Shown here piece by piece: positions 1 through 64,000 of a DNA stretch of 64,000 nucleotides. Under the pieces are notes generated by a model, which searched no databases, was not told the DNA's origin, and saw only the letters and a program-made list of their open reading frames with translations. Origin of the DNA: Mya arenaria (taxonomy: Eukaryota > Mollusca > Bivalvia > Myida > Myidae); assembly GCF_026914265.1 (NCBI RefSeq), contig NC_069123.1, positions 49,112,949 through 49,176,948 of the forward strand, given 5' to 3'. The translations under genes and the position numbers were made by a program. Each line of letters opens with the position of its first letter. The first letter of the stretch is position 1.

Positions 1-184
1 GTGGTATTCATAGACTCTCATTCAACCTAACTACTATTTTAAAATGTTTTTATTGTGTTCAAAATGTTTCTAGTCAATTAAATGACATTAAATGTCAATT
101 AAGTAATTCAATTAAATTAATTTGAAACCTACAGGCACAACTGAAGCTAGAAACTCTCACTTTACAGACACACCAATACTGTAC

Positions 185-2547
185 CTGAGGTTTGGTGGCC
201 AGTCAGTTGTAGCTGCCATCTGTGCTTTGGCCTCTGCCTCACTGATGCTTTTCCCCTCAGTTTGTTTAGGTTCTGTGAGTGACGTAGGGGGCTGCTCTTG
301 TGCCTCAGTGTTGGAGTTGTTCTTGCGACTGTTCCAAGGACTTTGGTTTTCAAAATTGTGCTGCCTTTCTGTGTAGTCCATACTGCCATTAGGAAAATCA
401 AACGGCTGTCCACCACCAGCAAATCTTGGCCTTTCCTGTGGGACCTGGGGACGGAATGGAGGGGTTCTGTTAGGTTGACCCCCGGTAAACCTTGGTCTTT
501 CTTCATGCCCTGACTTACCATTCATATTTCCATTCTGCTCAAACTGTTGTATCTTGCTTCGCTTGGGAATATTAAACCTTATGCCGCCAGCATTTGGATT
601 TTGTTCTACAATGAAAAAGTGACATGAAAATGCTATAATGCCTTCATAATTATGCTTTCTACACCTTTTTTTATTTTAAAAGAAGAGCTTTATAGTAAAA
701 AAAAGAAAATTCAAAACCTGCACCTGCTTATGCTTTCCACTACTGGAGGAATAAAACGTATCTACTATCATGAGCATTCAACAATTTTTGTAACCTGATG
801 GACTAACTGAATTAGCATTAGTGTCTGACCCTGACAGAAAGGAAAATAATAAATAACTATTGGGCGGTACATATTATAAGTACTTGGTATTGAAATTATG
901 AAATAACCATTTTCACTTACGCATATTTCTTGGTGGAAAGAAAGGTCGATGCTGGCCTGGCATGAACCTAGGATTAAATCCTTGAGACTGGTCTGGTGGA
1001 CAATCATTGCCAAATGGTGGTGGTGGACCTCGGAATCCGGGCTGTAACAAACAAGCATTCAAAGTCATCAACTAAACAGTCAAAGTCATAATTTTTTAAT
1101 TCTATTAATATCAGAACTAGATTTAAACATCATTTTATCAAAAAGTTAGATGAGCATGACTGTTTTCAATATTAAAAAGTCAATATTTTTAACTTTTGTG
1201 AAGATCAAATCCATGCCCTGATGCTCTACCAACAGACAATCTACTGTGTCGCTATAAAAGCAAGCTCATTAGCAAGACAATACGATTGCTATATAATTAT
1301 ATCTTATCTTTAAACACATAAAAAATTGTTGACCAAATTGGTTGGTAAAATGCATCTTTAAAATGGTTACTCTTGGAAAATTCTGTGGAGGCATTCCATA
1401 GCCAGGTGGACCACCTCCAAACGGCCTGAAAATAATAACACAGAGCTCTGTATCACTGTACGATTAAAACATATTTATTGAATTTATAACATTAACTCTA
1501 TACTACTTAAACTATATAAACAGACAGAAAATATTTCAAAATCAATAGTACTTTATATACATCAGTTGAATTAATGAACTTGAGTGTTTAACAAGTGACA
1601 TGCATTTCAATCACTAAAGAAAAAACTTCCAAGCTCATTGCATTTCAATCACTAAAGAAAAAACTTCCAAGATGAGCTATCAAAATCAGATTTTTTGATG
1701 AACAAGTTAGAAACTAGTCCTGCTATATGAAATTCAAAAATCAAAATTTGAACATGCCCTAAAAACATTTTACCAGTGAAGGACTCATCATATAGCAAGT
1801 TTGAGCATTGAGATGACAATAAAAGCTATTCGTTTTCTAATTCAGTTAAACTAATTCATCAAAATTTTGACTTAAATGTGAAGAGAGAGCTGTAAGAGAG
1901 TCCCTTATTGAACTTAATTTGAATGTTGCTGCAGTCCTAAGTAGGTGAAATTTTAGACCAATGTTTTATTTTTATTTGTTTTAGTAGTGCGTTGAACCTG
2001 CGTCCCCCGGATAACAGTCAAATGTGTAACAACTTGACCAAAGATCCGCCACAACGTGACACTATGTGAAATAACGACTCTAATGACTAATTCAATCCAG
2101 TTTAGATCACTGTCAGGTATATATTGAACAATTTTGTCATTTTTATTCAACATCGCTGCATAATATTACTTTAAATTCTTTTGCCCAGTGTTAAAAAGTA
2201 GAGTTGTAGCGTTACCGGGGTACATAAGAAATGTCAAAATAATAAGAAGTATTCCTGATAGCTCATTATTGTAGCTAAGTAGCTGACAAGCCTGTAAATG
2301 TTATGAACGAAGAAACACATTGACAAAAAACATACGGTGGTCTGGGACCGAACGACTGTTTGTAGTTATTCAGCTGATGATAATACATCTCTTGTGGGCT
2401 CATAGTACTGGCATTATTCATCACATTTCCACTGCTATCTCCCTGGTCATGATTGTTTTGTCCTTTCTGTGGGGACACAGCTTCCAGTGCCTTTCTGGCA
2501 TTTTCCCACATTGGGTTCTCGTACACAGAGTTATCTGCCTCACTCAT
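185..2547 (-). CDS. leng8: LENG8-like (SAC3-family) protein, N-terminal part, gene continues off the left edge
   Basis: Four coding exons read on the minus strand: 2547-2336, 1425-1371, 1041-921 and 605-185, all with GT/AG borders and compatible phases, giving about 269 residues. The start MSEADNSVYENPMWENARKA resembles the LENG8 N-terminal ENPEWEKARQAL block. A Pro/Gly/Gln-rich stretch follows, then GGIRFNIPKR, which matches the conserved GGLKFNIQKR of LENG8, and near the end DWPPNLR, matching the DWPQDMKEYV block. LENG8 proteins are nuclear, mRNA-export/processing-associated and carry a SAC3/GANP domain further C-terminal; that domain lies outside this window. The upstream flank has an acceptor (AG at 2560-2561), so a non-coding first exon is likely. 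The last visible exon ends at a CTCAG|GTACAG donor. Family assignment is from remembered motifs; exon borders are by eye. Confidence 0.8.
1602..1673. repeat. 37-bp tandem duplication in LENG8-like intron
   Basis: A block beginning GCATTTCAATCACTAAAG is present twice in direct orientation, nearly without change. It lies between coding exons 1 and 2 of the LENG8-like gene. Confidence 0.7.
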
Positions 2548-3029
2548 TATGTCCCGATTCTAAAACAAAAATATCAAGCATGTTTTTACGAACAGTTAAT
2601 TCAGAATTAGTTCATATAATAATATATTGTGGCAAGAAACGGACAGTGTCAAAAACAAAACAAAAATCATTAAAAAAATGGCGATTTTCAATCTAATAAA
2701 AATTTCAATAATATTCTCTATTTTGATCATCAATACAAGGGCAGAGTAATATAAAACATGTTAGAGTTTGTTATTCAAACGATAACATACATTGATATCT
2801 AGAAGCACCATGTGAGAGTTATAAAATACTTTAGTTGCGCTCTTGTGCGTTCCAAATTCTCAACTTCTCTTCTTCCGTCAATATTTAGACTGTATCACTA
2901 AAGTCAAGCATATTTATCATTTTTATGACACAGTCTACACAGTGCGCGCATTCTGGGATATATAACTCGGTTAACTTCGTTCCTTTCCGTAAAAATACAC
3001 TGTTCGGAATAGTAAACGCAAAAACTAGA
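2548..3029 (-). promoter_or_regulatory. 5' flank and probable leader intron of the LENG8-like gene
   Basis: A TTTTGTTTTAG acceptor lies 13 bases upstream of the chosen ATG, so the leader is spliced. The start of transcription is probably between about 2850 and 3000, but I see no TATA box or other firm promoter element. A 30-base AT-rich stretch and no other gene are visible. Confidence 0.35.
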
Positions 3030-3045
3030 ACCTTGCGGGCACTTG

Positions 3046-3337
3046 TCCGCCCGGTTAGCTCAGTCGGTAGAGAGTTGGACTGTTAATCGGACATCCCGGG
3101 TTCGATTCCCGGGCGGACTAGGTTACTTCTGTTGTGATTGGTTAGGAAATTCTTTCTGCGACCATTCGCACTGTACCACTGCCCCTGGCATGTACAGAAG
3201 TTGTCAGTTCATTGCAGAAGTGAAGGCACCTAGTACTGGTTCACCGCCCAGGATAGTTGTGCGGTGGTTGAACTGTCACTCTGGGACCCTTCAATGTGCT
3301 CACGCCGGGACCCGGAGTATAAACTACTAACACCACC
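3046..3337 (+). mobile_element. tRNA-headed SINE, complete, with 16-bp target-site duplication
   Basis: The head (about 3046-3118) folds like a tRNA, with an A-box-like TTAGCTCAGTCGG, a GTT-containing anticodon loop and a B-box GGTTCGATTCC. It most resembles tRNA-Lys/Asn heads. It runs into a 220-bp body with no tRNA end, and a short CAC-rich tail (about 3330-3337). The element is bounded by the same 16 bases, ACCTTGCGGGCACTTG, at 3030-3045 and 3338-3353, which marks a target-site duplication and so retrotransposition. Bivalve SINEs with a tRNA head and conserved body are known; I cannot name the family. The tRNA-like head is therefore part of a SINE, not a tRNA gene. Confidence 0.85.
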
Positions 3338-3353
3338 ACCTTGCGGGCACTTG

Positions 3354-3660
3354 GAAAGATATCGGACAAAGAGACCCAAATCAGAACCGGCAGCCCAATC
3401 AACTAGAAGGCACATTTTCCGGCACTTTCTGCCGTTTTTGCCACTCAGATTTCTACAGGCAACGAATTTCCTTCGTATTTTCCTCAGGCACCCGCTTCTG
3501 GAACCAATTCCACGAAGAAGTTGCCGCTTTAGGTCAGACCAAGGAGGCAAGGTTTAGGGATGGGCTCATATCCTTTCTTCTCCTTTTTAACTTTCTGCTT
3601 CTTCAGCACCTCCTCTTCCCCCGAGAAGCTAGATTTGCAGTTATAGGTCAATCTTAACAT
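3354..3660 (-). other. Unrecognised coding-like fragment, no intact frame
   Basis: On the minus strand one frame reads a lysine-rich run (EEVLKKQKVKKEKKGYEPIP) at about 3540-3625. Another frame is open from 3550 down into the SINE for about 65 residues rich in Arg/Lys. No splice structure or family is evident. It may be a decayed processed copy of a basic (perhaps ribosomal) protein gene or chance. The downstream SINE inserted into this stretch. Confidence 0.2.
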
Positions 3661-3667
3661 ATTTAAC

Positions 3668-3790
3668 GTGTAGTTTTGCTGTTGTTGTTGTTGTTTGTTG
3701 TTTTGTGTGTGTGTGTTTTTTGAGTTGTTGTTTTTTGGGGTTTTTTGGGGGGGGGTTTTTTTGGGGGGGGGGGGTAGAGGGGTGGGCGGG
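3668..3790 (+). repeat. G/T homopolymer-rich low-complexity tract
   Basis: TTG repeats, a (TG)n run and then runs of 7 to 11 G alternating with T runs. Several G-runs lie close enough together for quadruplex formation. Sequencing or assembly errors are likely here. Confidence 0.8.
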
Positions 3791-4601
3791 TTAAACCGGG
3801 GTTGTATGATAATGACAGTCCACAGACACCTAAACGCAGAGCGCCTACTTTATTTGTATTCATGTAAGCAAGGGTCAGCTGTTTGGCTTTGCATCATACA
3901 CCCAGGCCCCATTATCACGAACAAACTATGACATTATTAAAATTACTAATGTTTTCTATTTTTAAAAGCACATTCTCACATGCATTCTGTTGATTAACAT
4001 TTATGTTGCAATATTCTAAAAAATCTACAACACAAAATGTACTATTCCAAATCGAATGTTGTGTTGGCAAAGTTACAGTGGGAAAGTTTGGAATTTTTTA
4101 CCAGAAGAAATACGTAAGTCTAACACGGAAAAGACATTTAAAACCCGCTGTAAAAAGTTATATTTACATCATCAATCGCAAAATCCGTTGTAAAAATTAA
4201 ATGCATAATTCCATGCATACCACAGGTATAGTTTATATGTATGTATTTGTTGAGTAAGGTGTTAAATAAATGTGTGACTGTCCTACTTACTCAATTAAAC
4301 AATTTTGATGAGTTTTCTTGTTAACATTTAGGTACAAATTGATGTATTATTAAGCATTGATGTGTTAAATGAATGTATTATATTCATGTTTCTTTATGTT
4401 TTCATATTACATTTTAATACGTACCTTTCTGAAATCCCATTCTAAGCATTTTTACATGTTAAAACGATCATTAATTCTAATTATAGGCCATGACGAAAAA
4501 ATGTAATAATGCTTTTTTAACAATATGTATTTTTGCGGTATTGTTCAAAATGTGTTTTTCACATTTGTGTTTTGAGTATTAATTATTTGCATCACATCTT
4601 A
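3791..4601. other. AT-rich intergenic sequence, no gene seen
   Basis: Neither strand has a convincing reading frame, RNA fold or repeat. Short open frames of 60-80 codons have no recognisable content. Confidence 0.5.
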
Positions 4602-4724
4602 TTTAGTGTGTGTGTGTGTGTGTCTGTGTATGTTCTTTCAGAAGGCCGCATTGTAAATAAGACGTGTGTTATGTTTTTCATAATATGATGCCTATGTCTT
4701 AATGTGTTACCTTCTATAAATAAA

Positions 4725-4756
<32 letters not shown>
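4602..4756 (+). repeat. (TG)n and (ATT)n microsatellites
   Basis: A GTGTGT run at about 4606-4622 and an uninterrupted ATT run at about 4726-4754, which directly abuts the minisatellite to the right. Confidence 0.85.
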
Positions 4757-5727
4757 GACCATGGGCATTGGGCATTTAAAAGTGAATGTCGTGCTGGCAT
4801 TAAAAAGTGAGTGTTGTGCTAGCACGACATTGGAGATTCAAAAGTGAAAGTCGTTCTGGCACGCCATTGAACATTAGGTTTTCTAGGTTTTTATTTTAAA
4901 TCGAATGTTGTGCTGGCACGACATTTGACATTTAAAATCGAATGTTGTTCTGGCACGACATTTGACATTTAAAATCGAATGTTGTTCTGGCACGACATTG
5001 AATATTCAAAAATGAATGTCGTGCTGGCCCGACAATGGACATTCAAAAATGAATGTTGTGCAGACACGACATTGGACATTCAAAATCAAATGTTGTGCTG
5101 GCACTACATTGGACATTCAAAAGTGAATGTTGTGCTAGCACGACATTGGACATTCAAAAGTGAATGTCGTCCTGGCACGACATTGGACATTCAAAAGCAA
5201 ATGTTGGGCTGGCACGACATTGGACATTCAAAAGCAAATGTGCTGGCACGATATTGGAGATTAAAAAGTGAATGTTGTGCTGGCACGACATTTGACATTG
5301 CTAGCACGACACTCATATTTAAATGTCCAATGTCCAATGTCGTACTACATTCACTTTTCAATGTCCAATGTCCAATGTCGTGCTAGCACGGCTTTCATTT
5401 CTTAATGTCCAATGTCCAATGTCGTGCCACCAGCACGACTTTTATTTTTGAATGTCCAATGCCCAAATTCGTGACATTCATTTTTTAGTATCCATCGACG
5501 TGCCAGCAGGACTTTCATTTTTGAATGTCCAATGTCGTGCCAGCACGACTTTCATTTTTGAATGTCCAAAGTCCAATGCCGTGCCAGCACGACATTAATT
5601 TTTGAATGTCTAATGTCCAATGCCGTGCTAGCACGACTTTCATTTTTGAATGTCCAATGCCCAATGTCGTGCCAGCACGACTTTCATTTTTGAATGTCCT
5701 ATGTTTAGCTAACTTCACACAGCTATT
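4757..5727. repeat. Palindromic minisatellite (35-44 bp units, two opposed arms), relic of the element at 45121-48772
   Basis: From about 4757 to 5290, units containing GACATTGGACATTCAAAA and GTGCTGGCACGAC run in the plus direction. From about 5300 to 5700 the same unit runs reversed, so the two arms form a large inverted repeat with its centre near 5300. The right edge reads ATGTTTAGCTAACTTCACAC, identical to the right terminus of the 45-kb element, ending at 5727. The matching left terminus is missing; the array there merges into an ATT microsatellite. It is best read as an old copy lacking the unique interior and the left end. Open frames across it are repeat by-products. Confidence 0.85.
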
Positions 5728-6300
5728 TTTGCTCTCAAATTGTCTATTTATAAAATATTGACCAATTTTTTCAACGTAATGATTGAGAGAATGCGATTTT
5801 AAAAAGGGTAAAACATTTGACATTTTGAATCATATGATGCTGTAATTTGATAGAAAGAGTTGAGACTGAGATTGAGATTTGACTGGAGTATTTTCGTGAT
5901 AATGGGGCGTGGTGTCTGTGTGTCAGTCTAGCCAATGTACAGTACTCAAACATACCAAAGTTCTGAGATTGCCGTCTCCAACATTTAAAAAGCAATGAGC
6001 TTAGCATTAAATACTTCTCGAATACGGCTTTTCAAATCTGACAAATACACACAGGGCAATATAACAATAGTTTATTTACATACATGAAATGAATGTGGAA
6101 TGTGAACAAATAATGCAGTGATGATAATTAATAAACTACGGTCAGCATTGCCTGATTTTCATTTACATGACTACTGCATGGATATGTACGAATACAGCTT
6201 TCAAAGATAGTGGTGTTATCATGAAATTGGCTAAAATATTACTTGAACAACAATTATAGAATATTTGTTTACTATGACATTTTACGACAAAGTCATTAAA
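5728..6300 (-). other. Intergenic / probable end of the OGFOD3 3' untranslated region
   Basis: No coding sequence seen. Transcription of OGFOD3 on the minus strand would read into this stretch, where a polyadenylation hexamer is found. Confidence 0.35.
6071..6076 (-). terminator. Candidate polyadenylation signal AATAAA for OGFOD3
   Basis: The minus strand reads AATAAA about 1 kb past the OGFOD3 stop. If it is used, the 3' untranslated region contains the mobile element at 6301-6929. I see no nearer perfect hexamer. Confidence 0.3.
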
Positions 6301-6929
6301 AACAAGAGATGTTAGTGAAACATTTATGCCCCCTTGGGAGCCAAATTGTTAGTAGGATTTGGACACTTAAATAAAATATGGACAATCAGAAAACCTTTTT
6401 TCAGCTTACAGTCACACTGACCTTGACCTTTGACCCACTGACCTCAAAATCAATAGGGTTCATCTGCTGGTCATGACCAATAAGCCTACCTAGTATGAGG
6501 TCCCTGGGTCAAAGCGTTCTCAAGTTATTGATCGGAAACCGTTTTTCATGTTAAGGTCACACTGACCTTGACCTTTGACCCACTGACCTCAAAATCAATA
6601 GGGTTCATCTGCTGGTCATGACCAATACACCTACCAAGTATGAGGTCCCTGGGTCAAAGCGTTCTCAAGTTATTGATCGGAAACCGTTTTTCATGTAAAG
6701 GTCACACTGACCTTGACCTTTGACCCACTGACCTCAAAATCAATAGGGTTCATCTGCTGGTGATGACCAATACACATACCAAGTATGAGGTCCCTTGGTC
6801 AAAGCGTTCTCAAGTTATTGATCGGAAACCATTTGGTATTCCGACCGACCGACAGACAGACCGACCGACCGACCGACATGTGCAAAACAATATACCCCAC
6901 TTTTTTCAAAAGGGGGCATAATAACGTAA
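6301..6929 (+). mobile_element. Non-autonomous AACAAGAG element with three 145-bp internal repeats
   Basis: It begins AACAAGAGATGTT, passes TTATGCCCCCTT, and ends with CCCC...AAAAGGGGGCATAA. The interior holds three copies of a 145-bp unit (near 6396, 6543 and 6688), each with TGACCTTGACCTTTGACCC, then a (GACC)n tract and GTGCAAAACAATATACCCC. The architecture is shared with 8237-10353. It has no coding capacity. The superfamily is unknown to me. Confidence 0.75.
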
Positions 6930-7071
6930 CGTTACTGACACAAACATTCATGTATGCTACGGAGATGTAAAGCTCTTTTCGTATCAGACAGAAATGTTTC
7001 CTTAATAACTGACTGCCATGGCACCATAGTTCCACAGCACTCCACGACATGACATGTGACGGTGGACGGGG

Positions 7072-10000
7072 CTATCTGACGTTAGGGTCAGCTATCGCCA
7101 TGGAGGGGTCACACGTGAATGAGATGGTGACTGCGTACCGCACACCGGATGTCAACTTCTCGACGTAATGCACGTTCTCTGACCCAGACGTGAAAAACGA
7201 CACACGACCTAATCTGGGCTCCACTGTCATATTGTGTCCCTGGTCAGTGAAAATAAAACGTCCCCCCGTGAAGTCCGTGCCGTACGTCGTCAGATAGAGC
7301 AACGACGTGTAGAAGAATGAGCCGTACGTCACCTGTAATAAGCACCATGGGGTTGGTCAACGTCGTATTTATTTACAAGTTGTATCAAACATAATAACTG
7401 CGAGTTAATGAAACAAACAGTCAACTCAACGGATATTGTGGAAACAATTAAGCTTCTGAACGTACACGATGATAACGTTTTATTTTACAATACTTATTTT
7501 GTTTTTTAAATATTCCTTTACTTCATTTTATTTTACAATACTTATTTTGTTTTAAAATATTCCTTAACTTCAACTTAATGTAAAGCAATACGTTAACTAT
7601 TTTAATAAGACTAAGGTTTAGAAATATACCAGTATATATAATACCCTGTCAATATGCGGATGCCAGTATTCATCGTGCATAGTTTTCGCCTCGCTCGTGT
7701 TCATGCGTGAGAAAAATGTTGGTTTCGTCAAAAAGAGTGACGTCAATGGCACGTGGAAATGTTCGGCGATGGCACGGTGGATTTTGTCCTTCACCCGCCT
7801 GTAGAAAGACACCTTACATGAATAAATATCATACACATTGTTTTCATATTGCAGAGAAAACAAAAATAATTAACATGAGCATCGAAACAATGCGAGAAGT
7901 GTGACCATTGACGGAATGGCGATATAATACCTCCGTGGGTTAGAGTTTAACAAGAGGCCCAAAAGGGCCTATGCTCTACTGGCATGGCTCTTGTGGTCAT
8001 TTTCAATCCAGAGCATGTACGTTTGAGTAATAGGCAACAAATATATAGTTCACTTTTAGTGTTTGGGTTAGCTGAAAACGTTGAACGTTCAACATCTGAG
8101 GACAGGAAGTGTTGTAAGCAGATTAGTTGCATGAACTATTTTAATATGTGCCAAGTAAAGGTAATCTGAGGGTTAAAAAAATCTGCTTTCATAACTGTAC
8201 TCATGGTCAAAATTTCATTTCTGTAGCTTTAAAAATAACAAGAGATGTTTGTCAAACATTATGCCCCCCCCCCTCCCCCCCTGAGCACCATGTTGTCAGG
8301 ATTATATGGACAATTGAATGAAATATGCATGGACCGAAATGACAGCTGATTTGTTGCCGTTAAGGCAGTTTTAAGATTATGACCATTAAAGTGTGAGGAT
8401 AGAGTGTGGTATGACCATGACCTTTGACTCTATGAACTCAAAATCCATCAGCTGGTCACCAGAAACCTAAATGTCAAGTTCGAGGGCCATGGGTGCAGGC
8501 ATTGTCAAGTTATCACACAGACAAGTTTTTTTCGTTCAAGGTCACTGTGACCTTGACATTTGACCCAATGACCCCTTAAATCATAAGGGGTCATCTACAA
8601 GTCAGATGCAACTCCAAGTCAAGTTTGAAGGCCATGGGTTCAGGCATTGTTGAGTTATCACTCGGACAACCTGTTACCATTCAAGACCACTGTGACCTTG
8701 ACCTTTGGCTCTATGAATCCTAAAATCAAAAAGGGTGATCTACTGGTCAGGCTTAACATCCATGTCAAGTTTAATGATCATAGGTTCAGGCATTGTTGAA
8801 ATATCAGTGGGAGAAGATTTGTTAACTTTTTTGCGTTAAAGGTTACTGTGACATTGACCTTGGCCTGATGACCCCCGAAGTCGATAGGGGTCATCTACTG
8901 GGCAGGCCCAACCTTCATGTCAAGTTTGATGACCATAGGTCCAGGAATTGTCAAGGTCCCTTTCAAGGTCACTGTGACCTTGACCTTTGACCCCTAAAAT
9001 CAATAGGGGTCATCTACTGGTCAGGCCCAACCTCCATGTCAAGTTTGAGGGCCATGGGTGCAGGCATTGTCGAGTTATCACTCGGATAACCTTTTACCAT
9101 TCCAGGTCACTGTGACCTTGACCTATAGCCCAATGACCCCTAAAATCAATAGGGACCATCTTCTGGCCAGGCCCAACCTCCAAGTCAAGTTTGAGGGCCA
9201 TGGGTGCAGACATTGTCGAGTTATCACTCGGACAACCTTTTACCATTCCAGGTCACTGTGACCTTGACCTTTGGCCAGATGACCCCCAAAAACCATAGGG
9301 GTCCTCTCCTGGTTAGGCTAATTATCCAAGTCAAGTTTGAGGGCCATGGGTGCAGGCATTGTCAAGTTATCACACGGAAAACCTTTAACCATTCAAGGTG
9401 ACTGTGACCTTGACCTTTGGCCCGATGACCCCCCAAAACAATAGGGGTCTTCTACTGGTCAGGCCCAACCTCCAATTCAATTATGAGGGCCATGGGTGCA
9501 GGCATTGTCGAATTATCACTCGGACAACCTTTTACCATTCAAGGTCACTGTGACTTTGACCTTTGACCCGATGACCCCCAAAAACAATAGGGGTCATCTA
9601 CTGGTCAGGCCCAACCTCCAGTTCAATTATGAGGGCCATGGGTGCCGGCATTGTTGAGTTATCACTCGGACAACCTTTTACCATTCAAGGTGACTGTGAC
9701 CTTGACCTTTGGCCCGATGACCCACAAAAACAATAGGGGTCATGTACTGGTCAGGCCCAACCTCCAATTCAATAAAGAGGGCCATGGGTGCCGGCATTAT
9801 TGAGTTATCACTCGGACAGCCTTTTACCATTCAAGGTCACTGTGAACTTGACCTTTGACCCGATGAGCCCCAAAAACAATAGGGGTCAGCTACTAGTCAG
9901 GCCCAACCTCCAAGTTAAGTTTGAGGGCCATGGGTGCAGGCATTGTCAAGTTATCACTCGGACAACCTTTTACCATTGAAGGTCACTGTGACCTTGACCT

Positions 10001-12192
10001 TTGGCCTGATGATCCCCCAGAACAATAGGGGTCAACTACTGGTCAGGCCCAACCTCCATGTCAGGTTTGAGGGCCATGGGTGCCGGCATTGTTGAGTTAT
10101 CACTCTGAAAAGCTTTAAAATTATTTTACCATTAAAGGTCATTGTGACCTTGACCTTTAACCCGATGACCCCCAAAATCAATAGGGGTCATCTACTGGTC
10201 AGGCCCAACCTTCATATTAAGTTTGATGACCATACGTCCAGGAATTGTTGAGTTATCACTCGGACAAGCTTTGGTCTACCGACGGACCGACCGACCTACC
10301 GACCGACATGCCTGTGCAAAGCAATATACCCCTCTTCTTCGAAGGGGGGCATAAAAAGTCGGTCAAATTCAAGGACATCCGAGGACAACATTAATGCTTG
10401 TTTGCAAAACTCTTCAGATGGTCGAAATTTCATTACTGTAGCTTTAAAAATTAATAAGTAAGTCAAAAGGGTTAGGGCCAGCTTTTGTCCAAGGGGCATT
10501 ATTTCAAATGTTTTCAATTGCATCATATTATGCACCACAGCAAATATCAAAGGTATGGGCCTTGTGGTTTGAAACAAGAAGATTTTAAAAATATTTCTTA
10601 AATAAGTCTCTAGGAAAATTGTGACACCCAGGGCAGTGCCAGTTTTGACCCAATGGGCATAATTTGAACAACCATGGTAGTGGACCACTAAATAAAGCCT
10701 TGTTCAAAATAGCAAGGATTTGCATAGCGGTTTCAGTTTTTAACATTTCCCAATTTAGGGGGGGGGGGGGGTCCGTCCCCCGTCCCTTACAAAGAAAAGA
10801 GAACTCTTCCCTGGGCCTCCGCCAATGTCGCCGAGGTAGTTTGCATTTGCCGCACTGGTCCCTTGCGGGACAATCTCCGTGGGGGTGGGGGAGGGGGGCA
10901 GTAATGACCCCAGGGGCATGATTTGAACAAACCTTCACAAGCAATTGTGACTATACATGTAAACTTGGCTAAAAATAGACTTTGCTCATGTAGACTTGGC
11001 TAAAAATAGACTTAGCTTAAAATAGCATTTTTTATACTTTCAAGACCCATAATCCAGGCATGCATGGGCAGATCTGGCTGGTTTTCAAAAAGAACCGAGT
11101 TCAAATGGATATCTAAATACTGTACAAGTTTCATCGAGATACAATCAAAACTGAAGACTATATCATGTTAACAAGCAATTGTTTACAGACAAATTGATTT
11201 TTTAATACTTTAAAGGCCCATAATCTAGGCATGCATGGTCGGATCTGGCTGGTTTTCGAAAGAAACCGAGCTCTAATGGATATCTAGATACTGTACAAGT
11301 TTCATCGAGATACAATCAAAACTGAAGACTGTATCGTGTTCACAAGCAATTGTTTACAGACGCACGAACGCACGGACGCACGGATATCCCCCGCCATTAT
11401 TAATTAGTATATTTTGCAACCTGACTGGTACGTCTGACCAAAATTGTACACAACCACTGGTCAAGAGTGGGAATATAGGAAATACAAGTTGTTTGATCGG
11501 TAACCTAAATATTTTTGGATATATAAACATATTATAAAAGGATATTTTTTTAAGTTCTTCATATTGTGTGTTTTGAAGGTAAGATCAATATCAAGGTTAT
11601 TTTGGCTAAAAAAGAAGGAAAATGGGTCGTTGAGCATGTGTACTCTGACCTTTAAATGTCTCGTGTGACCTTGACTTTTGAGGTATGGACCCGGGTCAAG
11701 GTCATTGCACATCGTCTCAATGAGAACAACATTTGTACCAAGTAATATGGTAATCCATAAATCTATAAGTAAGTTATAGCGCGGACTTGAGCATGTGTAC
11801 TCTGGCCTTTAAATGTCTCGTGTGACCTTGACCTTTGAGGTATGGACCCGGGTCAAGGTCACTGCACATCGTCTCAATGAGGTCAACATTTGTACCAAGT
11901 AATATGGTAATCCTTCCATGCAAAAGTAAGTTATAACGCGGACATGAGCATGTGTACTCTGTCCTTTTAATGTCTCGTGTGACCTTGATCTTTGAGGTAT
12001 GGACCCGGGTTAAGGTCACTGCACATCGTCTCAATGAGGACAACATTTATACCAAGTAATATGGTAATTCATCCATGCATAAGTAAGTTAAGTAAGTTAT
12101 AGCGCGGACACGAAATGTTACAGCCAGACGGACAGACTGACAGACGGACGAAGTGCATTCCTATAATCCCCTCCCACACCATGGCAGGGGAA

Positions 12193-12262
<70 letters not shown>

Positions 12263-15200
12263 TAGATGATGATAACAGTCCACCTGCCTATATATGCTGA
12301 AATCTTGTTCTGTGAATCCTTCGCCGTCCGGTAAAATACTGAAAATATTGTTTTAAATAAAAGATCTGCATTCCAAACCATTTCGTTTGCCAAAACAACA
12401 CACTTAAAATTATACAACTTCATGTACTTGCAAATTATACTACTCAACGATGGGATCATTTCAAAGTTCGCGCCTCAGACACGTTTCTTGTTAAAATATA
12501 TGGTGTGTTCCCACCACAAGATTCCGACATCATACAAGATAGAATAAATACAATACTTAAAGTCCATTACTGAAAGAGGGTAAATTACTTAATATCTAAA
12601 CAACTAATATTACCTGTAAACATTAATAAACTTGTCGTTCTTCGACAATGCCCCGGAGTGAAGATCAAGAATAGAGGCCTGGAAATATAAATATAACTTG
12701 AGCTATACTTCCGCTACAATATAAGAATTACACAAACAAAACTTGCTTTAACGAATAATTGCAATACTATTGACACTGATATCCTTCAGAATGATTAATA
12801 CGTACATAATTTACTTACCCCGCCATTGGAGCCGCCGTAGGCCAGTCCCCTTTTTGCAACACTATAATAATAAAAGACAAAATTGTAAAACTGAATAATG
12901 ACTCCTTATTTTGTCATTATTAACGGACGTGTAGCTGAACATTAGTAGTATTAAACAAAGAAAAACTATTCCGACGACATCACGCCTGCCATTCGGAGCT
13001 CCTCGGCCATTTTTTCAAAAACAACCTCGGATGTATATGGACGGTTTACATACTTAAAAAGTGGTACGTTTAAGTCCGCTGCAAATAGATCGCGTAGTAA
13101 TCTTATTTAGTAGTTAAAATTTATGACTTAACTCTTGGGAATCGTAATTATGTTTGCAATAATACACTTCAATGGCAATCAATTTAAACTGAGAGCAATG
13201 AATACAACTCTTAAACACTACATTTAATTAATGCTTTTATTAAAAAAATACGGACTACTTCAACAGATGTACCGGCATACATCCGAGGTTGTTTTTGAAA
13301 AAAATGGCCGAGGAGTTCCGAATGCACGCCTGCACTCACCCCAGCAGGTGCTCCGCTTCCTCTGACGTCACTACATTATCCCGTACAACCCGCCCGCAGA
13401 AACTCGGCTTGCATTCTGAATGGAAATGAGCTATTATAACAAGAGCGCACGCCAACGGCAACGCCAGTCTATTTTATTTCAACAATGGCATTACTCGTAG
13501 ACAATTAGGTTGGAGTTGTGGGCATTGCTATTCATGTGCGTTTTCACGGTTTCTGTCAACATGTTTACCAAGTTTCATTTGAATAGCTTGAGCGGTGTAA
13601 GAGTAATCAGTAGTCAAAGTGTAGAGTTTGCACTGCGACAACGGTACCAAGACTGTACATCACCGTATAATTGATATACACGTTAATGAGTCGGGAATTT
13701 GAATTTGAATTACTGTTTATTATTCGATCTTTTTCAACTTTAAACTGAGTTACTTTTACTGACACTTATATATGATTATAATACAGGTCGTACCTTTAAA
13801 TGGATCTTTTTGGTAATCCGATGAACAAGGAACGCTGTTGACAAGCTCGTCAGTTTTCACATCAGCACGTGCAAATGTCGTTTGTCCAGGGGATCCATAC
13901 CGGTGCTTCAACACAGCTGCCGCTAAAAGAGTCAACCCACTCAGTACTGCCGCCACATATTTCCACTTTGAGCTGGCTATGCCTCCGTTTCTGTGAAATA
14001 AAACAAGATATTAACCCATACAGTAGTCAGTAACCAGGCGTGTAGCTGGATCAAATTGTGGCGGGGGCATGTTTCTCTCCGGTTCCATTCTCGAAAAAAA
14101 TCGTCTGCAAACATGTATAGTTAGTTTATACCCCAGTCCTAGTGTCATGTTCTGACCGCGCCGTTTCTGGCCCCCAACGTTTTGCCAATGTTGGCTGGGT
14201 GTCATGATGTGAAACTTTTTACCACTTGCTAAGCTTTCTATTGCCTCGTTGTATTCCGCTGTTATTGAAGTCGGATTATGCCTCGTTTCCGCCACGCTCA
14301 AACATCGTTGAAGCCACATTGTGCCTTGCTACCGCTTAGCTGCCACCCCGTTCAGTTAAAATCCAACACGCACTCACTGGCTGATCGGACCATATATTAT
14401 TATTGATTTCATTGCCGATCGAGATACATCTTTATTCTTTCTAACCAAACATAAAAGGGAAGACTGCCACCGGAGTCAGAATGGTCCCTCTGACCGGGAC
14501 ACTAGGAATAACAGAATGAAAAAGTGGAAGAACCGCAGAACCCCAAGCAGAATTAAGTTTTCCAGTTCACGTGTTTTCACGTTTAAGTCACGTTGAGCGT
14601 ATTCTGACCATGACCTTAGAGGTATAATATTTCGGGTCTTGTGCGCGACAAGTCGCCTCATAATGGTGAAATTTTATGGCAAGTTGTCTGGACCGGATCG
14701 GTCGCACACACGTAAAAACACTGTGACCCGCCACCTCATCATGGTGAACCGGCCGGCCTTCATGGCATTTTTTTTTAAATCCTAGTAATGCATGGTACTC
14801 ATTTTGGCATTTAACCCCTACGTTTGACCTTTAACTTTTAGGAAAAAACATTGGTATCGTTCGCGACACGCCGTATCATCATGGTGAAACTTCATGGCAA
14901 GTTTTTGAAAACCCTATAATGCATGGTCAAGATACAGCCAGGACAAGGTTTAGTCCGGACCAGTCTAACCAACAGTACACCGTGACTTTGACATTTACAT
15001 CTATGTGTGATCCTGGCCCTTGAGGTACACACCTGGGACTTGTATGATAAACGTCCCTTAATCGTCATATTAAAAAGAATCCATGTCAAGTTTCTTTGAA
15101 ATGTTGTAATGCTTGATAAAGAGGCAATCTGAACAAGGTAAAGTTCTTGCAAGTCTTTTGAAAGTCGGTCAAGATCATGAAGATTGACAGTCCGGATACG

Positions 15201-15662
15201 GTTAACTGACGCACGCATATAACGAAATTTTAATTATTTCATTCTAGCCATTTTGATTTCAATTCTTGTAGAAATGTGCTCACAGAAGGAGCACGTAGTA
15301 ACAACGTTTTATAAAATATCTTCTAGATATGGACCGGACACAAACATCAACTAATTACGCGTATTATTTTCTACCGAGTGGACGTATACGTGGATGAATG
15401 TCGACACTTGTTAATGATAAAACATATAATATAATGAGAATTATTCGAATAAAACAAACCCCCACTGTACATCACCAAATTGTTATTATCATTTCAAACA
15501 GATACAAATAAAAACAATTGTATACTTATCTGAATTCATTTCGGATATGACATTTTCGGATACAGTTATCAATACTTACTGAGCTGTAAGCACTTTGGAG
15601 TCCTTGTCTTTCTTGGGTAGATTATTCTGGTGTTTCTGTTTTCGTACTTTAGGAGTTGTCAT
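7072..15662 (-). CDS. ogfod3: OGFOD3-like 2-oxoglutarate/Fe(II) dioxygenase, complete, eight coding exons
   Basis: Coding exons: 15662-15580, 13990-13794, 13415-13340, 12861-12819, 12678-12614, 12338-12288, 7798-7645 and 7332-7072, totalling 930 nt and 309 residues (human OGFOD3 is 319). The N-terminus is basic and cytosolic-looking, followed by one membrane anchor at about residues 38-55, so a type II membrane protein is likely. VPCSSDYQ, ASILDLHSGALS, LFLTKPTFFSR, HDEYWHPHID, TYGSFFYTSLLYL and VEPRLGRVSFFTSGSEN match the human protein closely. Iron ligands are probably the H-x-D at 220-222 and H278, with R288 for 2-oxoglutarate (prolyl-4-hydroxylase fold). The substrate of the family is not established. 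All junctions are GT-AG except intron 6 (exons 6 to 7), where conserved frame requires a GC donor. Introns are full of repeats. It lies head to head with the gene at 17392. Confidence 0.92.
7478..7573. repeat. 48-bp tandem duplication in OGFOD3 intron 7
   Basis: Two direct copies of a T-rich block that begins TTTTATTTTACAATACTTAT, differing by a few bases. Confidence 0.7.
7949..8232 (+). mobile_element. Fragment of an AACAAGAG-ended element
   Basis: It starts AACAAGAGGCCCAAAAGGGC, a terminus typical of this element class, then about 280 bp without coding content ending at the next element. The far (hairpin) end is not present, so it is truncated or interrupted by the element at 8237. Confidence 0.5.
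8237..10353 (+). mobile_element. Non-autonomous AACAAGAG element with about 13 internal 146-bp repeats
   Basis: It starts AACAAGAGATGTTTGTC, then ATTATGCCCCCC. It ends with a (GACC)n tract, GTGCAAAGCAATATACCCC and a short hairpin closing on GAAGGGGGGCATA. The interior is a diverged array with a period of about 146 bp (perfect marker motifs at 9104 and 9250). Each unit contains a form of AGGTCACTGTGACCTTGACC followed by TTTGACC, GGTCATCTACTGGTCAGGCC and GAGTTATCACTCGGACAACC. It lies wholly within OGFOD3 intron 6. Short open frames in it are repeats. No transposase is visible. Confidence 0.8.
10354..11034. mobile_element. Decayed mobile-element sequence in OGFOD3 intron 6
   Basis: Contains phrases common in such elements (GGGGCATAATTTGAACAA in several versions near 10498, 10645 and 10912) and a G-run at 10755-10770. 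No ends or coding region can be fixed. Confidence 0.4.
11035..11375 (+). repeat. 171-bp unit in two tandem copies
   Basis: Two copies, beginning near 11035 and 11206, share CATCGAGATACAATCAAAAC and CAAGCAATTGTTTACAGAC. An (ACGC/ACGG)n tract follows at 11360-11385, the usual position just before the end of elements of this class. Confidence 0.75.
11632..12185 (+). repeat. 157-bp unit in three tandem copies with GACGG tail
   Basis: Copies begin at about 11632, 11789 and 11946 with GAGCATGTGTACTCTG. Each includes a TGACCTTGA motif and GGTATGGACCCGGGT. The array is followed by a GACGGACAGAC tract and a CCCCTCCCACACCATGGCAG end with a short hairpin potential. It is probably the interior and end of one non-autonomous element. 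Confidence 0.75.
12187..12263 (+). repeat. (AAT)n microsatellite
   Basis: Nearly uninterrupted AAT repeats, ending only about 25 bases before the OGFOD3 exon 6 donor (minus-strand sense: just inside intron 6). Confidence 0.9.
12990..13324. mobile_element. 335-bp Mutator-like MITE with 9-bp target-site duplication
   Basis: Terminal inverted repeats of about 45 bp start CATTCGGAGCTCCTCGGCC on the left and end with the complement of CATTCGGAACTCCTCGGCC on the right. They continue through CAAAAACAACCTCGGATGTA. The 9 bases CACGCCTGC flank both sides (12981-12989 and 13325-13333). Long inverted repeats plus a 9-bp duplication fit the Mutator superfamily. There is no coding content. The insertion lies in OGFOD3 intron 3, 15 bp from the exon 3 splice donor. 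Confidence 0.88.
14340..15235. repeat. Three diverged copies of an element-derived unit in OGFOD3 intron 1
   Basis: Phrases such as CATCATGGTGAAACTTCATG and GCGACA recur near 14640, 14725 and 14870, with TGACC-type motifs between. These look like old internal repeats of a non-autonomous element. No ends are identifiable. Confidence 0.5.
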
Positions 15663-17391
15663 TTCAAAAGGAAAGTTCCACGTAATTTCCCAATTAACAT
15701 GTGTGTTTACAAATAATCGGACACGATCGTTAATTTCCGTAATAATCCGTGGTTTCCGTAATAGATAGGGCGTAAAAAGTATTGTTCGTTTCTGGACCTC
15801 AATCTGGCGTTTGGTGTGTTTCCTCGAGTGACTTCTTGTCGGTGAAATGGATTGCACTGGTAGTGGCCTCGCACCTTTGTATTGTTACGGTCTAAATATG
15901 ACATTATATCGGCATTGATCAAGATAGGGGGATCCTTATCATATTATGAGATGTGTACACAGCACGTGTGTTGTTTATTAAGTGTGGCGGAACTGTGGTC
16001 ATTTAATTGGTAACTCAGCGGTCGCAGTTCCGATTTCCTCTGTCACCAATTTTAATACTATTCGTCTTCCATGAAAACTGTGACGTAGACAGAGGCAAGT
16101 TGACAATGTAGCGTATCACTCGTATAACTGATATAAGAGCAAAGACGTGGTCGATGTGTAACGTGCTAAGCCCCGCTTGTTCCAAGGTATCCTCAAATAT
16201 ATTCATGGTCTCAAACCTAGGCCAAATTGGTATTAAACGTTCGAAAGAACCAGTGGTATCTATTTAAACGGGATGTTTCTGTAAATCCCAGGTAGGTGAC
16301 TGGTAATTTCTCTACATCACTCGAAAGCCGGTGTAGGTATATACGGCTGCAGTGGGTTCGAGCTCGGCATTGCGTGAAGCTAGCCATGCAGTAAGATGAC
16401 GAAAGTCGCAGGTTCTTTCCAGGAACACCTTTCTTCTACGGACAGTTTTTATCTGATCAAAATTTAACACCGTGATCAGTTTTCATCGACTGCAGTCAGC
16501 GTCGTTGATAAAAAAAATAATATTGAAATGTTGTCAGGCCTTTGGTCAGTTTTCAACGGGGTCAGAATTGAATATTACAGGTGTTACAAAGTACATGATA
16601 CATTGAAGTACGTTAAAGAACCAAGCTATTTCAAACCAAATTTCATTGTGTTTGTGCCCCATGCCCACAACAAGAATCATACTTTCACTGTCCGAAATGG
16701 CGTCGTATACTGGTATTTTATATGCGTTACGATTTGTCTCATACTTGATAGTTTAGAAAATATGTTGAACTTTGTACACTTTGTGATAATAAATCACTTT
16801 CTCGTGTTTCAAATGGTCAGCATACCGGAATGTAGATCAATACATCTAATTGACCAACGCGCAATTGTTTATGGTGGATGCTTGCCAACATCACCACGTA
16901 TACGCATCTCTCAACAGTAACTTTGTAATGAATACAGCGATTGCTTTCACGTTTATAATTAGTGTTGTCCGTTCATTTCGCTCCTTTGTATATTCCGTTG
17001 TTTCATTTAGCAATGTACTTGTGTATATGTAAGAATATTCCGTGGCTTAAACAGTTCGACAGGAAATATTATTTAATGGAAATAGCGGTGTGAGGTCGGT
17101 CTGCACTTTTCTCCCGGGAGTTCTAATTGCATATTGAATTGCGAGGAAATTCTGGAGATTCATAGAAGACCAGTCGCTGAACTAAGTGTTATGTATTTGG
17201 ACTAAATAAAGCCTTTTCTGACATCGTAAGTGTAGTGTATATGATTAAAATAGTTTATAACTTACGTGCGCACACAAAACCTTTCTTTGTAGTTTTTTTC
17301 TTCAATTTTCTTATGAAATAAATCGTAGGAATAAGCAGACTAATACGTCGATATTGATGATAAATATAATTTCTTTGTAGCCGGGAGCAAT
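15663..17391. promoter_or_regulatory. Head-to-head intergenic region between OGFOD3 and the EF-hand gene
   Basis: The two ATG codons are 1.7 kb apart on opposite strands, so both promoters lie here. A GTAAGT donor at 17226 and a TTTCTTTGTAG acceptor ending at 17380 suggest a short (155-bp) leader intron for the plus-strand gene. A 130-codon open frame at 16528-16920 has no family resemblance I can see, and I do not call it a gene. No TATA box is convincing. Confidence 0.45.
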
Positions 17392-17955
17392 ATGACAGAC
17401 ATAAACATGCTGGAGGAAAAATGGCGGATTGTTTTCGGCTTAATTGACATCAACAAAGATGGCGTTGTGTCGATAAAAGACGCCGACTCCTGCAAGTCCA
17501 CGTTTACCGACATGTGTTCCGACCCTGCCCGGAAGGCACAGATGGTAGCCGATCTTGACAAATACTGGAACAACATAGTGTTCATCGGGGAGTCCCCGGA
17601 CTGGAGCCGGGAAGTCAGCCAGGAACAGTTCATCAACCATTTCCGAGAGGTGTTCACGAGTGACAAGGCAGGGACGTCACTGACCGTCACGGACGCCCTC
17701 CGACACCTGCTGGCGGCCGCCGACATTGACGGAAGTGGGATATTTACCTTTGACAAGTTCTTTAAGTTTCACCAAGCATTCAATCTAGCACATGACATTG
17801 TGGTGCGCACAACGTTTAATCTGATTGGTCCAGCACCTGATGACACGTGCACGTTGAAACAAGTGCACGATTTCTATGTGGAACTTTTTGTTGGAGAAGA
17901 TCAGAACAAATTTGCCACTTTGAAAAATGCATATAAAGCTATAGGAATGTTATAA
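17392..17955 (+). CDS. Sarcoplasmic calcium-binding / calexcitin-type EF-hand protein
   Basis: A single coding exon of 187 residues. The start is 11 bases after a good splice acceptor, so the leader is probably spliced. EF-hand loop 1 is residues 19-30 (DINKDGVVSIKD, Asp at position 12). Loop 3 is residues 111-122 (DIDGSGIFTFDK), canonical at positions 1, 3, 5, 6 and 9 but with Lys at position 12 where Glu is usual. The regions expected for loops 2 (about 66-80) and 4 (about 148-160) are degenerate. Length and four-hand layout fit invertebrate sarcoplasmic calcium-binding proteins and calexcitins, which are cytosolic calcium/magnesium buffers or sensors. No signal peptide or membrane segment is present. 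An exact orthologue cannot be named. Confidence 0.85.
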   Translation: MTDINMLEEKWRIVFGLIDINKDGVVSIKDADSCKSTFTDMCSDPARKAQMVADLDKYWNNIVFIGESPDWSREVSQEQFINHFREVFTSDKAGTSLTVTDALRHLLAAADIDGSGIFTFDKFFKFHQAFNLAHDIVVRTTFNLIGPAPDDTCTLKQVHDFYVELFVGEDQNKFATLKNAYKAIGML

Positions 17956-18540
17956 AACGTGCAGGTATCATTTCTTGAAAATAACAATCATTATTTATAG
18001 TAAACGTCGGTCAGATGAAAGTTTTACCATTTCAATATATTTCTTTGATTTGACATATTGATCTTTTTTTGACCGGGCATGGCCCATATCTGAACTTGAT
18101 GTAGATTTTTGTTAATAGGCAAGACTGTTGAACAAGTTTTTCATGCCTCCTATTGATTGATTAAGTTCATATAAGTTGTTTCTATGATTTGACCTTTGGT
18201 ACTAAGCGTGTACGAGTCATTGCTCATCATCTTAAATTGACAGTCACATGTTTTTCTGTAACTTGACCTAGCGGCATAGTGTTTAATCAGACATACCTTA
18301 TATATTCGGTTTCCGAACATTTGGGCACCTTAGGTCAGTTCGGGCCAAACGTGTTCGGCACTCAGGTCATCGGCACCATATAGCTAAGTCAAATCGGTAC
18401 CCTAACATATTTGTATTACATTTAGTTGAATTAGTTCAATACGATATATATCGAATGAATACCACTAGTGATGTTTTTTATGAACCCCAAGTATTGTGTG
18501 CACAACACGGTTTTATTGGTTTGACCTAACAACATAGTTT
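17956..18540. other. 3' flank of EF-hand gene, no further gene seen
   Basis: AT-rich and without recognisable coding or RNA. No perfect AATAAA is close to the stop. Confidence 0.4.
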
Positions 18541-19224
18541 CTTACCTGTCATGACCCATATTCGAACTAGATTTTTAAGGATCTTATCAACATTCATTAA
18601 GATCACGCGAAATATAGACACGAATAGACTCGTGCTAATGGACCGAGACCGGCTATGCGCGCAAGTATTTGAAACGGACTATAACAGATGTACTACAAAC
18701 TGGTCTTATTGGATAAATTCAATGCTAAGCTACCTGTTGAAATCCCGACTGTGCATATGCTTGTGCGAAATCATTACATTAATAACATTTGGTCAACAGA
18801 TGTAGGATCCATGCCAAAGCTACGAACATACCGTGAATTTAAACAAGAATTTAAATGTGAAAAGTATTTGAGCTTGGCTCTTAAGAAGAACGAACGTTCA
18901 TTACTTGCTCAATTTAGGACTGGTATATTGCCACTACGAATAGAAACAGGTCGTTATTTAGGTGAACCAGTCAACTCCAGACTCTGTAAACTTTGTGATT
19001 CCCAAGAAGTGGAAAACGAGTGTCATTTTGTCCTAAAATGTCAATTGTACAAATTACATAATGCTGCAACAACTACATGTTTAGGACCACTTATGTCCAA
19101 CGATGAATTTGTAAACCTCTCTGATACAGGCAAAAGCACATATCTCATGCAAAAACATGTCAGACAGTTAGCAAAATATATTGTGAAGGCATACACCATA
19201 AGGAGAAATACGTTATATTCTTAA
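18541..19224 (+). mobile_element. 5'-truncated LINE: C-terminal end of a reverse-transcriptase polyprotein
   Basis: The frame 18688-19224 (178 codons) contains SLLAQFRTGILPLRIETGRY followed by a zinc-finger-like C-x2-C-x9-H-x4-C (CKLCDSQEVENECHFVLKC). This is the usual last segment of non-LTR retrotransposon ORF2 in molluscs and other invertebrates. Related sequence just upstream (18551-18700) reads in a different frame, so the copy is shifted there as well as lacking the polymerase and endonuclease domains. The frame ends in an ordinary stop. It is a dead 5'-truncated insertion between two host genes. Confidence 0.85.
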
Positions 19225-20280
19225 CGCATGAATGACATTGTGTTTCTATTCAATATACATGTTTATGTTTATTAATTTTGCCTCCATATTTTTGCACATG
19301 TACACGTTTGCTTTCGTTTTTTCATTTAATCTTTATCGAATGAAATTATTACCTCTTTGAACAATCTCCATATTTATAACTCATAGATGCTATATATGTA
19401 TAAACTTGATTACCTATACCAGATTAACTGCACTGTAACATACAATTTTAAAAATGTATGACTATAAATATATGCTTTACATAACGTTAATATTTAGGTG
19501 ACTTATAGGTCCGATGGGCCGGTTGTAAAATGTACTATATGTTTGTATTGAAAATGTAATTATGTTATATACACATGTCACTATAATAAACAATTTACTT
19601 ACTTATATAGCTGAGGCAGACGTGTTTATACATGTATAAAAATATTGCATTCATGGATACTATAAATGGAAACACGCAGTACCAGGATAAAGTACTGCGT
19701 GGAAATGATCTTGCTGGAGTTATAAATTGGTGATTTGTTTATAAAATAGCATAGACCAATTGTCTGATTTGGTCCATAATCCCACATAATCGAGATGCTA
19801 TTTGTGTATACATCATGTTTAAATGTCATGTGAGAAAACATACAAGTAGGAGTCAAGCGGCTAGAGTTTAAATGTAATGGGGCGACATTTTTTGAAATAT
19901 CATTTTTTATGAATCGATGACATATAACTAAAGTGGTCCAATTTAGCCCATGATAATATTAACATTTTATGAAGTTAAAGAGACATCTGAAATCGTGTTG
20001 TATATTGTATACAACTATGCGTTGCAGGTAATATAATACAAATGTATGAACAATGTTAACTAGACACATGTGGTTTTAAGAAGAATAAACATTTACAGAG
20101 AACTGTGTTTGTATTTAGATGTATTTTCCATGATAAGCCTGTTGTTCGACTATACATTGCTACATAGAATACAAAATAGTAACAACTAAGTGCACGAGTA
20201 TGTAAGTATATACCTGGTCTTAATACTCGTACATGTGTATACGTAGAAATAATAATCTTTTTATGCATTTTATTCATCTA
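19225..20280. other. AT-rich intergenic DNA, no gene seen
   Basis: Probably includes the 3' untranslated tail of the LINE (to about 19600, where AATAAACAATTTACTTACTT is found). The rest shows no gene, fold or repeat. Confidence 0.4.
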
Positions 20281-20368
20281 ACATATCGAGGGGTGAAAGC
20301 GAAAAGGTTCTATCTGCTTCTTTATTTAATGTCACTTAGAACCTTTTCGCTTTCACCCCTCGATATGC
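20281..20368. repeat. Perfect 31-bp inverted repeat with 24-nt loop
   Basis: The left arm 20282-20312 (starts CATATCGAGGGGTGAAAGCG) is matched without error by the right arm 20337-20367. The transcript of either strand would form a stable hairpin. Flanking sequence shows no target duplication that I can fix. It could be a minimal fold-back element or a small-RNA precursor. Confidence 0.85.
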
Positions 20369-21300
20369 TTATGAAATGTGGTCTTAATAAAATATGGGAT
20401 TCACGTTTATTAACGAATCTTTCATAAAACCTGTAATATAAAACAGATACTCGCATATTTAATTTTGTGTCGATAGTAAAGCACAATTAACAGTTATAGT
20501 AAATGTAATACTAGTAAGTATAACATTCATAGCCCAAATGCAAAACATATGAAACGAATCATTGCGATAATATATATGGTCCTCGTTCTTATTAAGTATT
20601 TATTTTTTTCTGATAGAGTTGTCATGTCATTATTTAATCAGTTCCATGAATACACTCTAATAAATTAGGAGAGTGTAGTCACAATAAAGAGTGAGAACTC
20701 TTCAGCATGTTTGTCACAGTTAGTTGAGTAGCATTTATCTCCCTTGAGCACCTGTCATATTTTATCACCTGTCCGCTAGACGGCGCGATAAATACTTCTT
20801 GTTACTAATTTGAGCGTTATATACCTTGCATTCTAAACATAAATAGGTCAGATAGAATAGTGCCATGAGAAAGTATATACATGATAAATTACTTCTTAAA
20901 ATGAAAGGGCTCAAACAGAATTACGAGTTGAGAAAAAATTAATGTGGATAATTGCATTTATCGATCAGACAACGCCTGAAAAATGGGATGGCCTTTGAAG
21001 AGGATCATTTGTGATTTTACGGAGGGGGCGTTTTGATTACATCTTCAAATTTAATCTGCTGTGACCGAAACGTGTGAATGGATTGTAAACAAGACATATC
21101 CTTTATGTCGAAGCGTTTATCCGACATATTTCTTGCTGTGACGTGGATAAAATAAACAACATTCTCGTACAAATCTGCCGATTGTTTTCAGATCAAGTGA
21201 TATCCTAACCAAGAGAAGTGTCCATACGACACATAGCAAAATGTGAGATATGGACGGTGTCATATCGTTGACATTTATGACTTACTCGTAATATTCTGAC
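20369..21300 (+). promoter_or_regulatory. Upstream region of the ARL4-type gene
   Basis: No coding sequence seen. A small hairpin (ACACTCT...AGAGTGT) lies at about 20653-20679. The promoter of the GTPase gene must lie here or further upstream if the leader is spliced. No firm promoter element identified. Confidence 0.3.
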
Positions 21301-21849
21301 ATGGGAGGCAGTTCTTCGACCCAAGTGACGATGCTAGGGTTGGACTCAGCTGGAAAAACCACCTGTCTTTACAGACTCAAGTTTGGCCAGTATACGGAAT
21401 CAAGACCAACAGTTGGATTTAATTGTGAGAAAATACAAGTTGAGAATAGCAGTGGTAAGACTTCCAATTTCACAGTTTGGGATGTTGGAGGGCACGATAA
21501 AACAAGACCTTTGTGGAAATCTTACTGCCGGAAATCTGACGGGATCATCTATGTGGTCGACAGTACGGACAAGGAACGCTTAGAAGAAGCTAAAGTAGAA
21601 TTAGTAAAAATACTGAAAGCGCCGGAGATTGCTGGATTACCTGTCGTGATATTAGCCAACAAACAGGACTTGCCTGGCTCGCTGTCTGGAAGTGATGTGG
21701 AAAGCGTGCTGGCAATGCGCGAGTTACCCACGAGCCAGCTGTGGCACGTTGAGCCTACGTGCGGGGTCACGGGGGAGGGGCTCGAGGAGGCCGTTGAAAA
21801 GATTGCCGACCTCATAGAGAAGAAACGGAAAGGCAAGCGGAAAAGATGA
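21301..21849 (+). CDS. arl4: ARL4-type small GTPase (ADP-ribosylation-factor-like)
   Basis: An intronless frame of 182 residues. MGGSSS gives Gly2 for N-myristoylation. The P-loop is GLDSAGKT (13-20), switch I is PTVGFN (36-41), the interswitch/switch II is WDVGGHDK (60-67), the guanine motif is NKQD (120-123) and the C-terminus is strongly basic (EKKRKGKRKR). RPLWKSY, DGIIYVVDS and RLEEAK match vertebrate ARL4A/C/D, which also have single-exon coding regions and a basic C-terminal tail used for plasma membrane or nuclear targeting and ARNO recruitment. An unusual feature is that the catalytic Gln of the GGQ motif is His (residue 65), followed by Asp. The next-best alternatives are ARL11/14, but the tail and RPLWKSY favour ARL4. 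Confidence 0.9.
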   Translation: MGGSSSTQVTMLGLDSAGKTTCLYRLKFGQYTESRPTVGFNCEKIQVENSSGKTSNFTVWDVGGHDKTRPLWKSYCRKSDGIIYVVDSTDKERLEEAKVELVKILKAPEIAGLPVVILANKQDLPGSLSGSDVESVLAMRELPTSQLWHVEPTCGVTGEGLEEAVEKIADLIEKKRKGKRKR

Positions 21850-24800
21850 ATCTCATGGGGATGTAGCCCTGTGATGGGTGTATTATGATCTCCGGACCCC
21901 AACCCCCGGTATGGTCCAGTACCTGGTTTGAGCTGTTACGGCTTGCAATGATGGATCCATGGTCCGACTGTGATGTCCCATGCACTCGTACATGTTGTTA
22001 ACTTTCTTCAAGTCGAGGACTACTAACCGATTTACCTCATAAGTGCTGAAAATGTGATTGATTCCTTTACAAAGCAAGCAATCTGTTCTTTGTCGCAAAA
22101 TTGCCCAATAAGTGCCATAATTTGACTATTGGATGTTTTCTTCTATGACACAAAACCAAGACCGTGTGTGATACTGGAAATATATATTATTTACGTTTAA
22201 AGATTGTTATAAGTATATATACAACAATTGAAATGTGTCTATTTGGTTTAAATATGCAAATGAATGTTATCTGATAATCTGAATGTTAAATATAATATAA
22301 TGTATCCAACTCATCTATTGTGAACATTCCGATTGATTTGTAAGTCTTTGAAGATGTCAGGCTTTTCGTGCTAAATTAGCGGATATTTTATATAGAACTA
22401 TGTCAGTTTATTGTTAAGTTTTATGGTGTATTAAAGTATTCTTTGTAGATGTATTCTTAAGTTTGACAATTATCTGTTTTGGCAATCTCTTGAAGAATAA
22501 TATATTTTAATTTGGGACACAAAAGAATGTCATCATGTATGGCTTTAATAATATATTAGATATTAAAACCTTTACATGTTTTATTTTAAAGAATAATATT
22601 TACATTTTCTGAAGAAAAGAAGAAAAATATACTTCAGTTGCCATTATCATTGATTTTTGGCATGTTCGTGTCTCATGCCTCCAGCTTTTCAAATATTCAC
22701 CATTATTGCTGATTATATCTCTCCAGTGCAGGCGATATTGTAAGTTTTTACATATATACGAATACCATGTATATTTCCTTATAAATGAATTGTTAAAGGT
22801 CAAGAAATCTGTTAAAGTTTTGTTGAGATTATGTTCACAAAAAATAGAGTACTTAAACAATGGAAAACAACCTGTATTGTTGTTATGGTGTAGATAATAC
22901 TCCCAGCTGCCAGATGCCAGACAGAGTGTAATTGACATGCCCCCCATGCGTTATCACTGATACTGATATGCTCAGCCAGATGAGGTCTCAATTAAACCAT
23001 ACTAATGGTCTGGCATGTATACATACCAATGTATGTAAGGCTTTTATATACACTGTGGCTAAGGTCAAGACTTAAATGTTTCAGATCAAACTGACATACC
23101 ATATTTTGTAAAGCAAAACAACACTCAAGCGATTGTTAAACTACTTAATTCCTCGTTGCAAATATCGAACAAATTTTGCGTGAGAAAATCTTATACTGAC
23201 TTGAAACACGGACCTATAAATTAAAGATCTGTGCTTTAATGTAACAACCGTCGTTTAATAAGGACATATTTATGAACCAGTTAGGGTTTAGTGCCATTCC
23301 TTTGCTTACAAATGTAAGAAGATTTACAACTGTATCAGAGAGACGATTGGTTCCGTGGTATCATTAAATAATAAACGACCTGTTTCTGCCCAATATGTTG
23401 AGCACTCCATAAAACATAGATAGATAAGAACAGATTATTGAGCATTATGAAGTATTTTGGCTTATGAAAAGTATGGATGCAATTTGTGTGTTTCCTTTGT
23501 TTAGTTCAAATATCTAACCATCGTATCTCCACAAAGATGGGGATTTGGATCTATATATCCTATTACGTATTAGGGCAGCTTATACCACTGATTAAGTTCC
23601 ATAAACCTGAAACATGTCATTGATTTCAGTTGGTATCAAGCTGTCACACTGTACATAGACACAATCTTGTTCACTGTCATTCGCCATCCTTACTGAATAT
23701 TTTTCAGATGTCGTGGAAACAGTCTTGATAAAATGAATTAATAACTACAAATAAACCTTTCAACGATGTTGATGAACATAATCTAACAAGTGTCTATGCT
23801 TCTTCGAAGCAAAATTGTTAAGCCGAAAACGATATGACGAATCATTTTAATAAAAATACCTTGAAATTGTCTTCATTTTCTTTACGATAAACATTATTGA
23901 ATGAGATATTTTCGCGAGATAGCGCCGTAGCGAGAAGATATTTGAATACCTTACCATCAATCTTTATATTCATGTACATGGAGTGTGAGTCAACACAGTG
24001 AACATCTGTATGTTTATGTACATGAACCTTCTATGAAACGTGGGTAGAGATACGTTAAGATGTTTTCAAATGTCATTTAACTTGCATTAATTCATCCCCG
24101 GATGTAAGAAGATACTAGTACCTTTGTTAGGGATGGCCGACAGCGTCAGATGAGAGGAGTTTGACATGCACACGTGGCTCATGTATGCAGATGCTTCAGA
24201 AGCAAAGCATCAAACACTTAAGTATATGTTTCTAAATTATTCATGGCATTGATCCTAAAAAGCTTCGGATGGTCTACATGCAGAATCTACGTCAATATGA
24301 TGATATCGGACAAACCTCCGTTTGTGAAAACCTGGAAGGAAGAGCACTCTCTCTATTCTTGAAGGCAGTTCGGGCTCTGACCAGGACAAACTACAAGCGT
24401 GTTTTTTAAATCTTTATCTTTTTATAGAGATCAGGTGAGTAGCAAAATCTTCCACCCGACCAAGGGGAGGCTAGATACAAGGGTCGTCTTTCACAGCACA
24501 GATAATCGCCCGTCATTATCACAGACGTACGACCGTCTAGAACAATAAAATATCTCACATTATGTTCATACTTCACTCTCAATCAGATCACCTTTGACAC
24601 CGTGAAATAAATCGTTTGTTCAAATGCCAAGATATTTAAGTAGTTTAGTATGAATTTGATCTCACTAATCTTCCAGTTGAACGAAATAGCTCTACCCCCT
24701 GTGACGCTATGTGCTCTGCAGTGTCAACGAAGGTTACCGTGTCTACTCCCATTGCGGCTATTCTGCGGGAAGTCTACAAAGTGAACAGAAAATGGTATTT

Positions 24801-26283
24801 ATATATGTAGCCTACGGTGTCCGTCTGTTCGACTGTTGAACGAATACGGGAAACCACTCCAACAAACAGCAATAGTATAACAATATTCAGTGGCGGTTCC
24901 AGGCCGATTTGACGTGAGAAGGGACATACTTTAGGCCCATGCACTTAATCATGAATCGGCTCTAAAAATGCAGGGAGGGGCGGGGGAGGGGTAGATGTCC
25001 TTTTTCGAAGAAAAAATTCGCCAATTTTAGTACAAAATGATGCATTTTGGAACAATTCATGAATATAATCACTTCCATATTGACATGAAATGTTCACTTA
25101 GACAATTGAAGGGTAGGGTGTTTGTGCCTGGTGCAGCACCCCTCCCATCCCCGAACCCGCTTATGCAAATACAGGCATCACATTGTGAACAACAGGGAAA
25201 TGATATGACTGTAAAAACAACAATAAAACTGCCATTTCTCCACTAAATAGAATAATGAACTTTAGTGAACTAGCGAACAAAATGACGTGGCATGATAAAC
25301 ACATTGTGTTGATATCGTTCATGACTCTGTAGGCATTGAGTGTCAAATACCTCTATATTGTGACAGGGTGCAGGCCGGGTACACCAGCCACAGGTCGCTG
25401 ATCCCAAAACAGATATAGCTTTAGTATACACTGATGTTGATTATTCGCTGTAGACAGTTAAATGAGGACAGTTTCAATGTATACATGTTGTGGTCAGAAT
25501 GGTATGGGATCGTACATTCCATTAGTATGATTAGTATACGGTATGGATGACCATGTACTGATATTTCCCAAATGATCTCATACAGTATTAGATAATCTAA
25601 CACAACTTGTGGTTTGTTAAAGTAAAACTAATAATTATTCATTGTGAAAGTCATCAAATGTTGATAAACTTCGAGGGAGTGTTTATAATTTTAATCATAC
25701 TACGATCAGACTAGATCTATTATTTATTTTGATTACAAATCCAATAAAAGATAAATAATCGGTTACATCAATATTTTCGAGTTCATGCTTATTTGTAATT
25801 TTGAACAAGTTAAGTCTCCAATATAGAGTTCAAGTGTATACTCAAACAAATTATTTTGTGGCGGTAAAATGTTCATGCAGCATAAAGAAACGACAAAATC
25901 CTCCAAAGTACAGTGATAAGACTGGTGTCATGTTACATCTATTGTATATTTTGTGTCCTTTTATCAGATCTGTCCTTCGCCAATTGTTCTTGTGTTATGA
26001 TGCACTACGCCGCTTTAAGAAACTTATACCTAGCGCATGAAAATCATAAAATAATGTCAACACTTCGGTATACGCCCACAAAAGCATAAAAAAAGTCTAC
26101 AGCATGAATCAATAAGCCGCATGCAAAACGTTTTGAACGTAAATATAGGGTATTTCTTACATATAAGTTATATCACTAACTTATATATTACTTATATACG
26201 TCGGTGTATCACAGCGTATGACCAACGCATGTAAAGCGTTCTCGACTCAGACCCAATGTATACATGAGTAACATGAGAAACCT
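21850..26283. other. ARL4 3' flank and long gene-free stretch
   Basis: The first 0.6-0.7 kb is probably 3' untranslated sequence. From about 22.6 to 26.2 kb I see no coding region above chance, no RNA gene and no clear repeat. The DNA is AT-rich and single-copy in appearance. Distant regulatory function cannot be judged. Confidence 0.45.
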
Positions 26284-26676
26284 ATGCACAGCGCGCTCGG
26301 AGATGGTGTCCGTGCCAACCCCCCCCCCTCCCGTGCATATTCTGTTGACGCAATTGCTGCATTAGTAGCCTCCTCCAGCCAGCCTGTTGACACGTCCAAG
26401 AAGAAGAGGACTGCTTGCTCCCCGACAATGCAAGATGTGCGACTCATGTTTGAATTGGACGTAGAAAATCTGAAGACTACAGGAGGAGTGACAAGAGAGG
26501 CAATCTATGGAGGTAGAATCCTTCATAGTTGTAATACATGGACCCCGTCTTCGGAGGACACCTGCAGGCAACAAGTGCCCCATCAAGTGCCCCACACGTC
26601 TGTGGGAAGCACGACATCCACAGGAGTGGTGGAGCGAATCTTCACCTCTTCAATTTATTCATCCATGATGGTTTGA
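26284..26676 (+). other. Unrecognised 130-codon open frame
   Basis: It starts at a Met with no supporting splice or promoter context. The middle (KKKRTACSPTMQDVRLMFEL) has balanced composition unlike the surrounding AT-rich DNA. I recognise no domain. It could be a fragment of a mobile element or an exon of an unknown gene. Confidence 0.2.
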
Positions 26677-26859
26677 CATACTTCTCAGAGGAGTAGTGAC
26701 GGGATTCTTCAAAACGCCATCAATACGCTAGTTGTACATGTAGTAGAAACACGTTCATGATACTCACTCGTCATATATAATCATGTACGTCTAATACGTC
26801 AATATACATTGCAGACATGTCACATGATTATCATTACTGAGGTTAGATATGTTAGTTAC

Positions 26860-27042
26860 TAGTACTTACTTTAATTATATATATATAGTAACTAGTAACT
26901 ATAGGTAAGCATATCTTGAGTATGCCCAACGTACGCCTAACCTATGAAGCGGTGACGTCGGCATACGCCCAATATAGTTTTTGTGCATTCAAAGAAATTC
27001 ATTTCGGTCTCTGTCTGAAACGTATGGCAGCCCTCACAGACA

Positions 27043-27074
<32 letters not shown>

Positions 27075-27105
27075 CCCACGCACGCACGCACACATACACA
27101 CACAT
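26860..27105 (+). repeat. AT-rich palindromic patch and (ACGC)n microsatellite
   Basis: AGTTACTAGTACTT...GTAACTAGTAACT forms a small inverted repeat at 26850-26901. ACGC repeats run at 27037-27092 followed by a CA run. Confidence 0.7.
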
Positions 27106-27164
27106 GTGTTCGTTTAGAGACTTAAGACCGCTATTTTCCTGCACTCATATTCCCTCTTCAACAT

Positions 27165-28960
27165 TCTGCCAGCTCTTCTATTCCTTCTTCACCCTCCACC
27201 CTTCCTCCGGCCCTTATATTCCCTCCTCACCCTTCCTCCGGCCCTTATATTCCCTCCTCACCCTTCCATCGACCCTTATATTCCCTCCTCACCCTTCCAT
27301 CGGCCCTTATATTTCCTCCTCACCCTTCTTCTGGCCTTTATATTCCCACCTCACCCTCCTCCCGGCTATTATATTCCCTCCTCGCCCTTTTTACGACCCT
27401 TATATTCCCTCCTCGCCCTTCTTCCGGCCCTTATAGTCCCTCCCCACCCTTCTTCCGGCCCTTCTATTCCACCCCCATCTTTCTTCCGGCCCTTTTATTC
27501 CCACCTTACCCTTCTTCTGGCCCTTATATTCCCTCCTCATCTTTCCTCGGCCCTTCTTGTCCCTCCTCACCCTTCTTCCGGCCCTAATATTTCCACCTCA
27601 CCCTTCTTTCGCCCTTGTATTCCCACCTCACCCTTCTTCCGGCCCTTATATTCCCTCCTCATCCTTCCATCGGCCCTTCTATTCCATCCTCACCCTTCTT
27701 CTGACCCTTATATTCCCTCCTCTCCTTTCTTCTGACCCTTATATTCCCTCCTCACCCTTTTCCGGCCCTTCTATTCCATCCACATCCTTTTTCCGGCCCT
27801 TTTATTCCCTCCTTACCCTTCTTCTGGCCCTTATATTCCCTCCCCACCATTCTTCCAGTCCTTGCATTTCCTCCTCACCATTCTTCCAGCCCTTATATTC
27901 CCTCCCCACCCTTCTTCCGGCCCTTAATTCCTTTTCACCCTTCTACGAGCCCTTATATTCCCTCCACACCCTTCTTCCAGCCCTGATATTCCCTATTCAC
28001 CTTTATATCAGCCCTGATATTCCCTCTTCACCTTTCTATCAGCCCTGATATTCCCTCTTCACCTTTCTTCCAGCCCTTATATTCCCTCTTCACCTTTCTA
28101 TCAGCCCTGATATTCCCTTTTCATCCTTTTTCCAGCCCTCATATTCCCTTTAACCCTTCGTCCAGCCCTAATATTCCCTCTTCACCCTTCTATCAGCTCT
28201 TATATTCCCTCTTCATCGTTCTTCAAGCCCTTATATTCCCTCTTCGCCCTTCTTCCAGCCTTTATATTCCCTTTTCACTCTTTTTCCAGCCCTTATACTC
28301 CCTCTTCACCGTTCTTCCAGCCCTTATATTCCCTGTTCACCGTTCTTCCAGCCCTAATATTCCCTGTTCACCCTTCTTCCAGCCCTTATATTCCCTGTTC
28401 ACCGTTCTTTCAGCCCTTATATTCCCTCCCCACCCTTCTTCCAGCCCTTATTTTCCCTCTTCAGCCTTTTTCCTGCCCTTATATTCCCTCTTCACCGTTC
28501 TTTCAGCCCTTATATTCCCTGTTTAACCTTCTTTCAGCCCTTAAATTCCCTCGCCATCCTTCTCCCAGCCCTTATATTCCATCCCCACCCTTCTTCCAGC
28601 CCTTATATTCCATCCCCACCCTTCTTCCAGCCCTTATATTTCCTCTTCACATTTCTTCCGGCCCTTGTATTTCCTCTTCACATTTCTTCCAGCCCCTATA
28701 TTCCCTCTTCACATTTCTTCCGGCCCTTATATTCTCTCTTCACCTTTCTATCAGCCCTTATATTCCCTCTTCACCTTTCTATCAGCCCTTATATTCCCTC
28801 TTCAACTTTCTTCCGGCCCTTATATTCCCTCCTCGCCTTTCATCCAGCCCAGGCAGTCTATTTCCTCTTCACCCTTCTTCCGGCCCTGATAATCCTTTTA
28901 CTGCCCTTAAATTCCCTCTTCATCCTTCTTCCGGCGCTTTATTTTCTTCATCCTTCCAGC
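27165..28960 (+). repeat. 31-bp pyrimidine-rich minisatellite, about 58 copies
   Basis: The unit is of the form CGGCCCTTATATTCCCTCC then TCACCCTTCTTC; early copies repeat exactly every 31 bp. The plus strand is almost purely C/T apart from the TATA core and GG, giving strong strand asymmetry. The left half uses mostly CCGGCCC and the right half mostly CCAGCCC variants, with the last few copies mixed. As 31 is not a multiple of three, all three frames cycle through the same peptide, which produces the long open frames seen here. They are not genes. Confidence 0.92.
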
Positions 28961-29785
28961 GTTGTACATCACTGTTCATTCCTGCTCTTCCCTGTTTCTT
29001 CCTTTTTTCGTTTAATTTCATCTTGATGTACTGGTCTTGCATGGTTATCAATCATGACATCAAGTGTAGTTGTTAAAAATGGAATATTTTTCCTGTTGTA
29101 CACATTGTTAATTATCACATAAATTATAATGAAACTTCTAAAACACGAACGGGGCCACACAGTCTGAAAAGGGTACGGCACTGTAAATAACTTGATCAGG
29201 AATTATGAATTGGACAGAGAATGTTAAGTGTTTAATTGAATTAACAAGAGTGTTTCAGCTGCTAAATATCTGCTATTTTTTTTTAAATCATTTTATTACG
29301 GTTTTAATCAGAACAAAACAAATAATCAGTGATAGACTTAAACATTATATTCTATGTAGGCAGATAGGTGCCGATGTTGGTCTTCCGGCGGCATGAGGGC
29401 AGAATGGTGCTATCAAATATATCAATCATGAATCAATAATATTATTTTAGAAATATAATGAAAGTATTTTGCACCGAAAGCCATTGTAATTATATAATAT
29501 ACCATGATAGGTTTTCGCCCCCGGTCAATGCGTCGTCGATGATCTAACATGACAGAGTATGATGTGTTAATTTATATAATAATGTTGATAATTGACCTAA
29601 AACGGACATATACTCCGAATTGGACATCTACTTCGGCTCATTCTAAAACCAGGTCGATGGACGGGAATGGAATAGGTATTGAAGTGAGAAAATGTTAACA
29701 ATAAAATATTAAAATACGATACGAGTTTAAAACTATATAGATCTGATATAGAATACCATTTCGAATTTCATTGCAAGAAAAAGTG
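28961..29785. other. Intergenic, no gene seen
   Basis: AT-rich DNA between the minisatellite and the tRNA gene. Short open frames only. Confidence 0.45.
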
Positions 29786-29858
29786 CGATCTCGGCAGGAC
29801 TCGAACCTGCAATCTCCTGATTCGTAGTCAGGCGCCTTATCCATTGGGCCACGAGACC
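29786..29858 (-). tRNA. tRNA-Arg (anticodon ACG)
   Basis: The minus strand starts GGTCTCGTGGCCCAATGG and folds into a full cloverleaf: a 7-bp acceptor (GGTCTCG with CGAGATC, one G-T pair), an anticodon stem CCTGA/TCAGG with loop CTACGAA, hence ACG, and a T arm GCAGG-TTCGAGT-CCTGC. The discriminator base is G. A CACTTTTT Pol III terminator follows directly. There is no intron. A-box (TGGCCCAATGG) and B-box (GGTTCGAGTCC) are intact, so it should be active. It lies about 230 bp upstream of MRPS34 on the opposite strand. Confidence 0.95.
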
Positions 29859-30091
29859 AGTTGTACAATGCAAAGACTACGGTATATATAATCTGTTCAT
29901 CGATTACGATCAACACGGTGGAAGGGAAGTAACTCTTACAGCAATATAATGTGTTTGTCTAATCGAATATTGTTAAAAGGGAAGGAACCTCTCATCGAAA
30001 TTTATAAAAATCAAGCACTCCGAGTCCTTTTAATGTAATTTCGCGACACATATTAATTTTTTTTATACGAAGTTGAAAATAAATAATAAAA

Positions 30092-33000
30092 ATGTCAGTT
30101 ATATACGTGGGCAAAGAAAGCTATTTTCATGGCAAATCATTATTCCAGATTGCAAGAAAATACAGAAATGCTGGAATCGGAAGAATGGTTATGAGAAAAA
30201 AATGGGATCGGTATGAGGAACCATCGTACTACAGACTTACCCAAGTTGTGCCTGCAATGAACGTCAAGGTATACACGAAGCAGATCATTCTTACTATAAG
30301 TTCAAATGTTAAGGACTGTACTTATTATAATATGCACATCATTTCTTGTGGAGATCTGGCTGTCTGACCAATACTCATTTACACGCATTGAAATTCCCAA
30401 AATTGACCAAATGATATTGACCAAAAAAGCCAAGAGATATTTTCTCCTGCCATATGTACAGCACTGATTTGATTGCATTTATATTATTCTCTTTTGTATC
30501 TAATTCGGAGCAATTGCGGCACTATATTTGAAATATCTTTAGTTAGTCTTGCACCACTACACAATTTTCCATCAGCATACTAGGATTCTAGTCCAAATAA
30601 TTGTACGTTGACGGATTTTTTTAGATTTTTGATATGGCAAATCCTTCACATACAAATTGTTTAGTATCAAAAGTGGGTAGTTGTTCCGATCAGGATTCCG
30701 GGTTCAAGCATATAGCGTCTATAAAATATCATAAAAACAAGAAATATTACCAGATAATGTTATTTTATATTAGTTCCGTACACAATTTTTTTTTATCCAA
30801 CTTATAATTATGAATTTGACGGCTTTTCTTCATTTCATTCTGTCAAAACATAACGATATATACATGAAGGGCACCTGCAAGGCTTCAGGGCACAGTTTTA
30901 AATCGCTCGGAACATTTCAGCCATTGCCGAGTTGTTATGATTGTATAACAAGGTCTATCTCGATGCTTTGTCAGAGGTGGCCGAGTTATTACGATTGTAT
31001 CGAGTTGTTCCCCTTCGCATAATTGTTATCTGTGTCAGTCAACTTTCGTTTTATTGGAAAGGTAAACAACTTGTTTTAATGGATTAAATGCTTGTTTAGT
31101 GCAAAATAACATTTCACTTACATGGCAAAATATGGATATAAATCTTTATGATCAATCTCAATTATAAAATACTTCACTTAAAACAATTTCAATATTTTTA
31201 AAACACCCCCGTTTTTTGCACATTCCCGTTTAGACGTTAGGGATTGGAAGAATCCCGTATAACACGTCTATTATTTTAGACTAACTAGGATTCCAGACCA
31301 ATTGGTTGATATAAATGGGTTTTTTCAAGATTACCAATCTGCATGAAAAGTACTTTATTAACTGCACAGTCAAGGACTGCCATGTTTGTTCTAGGAGTAC
31401 CTAAATAAGGAACAGTATTAACTCATTATTTATTATTTTGTATCCTTTTAAAATTATTGCTACATGTTTTGTTTTAGTTAATTTAGATTTATTTTATTTC
31501 CAGCTTGTTTTGTTTTGTCAGTAAAATATGATGATTTAAGTAAAAATAAGACAGACTGTACCAGTATGCTGTGATTGTAGCAAGCCTGAAGTCATTCCGG
31601 GTGCCATGTATTAAATTTAAACATGAAAAACTTTGAATGATAGCAGCATTTGAAATACTTACCGGAGTATTGTGTTTTTTGGAACTTGTATCTAAGGCAA
31701 GCGTCTTTATTGATTAAATTCATATATGAACTGATCTCGATCGGAAAAACGCTTTTATATCGGGTGTCCCTTATTTAGGTACTGTTCCATTTTGGGTACT
31801 CACCCAGTACATGTGATCAGACAAGTGATCTTATTTTTGAAATCCTAGCGCAGTAAACAATGACGTGTTTTACCATTTATTCATAGTTCCTCTTCACTAA
31901 ATAAATTTCTACTTGGAAGGGCCCAGCCCAATTCCCCAATGGCAGATTGACAGCCCTGGGTTTGTTTTCTGGTGGTTACCACACCTCAGATGTCTTATCA
32001 GATTTTCAATAATGGTACCAGAAGTTAAAGGCAAGCATGTCTGAATTGGCCTAACAGGTTACTGGGAGGAGTGCAGTCTGTGTGTGTTAGCACCAGCGGC
32101 CCAATTGGAGGGATATATGCTGGTGTTCCAGCAGTTTAAGGCTAGAGCTCTACTATGGGGTTACATTCCCTCCCAGGTTTTTCTTTGGAAGGTATAACCA
32201 TATTTAAAGACAAATTACATGATGTTACAAGTAATGATGATTTCCTCATGGATTTGCTGCAGTTTTGGATTGACTGAGGCACTAGGAGTTATTTTAAAAC
32301 AAAAGTAATTAATAGTTTGATTTTACGGTATCAACAAAAGCATTTTATTGGGACCTCATAATGCATGCCCCATTTATGATAATGTTGCTTGTGCATTTAA
32401 AGCTGCACTCTCACAGATTGAACGTTTTGACAACTTTCTTAAATTTTTTCTTGGAACGAGGCAATTTTAGCGAAAATCCAAGAAAACCAGTTATAAATGA
32501 GAGCTGACAAAAATTAGATCACAGATTTTTATATTTAAGTTAAAAAATTGATGTTTTATGCATTTTTCTTAGGTACTTTACAGCAGATTGGAACCAAAAA
32601 AAGTTTTTATGCCCCCGAAGGTGGGCATATTAAAATCGCACCGTCTGTCCGTCCGTACGTCCTTCCGTCCGTCCGTGTGTCCGGCTCAATAACTCGTGTC
32701 CGGGCTGTAACTTTCCCTTGTATGGACAGATTTTAAAATAACTTGCCACATGTGTTCCACATACCAAGACGACGTGTTGCGTGCAAGACCCGTGTCCCTA
32801 CCTCTAAGGTCAAGGTCACACTTAGGTGTTTATTCACAACAGAGTGCAGCATATAAGGACATAGATTATAAGTTGTCGTGTCCGGGCTGTAACTTTCCCT
32901 TGTATGGACAGATTTTAAAATAACTTGCCACATGTGTTCCACATACCAAGACGACGTGTCGCATGACAGACCCGTGTCCCTATCTCAAAGGTCAAGGTCA

Positions 33001-36000
33001 CACTTGGGTGTTTATTCTCAATGGAATGCTGCATATATAAGGACATAACAGTGTGGGTTGTCAACTATGGGTGGTATTTTTTTTATGTTTAGAGGCAATT
33101 TAAAATAACTTGCCATATGTATTTGACATGTAAAGGCAAGATCAACTTTTCATGTACTGACCTTGTTCATAGGTCAATGTCACAATCGGGGCATTCGTCA
33201 CATACTGTGACAGCTCTTGTTTTCTGTAACAAATCTCAGGACAATTATTTAATAAAATGTTTTACTCTTTGATATCATAATTGTAAAAAAAAACATACCA
33301 AAATTTAAAAAAAAATCGAGTCCGAGACAGGCCTCGAACTGGTGTCGCCCAGTGTGCAGTTCAGTGTTGTATTCACTGTGCTACAAAGGCTTACCCTAAG
33401 CAGTTTGAATATTTAAGCTATATACCTAACATGGTCATATCATATGATAATATCAATTAGCCAATCATACATAAGGAATGAGTTCTACAAGGTAGACATA
33501 CCTAGTAATCTCTTTTAATGGAAAAAACTGCGAAAAATAAATTTATTGTAAACTTTGTGGTACTTCAGTTAGTAGGTTTCAATGCATTGTACACATCGAT
33601 ACCAAGTTTATGTTAGTTTTAAACAATTTTCTTTTGTTTTCATTGTTTCATCATACAGAGTACAGCCCCTTTAAACCGTTTGTAACAGTTTAAGTCATAA
33701 AACATTAATTTTCGAACGGAAATATGAAAATGTACGATCTGAATTTTTTGTCAGCAATCTTGTAACATTGGTATGCAGGTATTTACTCAAAAACTTGCTC
33801 TTTTCAAGACAAAAAATAAAAAAGTTGTAAAAATGCTATATCTGTGAGAGTGCAGCTTTAACAGCGAAAAGTGTGTATGAACTGTTTTCGTTAGGTACAG
33901 AATATTTGGTACAAGGTACAGAAGAGAAACAATCTCACTGTGATTTATCTTTAATAAAAATTGTCACATGTGTCATGACTTGGGGATTAAGCCCAGGTGG
34001 ACATCATAATTGCATTGTTAAGAGCTTGCCAAACTACAGACATAACAGAGGTTTGAAATGCTCATGTAGCTGACATAATTCCAGGTTAATCATTTCAGTG
34101 ACTGAGTGAAATTTCTTTTTTTTTTGTCATTTACACACACATGAAATGAAAATATCATCTATGGTGTTCATAAGATAAAATTGAAATGATATTTTATTTT
34201 GAAAACCAATTTTAAGTTCTCATGAGTAAAAAGAGCTCAGCTGGAGCTATAATGTTAGGGTGATTGTCAGTCATCCGTCCCTCCCTTCGTTGTCAACATG
34301 TTCCTTCAAACAACTTTCTCCTTAAGAATTGGGACAATTTCAACCAAACTTCATAGGAATGTTTCTTGGATGGTTCTCTTCCAGATTTCGTAAATAAAAG
34401 TGGTTCCATGCAGAATTTTGTTTTGCCATGGAAACCCAAATTAGAAACTTTTAAAATCTTCTTCTCAGAAACTGCTGGCTGCCCAGTTTTAAAATAATTT
34501 TAAAAAAAGTTTCTTAGGAGATCCTTTTATCATTATAATTTTTATTATTTTAATATTTAAAAAAAATAAAAAAATTATTGTTTTACAATCATCGAAGATA
34601 TATACAAGATACACAATAAAGATTTTTTATTTTTTTTATTTGGGTATTATGATAACAAGAAACATCAGCTCAATGAGCTATATTCCAACAGGAATGACAT
34701 AACAATTAACTGCTGACCTGGAAATATAAGCATATAGTTTGAATTCAGTTACATAATGGAAAAAGTATTTACAAAAGCCATTTCATTATTTCATGCAGGC
34801 TATGACAAAAGTAATTGGATTGGAGCACTGTATACAATGGTAACACCAACTCATTTTTTCTGGGCCATCTAGCTTTTCCTGACCAACTATTAACTTGAAA
34901 CTTCATGAACTTTTTTTTGCAACTTAACAATGGGCCCTTTTGTGACAAGTTATATAACTCCATCTAAAATATTGTAATAGTTAATGGCCCTTTGTAACTT
35001 TTCATAAACATATTTTTCATGTTTGTATATGCCTGTTTAAAAAGGCGACATACTGTAGTTTTACCTGTGATGCCTGGCATTTGAGTGGGCTGCGTCCAAT
35101 ATGTTTTCTGATCATTAATTTCAAAACCCTTTTTCAATTAAGACCAAAATTGGTCAGAATGTGTATGAGTATAATATCTTGAACAATTTTAATAACCAGC
35201 CATATCGTTGTAGTAACTCAAGAGTTGTCACCCTTTAGTTATAGGTATTGTACTATCACTTACTTAACAAGCAATTGTCCAGTCATCACCAGATTTGATC
35301 AGAATGTGTATGGGCATGATACCTTCAACAGGTTTGATAACTAGTCAAATCCCTGTAGTCACCCAAGAGTTATTGTGATTTCATTATAGAAATGTTTAGA
35401 GCACCATTAAAGTTCTACTCAGATCAGCAATATAGGGCCATCTTGAGCCTCTTGTTTTTACCACAAGAAAGCATATAATAATAATTTATGTAGTATTACC
35501 ACCTTTCTTCAGAGCTCGACCAATAGCAATACGGTAAAAGTGCCCCTTCATATATCGATGAAAACTTTGTGATATTGAGATAGCATTTGCTACGTGTAAC
35601 AGGGATTGTGGCCAAAAAGAATATTTAAGGCATTTTTATAAACCTAAAATTAGCTGAACATTTGATGATTTGCTTCAGTGACTCCTGGGGCTGACATGAA
35701 TTGTCAAGGGTTGTTGTGGGTTCTGGGTGAAGTTGTAGTATCAGTGACTCCTGGGGCTGACATGAATTGTCAAGAGTTGTTGTGGGTTCTGGGTGAAGTT
35801 GTAGTATCAGTGTCTGCTGGGGCTGACATGAATTGTCAAGGGTTGTAGTGGGTTCTGGGTGAAGTTGTAGTATCAGTGACTCCTGGGGCTGACATGAATT
35901 ATCAAGAGTTGTTGTGGGTTCTGGGTGAAGTTGTAGTATCAGTGTCTGCTGGGGCTGACATGAATTGTCAGGGGTTGTAGTGGGTTCTGGGTGAAGTTGT

Positions 36001-39000
36001 AGTATCAGTGACTCCTGGGGCTGACATGAATTGTCAAGAGTTGTTGTGGGTTCTGGGTGAAGTTGTAGTATCAGTGTCTGCTGGGGCTGACATGAATTGT
36101 CAAGGGTTGTAGTGGGTTCTGGGTGAAGTTGTAGTATCAGTGACTCCTGGGGCTGACATGAATTGTCAAGAGTTGTTGTGGGTTCTGGGTGAAGTTGTAG
36201 TATCAGTGTCTGCTGGGGCTGACATGAATTGTCAGGGGTTGTAGTGGGTTCTGGGTGAAGTTGTAGTATCAGTGACTCCTGGGGCTGACATGAATTGTCA
36301 AGAGTTGTTGTGGGTTCTGGGTGAAGTTGTAGTATCAGTGTCTGCTGGGGCTGACATGAATTGTCAAGGGTTGTAGTGGGTTCTGGGTGAAGTTGTAGTA
36401 TCAGTGACTCCTGGGGCTGACATGAATTGTCAAGGGTTGTTTTGGGTTCTGGGTGAAGTTGTAGGATCAGTGTCTGCTGGGGCTGACATGAATTGTCAAG
36501 AGTTGTTGTGGGTTCTGGGTGAAGTTGTAGTATCAGTGTCTGCTGGGGCTGACATGAATTGTCAAGGGTTGTAGTGGGTTCTGGGTGAAGTTGTAGTATC
36601 AGTGTCTGCTGGGGCTGACATGAATTGTCAAGGGTTGTTGTGGGTTCTGGGTGAAGTTGTAGTATCAGTGACTCCTGGGGCTGACATGAATTGTCAAGGG
36701 TTGTTGTGGGTTCTGGGTGAAGTTGTAGTATCAGTGACTCCTGGGGCTGACATGAATTGTCAAGGGTTGTTGTGGGTTCTGGGTGAAGTTGTAGTATCAG
36801 TGACTCCTGGGGCTGACATGAATTGTCAAGAGTTGTTGTGGGTTCTGGGTGAAGTTGTAGTATCAGTGACTCCTGGGGCTGACATGAATTGTCAAGAGTT
36901 GTTGTGGGTTCTGGGTGAAGTTGTAGTATCAGTGACTCCTGGGGCTGACATGAATTGTCAAGAGTTGTTGTGGGTTCTGGGTGAAGTTGTAGTATCAGTG
37001 ACTCCTGGTGCTGACATGAATTGTCAAGAGTTGTTGTGGGTTCTGGGTGAAGTTGTAGTATCAGTGACTCCTGGGGCTGACATGAATTGTCAAGAGTTGT
37101 TGTGGGTTCTGGGTGAAGTTGTAGTATCAGTGACTCCTGGGGCTGACATGAATTGTCAAGAGTTGTTGTAGGTTCTGGGGGAAGTTGTAGTATCAGTGAC
37201 TCCTGGGGCTGACATGAATTGTCAAGAGTTGTTGTAGGTTCTGGGGGAAGTTGTAATATCAGTGTTTGCTGATACCGACATGAATTGTCAAGGGTTGTTG
37301 TGGGTTCTGGGTGAAGTTGTAGTATCAGTGACTCCAGGGGCTGACATGAATTGTCAAGAGTTGTTTTGGGTTCTGGGTGAAGTTGTAGTATCAGTGTCTG
37401 CTGATACCGACATGAATTGTCAAGGGTTGCTGTGGGTTCTGGGTGAAGTTGTAGTATCAGTGTCTGCTGATACCGACATGAATTGTCAAGGGTTGTTGTG
37501 GGTTCTGGGTGAAGTTGTAGTATCAGTGACTCCTGGGGCTGACATGAATTGTCAAGGGTTGTTGTGGGTTCTGTGTGAAGTTGTAGTATCAGTGTCTGCT
37601 GATAAGGACATGAATTGTCAAGGGTTGTTGTGGGTTCTGGTTGAAGTTGTAGTATCAGTGACTCCTGGGGCTGACATGAATTGTCAAGGGTTGTTGTGGG
37701 TTCTGTGTGAAGTTGTAATATCAGTGTCTGCTGATACCGACATGAATTGTCAAGAGTTGTTGTGGGTTCTGGGTGAAGTTGTAGTATCAGTGTCTGCTGG
37801 GGCTGACATGAATTGTCAAGGGTTGTTGTGGGTTCTGGGTGAAGTTGTAGTATCAGTGACTCCTGGGGCTGACATGAATTGTCAAGGGTTGTTGTGGGTT
37901 CTGGGTGAAGTTGTAGTATCAGTGACTCCTGGGGCTGACATGAATTGTCAAGGGTTGTTGTGGGTTCTGGGTGAAGTTGTAGTATCAGTGACTCCTGGGG
38001 CTGACATGAATTGTCAAGAGTTGTTGTGGGTTCTGGGTGAAGTTGTAGTATCAATGACTCCTGGGGCTGACATGAATTGTCAAGAGTTGTTGTGGGTTCT
38101 GGGTGAAGTTGTAGTATCAGTGACTCCTGGGGCTGACATGAATTGTCAAGAGTTGTTGTGGGTTCTGGGTGAAGTTGTAGTATCAGTGACTCCTGGGGCT
38201 GACATGAATTGTCAAGAGTTGTTGTGGGTTCTGGGTGAAGTTGTAGTATCAGTGACTCCTGGGGCTGACATGAATTGTCAGGAGTTGTTGTAGGTTCTGG
38301 GTGAAGTTGTAGTATCAGTGACTCCTGGGGCTGACATGAATTGTCAAGAGTTGTTGTAGGTTCTGGGGGAAGTTGTAATATCAGTGTCTGCTGATACCGA
38401 CATGAATTGTCAAGGGTTGTTGTGGGTTCTGGGTGAAGTTGTAGTATCAGTGACTCCAGGGGCTGACATGAATTGTCAAGAGTTGTTGTGGGTTCTGGGT
38501 GAAGTTGTAATATCAGTGTCTGCTGATACCGACATGAATTGTCAAGGGTTGCTGTGGGTTCTGGGTGAAGTTGTAGTATCAGTGTCTGCTGATACCGACA
38601 TGAATTGTCAAGGGTTGTTGTGGGTTCTGGGTGAAGTTGTAGTATCAGTGACTCCTGGGGCTGACATGAATTGTCAAGGGTTGTTGTGGGTTCTGTGTGA
38701 AGTTGTAGTATCAGTGTCTGCTGATAAGGACATGAATTGTCAAGGGTTGTTGTGGGTTCTGGTTGAAGTTGTAGTATCAGTGACTCCTGGGGCTGACATG
38801 AATTGTCAAGAGTTGTTGTGGGTTCTGGGTGAAGTTGTAGTGTCAGTGACTCCTTGGGCTGACATGAATTGTCAAGAGTTGTTGTGGGTTCTTGATGAAG
38901 TTGTAATATCAGTGTCTGCTGATACCGACATGAATTGTCAAGGGTTGTTGTGGGTTCTGGGTGAAGTTGTAGTATCAGTGACTCCTGGGGCTGACATGAA

Positions 39001-41046
39001 TTGTCAAGAGTTGTTGTGGGTTCTGGGTGAAGTTGTAGTATCAGTGACTCCTGGGGCTGACATGAATTGTCAAGGGTTGCTGTGGGTTCTGGGTGAAGTT
39101 GTAGTATCAGTGTCTGCTGATACTGACATGAATTGTCATGAGTTGTTGTGGGTTCTGGGTAAAGTTGTAGTATCAGTGTCTGCTGATACCGACATGAATT
39201 GTCGAGGGTTGTTGTGGGTTCTGGGTGAAGTTCTAGTATCAGTGTCTGCTGATACCGACATGAATTGTCAAGAGTTGTTGTGGGTTCTGGGTGAAGTTGT
39301 AGTATCAGTGTCTGCTGATACTGACATGAATTGTCAAGAGTTGTTGTGGGTTCTGGGTAAAGTTGTAGTATCAGTGTCTGCTGATACCGACATGAATTGT
39401 CAAGAGTTGTTGTGGGTTCTGGGTGAAGTTGTAGTATCAGTGTCTGCTGATACTGACATGAATTGTCAAGGGTTGTTGTGGGTTCTGGGTGAAGTTGTAG
39501 TATCAGTGTCTGCTGATACCGACATGAATTGTCATGAGTTGTTGTGGGTTCTGGGTGAAGTTGTAGTATCAGTGTCTGCTGATACCGACATGAATTGTCA
39601 AGGGTTGTTGTGGGTTCTGGGTGAAGTTCTAGTATCAGTGTCTGCTGATACTGACATGAATTGTCAAGAGTTGTTGTGGGTTCTGGGTGAAGTTGTAGTA
39701 TCAGTGTCTGCTGATACCGACATGAATTGTCAAGGGTTGTTGTGGGTTCTGTGTGAAGTTGTAGTATCAGTGTCTGCTGATAAGGACATGAATTGTCAAG
39801 GGTTGTTGTGGGTTCTGGTTGAAGTTGTAGTATCAGTGACTCCTGGGGCTGACATGAATTGTCAAGGGTTGTTGTGGGTTCTAGGTGAAGTTGTAGTATC
39901 AGTGTCTGCTGATACCGACATGAATTGTCAAGGGTTGTTGTGGGTTCTGGGTGAAGTTGTAGTATCAGTGTCTGCTGATACGGACATGAATTGTCAAGGG
40001 TTGTTGTGGGTTCTTGGTGAAGTTGTAGTATCAGTGTCTGCTGATACCGACATGAATTGTCAAGGGTTGTTGTGGGTTCTGGGTGAAGTTATAGTATCAG
40101 TGTCTGCTGATACCGACATGAAGTGTCAAGGGTTGTTGTGGGTTCTGGGTGAAGTTCTAGTATCAGTGTCTGCTGATACCGACATGAATTGTCAAGGGTT
40201 GTTGTGGGTTCTGGGTGAAGTTGTAGTATCGGTGTCTGCTGATACCGACATGAATTGTCAAGGGTTGTTGTGGGTTCTGGGTGAAGTTGTAATATCAGTG
40301 TCTGCTCTGCCTCTCACTAAAGAGGTTGTGGGTTTTGTCCCAACCAGTGATACTTTCTCAAGGCCTCTTGATATGGCCAATTAGTACTGGTGTCTTTCCA
40401 GGAAAATAACAAAAGAGGGATTCCATAAACATCCTTATTGCAATCAAGCTTAAAGAAATAGGCATTTTAATAAATAAGTTGTTTAAATTTGACCTTATGG
40501 ACTTTTTCACTATATTAGTCATTATGTTTCTGAACAAAAAGAACAGAATTTATGCATTGACATACTTACATTATACAATTATGTTTTTATTTTTTTTGTA
40601 ATAAAAGAATGTTCTAAAGTCATGTTTTGTTTCAGGGTTACCACAAAGGACTAGCCTTCGGGGAGAAGGTGTTCAGGGGCAAGAACTATGGCGTGTGCAG
40701 AATTGATTCTGGCTACAAGTTTGATTGGATTTTGGTGCCAAAAGAACAAGAACAAGCTATCATTGACTCAGTTAAATCGTCCTATCCAACAAAAGAAACT
40801 GTTGTTCCATACGAGGTTACTGTTCCTCCTCTCATGAAAATGTTTATAAGTGGTGAGCTGAAGGCCCATGGGTATAGAGTTTCAGAAGACATGTTTGTGA
40901 CAAAGAGAAAAATTATCAAGAGTAAGTACAGCTTTGCTAAGCTGGATAAAAGTGCTGAAGATGTTCCCCCTGCCCCAGAGTACAAACTCATGATGAAGCA
41001 AGTGAAGAGGTCGATAAAGAAATCGGATGAAAAGGAAATCAGTTGA
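30092..41046 (+). CDS. mrps34: Mitochondrial small-subunit ribosomal protein mS34 (MRPS34), two coding exons
   Basis: Exon 1 is 30092-30268 and exon 2 is 40636-41046, joined in phase 0 (AAG|GTATAC and TTTGTTTCAG|GGT), for 195 residues. MSVIYVGKESYFHGKSLFQI, GIGRMVMRKKW, EPSYYRLTQV, AFGEKVFRGKNYG and DWILVPKEQE match the order of blocks in human and fly mS34 (GLGRLVTRKSW, EPCYWRLTRV, GILTFKGKTE, DWRLVPKHEE). The protein is a metazoan-type component of the mitochondrial ribosome small subunit. Start context is AAAAATG. The single visible intron is 10.4 kb and carries several mobile elements and a 4.6-kb minisatellite. I found no further exon inside it. The C-terminal tail is lysine-rich. Confidence 0.9.
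30269..32396. other. First part of MRPS34 intron, mostly single-copy
   Basis: No exon, RNA gene or long repeat apart from a possible small inverted-repeat element at 31396-31783. The phrase ACTAGGATTC recurs at about 30580 and 31290. Confidence 0.35.
31396..31783. mobile_element. Possible 388-bp inverted-repeat element
   Basis: AGTACCTAAATAAGG at 31396-31410 is repeated in reverse complement at 31769-31783. A TTCC/GGAA and ACAGT context is shared nearby. There is no clear target duplication and no coding content. Confidence 0.35.
32610..33221 (-). mobile_element. Nested hairpin-ended element with CTCTTGTT terminus
   Basis: It begins TTTTTATGCCCCCGAAGGTG and continues GGGCATATT (hairpin TATGCCC/GGGCATA), then a (CCGT)n tract and two copies of a unit of about 183 bp with GGGCTGTAACTTTCCC and AAGGTCAAGGTCACACTT. 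It ends GACAGCTCTTGTT. It is the same architecture as 6301-6929 in reverse orientation, inserted inside the TTAA element. Confidence 0.7.
33318..33393 (-). other. tRNA-like segment (Cys-like) inside the TTAA element
   Basis: The minus strand has an A-box-like TAGCACAGTGAATAC, a loop CTGCACA (GCA in anticodon position) and a B-box-like AGTTCGAGGCC. The acceptor stem does not close properly. It is probably a tRNA-derived promoter or a decayed SINE rather than a tRNA gene. Confidence 0.5.
34228..35456 (-). mobile_element. Hairpin-ended element with CTCTTGTT terminus
   Basis: The left end AAGAGCTCAGCTGGAGCTAT can form a small hairpin; the right end is CTTGAGCCTCTTGTT. The interior includes a CCGTCC tract near the hairpin end, TTCCTTGGATGG-like phrases shared with 41200, and the phrase GGTCAGAATGTGTATG shared with 42550 and 43750. 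There is no coding content. Confidence 0.55.
35675..40306 (+). repeat. 66-bp minisatellite, about 70 copies, in MRPS34 intron
   Basis: The unit is 66 bp and contains GCTGACATGAATTGTCAAG, GGTTGTTGTGGGTTCTGG and GTGAAGTTGTAGTATCAGTG. Variants at one site (GACTCCTGGGGC, GTCTGCTGGGGC, GTCTGCTGATACC, GTCTGCTGATAAGG) show blocks. The left kilobase alternates two variants as a 132-bp dimer, the middle is mostly the first variant and the right is mostly GATACC. A segment starting at 37262 repeats at 38384 (1122 bp, 17 units), and the GATAAGG marker recurs at 37601, 38723 and 39779 (17 and 16 units apart). As 66 is 22 codons, frames stay open on both strands (up to 809 codons on the minus strand). Its position in an intron and its lack of any flanking gene structure favour non-coding. 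Confidence 0.93.
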
Positions 41047-41968
41047 ATGTTGCTTTTGGTAAATCAACTGTGTAAGATATTCTTATAAAATAATCATAAA
41101 TCTGGAAAAAAAGTTTTACTTTGTTATGTTGCAAGAATTATTTTGCATGATTTCTTAAAAGTTGGGGCATATAAGTTTGACTTAAATTGCGTGGTCAGTT
41201 TAGAGGAAACTTCACATGGATGTTCCTTGGATGGTGCCCTTTCAAAATTGTTCAAAGAATTGAATTCCATTCATGACTGTGGTTGCTATGGCAACCGAAA
41301 GAAAACAGTCTTTTCTTTGACAAAAACCATGCGGTCTTGAGCTTAGATAGTTGGTGTGCTTTTTCGAATTATGCCCATTGGGTAAAAACTAGCACCGTGT
41401 GATCATTAGGGCCAACACGACCCTCTTGTTCTTCTTAAGTAAGAAATAGGCAATGGTTAAAGATCAAAGATCATGGTGGTCAACAGTTACTTGAAAACTG
41501 TGTCCGCACAATAAATTGGGAACATTTTTATGTAAGCCCATAAACCTTCAGTGGGAGTTTGCTCAGTAGGTGACCCCGAGGGTCAGCATTGCCGTCAAGG
41601 TCACAGACATTGAATATGAACAATTTTTAGGTGACATTTTCTTCACCGTCTTTCTTTAGACTAAGTAAGAATGTTCGTCTTCGAGAGATATTGGTCGAGT
41701 TCAATTAATGGCAATGTTAGACTTTAAAGGTCACAAAATAACATGTATTGAAACGCTTGTTGACACTTGAAGTCATATTTTGTACCCCATCTTACCTAAT
41801 TTAACAATCTATCAGAAAATTTAATAATCATCAAGGGAGGGAACTCTCTCAGCGCCGAATGTTTAATTGTCCGCCCTATTTTATTTTGGCGCCTTTCTCA
41901 CTTGTTCTCTAGTTTTAATCCGGTTCGGACGTGTGTTTATGGAGTTTGCCTAAATGTTTGTCTTTTTA
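41047..41968. other. MRPS34 3' flank with element fragments
   Basis: Contains a fragment ending GACCCTCTTGTT at 41430 whose interior (TGGATGTTCCTTGGATGG, TATGGCAACC) is shared in type with 34228-35456. No gene is visible. Confidence 0.4.
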
Positions 41969-42763
41969 TACGTCCCTTTCCGAAAAACGGGACGTACTAG
42001 CCATTATCGTCATTCAAGAGTGATCTCTTTTTAATCATAGAAATTACCTAAAAGCAGTCTTGTTCGATCATCAATAACTTCAGAAGCCTTTTTGGCCAGA
42101 ATGTGTATTGGCACAGACAGAATATCTTTGTCAGGTTCGATAACCAGCCATGTCGCTGACACATTTAAGAGTTATTGGCCTTTAAATATAGATACGTGGT
42201 AGACAATCCCAGTAAATTCCGCATTTGAAAAATATGCAAAAACTGCGAAAGATACGTGTTGTAGGCAATGTGATACATCAGTAAGAAAGATCCAATGCGT
42301 TGTACACAACGATATCAGTTCTATGTTGAGTTTTGACAATATTCTTTCTTACAATGGTATCATCGGGTGTCTATTCCCTTTATTGATAGAACTTACATAA
42401 AGTTGGTATTGTCCGCTCAATAACTTTAAAGGCAAATAAAGCCTTTGTCCAATCATAACCGAACTAGGTCAGATTGTGTTTTAGCATAATATCTCGAACA
42501 AGTTTGATAATCAGCCGGGTTTCTTTAGTCACGTTATGGCCCACTAAATTTGGTCAGAATGTGTATGGGCAGAACATCTTGGTCAGGTTCGATAACCAGC
42601 CATGTCGCCTCAGTCAAAACAGAGCTGGTATTACCCTCGAATTGACAAAAAATGTCTGCAGAATGACTGATCTCTGAATTCGCTTAAAGTACAACCACTT
42701 ATCACCAAACTTGGTGTCCTAACATTTGAACGGGTGTATTTTGCGACAGTAGGTACTCTTGTT
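41969..42763 (-). mobile_element. Hairpin-ended element with CTCTTGTT terminus
   Basis: The left end is a clear hairpin, TACGTCCC...GGGACGTA (41969-41996), preceded by CTTTTTA. The right end is TAGGTACTCTTGTT. Inside, GTCAGAATGTGTAT and GATAACCAGCCATGTCGC occur twice. There is no coding content. Confidence 0.6.
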
Positions 42764-43076
42764 TAAATACATGTCAATCCACCAGACAACCATTTTGGAT
42801 AAGATTCATGAAGCCACATGTTCAACCCAATCGTTACGGAACTTGGTACGTGCGTCTCCATGGGAGCATTTTGATTAAACCATAGGTTGACCCTCAGTCT
42901 GCTCACCCCTCGGGGGAAAAAAACTGGACGCTGAAATAACTCCTTAAGTATTCACGCTATGTTTAAGAAACAAACAGTTCGTGTTCTAGACGATCAGATT
43001 TCTATTTTTGTTCAGAAACTTTACATTTAACACACCAAATTGTCAATCGTAAGTGGTCATACATTCCCCGACTTTT

Positions 43077-43948
43077 AGCCCACCTTAGCCGTAGGCTGAG
43101 GGTGAGCTATTAGAATCGATGAATGTCCGTCGTCCTTCGTCCGTCCACACTCTGTTAACACTCTAGTGGTCACATTTTTGCCTCAATTTTCACGAAACTT
43201 GGTCAGGATGTTTGTCCCAGTAATAACTCGGACGAGTTCGAATATGGGTCATCTGGGAACATCGGTTGTTTCGTTGATTTCTACCTCATGGGTCATCTGG
43301 GGTCAAAAACTAGGTCACAGAGCCCAAATAGGGAAAAACCTTGTTAACAATCTAAAGGTAACATGTTCAGCCCAAATACCCTGGAAATTTGTGAGAAAGG
43401 TTGTTTTGATATTTTTAAGTTAAGTTCGAATATGGGTCATCTTGGTTTTTTTATTGTTATTTTATGATTATAAATTGGTATTTGAAAGTACCAACTTCAA
43501 ACTTCATGAACTTATTTACAGTAAATTGTGATTTTTTGTGACGAGTTATATAAATCCAACCCTAATATCGCAAGAGTTATTGTCCTTTGTATCTTTTTAA
43601 ACAAATACATATTTGTCATGTTGTTACACGCCTGTTAAAAAATTGACATATAATAGTTCCTCCTATGGTGTATGGAAGGGCAGACAGGAACCATCCAGTA
43701 TGTAGTCCGATCAATTACTTTTGAATCCTTTGTCAAATCATGACCAAATTTGGTCAGAATGTGTATGAACGTGTTTGATAATTAGCAAAATTAGCGTTTG
43801 TCCAATCATCACAAAATTTGGTGAGAATGTGAATGGGCATAATACATCAGAGAAGCCAAATCCCTGTTATTGCCCTTTAGTTATCAACAAGTCTACGGCA
43901 CAAAGTTTTACTTAGGTGAGAGATATAGGACCCATTGGCCCTCTTGTT
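43077..43948 (-). mobile_element. Hairpin-ended element with CTCTTGTT terminus
   Basis: The left end forms a hairpin, TAGCCCACCTTAGCC with GGCTGAGGGTGAGCTA (43077-43113), followed by a CCGTCG/CCGTCC tract. The right end is CCATTGGCCCTCTTGTT. The phrase TTGGTCAGAATGTGTATG is shared with the previous elements. There is no coding content. Confidence 0.65.
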
Positions 43949-45117
43949 TATTTTACTCTTATAAACCTCTTACAACGAAAACAGAGACACCATACTCACT
44001 GTTAACGTACATTTCTCATTTATTTTGACTACAACGGAAGACGGGTTGAAGCATTTTTAACGCATAACAAAATGTTAGTGCTCCAAGGATTGTCCGCCGC
44101 ATACATGGAACTTTGTTTACAAGTGGAAAAGGGTAAATATTGTTACTATGGCTACACAATCAGTAGGGGATCATGGTACACTGTGACTTTGTAAGAATGC
44201 GTGTCCCTATGAAATATATCCGGTATGTCCAGTTTGATCATTTAAACATTTAATATATACTGTCAACTATTATAAAAAGAATTACTCACACTTGTCAAGA
44301 TTTACCCAATCTTTGCCGAACAATGGATACTAAGATACTTGTGATCGAATCCGGGCCGTCATGTTCCATTTACTGTAAGGCGCTGTTTTTAACCATTTCA
44401 AGTCCAAAATAAAGACACAAATATAGAGAGGTCATAAACTTAATGGTGGAAGAAATGTTCTGACACAATGTTGGTGCATAATTTATTTGTCGAGCGGTTC
44501 TACATGTTTTTATAATGTGGTTACTGGAGAAAAACGCTGTAAACTGTCGGCTTTCATTTTGGACAGACCTGTGAAGTCTTTCGATGTCGGATACAGTTTA
44601 ACAATTTCCAACTCATATCCTTGATATATCACCAGTAGGGAGCGATCGAGTCTTTAAACCTTGCAGATAAAGTGATATTCAAGGGTCAAACCATTTCAAT
44701 ACGTAGAGTGATTCACAAACTGAAGAGCATTTTCTCCTGGGATACTGGGATAAATGCATATAAGTTTAAAATCATTTTATTAAAGGCCTCCATGTTGAAC
44801 ATGAATTAAAAAAAACAAAAGTATTCTGTTTGTCCAACACACCATCAACCAGACAACCCGGAGAAAGCTAAAACAACCACCTGATTTAAAAGAATCAGGC
44901 TCAATCGCAACTTCTCGCCGAGCTTGGTTCTATTGAAAAATTTATAACGTGATATATATTATAAACAAAATAGTAAATGCTATTTTAAGATTAATGTAGA
45001 TAAAGACTTCTGAGTTCACCAATATGGTAGACTATTCTATGGGAGTAAACTGGCACAAATAAGTAGGGAATGTATGACAACTTTTTACAACACCCTCGCA
45101 CAGCATACTATAATGAC
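43949..45117. other. Intergenic, no gene seen
   Basis: Single-copy-looking AT-rich sequence. No frame, RNA or repeat that I can support. Confidence 0.4.
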
Positions 45118-45120
45118 TTA

Positions 45121-48100
45121 GCTGTGTGAAGTTAGCTAAACATACGACATTGGACATTGGACATTCAAAATCGAATGTTGTGCTGGCACGACATTGGACA
45201 TTGGACATTCAAAAGTGAAAGTCGTGCTAGCACGACATTGGACATTGGACATTCAAAATCGAATGTTGTGCTGGCACGACATTGGACATTGGACATTCAA
45301 AAGTGAAAGTCGTGCTGGCACGACATTGGACATTGGACATTCAAAATCGAATGTTGTGCTGGCACAACATTGGACATTGGACATTCAAAAGTGAAAGTCG
45401 TGCTGGCACGACATTGGACATTGGACATTCAAAAGTGAAAGTCGTGCTGGCACAACATTGGACATTGGACATTCAAAAGTGAAAGTCGTGCTGGCACAAC
45501 ATTGGACATTGGACATTCAAAAGTGAAAGTCGTGCTGGCACGACATTGGACATTGGACATTCAAAATCGAATATTGTGCTGGCACGACATTGGACATTGG
45601 ACATTCAAAATCGAATGTTGTGCTGGCACGACATTGGACATTGGACATTCAAAAGTGAAAGTCGTGCTGGCACGACATTGGACATTCAAAATCGAATGTT
45701 GTGCTGGCACGACATTTGACATTGGACATTCAAAATTGAAAGTCGTGCTGGCACGACAGTGGACATTGGACATTCAAAAATGAAAGTCGTGCTAGCAGCT
45801 AGCACATTCAAATCAGTGTATGACATGTTTTATGAATGAATGGGTTTTTTTACCGACTTTAAATTAATTTGGATGGCATGCAATTTTCGGATATTTTGTT
45901 TGTTTGAGATATTGTCTTGAAATTATTTGAAAAGGGTTAGAGATCACAAAGCAATGAACCATTATAAAATTTATTAACACCAAGAGAGCATTGTCATGAC
46001 GATTCCATCGCAATATTTGAAACTTAAGCATGATTCAGATATATATGATGTCACATATGCAGAGAAAGATTCAAATGAATATACTTATGAATGGTCGTGG
46101 ATTATATGTAGACAAAAAGTGATAATGCTTTCAAAATGGCATTTTTAATAAGCTTAATGTAATCGTCCGTACACCTTTTTTATCTGGTTTTACGTAAACA
46201 CAAAAGAAATATTGTCAATGAGTCGATAAAGTAACCTATTCCTGCCTGTTGACTTGTTTTTTTTATCGACTCAGTTAGTCGAACATGCTACGTCGTCTTT
46301 ATTTGGTAAAGTTTATATGAAATAATTGTGTTCGATAAACCTTTTTGATATTTATAAGTCGACAGAATTACACAAAGCGTTTTATAATCAATCGCATCGA
46401 CATTAAATAATTCCAAATGACGTCTTCATCACATACGACATAAGTTCTTATAGGTTTTACAGAATATACAATTTATACATGTAAAATGTGACACCAGAGA
46501 CATTGGAAATGGCATCTCGGACAGAACTGACAATGGTTGAAAGGGTTGAAAGGAAACAAAGCGCAAATAATTATATAAACCCAACAAATGTGCACTTCAG
46601 TATGTGTTTATCTACAGAGCTTTAGAATAATTATATTACATTTATGAATGTGTCTGCATTTACGTGGGAATACATATGTATATCAATCGAAAGGATTGTT
46701 TTAATACAACTCTCAATAACAATGTTGCGGACTTTCAAATACAAGTTTCTTTGTTAAATATGTGTTAGGTACCTCAAAGGTATAATATTGTCGGACATGG
46801 ATGTGACTTAAGGCAACATACACACATCTAAACTTGTCAATGCATAAACCATTGGCGATAATGCTACATTTTGATGCATGGGGATCCCATATAAGTTTGG
46901 TATTATTTTAAAGGGTACTTCTGACAGATAATTAATGAGTAAAAATGTCCAACAATTATTATTTGTATACTGGTTGTCGTTTCATTATATTTTTTCTCTT
47001 AATATTTACCACTTCCATTGGATGCCTGAATAATATTTGGTCACTATGAATAGACAGATATACGTTATTATAAACCATATTTTAAAAAATAAAAGCCAAG
47101 TTGTATGTCGTTATTTAACACAATAATTTGAATGGACAAATTAGAATTGCAGCCTTATCACCAGTCAAAGATTTCGGATATATATATTTCTGCCACCTCA
47201 GAAAAGTAGATTCAAACATTTGTCCATGCGTGGAATTCTTATCTTCCCAACGGGCAAAGATAAACAAGTACCCGTATGGAACTCTTTTTATTGCCTTCAC
47301 TTTGCTGCATCCAGAACTATTTAAAGAACGATTTGACTATTAACATAATCTGAATCACTGCGCGAATATCTATGACAACCAGGAATTGTCATATATCTAT
47401 GCGCACATTATTTTCACTACGCACAAAAAATTTCCAGCGATAAAATACATTTTTACATTATTTTGTTTAACTGAGGTGAGAGAAAAAACATCTACCATAG
47501 TCGCTCGTGTAAGATAGGTTCATACCAACCCTCGCACAGGGTGTTCTGCGGAAACAGGTAAACCTCGTTTTCGCAAAAGACCCTACGCTCGGGTTGGGCT
47601 GAACCCATCTTACACTCTCGGCCATGGAAGATACTAATAGGCCACATAATGTGATTCTTGAGAAAAAAAATAAACTTGAGTGCTTCTACACTTGACAAAA
47701 AATAGCGTGAGACGGTGTCCAAGTGTGCATGTCGTGTGGTTTTGAATGTCCAATGTCGTGCTAGCACAACATTCGATTTTGAATGTCCAATGTCGTGCCA
47801 GCACAACATTCGATTTTGAATGTCCAATGTCCAATGTCGTGCTAGCACGACTTTCACTTTTGAATGTCCAATGTTCAATGTCGTGCCAGCACAACATTCG
47901 ATTTTGAATGTCCAATGTCGTGCCAGCACAACATTCGATTTTGAATGTCCAATGTCCAATGTCGTGCCAGCACGACTTTCACTTTTGAATAACCAATGTC
48001 CAATGTCGTGCCAGCACAACATTCGATTTTGAATGTCCAATGTCTAATGTCGTGCTAGCACGACTTTCACTTTTGAATGTCCAATGTCCAATGACGTGCC

Positions 48101-48772
48101 AGCACAACATTCGATTTTGAATGTCCAATGTCCAATGTCGTGCCAGCACAACATTCGATTTTGAATGTCCAATGTCGTGCTAGCACGACTTTCACTTTTG
48201 AATGTCCAATGTCGTGCCAGCACAACATTCGATTTTGAATGTCTAATGTCCAATGTCGTGCCAGCACAACATTCGATTTTGAATGTCCAATGTCGTGCTC
48301 CAATGTCCAATGTCGTGCCAGCACAACATTCGATTTTGAATGTCCAATGTCGTGCTAGCACAACATTCGATTTTGAATGTCCAATGTCCAATGTCGTGCC
48401 AGCACGACTTTCACTTTTGAATGTCCAATGTCCAATGTCGTGCCAGCACAACATTTGATTTTGAATGTCCAATGTCCAATGTCGTGCTAGCACGACTTTC
48501 ACTTTTGAATGTCCAATGTCCAATGTCGTGCCAGCACAACATTCGATTTTGAATGTCCAATGTCCAATGTCGTGCTAGCACGACTCTCACTTTTGAATGT
48601 CCAATGTCCAATGTCGTGCCAGCACAACATTCGATTTTGAATGTCCAATGTCCAATGTCGTGCTAGCACGACTTTCACTTTTGAATGTCCAATGTCCAAT
48701 GTCGTGCCAGCACAACATTTGATTTTGAATGTCCAATGTCCAATGTCGTATGTTTAGCTAACTTCACACAGC
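45121..48772. mobile_element. 3.65-kb non-autonomous transposon with minisatellite inverted arms
   Basis: Both ends read GCTGTGTGAAGTTAGCTAAA inward, followed by CATACGACATTGG, and are flanked by TTA (45118-45120 and 48773-48775). Directly inside each terminus lies an array of 44-bp units (some 35 bp), about 15 on the left (45147-45800) and about 23 on the right (47745-48750), in opposite orientation. Units alternate between an AAAATCGAATGTTGTGCTGG type and an AAAAGTGAAAGTCGTGCTAG type, giving an 88-bp higher-order unit in both arms. The unique interior (45800-47740) has no transposase-like frame. TTA duplications fit PIF/Harbinger (TWA) but the superfamily is an inference. Open frames in the arms are repeat by-products. 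Confidence 0.85.
47495..47627. repeat. 133-bp imperfect palindrome (long hairpin) inside the 3.65-kb element
   Basis: The left half (CCATAGTCGCTCGTGTAAGAT...) pairs with the right half (...ATCTTACACTCTCGGCCATGG) along about 66 bp at roughly three-quarters identity. The turn is at AGGTAAACCT, so it has almost no loop. It reads as one long stem on either strand. Confidence 0.75.
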
Positions 48773-48775
48773 TTA

Positions 48776-51346
48776 ATTACGTTGGCTTCTCTAGAACACA
48801 TGTAATCGAACTACGTTGAATTGGTCGGACAACTAAACTACAATCTATTCCGGAATGATGTTCTTACTTGGATCCCGATTCTGGTTCAAAAAACGCACCA
48901 ATCGAACGAGGAAAAGTTCATATTAACATTTTGTACTAAACGGCAACTCATGTAGGATTCTTTTTTATGCAATGACGTATTCGTCGCCTGAACTGAAGAT
49001 TTGATTCATAAAAAATAGTGTGACGCTTAATCACTAGGACAAGATGACGTGAATTCAGGCTATAAACCACAAGTGTATGTACGTAATGTGTATCATGCAA
49101 CGATAAGTGATACGATACACCGACTAACGAAAGTAGTAGCGGCAGTATTATTTTGCTTCCACATTGTTTACCTTTATATTAATGAGGCCATTTTATTAGG
49201 TGATATTATATAAAATAAGATTAAATAAAAAATATAAGTAAGAAATGGCCGGTGGCTCAGAGACTCAGTCCGTGTGTCCGCTGAATGTTGTCCGTCATTA
49301 CAAATATTTTATCCCTCAAAAGTAATCAAACGAATATTATTTCGATGCCACTTTTTTCAAATTGTTCCATGCTGATTGCTGGTTGGCACGACAATGGAAA
49401 AGGTAAATGTTCTGTTTGAAACCAATATGAAATCGATTATATATCAGTTTGAAAAAAACACCTGTAAGTTGCTGAGTAAGATGTTCGAGAAACGAGGGAA
49501 CTCTCGTTAGGCGACATTGTTATCCCAAAGTTCAATCTAGGTCAAGTTCAAGAGTGGGTCACGCTGGGTCAAAAGTATAGGTAAATTAGGGAATGTGGCC
49601 GAAGACCCACTTTTTATCCAATATTCACGACCCTAAGTCAACGTAAACAAGTAGATCACAAGAATCCATGCATGGGAAAAAATAATATATCTAAAAACTT
49701 TTTTTTCACTCAGATGAGTGATATTCAGGCGTCGCAAATAATTGTATAATTATCCAACACATCATTTCGGGTAGCACTTGATACCATGGCATTTTGGCTC
49801 AGTGTTTGTATATATAAAAACATCAACACGTCCGGGACGGAAACTATCTGATTGACAGTGTATCGCTTAAAATATCATCGGAGTGAAATATTTATGATTT
49901 ATAACCCAAATGGAAAACTCTTCTAAATTCTAATTTCTCAAATTCTTTGCGAATTTGATTTTGGCCTGTATTTGTGATACCATTTTTCATGTGATGCCAT
50001 GAACGAGTATTAGAAAACAAACTTGTTCCAGTTGCTGCTGTTCCCAGACGGCCCGCTGCGCGCATGTTGTAACGCTCATTCACAGATAGTCAATCCACGG
50101 GGACATAGCGGGTATCGTGCAGGAACATGCGGATTCTATATGTACTCAATGTTGCTTTTTTAATTTTGGAACATACCTTTTTCTTGGAATGTGCGGTGCT
50201 CAGAACGGTAATTAATTACTTTATTTTGACCTAGTGTTTTTGTGACTTGAACTGTTTCTGCATGAAATTGAAAAAAATGCATATCTTGATATCTTTCGGT
50301 TGAGAAACATAAAAGAAAAATGGTAAATATATTCTATTATATTCATTTGATAGGATTAAATGTCTAAACTGCAGTACGCTATATACATATGTTATACGCT
50401 CGTGTTCTAATTGTCACTTGAGGATCATGCGTTAGTTGATTGTTCAAGTTCAGTGAAAGCATATCGCTATTTATTGACGGACACACTTGTATTAAAAGAC
50501 CTTTGATAAATTACTTAAAAAATGGCCAGTACGAAAACATCAGTTTAATAAAACTCGTTCGAATATTTTTCTTGCCGACATTTTTTTTAAAACTTTTACA
50601 GAGTTATTTACCTATTTTTGTTGGTAATAACACCATTTGGCAGACACTCAGCATACTTTTGTAATTTTAAGCTTAAAAAGCATTCAATATCTAATTTTGT
50701 TACTTACTTTTTTCAACAAAAGTATATGCTTTTTTATGACGTTTCTCAATATATTAAAGTAACAGCATTGCTCGTATTTGATTTGTGATGATGTTTTATC
50801 ATTGCTACAATCAATTTATAATCAGTGCACATGCACTAATATAAAACGTTAACGAGTTACTTGAACATTCGAAGTTTACCTCATGCACGTGGATGAATAA
50901 TATTGTTTTCGAATTGATCTAAGTACACAAAGTTAAAACGCCTATTAACTACATTTTGAAGCACACGCTACAGTTTTGTAGCAATGAAATATAGCACTTT
51001 TGAAAACAAAAACTAAGCTCATTTTTTATTTAGGTATACTGACACTCGCTTAAATTTGTATTCTTTGTATTCAATTTTAGTATCATACGATATTTTTCTG
51101 ACGTTCGATGACACCAATTTCCACTGGAAGCCAACTTTATTAGCATTTAAACGAAAATGCGCCCTGCAACAAACGCTTTCACATTTGAGTGTTAAGTCTA
51201 TTATTTGTGTGTTAAGTCTATTATTTGTGTGTGACGTTAACATACAAAGTTATTTTTATTGAAGACCCTCTTCATCATGCAGGTGGGTAATAAGAAGCGT
51301 TCAAGCATTTCAACCTGTTATTTATGACTTCATTCTTGAATATTAC
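48776..51346. other. Intergenic, no gene seen
   Basis: AT-rich. Short frames at 49892-50083, 50440-50664 and about 51050 have no recognisable content. TTATTTGTGTGTTAAGTCTA is partly duplicated at about 51190-51230. Confidence 0.4.
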
Positions 51347-51656
51347 GCACCAGTAAATTATAACCACGCCCACCGGTCCAAGGGTAAATCATGGGGGTGG
51401 ATGGGGGGGAGGTGCTGTGGTTTTACCTTTCGTGTGGCCTCGCATTGCCGAGTGAATGCGGTGGTTATGTTTTCGCGCCGAAAATAGCGGGGAACGGGCC
51501 TAACCTAGGATATCTCCGGGTTGCAGGGGCATTTGACGGGGATTTTACCAGCAGTTTTTCCCACAGGGCGGGGATTTTACCTGGGCTTGTCTGTCCGGAA
51601 ATAAAGTCCCCGCTATTCCCGGACCTCGGAGGTCCGTAGTTACAATTGACTGGTGC
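51347..51656. mobile_element. 310-bp inverted-repeat element (GCACCAGT ends)
   Basis: The left end GCACCAGTAAATTATAACCA and the reverse complement of the right end GCACCAGTCAATTGTAACTA pair over about 25 bp. The interior is GC-richer than its surroundings and includes GGGGATTTTACC twice. A 'TAC' is found next to both ends but a target duplication is not certain. The 82-codon frame within it is not a gene. Confidence 0.65.
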
Positions 51657-53934
51657 AGTACGAAATGAACTAACCAACGCCGTATTTGATCCTTTAATAA
51701 AAATTAGTGATTGTCTTACATTTTCAGCCAAATCAGGGGCGCTAGCTTTTTAAAATCTTTAGTTTCTTGTTTGTAAAGAATCTTTACTTAGTCCTTAAGA
51801 CGACTACTGTTCTTGCACATATCGCCACGCCTATGCAAATGCATACGACGATTTAAATGACGTCATAATATCTTGAGGGGCGGGTCGTTAGTGATTAACA
51901 GGTCTTTTTGACAGGATAACGGCTTGATTTTAATGCTGATTCAATTTAGGAGGGACTAACACTTAGGTTACTGATACACGTAGACATTACTAAATAAACT
52001 CTTACCTGTACGTAAACTGGTTCGATTTTTTGGTAAACAAATAAAACAAGATCGCTGCGATCAACTGATGAGGCAAACGATATCCTATGTTCTCCAGGTT
52101 TTTGTTTCCGGTTGAGGATTCAATGAAATGTTCATTATATTTCGCTATTTCATTGTTTCAAGTCTTGTATGTTCTATTTCAAAGCATTGTGACGCAGTGA
52201 TGTAACACAACAAATAGTAATAAACTAGTGCTAATTGCCTATAAGTACCAAACGATAATTCAACTTAGAGTTAAGAGTTATATTTCCAATAAAAGTAAAG
52301 CTATGGAAAGCATACTTAAAACAAAATAAAAATAAAATGCCTAATAAAACAATTCATATCAATCAAATGAGCCTATGAATATAATTCATCATCAACAGTG
52401 TTTGAGTGGACGCCATCTCAATATGTATACTTTAATCATGCATACATATCAAAGTGTTTATATAAACATATTAAGTAATTAAGTTTACTTGCAATCAGTA
52501 TTTATTTAGGTTTTGAGTTATCGTCAGTATATTTAATATGAAAATAGATGGAATATAGTCTGGAACTAAGTCACGACCTCGACCTATCGCAGTGCTCGAG
52601 TAATCGCCTGTTCGAACTATCGCATGTTCGATTTAGTGCATTTTTTCACTGTACATGCATATATTTTAGTTCGAACGAGGGATTGTACTGTGGAATTTTG
52701 ACCGAGATCAGGGAGCATTTGTTGTATCGATCTTTCCCCAGCTGGGATATGTTTTGAAATAAGATCATCTATGATAAAACATTTTATTACAAATAAAACA
52801 ACATATATTGGATTCGTTTGATATGTTACGGTTGTTTAGAATTAAACATATCATTACCATAAGGTTACTATACAACAGTGGTACACCGGTTGATACAAAA
52901 TTGTATCCATCGAAGGCAAATGATGTTTGTACCTTTTTAGACGATCAATTCTAAAACATTTTCTATTTCTCAAAAACGCTATAATCAGTTTTAAACTGAC
53001 GTCAAAATAAACGTCGCAAGAGACTTCAGAATAAATTTCCAAACATTTTTCTATAACAGATACTTTTCTTTTTAATTCCAATTAGAAAAAAAACAAATGA
53101 CACATTTCTAAGTAAAACTCTTGTTATTTTGCATGTTTTTTATATATAAGTCATTCCGCTAATTTGTAGAGATTAACCTGCTCTCATTTCGAAATCAAAC
53201 GTCAGCGTGCACAGAATGAAACACAAATTCTACGACGTCATTTTCGAAATGACGTTACGTTTGCAAACAATTTTGGGCTTTTTTTCTGAAAACAGGTGAA
53301 GTATTATTTGATATTTCGTTTAGGCATACAATAAATAGGAAAAGGTTGGTTTCAGTGGTAGATCGCAATACATTTCACATGACAACGTAATAAGTAAAAC
53401 TTTACGAGTGACGTGAAATATAGCTTTTAGTGCCCACTCGATGAATCATATCTCGATCTTACACTGAAAGAATCGCTTATTCCTTATTTCCACCAATTCT
53501 CCAATGTACTAGATTTTTACCTATCTCCTTAGCGAATTTTGAGTAATATAGCAGCTGCCATATAATGTTATATCGAATGCTAGTATGATTGAGATCATGG
53601 TAAAGCTTGGTTGTATCAATTTAAAAGACATGGGACCTAGTTTAAATGCGTTGTTTTATTATGTTTTCTAATGATGCAAAGAAGACCAAGTATGGATTTT
53701 GAAATCAATTTGTAATAAATCTGGAATAATCTGCCGGCAATCGCCGCTTACTGCTGTGTAATTACACAAATTCATTAGTTAATAAATGCGTATAATATTA
53801 CAGAACAGGAAACGTTTTTTTACAGTTTTTTTCTTAATGACCATTGCTTCGCCAAGCTTGGATGTTAAAACATAACTCCAGAATAAAACGTCCTTGTATT
53901 AAGAATTTAAGGCGTTTGAGTATTCCTTAATCAT
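51657..53934. other. Intergenic, no gene seen
   Basis: Contains TCGAAC-rich phrases at about 52590-52690 that resemble decayed Tigger-type MITE sequence, and one isolated CTCTTGTT at 53118. No gene is visible. Confidence 0.4.
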
Positions 53935-54360
53935 ACCGTTCAAAATAATCAGGCTGTCTACATGGTTCATGGGCTACTGTAACTGAAATTATCAGGCTGT
54001 CTCCATGGTTCATGGGCTACTGTAACAGAAATCATCAGGCTGTTTTCATGGTTCATGAGTAACACAAAGTTTCAGGCAATTTCATTACTTTATGAGTAAC
54101 AGAAATTATCAGACTGTTTCCATGATCAGAAATTTTAACTCAACCTATCAGACAGTTTTCATGGATCCCCATTGACACTAAATCACCAGAATATTATACA
54201 TAAATTTTCAGTCCATTTCTATGGTTCCTGAGTACACGAGTTTGATACTGTGTCCATGGTTATGAATAATACTTATATTCGAATTTTCAGGCTATTTTGT
54301 TGTTTCTTAAGTAATACAAAATTCCTGGCTATTTCTTTGACTCCTGAGTAAGAAACCGTC
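53935..54360 (+). repeat. Degenerate tandem repeat, period about 50 bp
   Basis: ATCAGGCTGTCTCCATGGTT followed by CATGGGCTACTGTAAC is repeated. Three copies are close (53945-54080), and several later ones (to about 54360) are recognisable only from CAGACTGTTTCCATG-like cores. Confidence 0.65.
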
Positions 54361-54873
54361 TTAAACTGTTCAAGAATGACATAGATTTTATTCTCGACTG
54401 TTCCAAAAGTAATGTTGACATCAGAATATAAACATTCAATGTTATAAAGTCTATTAAACCGACAGTAAAGCGCACCTGCATCACGTTCAATGTCTGTATC
54501 TGTTTGGTTTAAACCTGTTCAAAATGGCGCTCTTCTCGATCAAGAAGGCTTTGTGTTTTTTTCTTTTCTTATGGACGAAATGTTAAGTTTAAATTAATAA
54601 TATAACACTTAGAATACGAAACAAATTGATTAAGATTGTTTTTCTTCCGGCGTGAGTAATGTGTTGTGGGGACGATAACGGCACAAATACAGAAACCTCT
54701 CCAACGACCACCGATCTGAACAGATAACCATTGACAGACCCATTTCCTAATTGAATTTATTTCTGATTAAGTTTAATGACATGGAGGGCATCACCCCCCA
54801 GGAATATGACAGTCATACAGGTGTTAAGTTACGATGTGTCAGATTGAAATTTACAAAACAAAATATCAAAGTA

Positions 54874-55048
54874 TAGTCGAACACCGTTGGCTCGAACTCG
54901 CTTGGCTCGAATTCCGTGTTGCCTCGAACTGAATGTTAAGGACAGACTTCTATATACAGAAGGTAAGAATTCTCGCTTGGCTCGAATTTTCCGAGGCTCG
55001 AGGTATTTTCGCCGGTCCCACGGAGTTCGAACCAACAGAGTTTGACTG
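54874..55048. mobile_element. 175-bp pogo/Tigger-type MITE
   Basis: The ends TAGTCGAACACCGTTGGCTC and (reverse complement of the right end) CAGTCAAACTCTGTTGGTTC are inverted repeats flanked by TA (54872-54873, 55049-55050). GGCTCGAA repeats inside are typical of this group. Confidence 0.7.
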
Positions 55049-55052
55049 TATA

Positions 55053-57415
55053 TGCATTTTTTTTTACTCGCACTCGGGCAAGACCCATTCGGCGCTGTAC
55101 TCTGATAGATTGTGAGTTACATTTGGTTTTTGGAATATTGTGGACAGACAGAATGTAATGTAACATTGGTTAGAGTTGCCCTGTTTAACGTGAATCCGTG
55201 TATAGCACAGTCACACGGGACCCCCATTTAACCAAGATTTTGAACCAATCAAATATTGTATATTAAACGAGGTGAAAATTAAATGTATTGATTGGAGTAT
55301 TTTTTTCGAAGTGGAGAGGCATAAATAGGGTTGTCTTGAAAATAGAATCACTCTTTAACAGAGACTCTATTAACATGGAATGCAAGAAGGAACATAATTA
55401 AATGAACGCGCAGAAAGCGTTTAAAGGCTGTAGGCGTGACAAGTGTGATTTTACCTTTTCTACAATTCTTTTCACCGGATATACAAATTGAAACCAAAAG
55501 ATCTTTTGAGTGGCCCAAACTGTAACCGAAAAGTGCCTGACTGTCATGATAACCTAAAAATATGTAATGCAAATTTGATGATTTTTAATACAGCTGGTTT
55601 TATCACAATAACTATTACACCTATATGTTATAGGATATATGAGCATTGCTTTCTAGTAAATTGTTATTTTAAAGTTAATTAAATAAACCCGATATTGAGT
55701 GCGGACGTTTTGACTATTTAAAGTAGGTAAAGTAAGGCAGCGTCTTTAGTCAATTTTCTGCGTAATTATCTACAATTATCTATTCCCCTTGCTTCCACAC
55801 CGATGTGTACTTATAATTTTTCGGCTTGCTTTCAATTTTACATTAACGTTGCAATCATATGAACGTATTTAAATAAAGTGGGATTTTAATTCGCACTATT
55901 TTGAACAGCATAACACCATACGTCATATCTTGTTACCCCGGCGCAATTATTTGTTTATCATGTCATGTCAATAAGTAGATATGACGATACCCTATTTCGA
56001 TTTGCTGGACTTATGTTTGTATTCCACAGGCCTACAACCTAAATATGGTAGATAGTTATTGTTTACCACAAAAGTTGAATGGCTACTTTGCGTTACATGT
56101 TTTTTTTTTTTAGCTTTTTAGCATACCAATATACGCCGTTTATATTTCTTAAGATATTCATTGTTAATAAAAATATTCATGAATCCCACTTAAACTTGAT
56201 GTTGTCATTTTTCAATTTTTCTACTCATGAATCACACCGTGAGGAAATATTAACATCTTAATTCCATTTTTTGTCAACAGCACTCAGCAATTTTAGTTTT
56301 AAAAAGATACATAAATATGTTAGTATCTCCGGAATCCTCGGCACCCCGAGCAAACAATAACCACATCAAAAACGTATTTCTTAGATGATAGTTGCCAACA
56401 TGCGCTTTCTTAGATACTCGATGTTCTGAAATATAAAATGCGAATTTCAAGGCAATCTATCTTCTGGCATGTGTAATAATTTCTACTAAATATGTAACCC
56501 ATTTTGCGACAGACACTATGCCAAGGCAATCTACCCCATTGACCTAAAGCAACATCATAATTAACAAAACTCTTTACACCCGAAAATAAATCCAAGCTGT
56601 ACCTTTTCAATTTTATAACATTCAGTTAAGCCCCAAATCTCTGAGCCAAATGTCACGAAAACAGTGTTATAAGGTAAGTCTTAACCCTTCTTTAGCCAAA
56701 TTTGGGGGTAGTGGGTTCAAGGCCAGGATCTTTAGCTGTTAGTTAAATAGAAAAACGATTTGAGGTATGGAGGATGTAAAGAAATGACAATTTATATTTG
56801 ATAAGTTTTTGGAGTTGGAGAGATCACTGTTACTGAGAATAGGAAAACGGTGTGCTCAATAACTTTAGTTATGAATGAAGTATACTAATGGCTTTTGAAT
56901 GCAGTAAGTTCATTTCACCTTTGGATTTTCTTCGGGACCGATGGGGTCATGGTCACGATCAACGTTACTCAACACAACAAAACAGTGTGAAATTGCATTT
57001 GTGGCTGGTGGGACCGTAACGGTCGCTATTACTTAAACTAGAACTCATTTTCAGCTCGGTAACTTGATTTAGTAATGACATATAATGATAGTACTCATGT
57101 AACACACGTTCATACACAATGCTTTTTATGTGTTTACGCAAAGCTCAGAAAATGTAAAACATCTCATTCGTCATAGTAATGCCAATAACCGGAAATATAA
57201 GTTAAACATATTGCCAATTTGCATATCAGCAATCGGAATGACGCGATAATTTACTGTAATATTGAGCGTGTCAACACTGCTGGTAACGACTGAGTATCAC
57301 CCGGACACTTGTCCTATCGTTAAGAAATATCAGAGTTGGTAATTATTTATTTTTGTTGACCTGTATAAATAAAAAAAGATGCCACGTCTTTAATAATAGT
57401 ATTAAATAATAAAAT
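55053..57415. other. Intergenic, no gene seen; may hold 5' exons of the protease gene
   Basis: The protease gene on the plus strand lacks its first exon(s) with a signal peptide in what I can recognise. They may lie here or further left. I found no frame with a convincing signal peptide. Confidence 0.3.
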
Positions 57416-57476
<61 letters not shown>

Positions 57477-57531
57477 ACGTCGTCGTCGTCGTCGTCACCA
57501 CCACCACCACCACCACCACCATCACCATCAC

Positions 57532-57561
<30 letters not shown>
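57416..57561 (+). repeat. Compound trinucleotide microsatellite (ATC)n (GTC)n (ACC)n (ATC)n
   Basis: About 145 bp of triplet repeats about 105 bp upstream of the first recognised protease exon. Open frames of poly-Asp or poly-Met on the minus strand are by-products. Confidence 0.95.
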
Positions 57562-57562
<1 letters not shown>

Positions 57563-57666
57563 GACAGCGGAATTCTCATCTTTGCCATCGTCCATAGTTG
57601 TCATCAATTATAGTAAGTTGCAGAATCACTGCTTCCTTGTTCTAACAAATCAACACTCTATATCAG

Positions 57667-60600
57667 GCGGGTGATGCATCTAGTCGACAGAAGCGGTCTG
57701 CGTTGGATGGGACATGCAGCAGTCCGCTAGGGATCTCACGGGACTCCATTAATGTCCAGGTGGGCTTCACCATCAGCGAGGAGAATGACCATCCCGCACA
57801 TGGACTTCTATTCCGGTCCCCTAACGCGGACGATAACTCATATATCCAGGTACATGCTTCATTGAATGGTATGTCGTTGTAATGTATTCCGCTGTGGGAT
57901 GTTTAACCATATTATACAAGCAACAATATCGTTATAACTTTGTTGAAATTGATTTATTGTCTTAATACTTATACAGAAAAATAGCAGCTGGCAGATATTA
58001 TTTTGAACGGAATTTAGTAAATCCAAGCCTTAAATAATTCATTTTACAATAGCGTTACTGACCACAAAATAAAGAATTGTCTGACACATTTGATAAGTGT
58101 TAACAAAAGGAACAAATGGAATAATCATAAATTTGGAACGAAGTGCTTTTTCTTTGGTATGCTGCAATAATGATTGCATGATGTTTTATTATTTAAACAA
58201 GCATGTTCTTCACATTTCATACATGTTCCTTTAATGATATTCATCCCTTACAACCGTCAAAACGGGACAAAGAGGAGAGGTGGTTCCTGGATCGCTTCAA
58301 AGAAATATTTGCTATCATTTTGCAAATAGCGTTGATTCAAATAGAACAAGATATCATAGACATATATCTTTTTTACTTTGTCACAAAATAATTCAGTTAC
58401 CATGGAGACAGGTTTCCATTGGTCAGGTGGAGTTCCAGGACCCGATGCTCATTACCGGGATGGTGACCCAAGACAGCCCGAGCGCCCTCTCGCGTGTCAC
58501 CCACTTCCAGATCGCCCATAGCACCGACTGCATCCAATTCCGGTCTGTCGAGGACAGGAACGGACAGCCAAAGGTGGTTGACAGCTCATTGATACTTTAA
58601 TAATTTATAGTTGTATTTATACGTAACACTTTTTTTCTGGTGTTCAATATATTTGTTTAAATGAAAATTGCATGTTACATTAATTGAAACGTTCTTCCTG
58701 GAAACAGTTTGTTTTGCTTTTCAAATCACAGTTAGTTCGTGCTCATCGGTTTTTACGCACCGTAAAACAATCTACTGCCTTTCATCAAGTCATTCACTGC
58801 TGTCATTATAATTAAAATTCAGCGTGAAAGAATGCACTTGAGGCAACATAATTGAAGTATACTGGTGTCTACTATCCTCTGTCAATATAATAATTGCTTG
58901 CTTTATTATGTTGAAAAGAGAGACACTCCTTTTACTGCAGTAAGGCACGGCTGTCTTATACAGCATAAACATGGTGGTTTGTAGATAAGTGAGTGATTTA
59001 GGGCCTCCATGGTACTCTTATCCAAACTTAAAATTAAAATGTAGATACCTGACATATACACCAGAACTAGAAATACATAACCATTGAAACAAACATGCAG
59101 TTTGATTAGTATTTTATTGTTATAAAATGTTGTCCAACAAAAATACAAAGGTGATCTAGAGTTGTCGGCGCCTGTCAAATGATTAAGTATCGCTTTATTT
59201 TACCCGTCATAACACTGTTGCAGGAGTTTGCGGGTACGGTATTCGCTAACACGACGGCGACGGTGATGTTTGAGAGTGTGTTCGAGGCGCGGTGTGTGCG
59301 GGTCGTCCCCACCAGAAGGGTTGGTCACGATACCGCCATCAGGTTCGAGCTCCTCGGATGCGGTGAGTACACGACGTGTACTTGCGAGTAGCTGATCATG
59401 GTTTTCAACATCATTTTTCGATTCGTTTTCATACGATAAAGTCATCTTTTGCGTTTCAATGGGCGTATGATATGTTTAAAAGACTATACGTACTTTATCG
59501 GATTTCATGCGTGTATCTGATTCCATATTTTTCTTGCAGCCCCGATGCAGTGCCAATCTACCATTATGCCCCGGTCAGATGAGCGGCCAGGCTCTTACCT
59601 CCGAAAGTTCTTGTTTGACAAAGAAAAGGTCATTACGTCCCTGACCATATCGCTGCGCGGCCCAGCGACTGAAGGCAATGTCGCCTTCATGCTTGCATAC
59701 AGCCGCACATGCGACTTTGACGGAGGAAATATTGTCATGGAGGACAACATACCAAAGGTAAAGGAAAACCGAAGTACAACTTTTTACCGTCATATTTGAA
59801 ATAGCACAATCCTTTATTCTAAGTTATATACAAAATGTGTTGTTGGTTATAACGCCTTTTACACCACATGATTCACATTAAACCTATTTTAAGCAAGAGG
59901 TGTGTTAGTGGATGTCTTTATAAGTTTATATGAACACGTTTTATTTGCATCCTTATGATACAATTACAAAAAAAGAAAAGCAAGTTAAGCAACAACAACA
60001 GAGCGCCCTTTATTTTTATGTTGTCTCTGTTTTACAGGTGTTCATTATACCAGAGGGCGAGCAGGATGTCAGAGTTACCGGGACATCACTCCCCTTACGC
60101 ACCCAGTGTCTGGGCGTCCTCACCCCCGACCCGGCTCTGCTGACGTCAGATGAGCACATGCTACACCAGTCACCCCGTATGCGCTCCGTCTTAGCGGATG
60201 ATTATGACGTCTCGTTTGAAGGATGCGGTGGGAACATTGTTTATTTTCCGATCTCTTCAGTTAGAATAACGCTTGGCATTGTTACCAATTTTAAACAACC
60301 TTTGCTTTGATAACATACTTGCGTGACACAGTAACTATATGTACGTATTCAATGTCTGAATCGTGTTTTAATTTTCTTTACAGATGCTCTCGATCCTCAC
60401 GGTGAGTTTATATAAAATTATACTATATCTCCGTCACAATCAAAAAGTATAGATCAACTTTGAAAAAAAAAACATTTTAAAAGAAAGCTCTGATATCAAC
60501 TGATGACAAGGTCAATACGACACGAGATTTGTGTTTAATATGCTTTATATTGAACAGAACCATTGGACTCCTGCGGCAAGACGTACGTCTCGGAACACGA

Positions 60601-60783
60601 CGTCCATCGGCGCCGGAAACGCGTTGTGGGAGGGTCACCGATTCTGCCAGGGGAGTGGCCGTGGCTTGTGTCGCTACACTTTCTACCTGGCCACGCTTTC
60701 ACTGACAGGTCCGGTTTGGATCACTTGTGCGGTGGCTCCCTTATTAACCAACACTGGGTTCTCACCGCCGCGCACTGCTTCAG
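57667..60783 (+). CDS. Secreted discoidin-domain trypsin-like serine protease, internal exons, gene continues right
   Basis: Seven exons in consistent phase: 57667-57849, 58427-58573, 59224-59362, 59540-59757, 60038-60227, 60384-60401 (18 bp) and 60558-60783, giving 373 residues so far. Visible residues 17-156 form a discoidin (F5/8 type C) domain from [12 protein letters not shown] through [15 protein letters not shown] and ARCVRVVP to FELLGC. Residues 157-292 are a Cys-containing module that I do not recognise. A linker with Cys304 leads to the basic activation site RRRKR|VVGG (320/321) and the start of an S1 domain: [14 protein letters not shown] and LTAAHC with catalytic His371. The Asp and Ser of the triad lie beyond the window. 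RQKR at 7-10 is another furin-type site. First exon(s) and signal peptide are not found. Cys304 probably tethers the propeptide to the catalytic chain. Confidence 0.85.
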
Positions 60784-63700
60784 GTATGTCAGCAATGTCC
60801 AGTATAAGCGTACACATCTCTACCGTCGCGCTCTGCTTAAGGTTTATCGACAGTGTCTAATATGGGAGTACAACTCTCTACCGCCGCCCACTGCTACAGG
60901 TAAGTCGGCAGTATCCGATATGAGCGTACAGCTCTCTTCCGCCGCGCACTGCTTCGGGTATGTCGGCAGTGTCCAGTGTGAGCGTACAGCTCTCTTCCGC
61001 CGCGCACTGCTTCAGATATGTAGGCAGTGTCCAGTGTGAACATACAACTCTTTTTCGCAGCACACTGCTTCAGGTTTGTCGGCAATGTCTAGTATGAACG
61101 TTCAACTCTCTAAAGCCACCCACTGCTTCAGGTAAGCCAGCAGTGTCCACTATGAGCGTACAGCTCTATTCCGCCGCGCACTGCTTCAGGTATGTCGGCA
61201 GTTACCAATAAGAGCGTACAGCTCTCTTCCGTCGCGCACTGCTTCGGGTTTGTCGGCAGTTACCAATAAGAGCGTACAGCTCTCTTCCGTCGCGCACTGC
61301 TTCGGATACGTCGGCAGTTACCAATAAGAGCGTACATCTCTCTTCCGTCGCGCACTGCTTCGGGTATGTCGGCAGTTACCAATAAGAGCGTACAGCTCTC
61401 TACCGCCGCGCACTGCTTCAGGTATGTCGGCAGTGTCCAGTGTGAGCGTCCAGCTCTTTACTGCCGCGCACTGCTTCGGGTCTGTAGGCAGTGTCCAGTG
61501 TGAGCGCACAGCTCTTTACCGCCGCGCACTGCTTCAGGTATGTCGGCAGTGTCCAGTGTGAGCGTACAACTCTCTACCGCCGCGCACTGCTTCAGGTATG
61601 TCGGCAGTGTCCAGTGTGAGCGTACAGCTCTCTACCGTCGCGCACTGCTTCAGGTTTGTCGGCAGTGTCCAATATGAGCGTACAGCTCTCTACCGCCGCG
61701 CACTGATTCAGGTATGTAGGCAGTGTCCAATATGAGCGTACAACTCTCTTCCGCCGCGCACTGCATCAGGTATGTAGGCAGTGTCCAGTGTGAGCGTACA
61801 GCTCTTTACCGCCGCACACTGCATCAGGTATGTCGGCAGTGTCCAATGTGAGCGTACAACTCTTTACCGCCGCGCACTGCTTCAGGTATGTCGGCAGTGT
61901 CCAGTGTGAGCGTACAATTCTGTTCCGCCGCACACTGCTTCAGGTATGTCGGCAGTGTCCAGTGTGAGCGTACAACTCTTTACCGCCGCCCACTGCTTCA
62001 GGTATGTAGGCAGTGTCCAGTGTGAGCGTACAGCTCTCTACCGCCGCGCACTGCTTCAGGTATATCGGCAGTGTCCAGTGTGAGCGTACAGCTCTTTACC
62101 GCCGCGCACTGCTTCAGGTATGTCGGCAGTGTCCAGTGTGAGCGTACAATTCTGTTCCGCCGCACACTGCTTCAAGTATGTAGGCAGTGTCCAGTGTGAG
62201 CGTACAGCTCTTTACCGCCACCCACTGCTTCAGGTATGTAGGCAGTGTCCAGTGTGAGCGTACAGCTCTCTACCGCCGCGCACAGCTTCAGGTATGTCGG
62301 CAGTGTCCAATAAGAGCGTACAGCTCTCTACCGCCGCGCACTGCTTCAGGTATGTCGGCAGTGTCCATTGTGAGCGTACAACTCTCTACCGCCGCGCACT
62401 GCTTCAGGTTAGTCGGCAATGTCCGATATGAGCGTACAGCTCTCTTCCGCCGCGCACTGCTTCAGGTATGTCGGCAGTGTCCATTATGAGCGTACAGCTC
62501 TCTACCGTCGCGCACTGCTTCATGTATGTCGGCAGTGTCCAATATGAGCGTACATCTCTTTTCCGCCCCGCAATGCTTCATGTAAGTCGGCAGTGTCCAT
62601 TATGAGCGTACAGCTCTCTTCCGCCGCGCACTGCTTCATGTATGTCGGCAGTGTCCAATATGAGCGTACATCTCTCTTCCGCCGCGCAATGCTTCATGTA
62701 TGTCTACAGTGTCCAATATGAGCGTACAGCTCTCTTCCGCCGCGCACTGCTTCATGTATGTCGGCAGTGTCCAGTTCGGGCGTACAGCTCTCATCCACCG
62801 CGCATTGCTTCAGGTATGTCGGCTCTCTTCCGCCGCGCACTTCTTCAAGTATTTAGGCAGTGTCCAGTATGAGCGTGCAACTCTCTACCGCCGCGCACTG
62901 CTTCAGGTATGTCGACAGTTTCCACTATGAGCGTACAAATCTCTACCGCCGCGCATGCTTCAGGTAGATCGGCAGAGTCTAGTAAGAGCCTTAAACTCTC
63001 ACCGCCACGCACTGCTTCAAGTAAGTGGTCAGTATCCAGTATGAGAGTACAACTCCGTACAACCGCGCACTGCTTTAGGTTTGTTGGCGGTGTCCGGGTT
63101 GAGCCAAGAACTCAAGTATGTAAGCAAAGTTAAGGCTAAGTCCCCACTCCGCCTTCCATTTATGCATGTATGTATGCAGTGTTCAGGGTGAGTGTCCACT
63201 CCGCCGTGCACTGCTTCAGTTATATCAACAGTGTTCAGGGCGAGTGTCCACTCCGCCGCGCACTGCTTCAGTAACATCGGCAGTGTTCAGTAATAGTGTC
63301 TACTCCTCTGCACCAACTTAAATTATAAAGGCGGTGTTCAGGGTGAGTTTTCACTCCGCCGTGCACTGCTTCAGGTATATCAGCAGTGTTCAGGGCGAGT
63401 GTCCACTCCGCCGCGCACTGCTTCAGTAATATCGGCAGTGTTCAGGAATAGTGTCTACTCCTCTGCACACTACTTGAATTATATAGGCGGTGTTCAGGGT
63501 GAGTTTTCACTCCGTCGTGCACTGCTACAGTAATGTCGGCATTGTTCAGGGGAAGCGTCCACTCTGCCGCGCACTACTTCAGTTAAGTCGGCGGTATTCA
63601 GGGTGAGTGTCCACTCCGATGCGCACTGCGCACTACTTCAGTTAAGTCGGCGGTGTTCAGGGTGAGTGTCCTCTCCGCTGCGCACTACTTCAGTTAAGTC

Positions 63701-64000
63701 GGCAGTGTTCCGGGTGAGTGTCCTCTCCGCTGCGCACTGCGCACTTCTTCAGTTAAGTCGGCGGTGTTCATGTTGAATGTCCACTCCGATGCGCATTGCA
63801 CCCTACTTCGGTTTAGTCGGCGGTGTTCAGGGTGAGTGTCCACTCCGCCATGCACTACTTCAGGTTGGTCGGCAATGTTCAGGGTGAGTGTCCGGCAGTG
63901 TTCAGGGTGTGTATCAACTCCGCCGCGCACTACTTCAGGTAGGTCGGCGGTGTTCAGGATGAGTGTCCACTCTACCGCGCACTACTTCAGGTAGGTCGGC
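60784..64000 (+). repeat. Minisatellite made of the protease exon end plus splice donor (58-bp, then about 52-bp units)
   Basis: It starts at the exon 7 donor and fills the intron to the window edge. To about 63000, some 38 units of 58 bp carry CCGCCGCGCACTGCTTCAG, then GTATGTCGGCAGTGTCCA and GTGAGCGTACAGCTCT. The first part is the last 19 bases of exon 7 (coding A-A-H-C-F) and the second is the start of the intron. From about 63170 to the edge the units are about 52 bp and read TTCAGGGTGAGTGTCCACTC then CGCCGCGCACTACTTCAG, with GTTAAGTCGGC or GTAATATCGGC. Unit length is not a multiple of three, so frames cycle. Open frames here are by-products. Confidence 0.93.

Follow-up and report, generated by a model that had tools for sequence, protein, structure and literature searches.

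The intron between exons 7 and 8 of an S1 protease gene in the clam Mya arenaria consists almost entirely of a minisatellite that starts inside exon 7, each repeat unit corresponding to the final 20 nt of that exon followed by 38 nt of intron, with a total of about 60 units. We consider it probable that this is a neutral exon-boundary minisatellite of the kind named "mirage" in amphioxus, whose decoy donor sites are for the most part ignored by the splicing machinery. The window analysed is a stretch of 64,000 nucleotides (Mya arenaria, contig C2, positions 49112949-49176948), and the gene lies on its plus strand and runs through its end, so the last exons carry coordinates beyond the window in the same numbering. 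The features referred to below are the following.

60384-60401, plus strand: probable exon 6, an 18-nt microexon in the context acag/ATGCTCTCGATCCTCACG/gtgagt, its phase with exon 7 followed by hand
60558-60783, plus strand: exon 7, from the VVGG activation site to the catalytic His (LTAAHCF), by translation and Pfam Trypsin
60764-60783, plus strand: exon core common to the array consensus, identical over 20 nt and encoding T-A-A-H-C-F plus AG
60784-60789, plus strand: true 5' splice site GTATGT, GT at 60784, placed by exon phase
60897-60905, plus strand: donor of unit 2, CAG/GTAAGT, GT at 60900, +116 nt, frame-shifting, by consensus scan and translation
60955-60963, plus strand: donor of unit 3, CGG/GTATGT, GT at 60958, +174 nt, by translation of the joined exons
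60764-62823, plus strand: 58-bp block, 36 units in exact 58-bp register by anchor spacing (anchors 60769-62799)
62824-63115, plus strand: decayed units at a spacing of 35-58, by anchor search
63116-64000 and on past the window to about 64276, plus strand: related 52-bp block, by anchor and repeat search
64469-64602, plus strand, beyond the window end: exon 8, by phase and GT/AG
64724-64882, plus strand: exon 9, donor GT at 64883, by phase and GT/AG
65058-65236, plus strand: exon 10, by phase and GT/AG
65349-65510, plus strand: exon 11, by phase and GT/AG

The protease gene looks intact. Exons 7-11 match the Pfam Trypsin profile PF00089 over its full length (1-220 of 220) at 1.2e-55, and the match includes all three triad motifs, LTAAHCF for the His in exon 7 and DIAL (Asp) and GDSGG (Ser) in the exons downstream of it; the exons that carry them are open and in phase, with borders predicted from the sequence by phase and GT/AG. 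In addition, an approximate join of three exons of the same gene matched the F5/8 type C domain in Pfam at 1.2e-9. While the array-bearing intron measures 3,685 bp, the remaining introns between exons 7 and 11 span only 112-175 bp. This intron is probably old and sits at a conserved protease position. Downstream of the gene lies a separate 42-bp minisatellite of 15 units (L009:6701-7325, where L009 numbering equals window numbering minus 60051), the consensus unit of which has CTCGTAAGC.

The first-pass annotation had described the end of exon 7 and its donor as repeated about 38 times at 58 bp, and the minisatellite is real, the figure being a good estimate of the 36 units that keep the exact register. 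Its "about 20 bases" of exon correspond to exactly 20 nt that equal the array consensus, while the intron part of the unit, put at about 35 bases, is 38 nt long. Upstream of 60764 the identity between exon and consensus ends, leaving just a short, shifted CTC/TCTC likeness. The shared 20 nt code the residues T-A-A-H-C-F at the catalytic His, which form a protease-family motif; exon 7 is therefore the source of the array, which was seeded at the exon border, in line with what had been suggested. A deletion breaks the register of unit 35, and the variant units noted up to the window edge resolve into decayed units and the 52-bp block, several units of which have an additional donor-like site, either AGGGTGAGT or CGGGTGAGT. 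The total of about 60 units derives from 65 anchors, the exon's own included and several of them weak or partial, that were retained from 68 found at up to 13 edits once the first and the last two had been dropped as spurious. Units average 90% identity to the consensus and differ from one another by about 13-17%, from which we infer that the array is not recent. A genome search with a 401-base query, scoring only the best candidates and skipping very common words, returned 11 matches, all of them at the protease locus; an origin by insertion of a repeat from another locus, where the unit would mainly be found, is thus not supported.

The true donor, CAG followed by GTATGT, has one mismatch to CAG/GTRAGT and a U1 duplex energy of -8.3 kcal/mol. 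Between 60700 and exon 8 there are 374 GT dinucleotides, 30 of which lie within one mismatch of this consensus and 52 within two, the true donor included, leaving 29 and 51 sites, respectively, distal to it. In 500 dinucleotide shuffles the corresponding counts were 1.06 on average (sd 1.02, maximum 6) and 7.5 +/- 2.6, and positions 1-60700 of the window hold 10 sites at one mismatch or less on both strands together, or about 0.3 per array-length stretch and strand. The abundance of donor-like sites in the array is therefore not due to chance. It had been claimed that each unit offers a donor, many of them perfect. Dozens of donor-like sites do exist, but "each" was somewhat too strong, given that among units 1-34 the GT is kept in 32, AG/GT in 22 and the exact CAGGTATGT in 15. 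Likewise, "perfect" holds for copies of the gene's own donor, while measured against CAG/GTRAGT it applies to a single site in the scanned stretch, the unit 2 donor at 60900. When U1 duplex energies are compared, 34 distal sites match (13) or surpass (21) the true donor. All 34 pair in register, so the apparent strength of the better ones does not stem from shifted U1 pairing. Of the 21 better sites, 20 have at most two mismatches to the consensus, and 12 of the 21 lie at the far end of the array, between 63603 and 64260.

To predict the outcome of distal donor use, each of the 51 distal sites at two mismatches or less was joined in silico to exons 8-11. The unit length does not preserve the reading frame (58 mod 3 = 1), and 50 of the 51 donors led to an early stop located over 50 nt upstream of the final junction. 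Only the donor at 60958, three units away, stays in frame without a stop, adding 58 residues that end in a second AAHCF stretch, SSAAHCFG. This refines the earlier proposal that distal use would add residues next to the active-site His or shift the frame.

We found no sign of selection on the donors. Conservation of the donor 9-mer in units 1-35 is 91.1%, which ranks 30 of 58 among circular windows, and the exon-derived columns reach 91.3% against 89.0% for the rest of the intron part, so that donor columns are conserved no better than the others. Selection against near decoys was not apparent either, the ratio of donor-core to other mismatches being 17:69 for units 1-12 compared to 11:79 for units 13-34 (Fisher p 0.22), and donors do not decay towards the exon beyond the general divergence seen there (rank trend p 0.73). 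Pairwise identity falls from 0.874 between neighbouring units to 0.827 at 20 units apart, and the match to the consensus averages 50.3/58 in units 1-10 compared to 53.9/58 in units 11-34. Divergence is clear on the exon side and weak at the opposite end of the 58-bp block (54.2/58 in units 11-29, 52.8/58 in units 30-34), indicating concerted evolution from which the edge units are left out. This identity pattern is expected under neutral concerted evolution. RNA structure as a means of hiding the donors was rejected, as the folds gave z scores of +1.33 and +0.27, with 182 and 119 of 200 shuffles, respectively, folding at least as well.

The best surviving alternative, although an unlikely one, is that several proximal repeat donors are used and yield isoforms, chiefly the in-frame form from unit 3. 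This donor pairs with U1 almost as stably as the true donor does (-7.6 versus -8.3), keeps the frame and introduces no stop, and unit 2 provides a perfect donor. There is also a human precedent, IFI6, which is described as splicing from two downstream repeat units to give three mRNAs (PMC4526556). Against such use stand the early stops predicted for the other 50 distal donors at two mismatches or less and the lack of donor-specific conservation. Furthermore, the IFI6 repeat unit is 12 bp long, and 58, unlike 12, is not a multiple of 3.

We regard it as improbable that the gene is decaying or silent and that the array is tolerated since nothing depends on it. Selection on the protein is hard to gauge by comparison, as no close paralog is among the matches listed (at most 56% identity for those of at least 50 codons). 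Nevertheless, exons 7-11 remain open and in phase, with the His, Asp and Ser motifs in place, beside an array whose units differ to the extent given above.

An equally improbable extension of the finding is that minisatellites repeatedly start at exon 3' ends in this genome and are tolerated at any copy number because GT at the start and AG at the end of so many units would make mis-spliced extensions GT-AG introns that can be removed later. Donor-bearing minisatellites are common in Mya arenaria, and triplets of donor motifs were counted genome-wide against the reversed motif: 3,700 versus 2,393 for AGGTRAGT, 9,159 versus 7,369 for AGGTRWGT, and 1,672 versus 809, about twofold, for CAGGTATGT at 49-79 bp. 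In contrast, the strictest pattern, CAGGTAAGT, was rarer than its reverse (211 versus 377). The evidence for a genome-wide excess is thus mixed, three of four patterns being higher and the strictest lower, and the counts are not independent, since in the places listed the matches bunch in a limited number of arrays; the twofold figure for CAGGTATGT may reflect either seeding at exon ends or a few large arrays. Fourteen arrays were hand-picked from the matches listed on C1 and the start of C2, and 11 of them could be followed to their 5' edge; of the remaining three, L053 and L070 extended beyond the stretch analysed, and the filter for periods of at least 18 left nothing of L064. The first unit overlaps a plausible exon end in two of these 11 arrays, L065 and L072, while inspection of open frames by eye showed no exon in the other nine, and the open frames upstream of L066 and L069 had no Pfam match. 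The two candidates are as follows.

L065, exon about 1172-1361, array region 1172-1601: 52-bp units, about 42 nt common with the exon end, donor AAG/GTAAGT
L072, exon about 813-885, region about 813-1801, reverse strand: 32-bp units, about 19 nt common with one mismatch, donor CAG/GTATGT

Coding support for these candidates is modest: with a codon score trained on 659 codons of the window's genes, their values were reached by 23 of 1,392 and 148 of 5,294 overlapping random open stretches. No convincing homolog was found for either in Pfam (E 0.077 for L065), in the genome (self-matches only) or in the PDB, where nothing was usable and a match of the L072 exon (9e-8) was discarded as the sum of many very weak repeat matches. 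By eye, the L072 candidate exon is short and kelch-like. Both are weaker candidates for exon-end minisatellites in the same genome. The array does not look like a trait of the protease family: at 20 other protease-like matches (L016-L035) the nearest tandem array (TRF score of at least 50) was 111 bases from where the matched stretch ends, none falling inside 100 bases, and eight of the 20 loci had no array at all. A motif fixed the position of the exon end in only some of these loci.

Other repeats were observed within the window. A 66-bp array of about 70 units (35675-40306) is open on both strands, as a stop-to-stop frame of 1,487 aa on the minus and in long frames on the plus strand. A pyrimidine-rich 31-bp array of about 53 units (27197-28850) contains in its consensus the acceptor-like stretch CTTCTTCCAG and is surrounded by a GC skew of about -0.4. 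Arrays with units of 37-44 bp at 4898-5704, 45144-45797 and 47782-48749 have a common palindromic core of the GTCGTGCTGGCACGAC type, which suggests a dispersed element. Additionally, an uninterrupted 185-aa frame at 21292-21849 resembles by eye an ARF/ARL GTPase, perhaps a retrocopy.

Less credible still than a silent gene is a self-correcting array, in which a further round of splicing from the true donor, or recursive splicing, would take out the stretches between donors, which run from GT to AG. The AG/GT found in register in 22 of 34 units gives an extension a GT at its start and in many cases an AG at its end, and of 35 unit ends inspected, that of the exon among them, 24 terminate in AG. 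The mean pyrimidine fraction upstream of the AG-ending unit ends is 0.69, compared to 0.53-0.68 in six acceptor stretches of the gene, two of which (exons 5 and 10) were placed about three and one bases off. However, the T content before the unit AG is low (0.24 versus 0.42-0.53), no good branch-point consensus was seen by eye, and 58 nt would be a very short intron. Finally, an assembly artefact is highly improbable: arrays are hard to assemble, and the copy number may be off even if the array is real, but the sequence contains no N, the units vary while holding an exact 58-bp register over 36 of them, and the array is present in what is likely a long-read assembly, the PacBio assembly of Mya arenaria (PMC10663159).

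Starting from what was observed, namely the anatomy of the array, its exon origin, the donor counts, the coding outcomes and the lack of donor-specific conservation, we favour a neutral boundary minisatellite with mostly ignored decoys and propose the following course. A tandem duplication would first have copied the 20 nt at the end of exon 7 together with 38 nt of intron, an event that matching TCTC at the two break points may have aided. Unequal exchange or slippage would then have raised the copy number to about 60 units, so that an intron once measuring perhaps some hundreds of bases reached 3.7 kb. The first donor, joined to the exon, would still be chosen in most cases despite the decoys, as the intact gene and the amphioxus precedent suggest. 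Distal use would yield almost only early-stop transcripts, to be removed by mRNA decay, and a single in-frame product, via unit 3, in which 58 additional residues follow the catalytic His-Cys-Phe. The decoys themselves would be neutral passengers of concerted evolution. Against this reading speak the 21 U1-better distal sites and the perfect donor just 116 nt off, as well as, by analogy, the use of repeat donors in IFI6, and the gene could also be silent or allele-specific. The locus offers a natural experiment on 5' splice-site choice, with an intact-looking gene facing 51 downstream competitors, 20 of them stronger by U1 pairing and nearly all destructive to the product if used, and junction counts here would gauge position next to the exon against site strength.

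Several known systems resemble this array. Minisatellite-like repeats spanning exon-intron boundaries were described in amphioxus Adh3 and named mirages; the globins BflGb6 and BflGb9 have them as well, and their instability in length between haplotypes shows in BflGb6, with 6 and 3 units in two haplotypes (PMC3087553). Troponin C is listed among the mirage genes as well (PMC3087553, PMC3902484), and PGBD5 is reported with 60- and 108-bp mirages of up to 7 units (PMC3902484). The amphioxus mirages are described as having AG/GT in many units, concerted evolution and divergent edge units (PMC3087553), and the clam array is alike in all of this: its tandem repeats straddle the exon-intron boundary, AG/GT splice signals are present in many but not all units, and its edge units diverge, clearly on the exon side and weakly at the other. 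The two differ in size, as the reported mirages reach 6 units in globin and 7 in PGBD5, whereas the clam array has about 60, in a 58-bp unit and a 52-bp block. For amphioxus, Adh3 data and globin RT-PCR are reported to suggest regular splicing despite AG/GT in many repeats (PMC3087553), an outcome that is predicted for the clam array.

Like the clam array, IFI6 has a minisatellite at an exon 3' end that offers repeated donors. The multiple splice donors of this IFI6 (6-16) minisatellite were reportedly noted by Turri in 1995. Its 12-bp unit keeps the frame, whereas the clam unit does not, and its repeat donors are described as used in mRNA, whereas those of the clam are predicted. Tandem duplication of proto-splice sites has been put forward as a route to introns in the Rogers model and in potato RdRp (PMC4974935), and fission yeast has 24-nt repeats with AGGC attributed to proto-splice-site duplication (PMC3629103). 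These cases share with the clam array the tandem copies with proto-splice sites and a repeated block that can resemble an intron, but there the duplication creates introns, whereas the clam intron is probably old and was enlarged. In earthworm metallothionein genes minisatellites lie in intron 1, the available part of that account not stating an overlap with the exon end (PMC12783039). A narrow literature search, with queries other than the class name, recognised no mollusc example of such an array, to which we give little weight. Taken together, the clam array is an extreme case of a rare, already described class, the mirages, with IFI6 as a related human case; what is new is the very high copy number, the two weaker candidates in the same genome and, likely, the mollusc host, which would extend the amphioxus class to another phylum and bears on how introns grow and originate.
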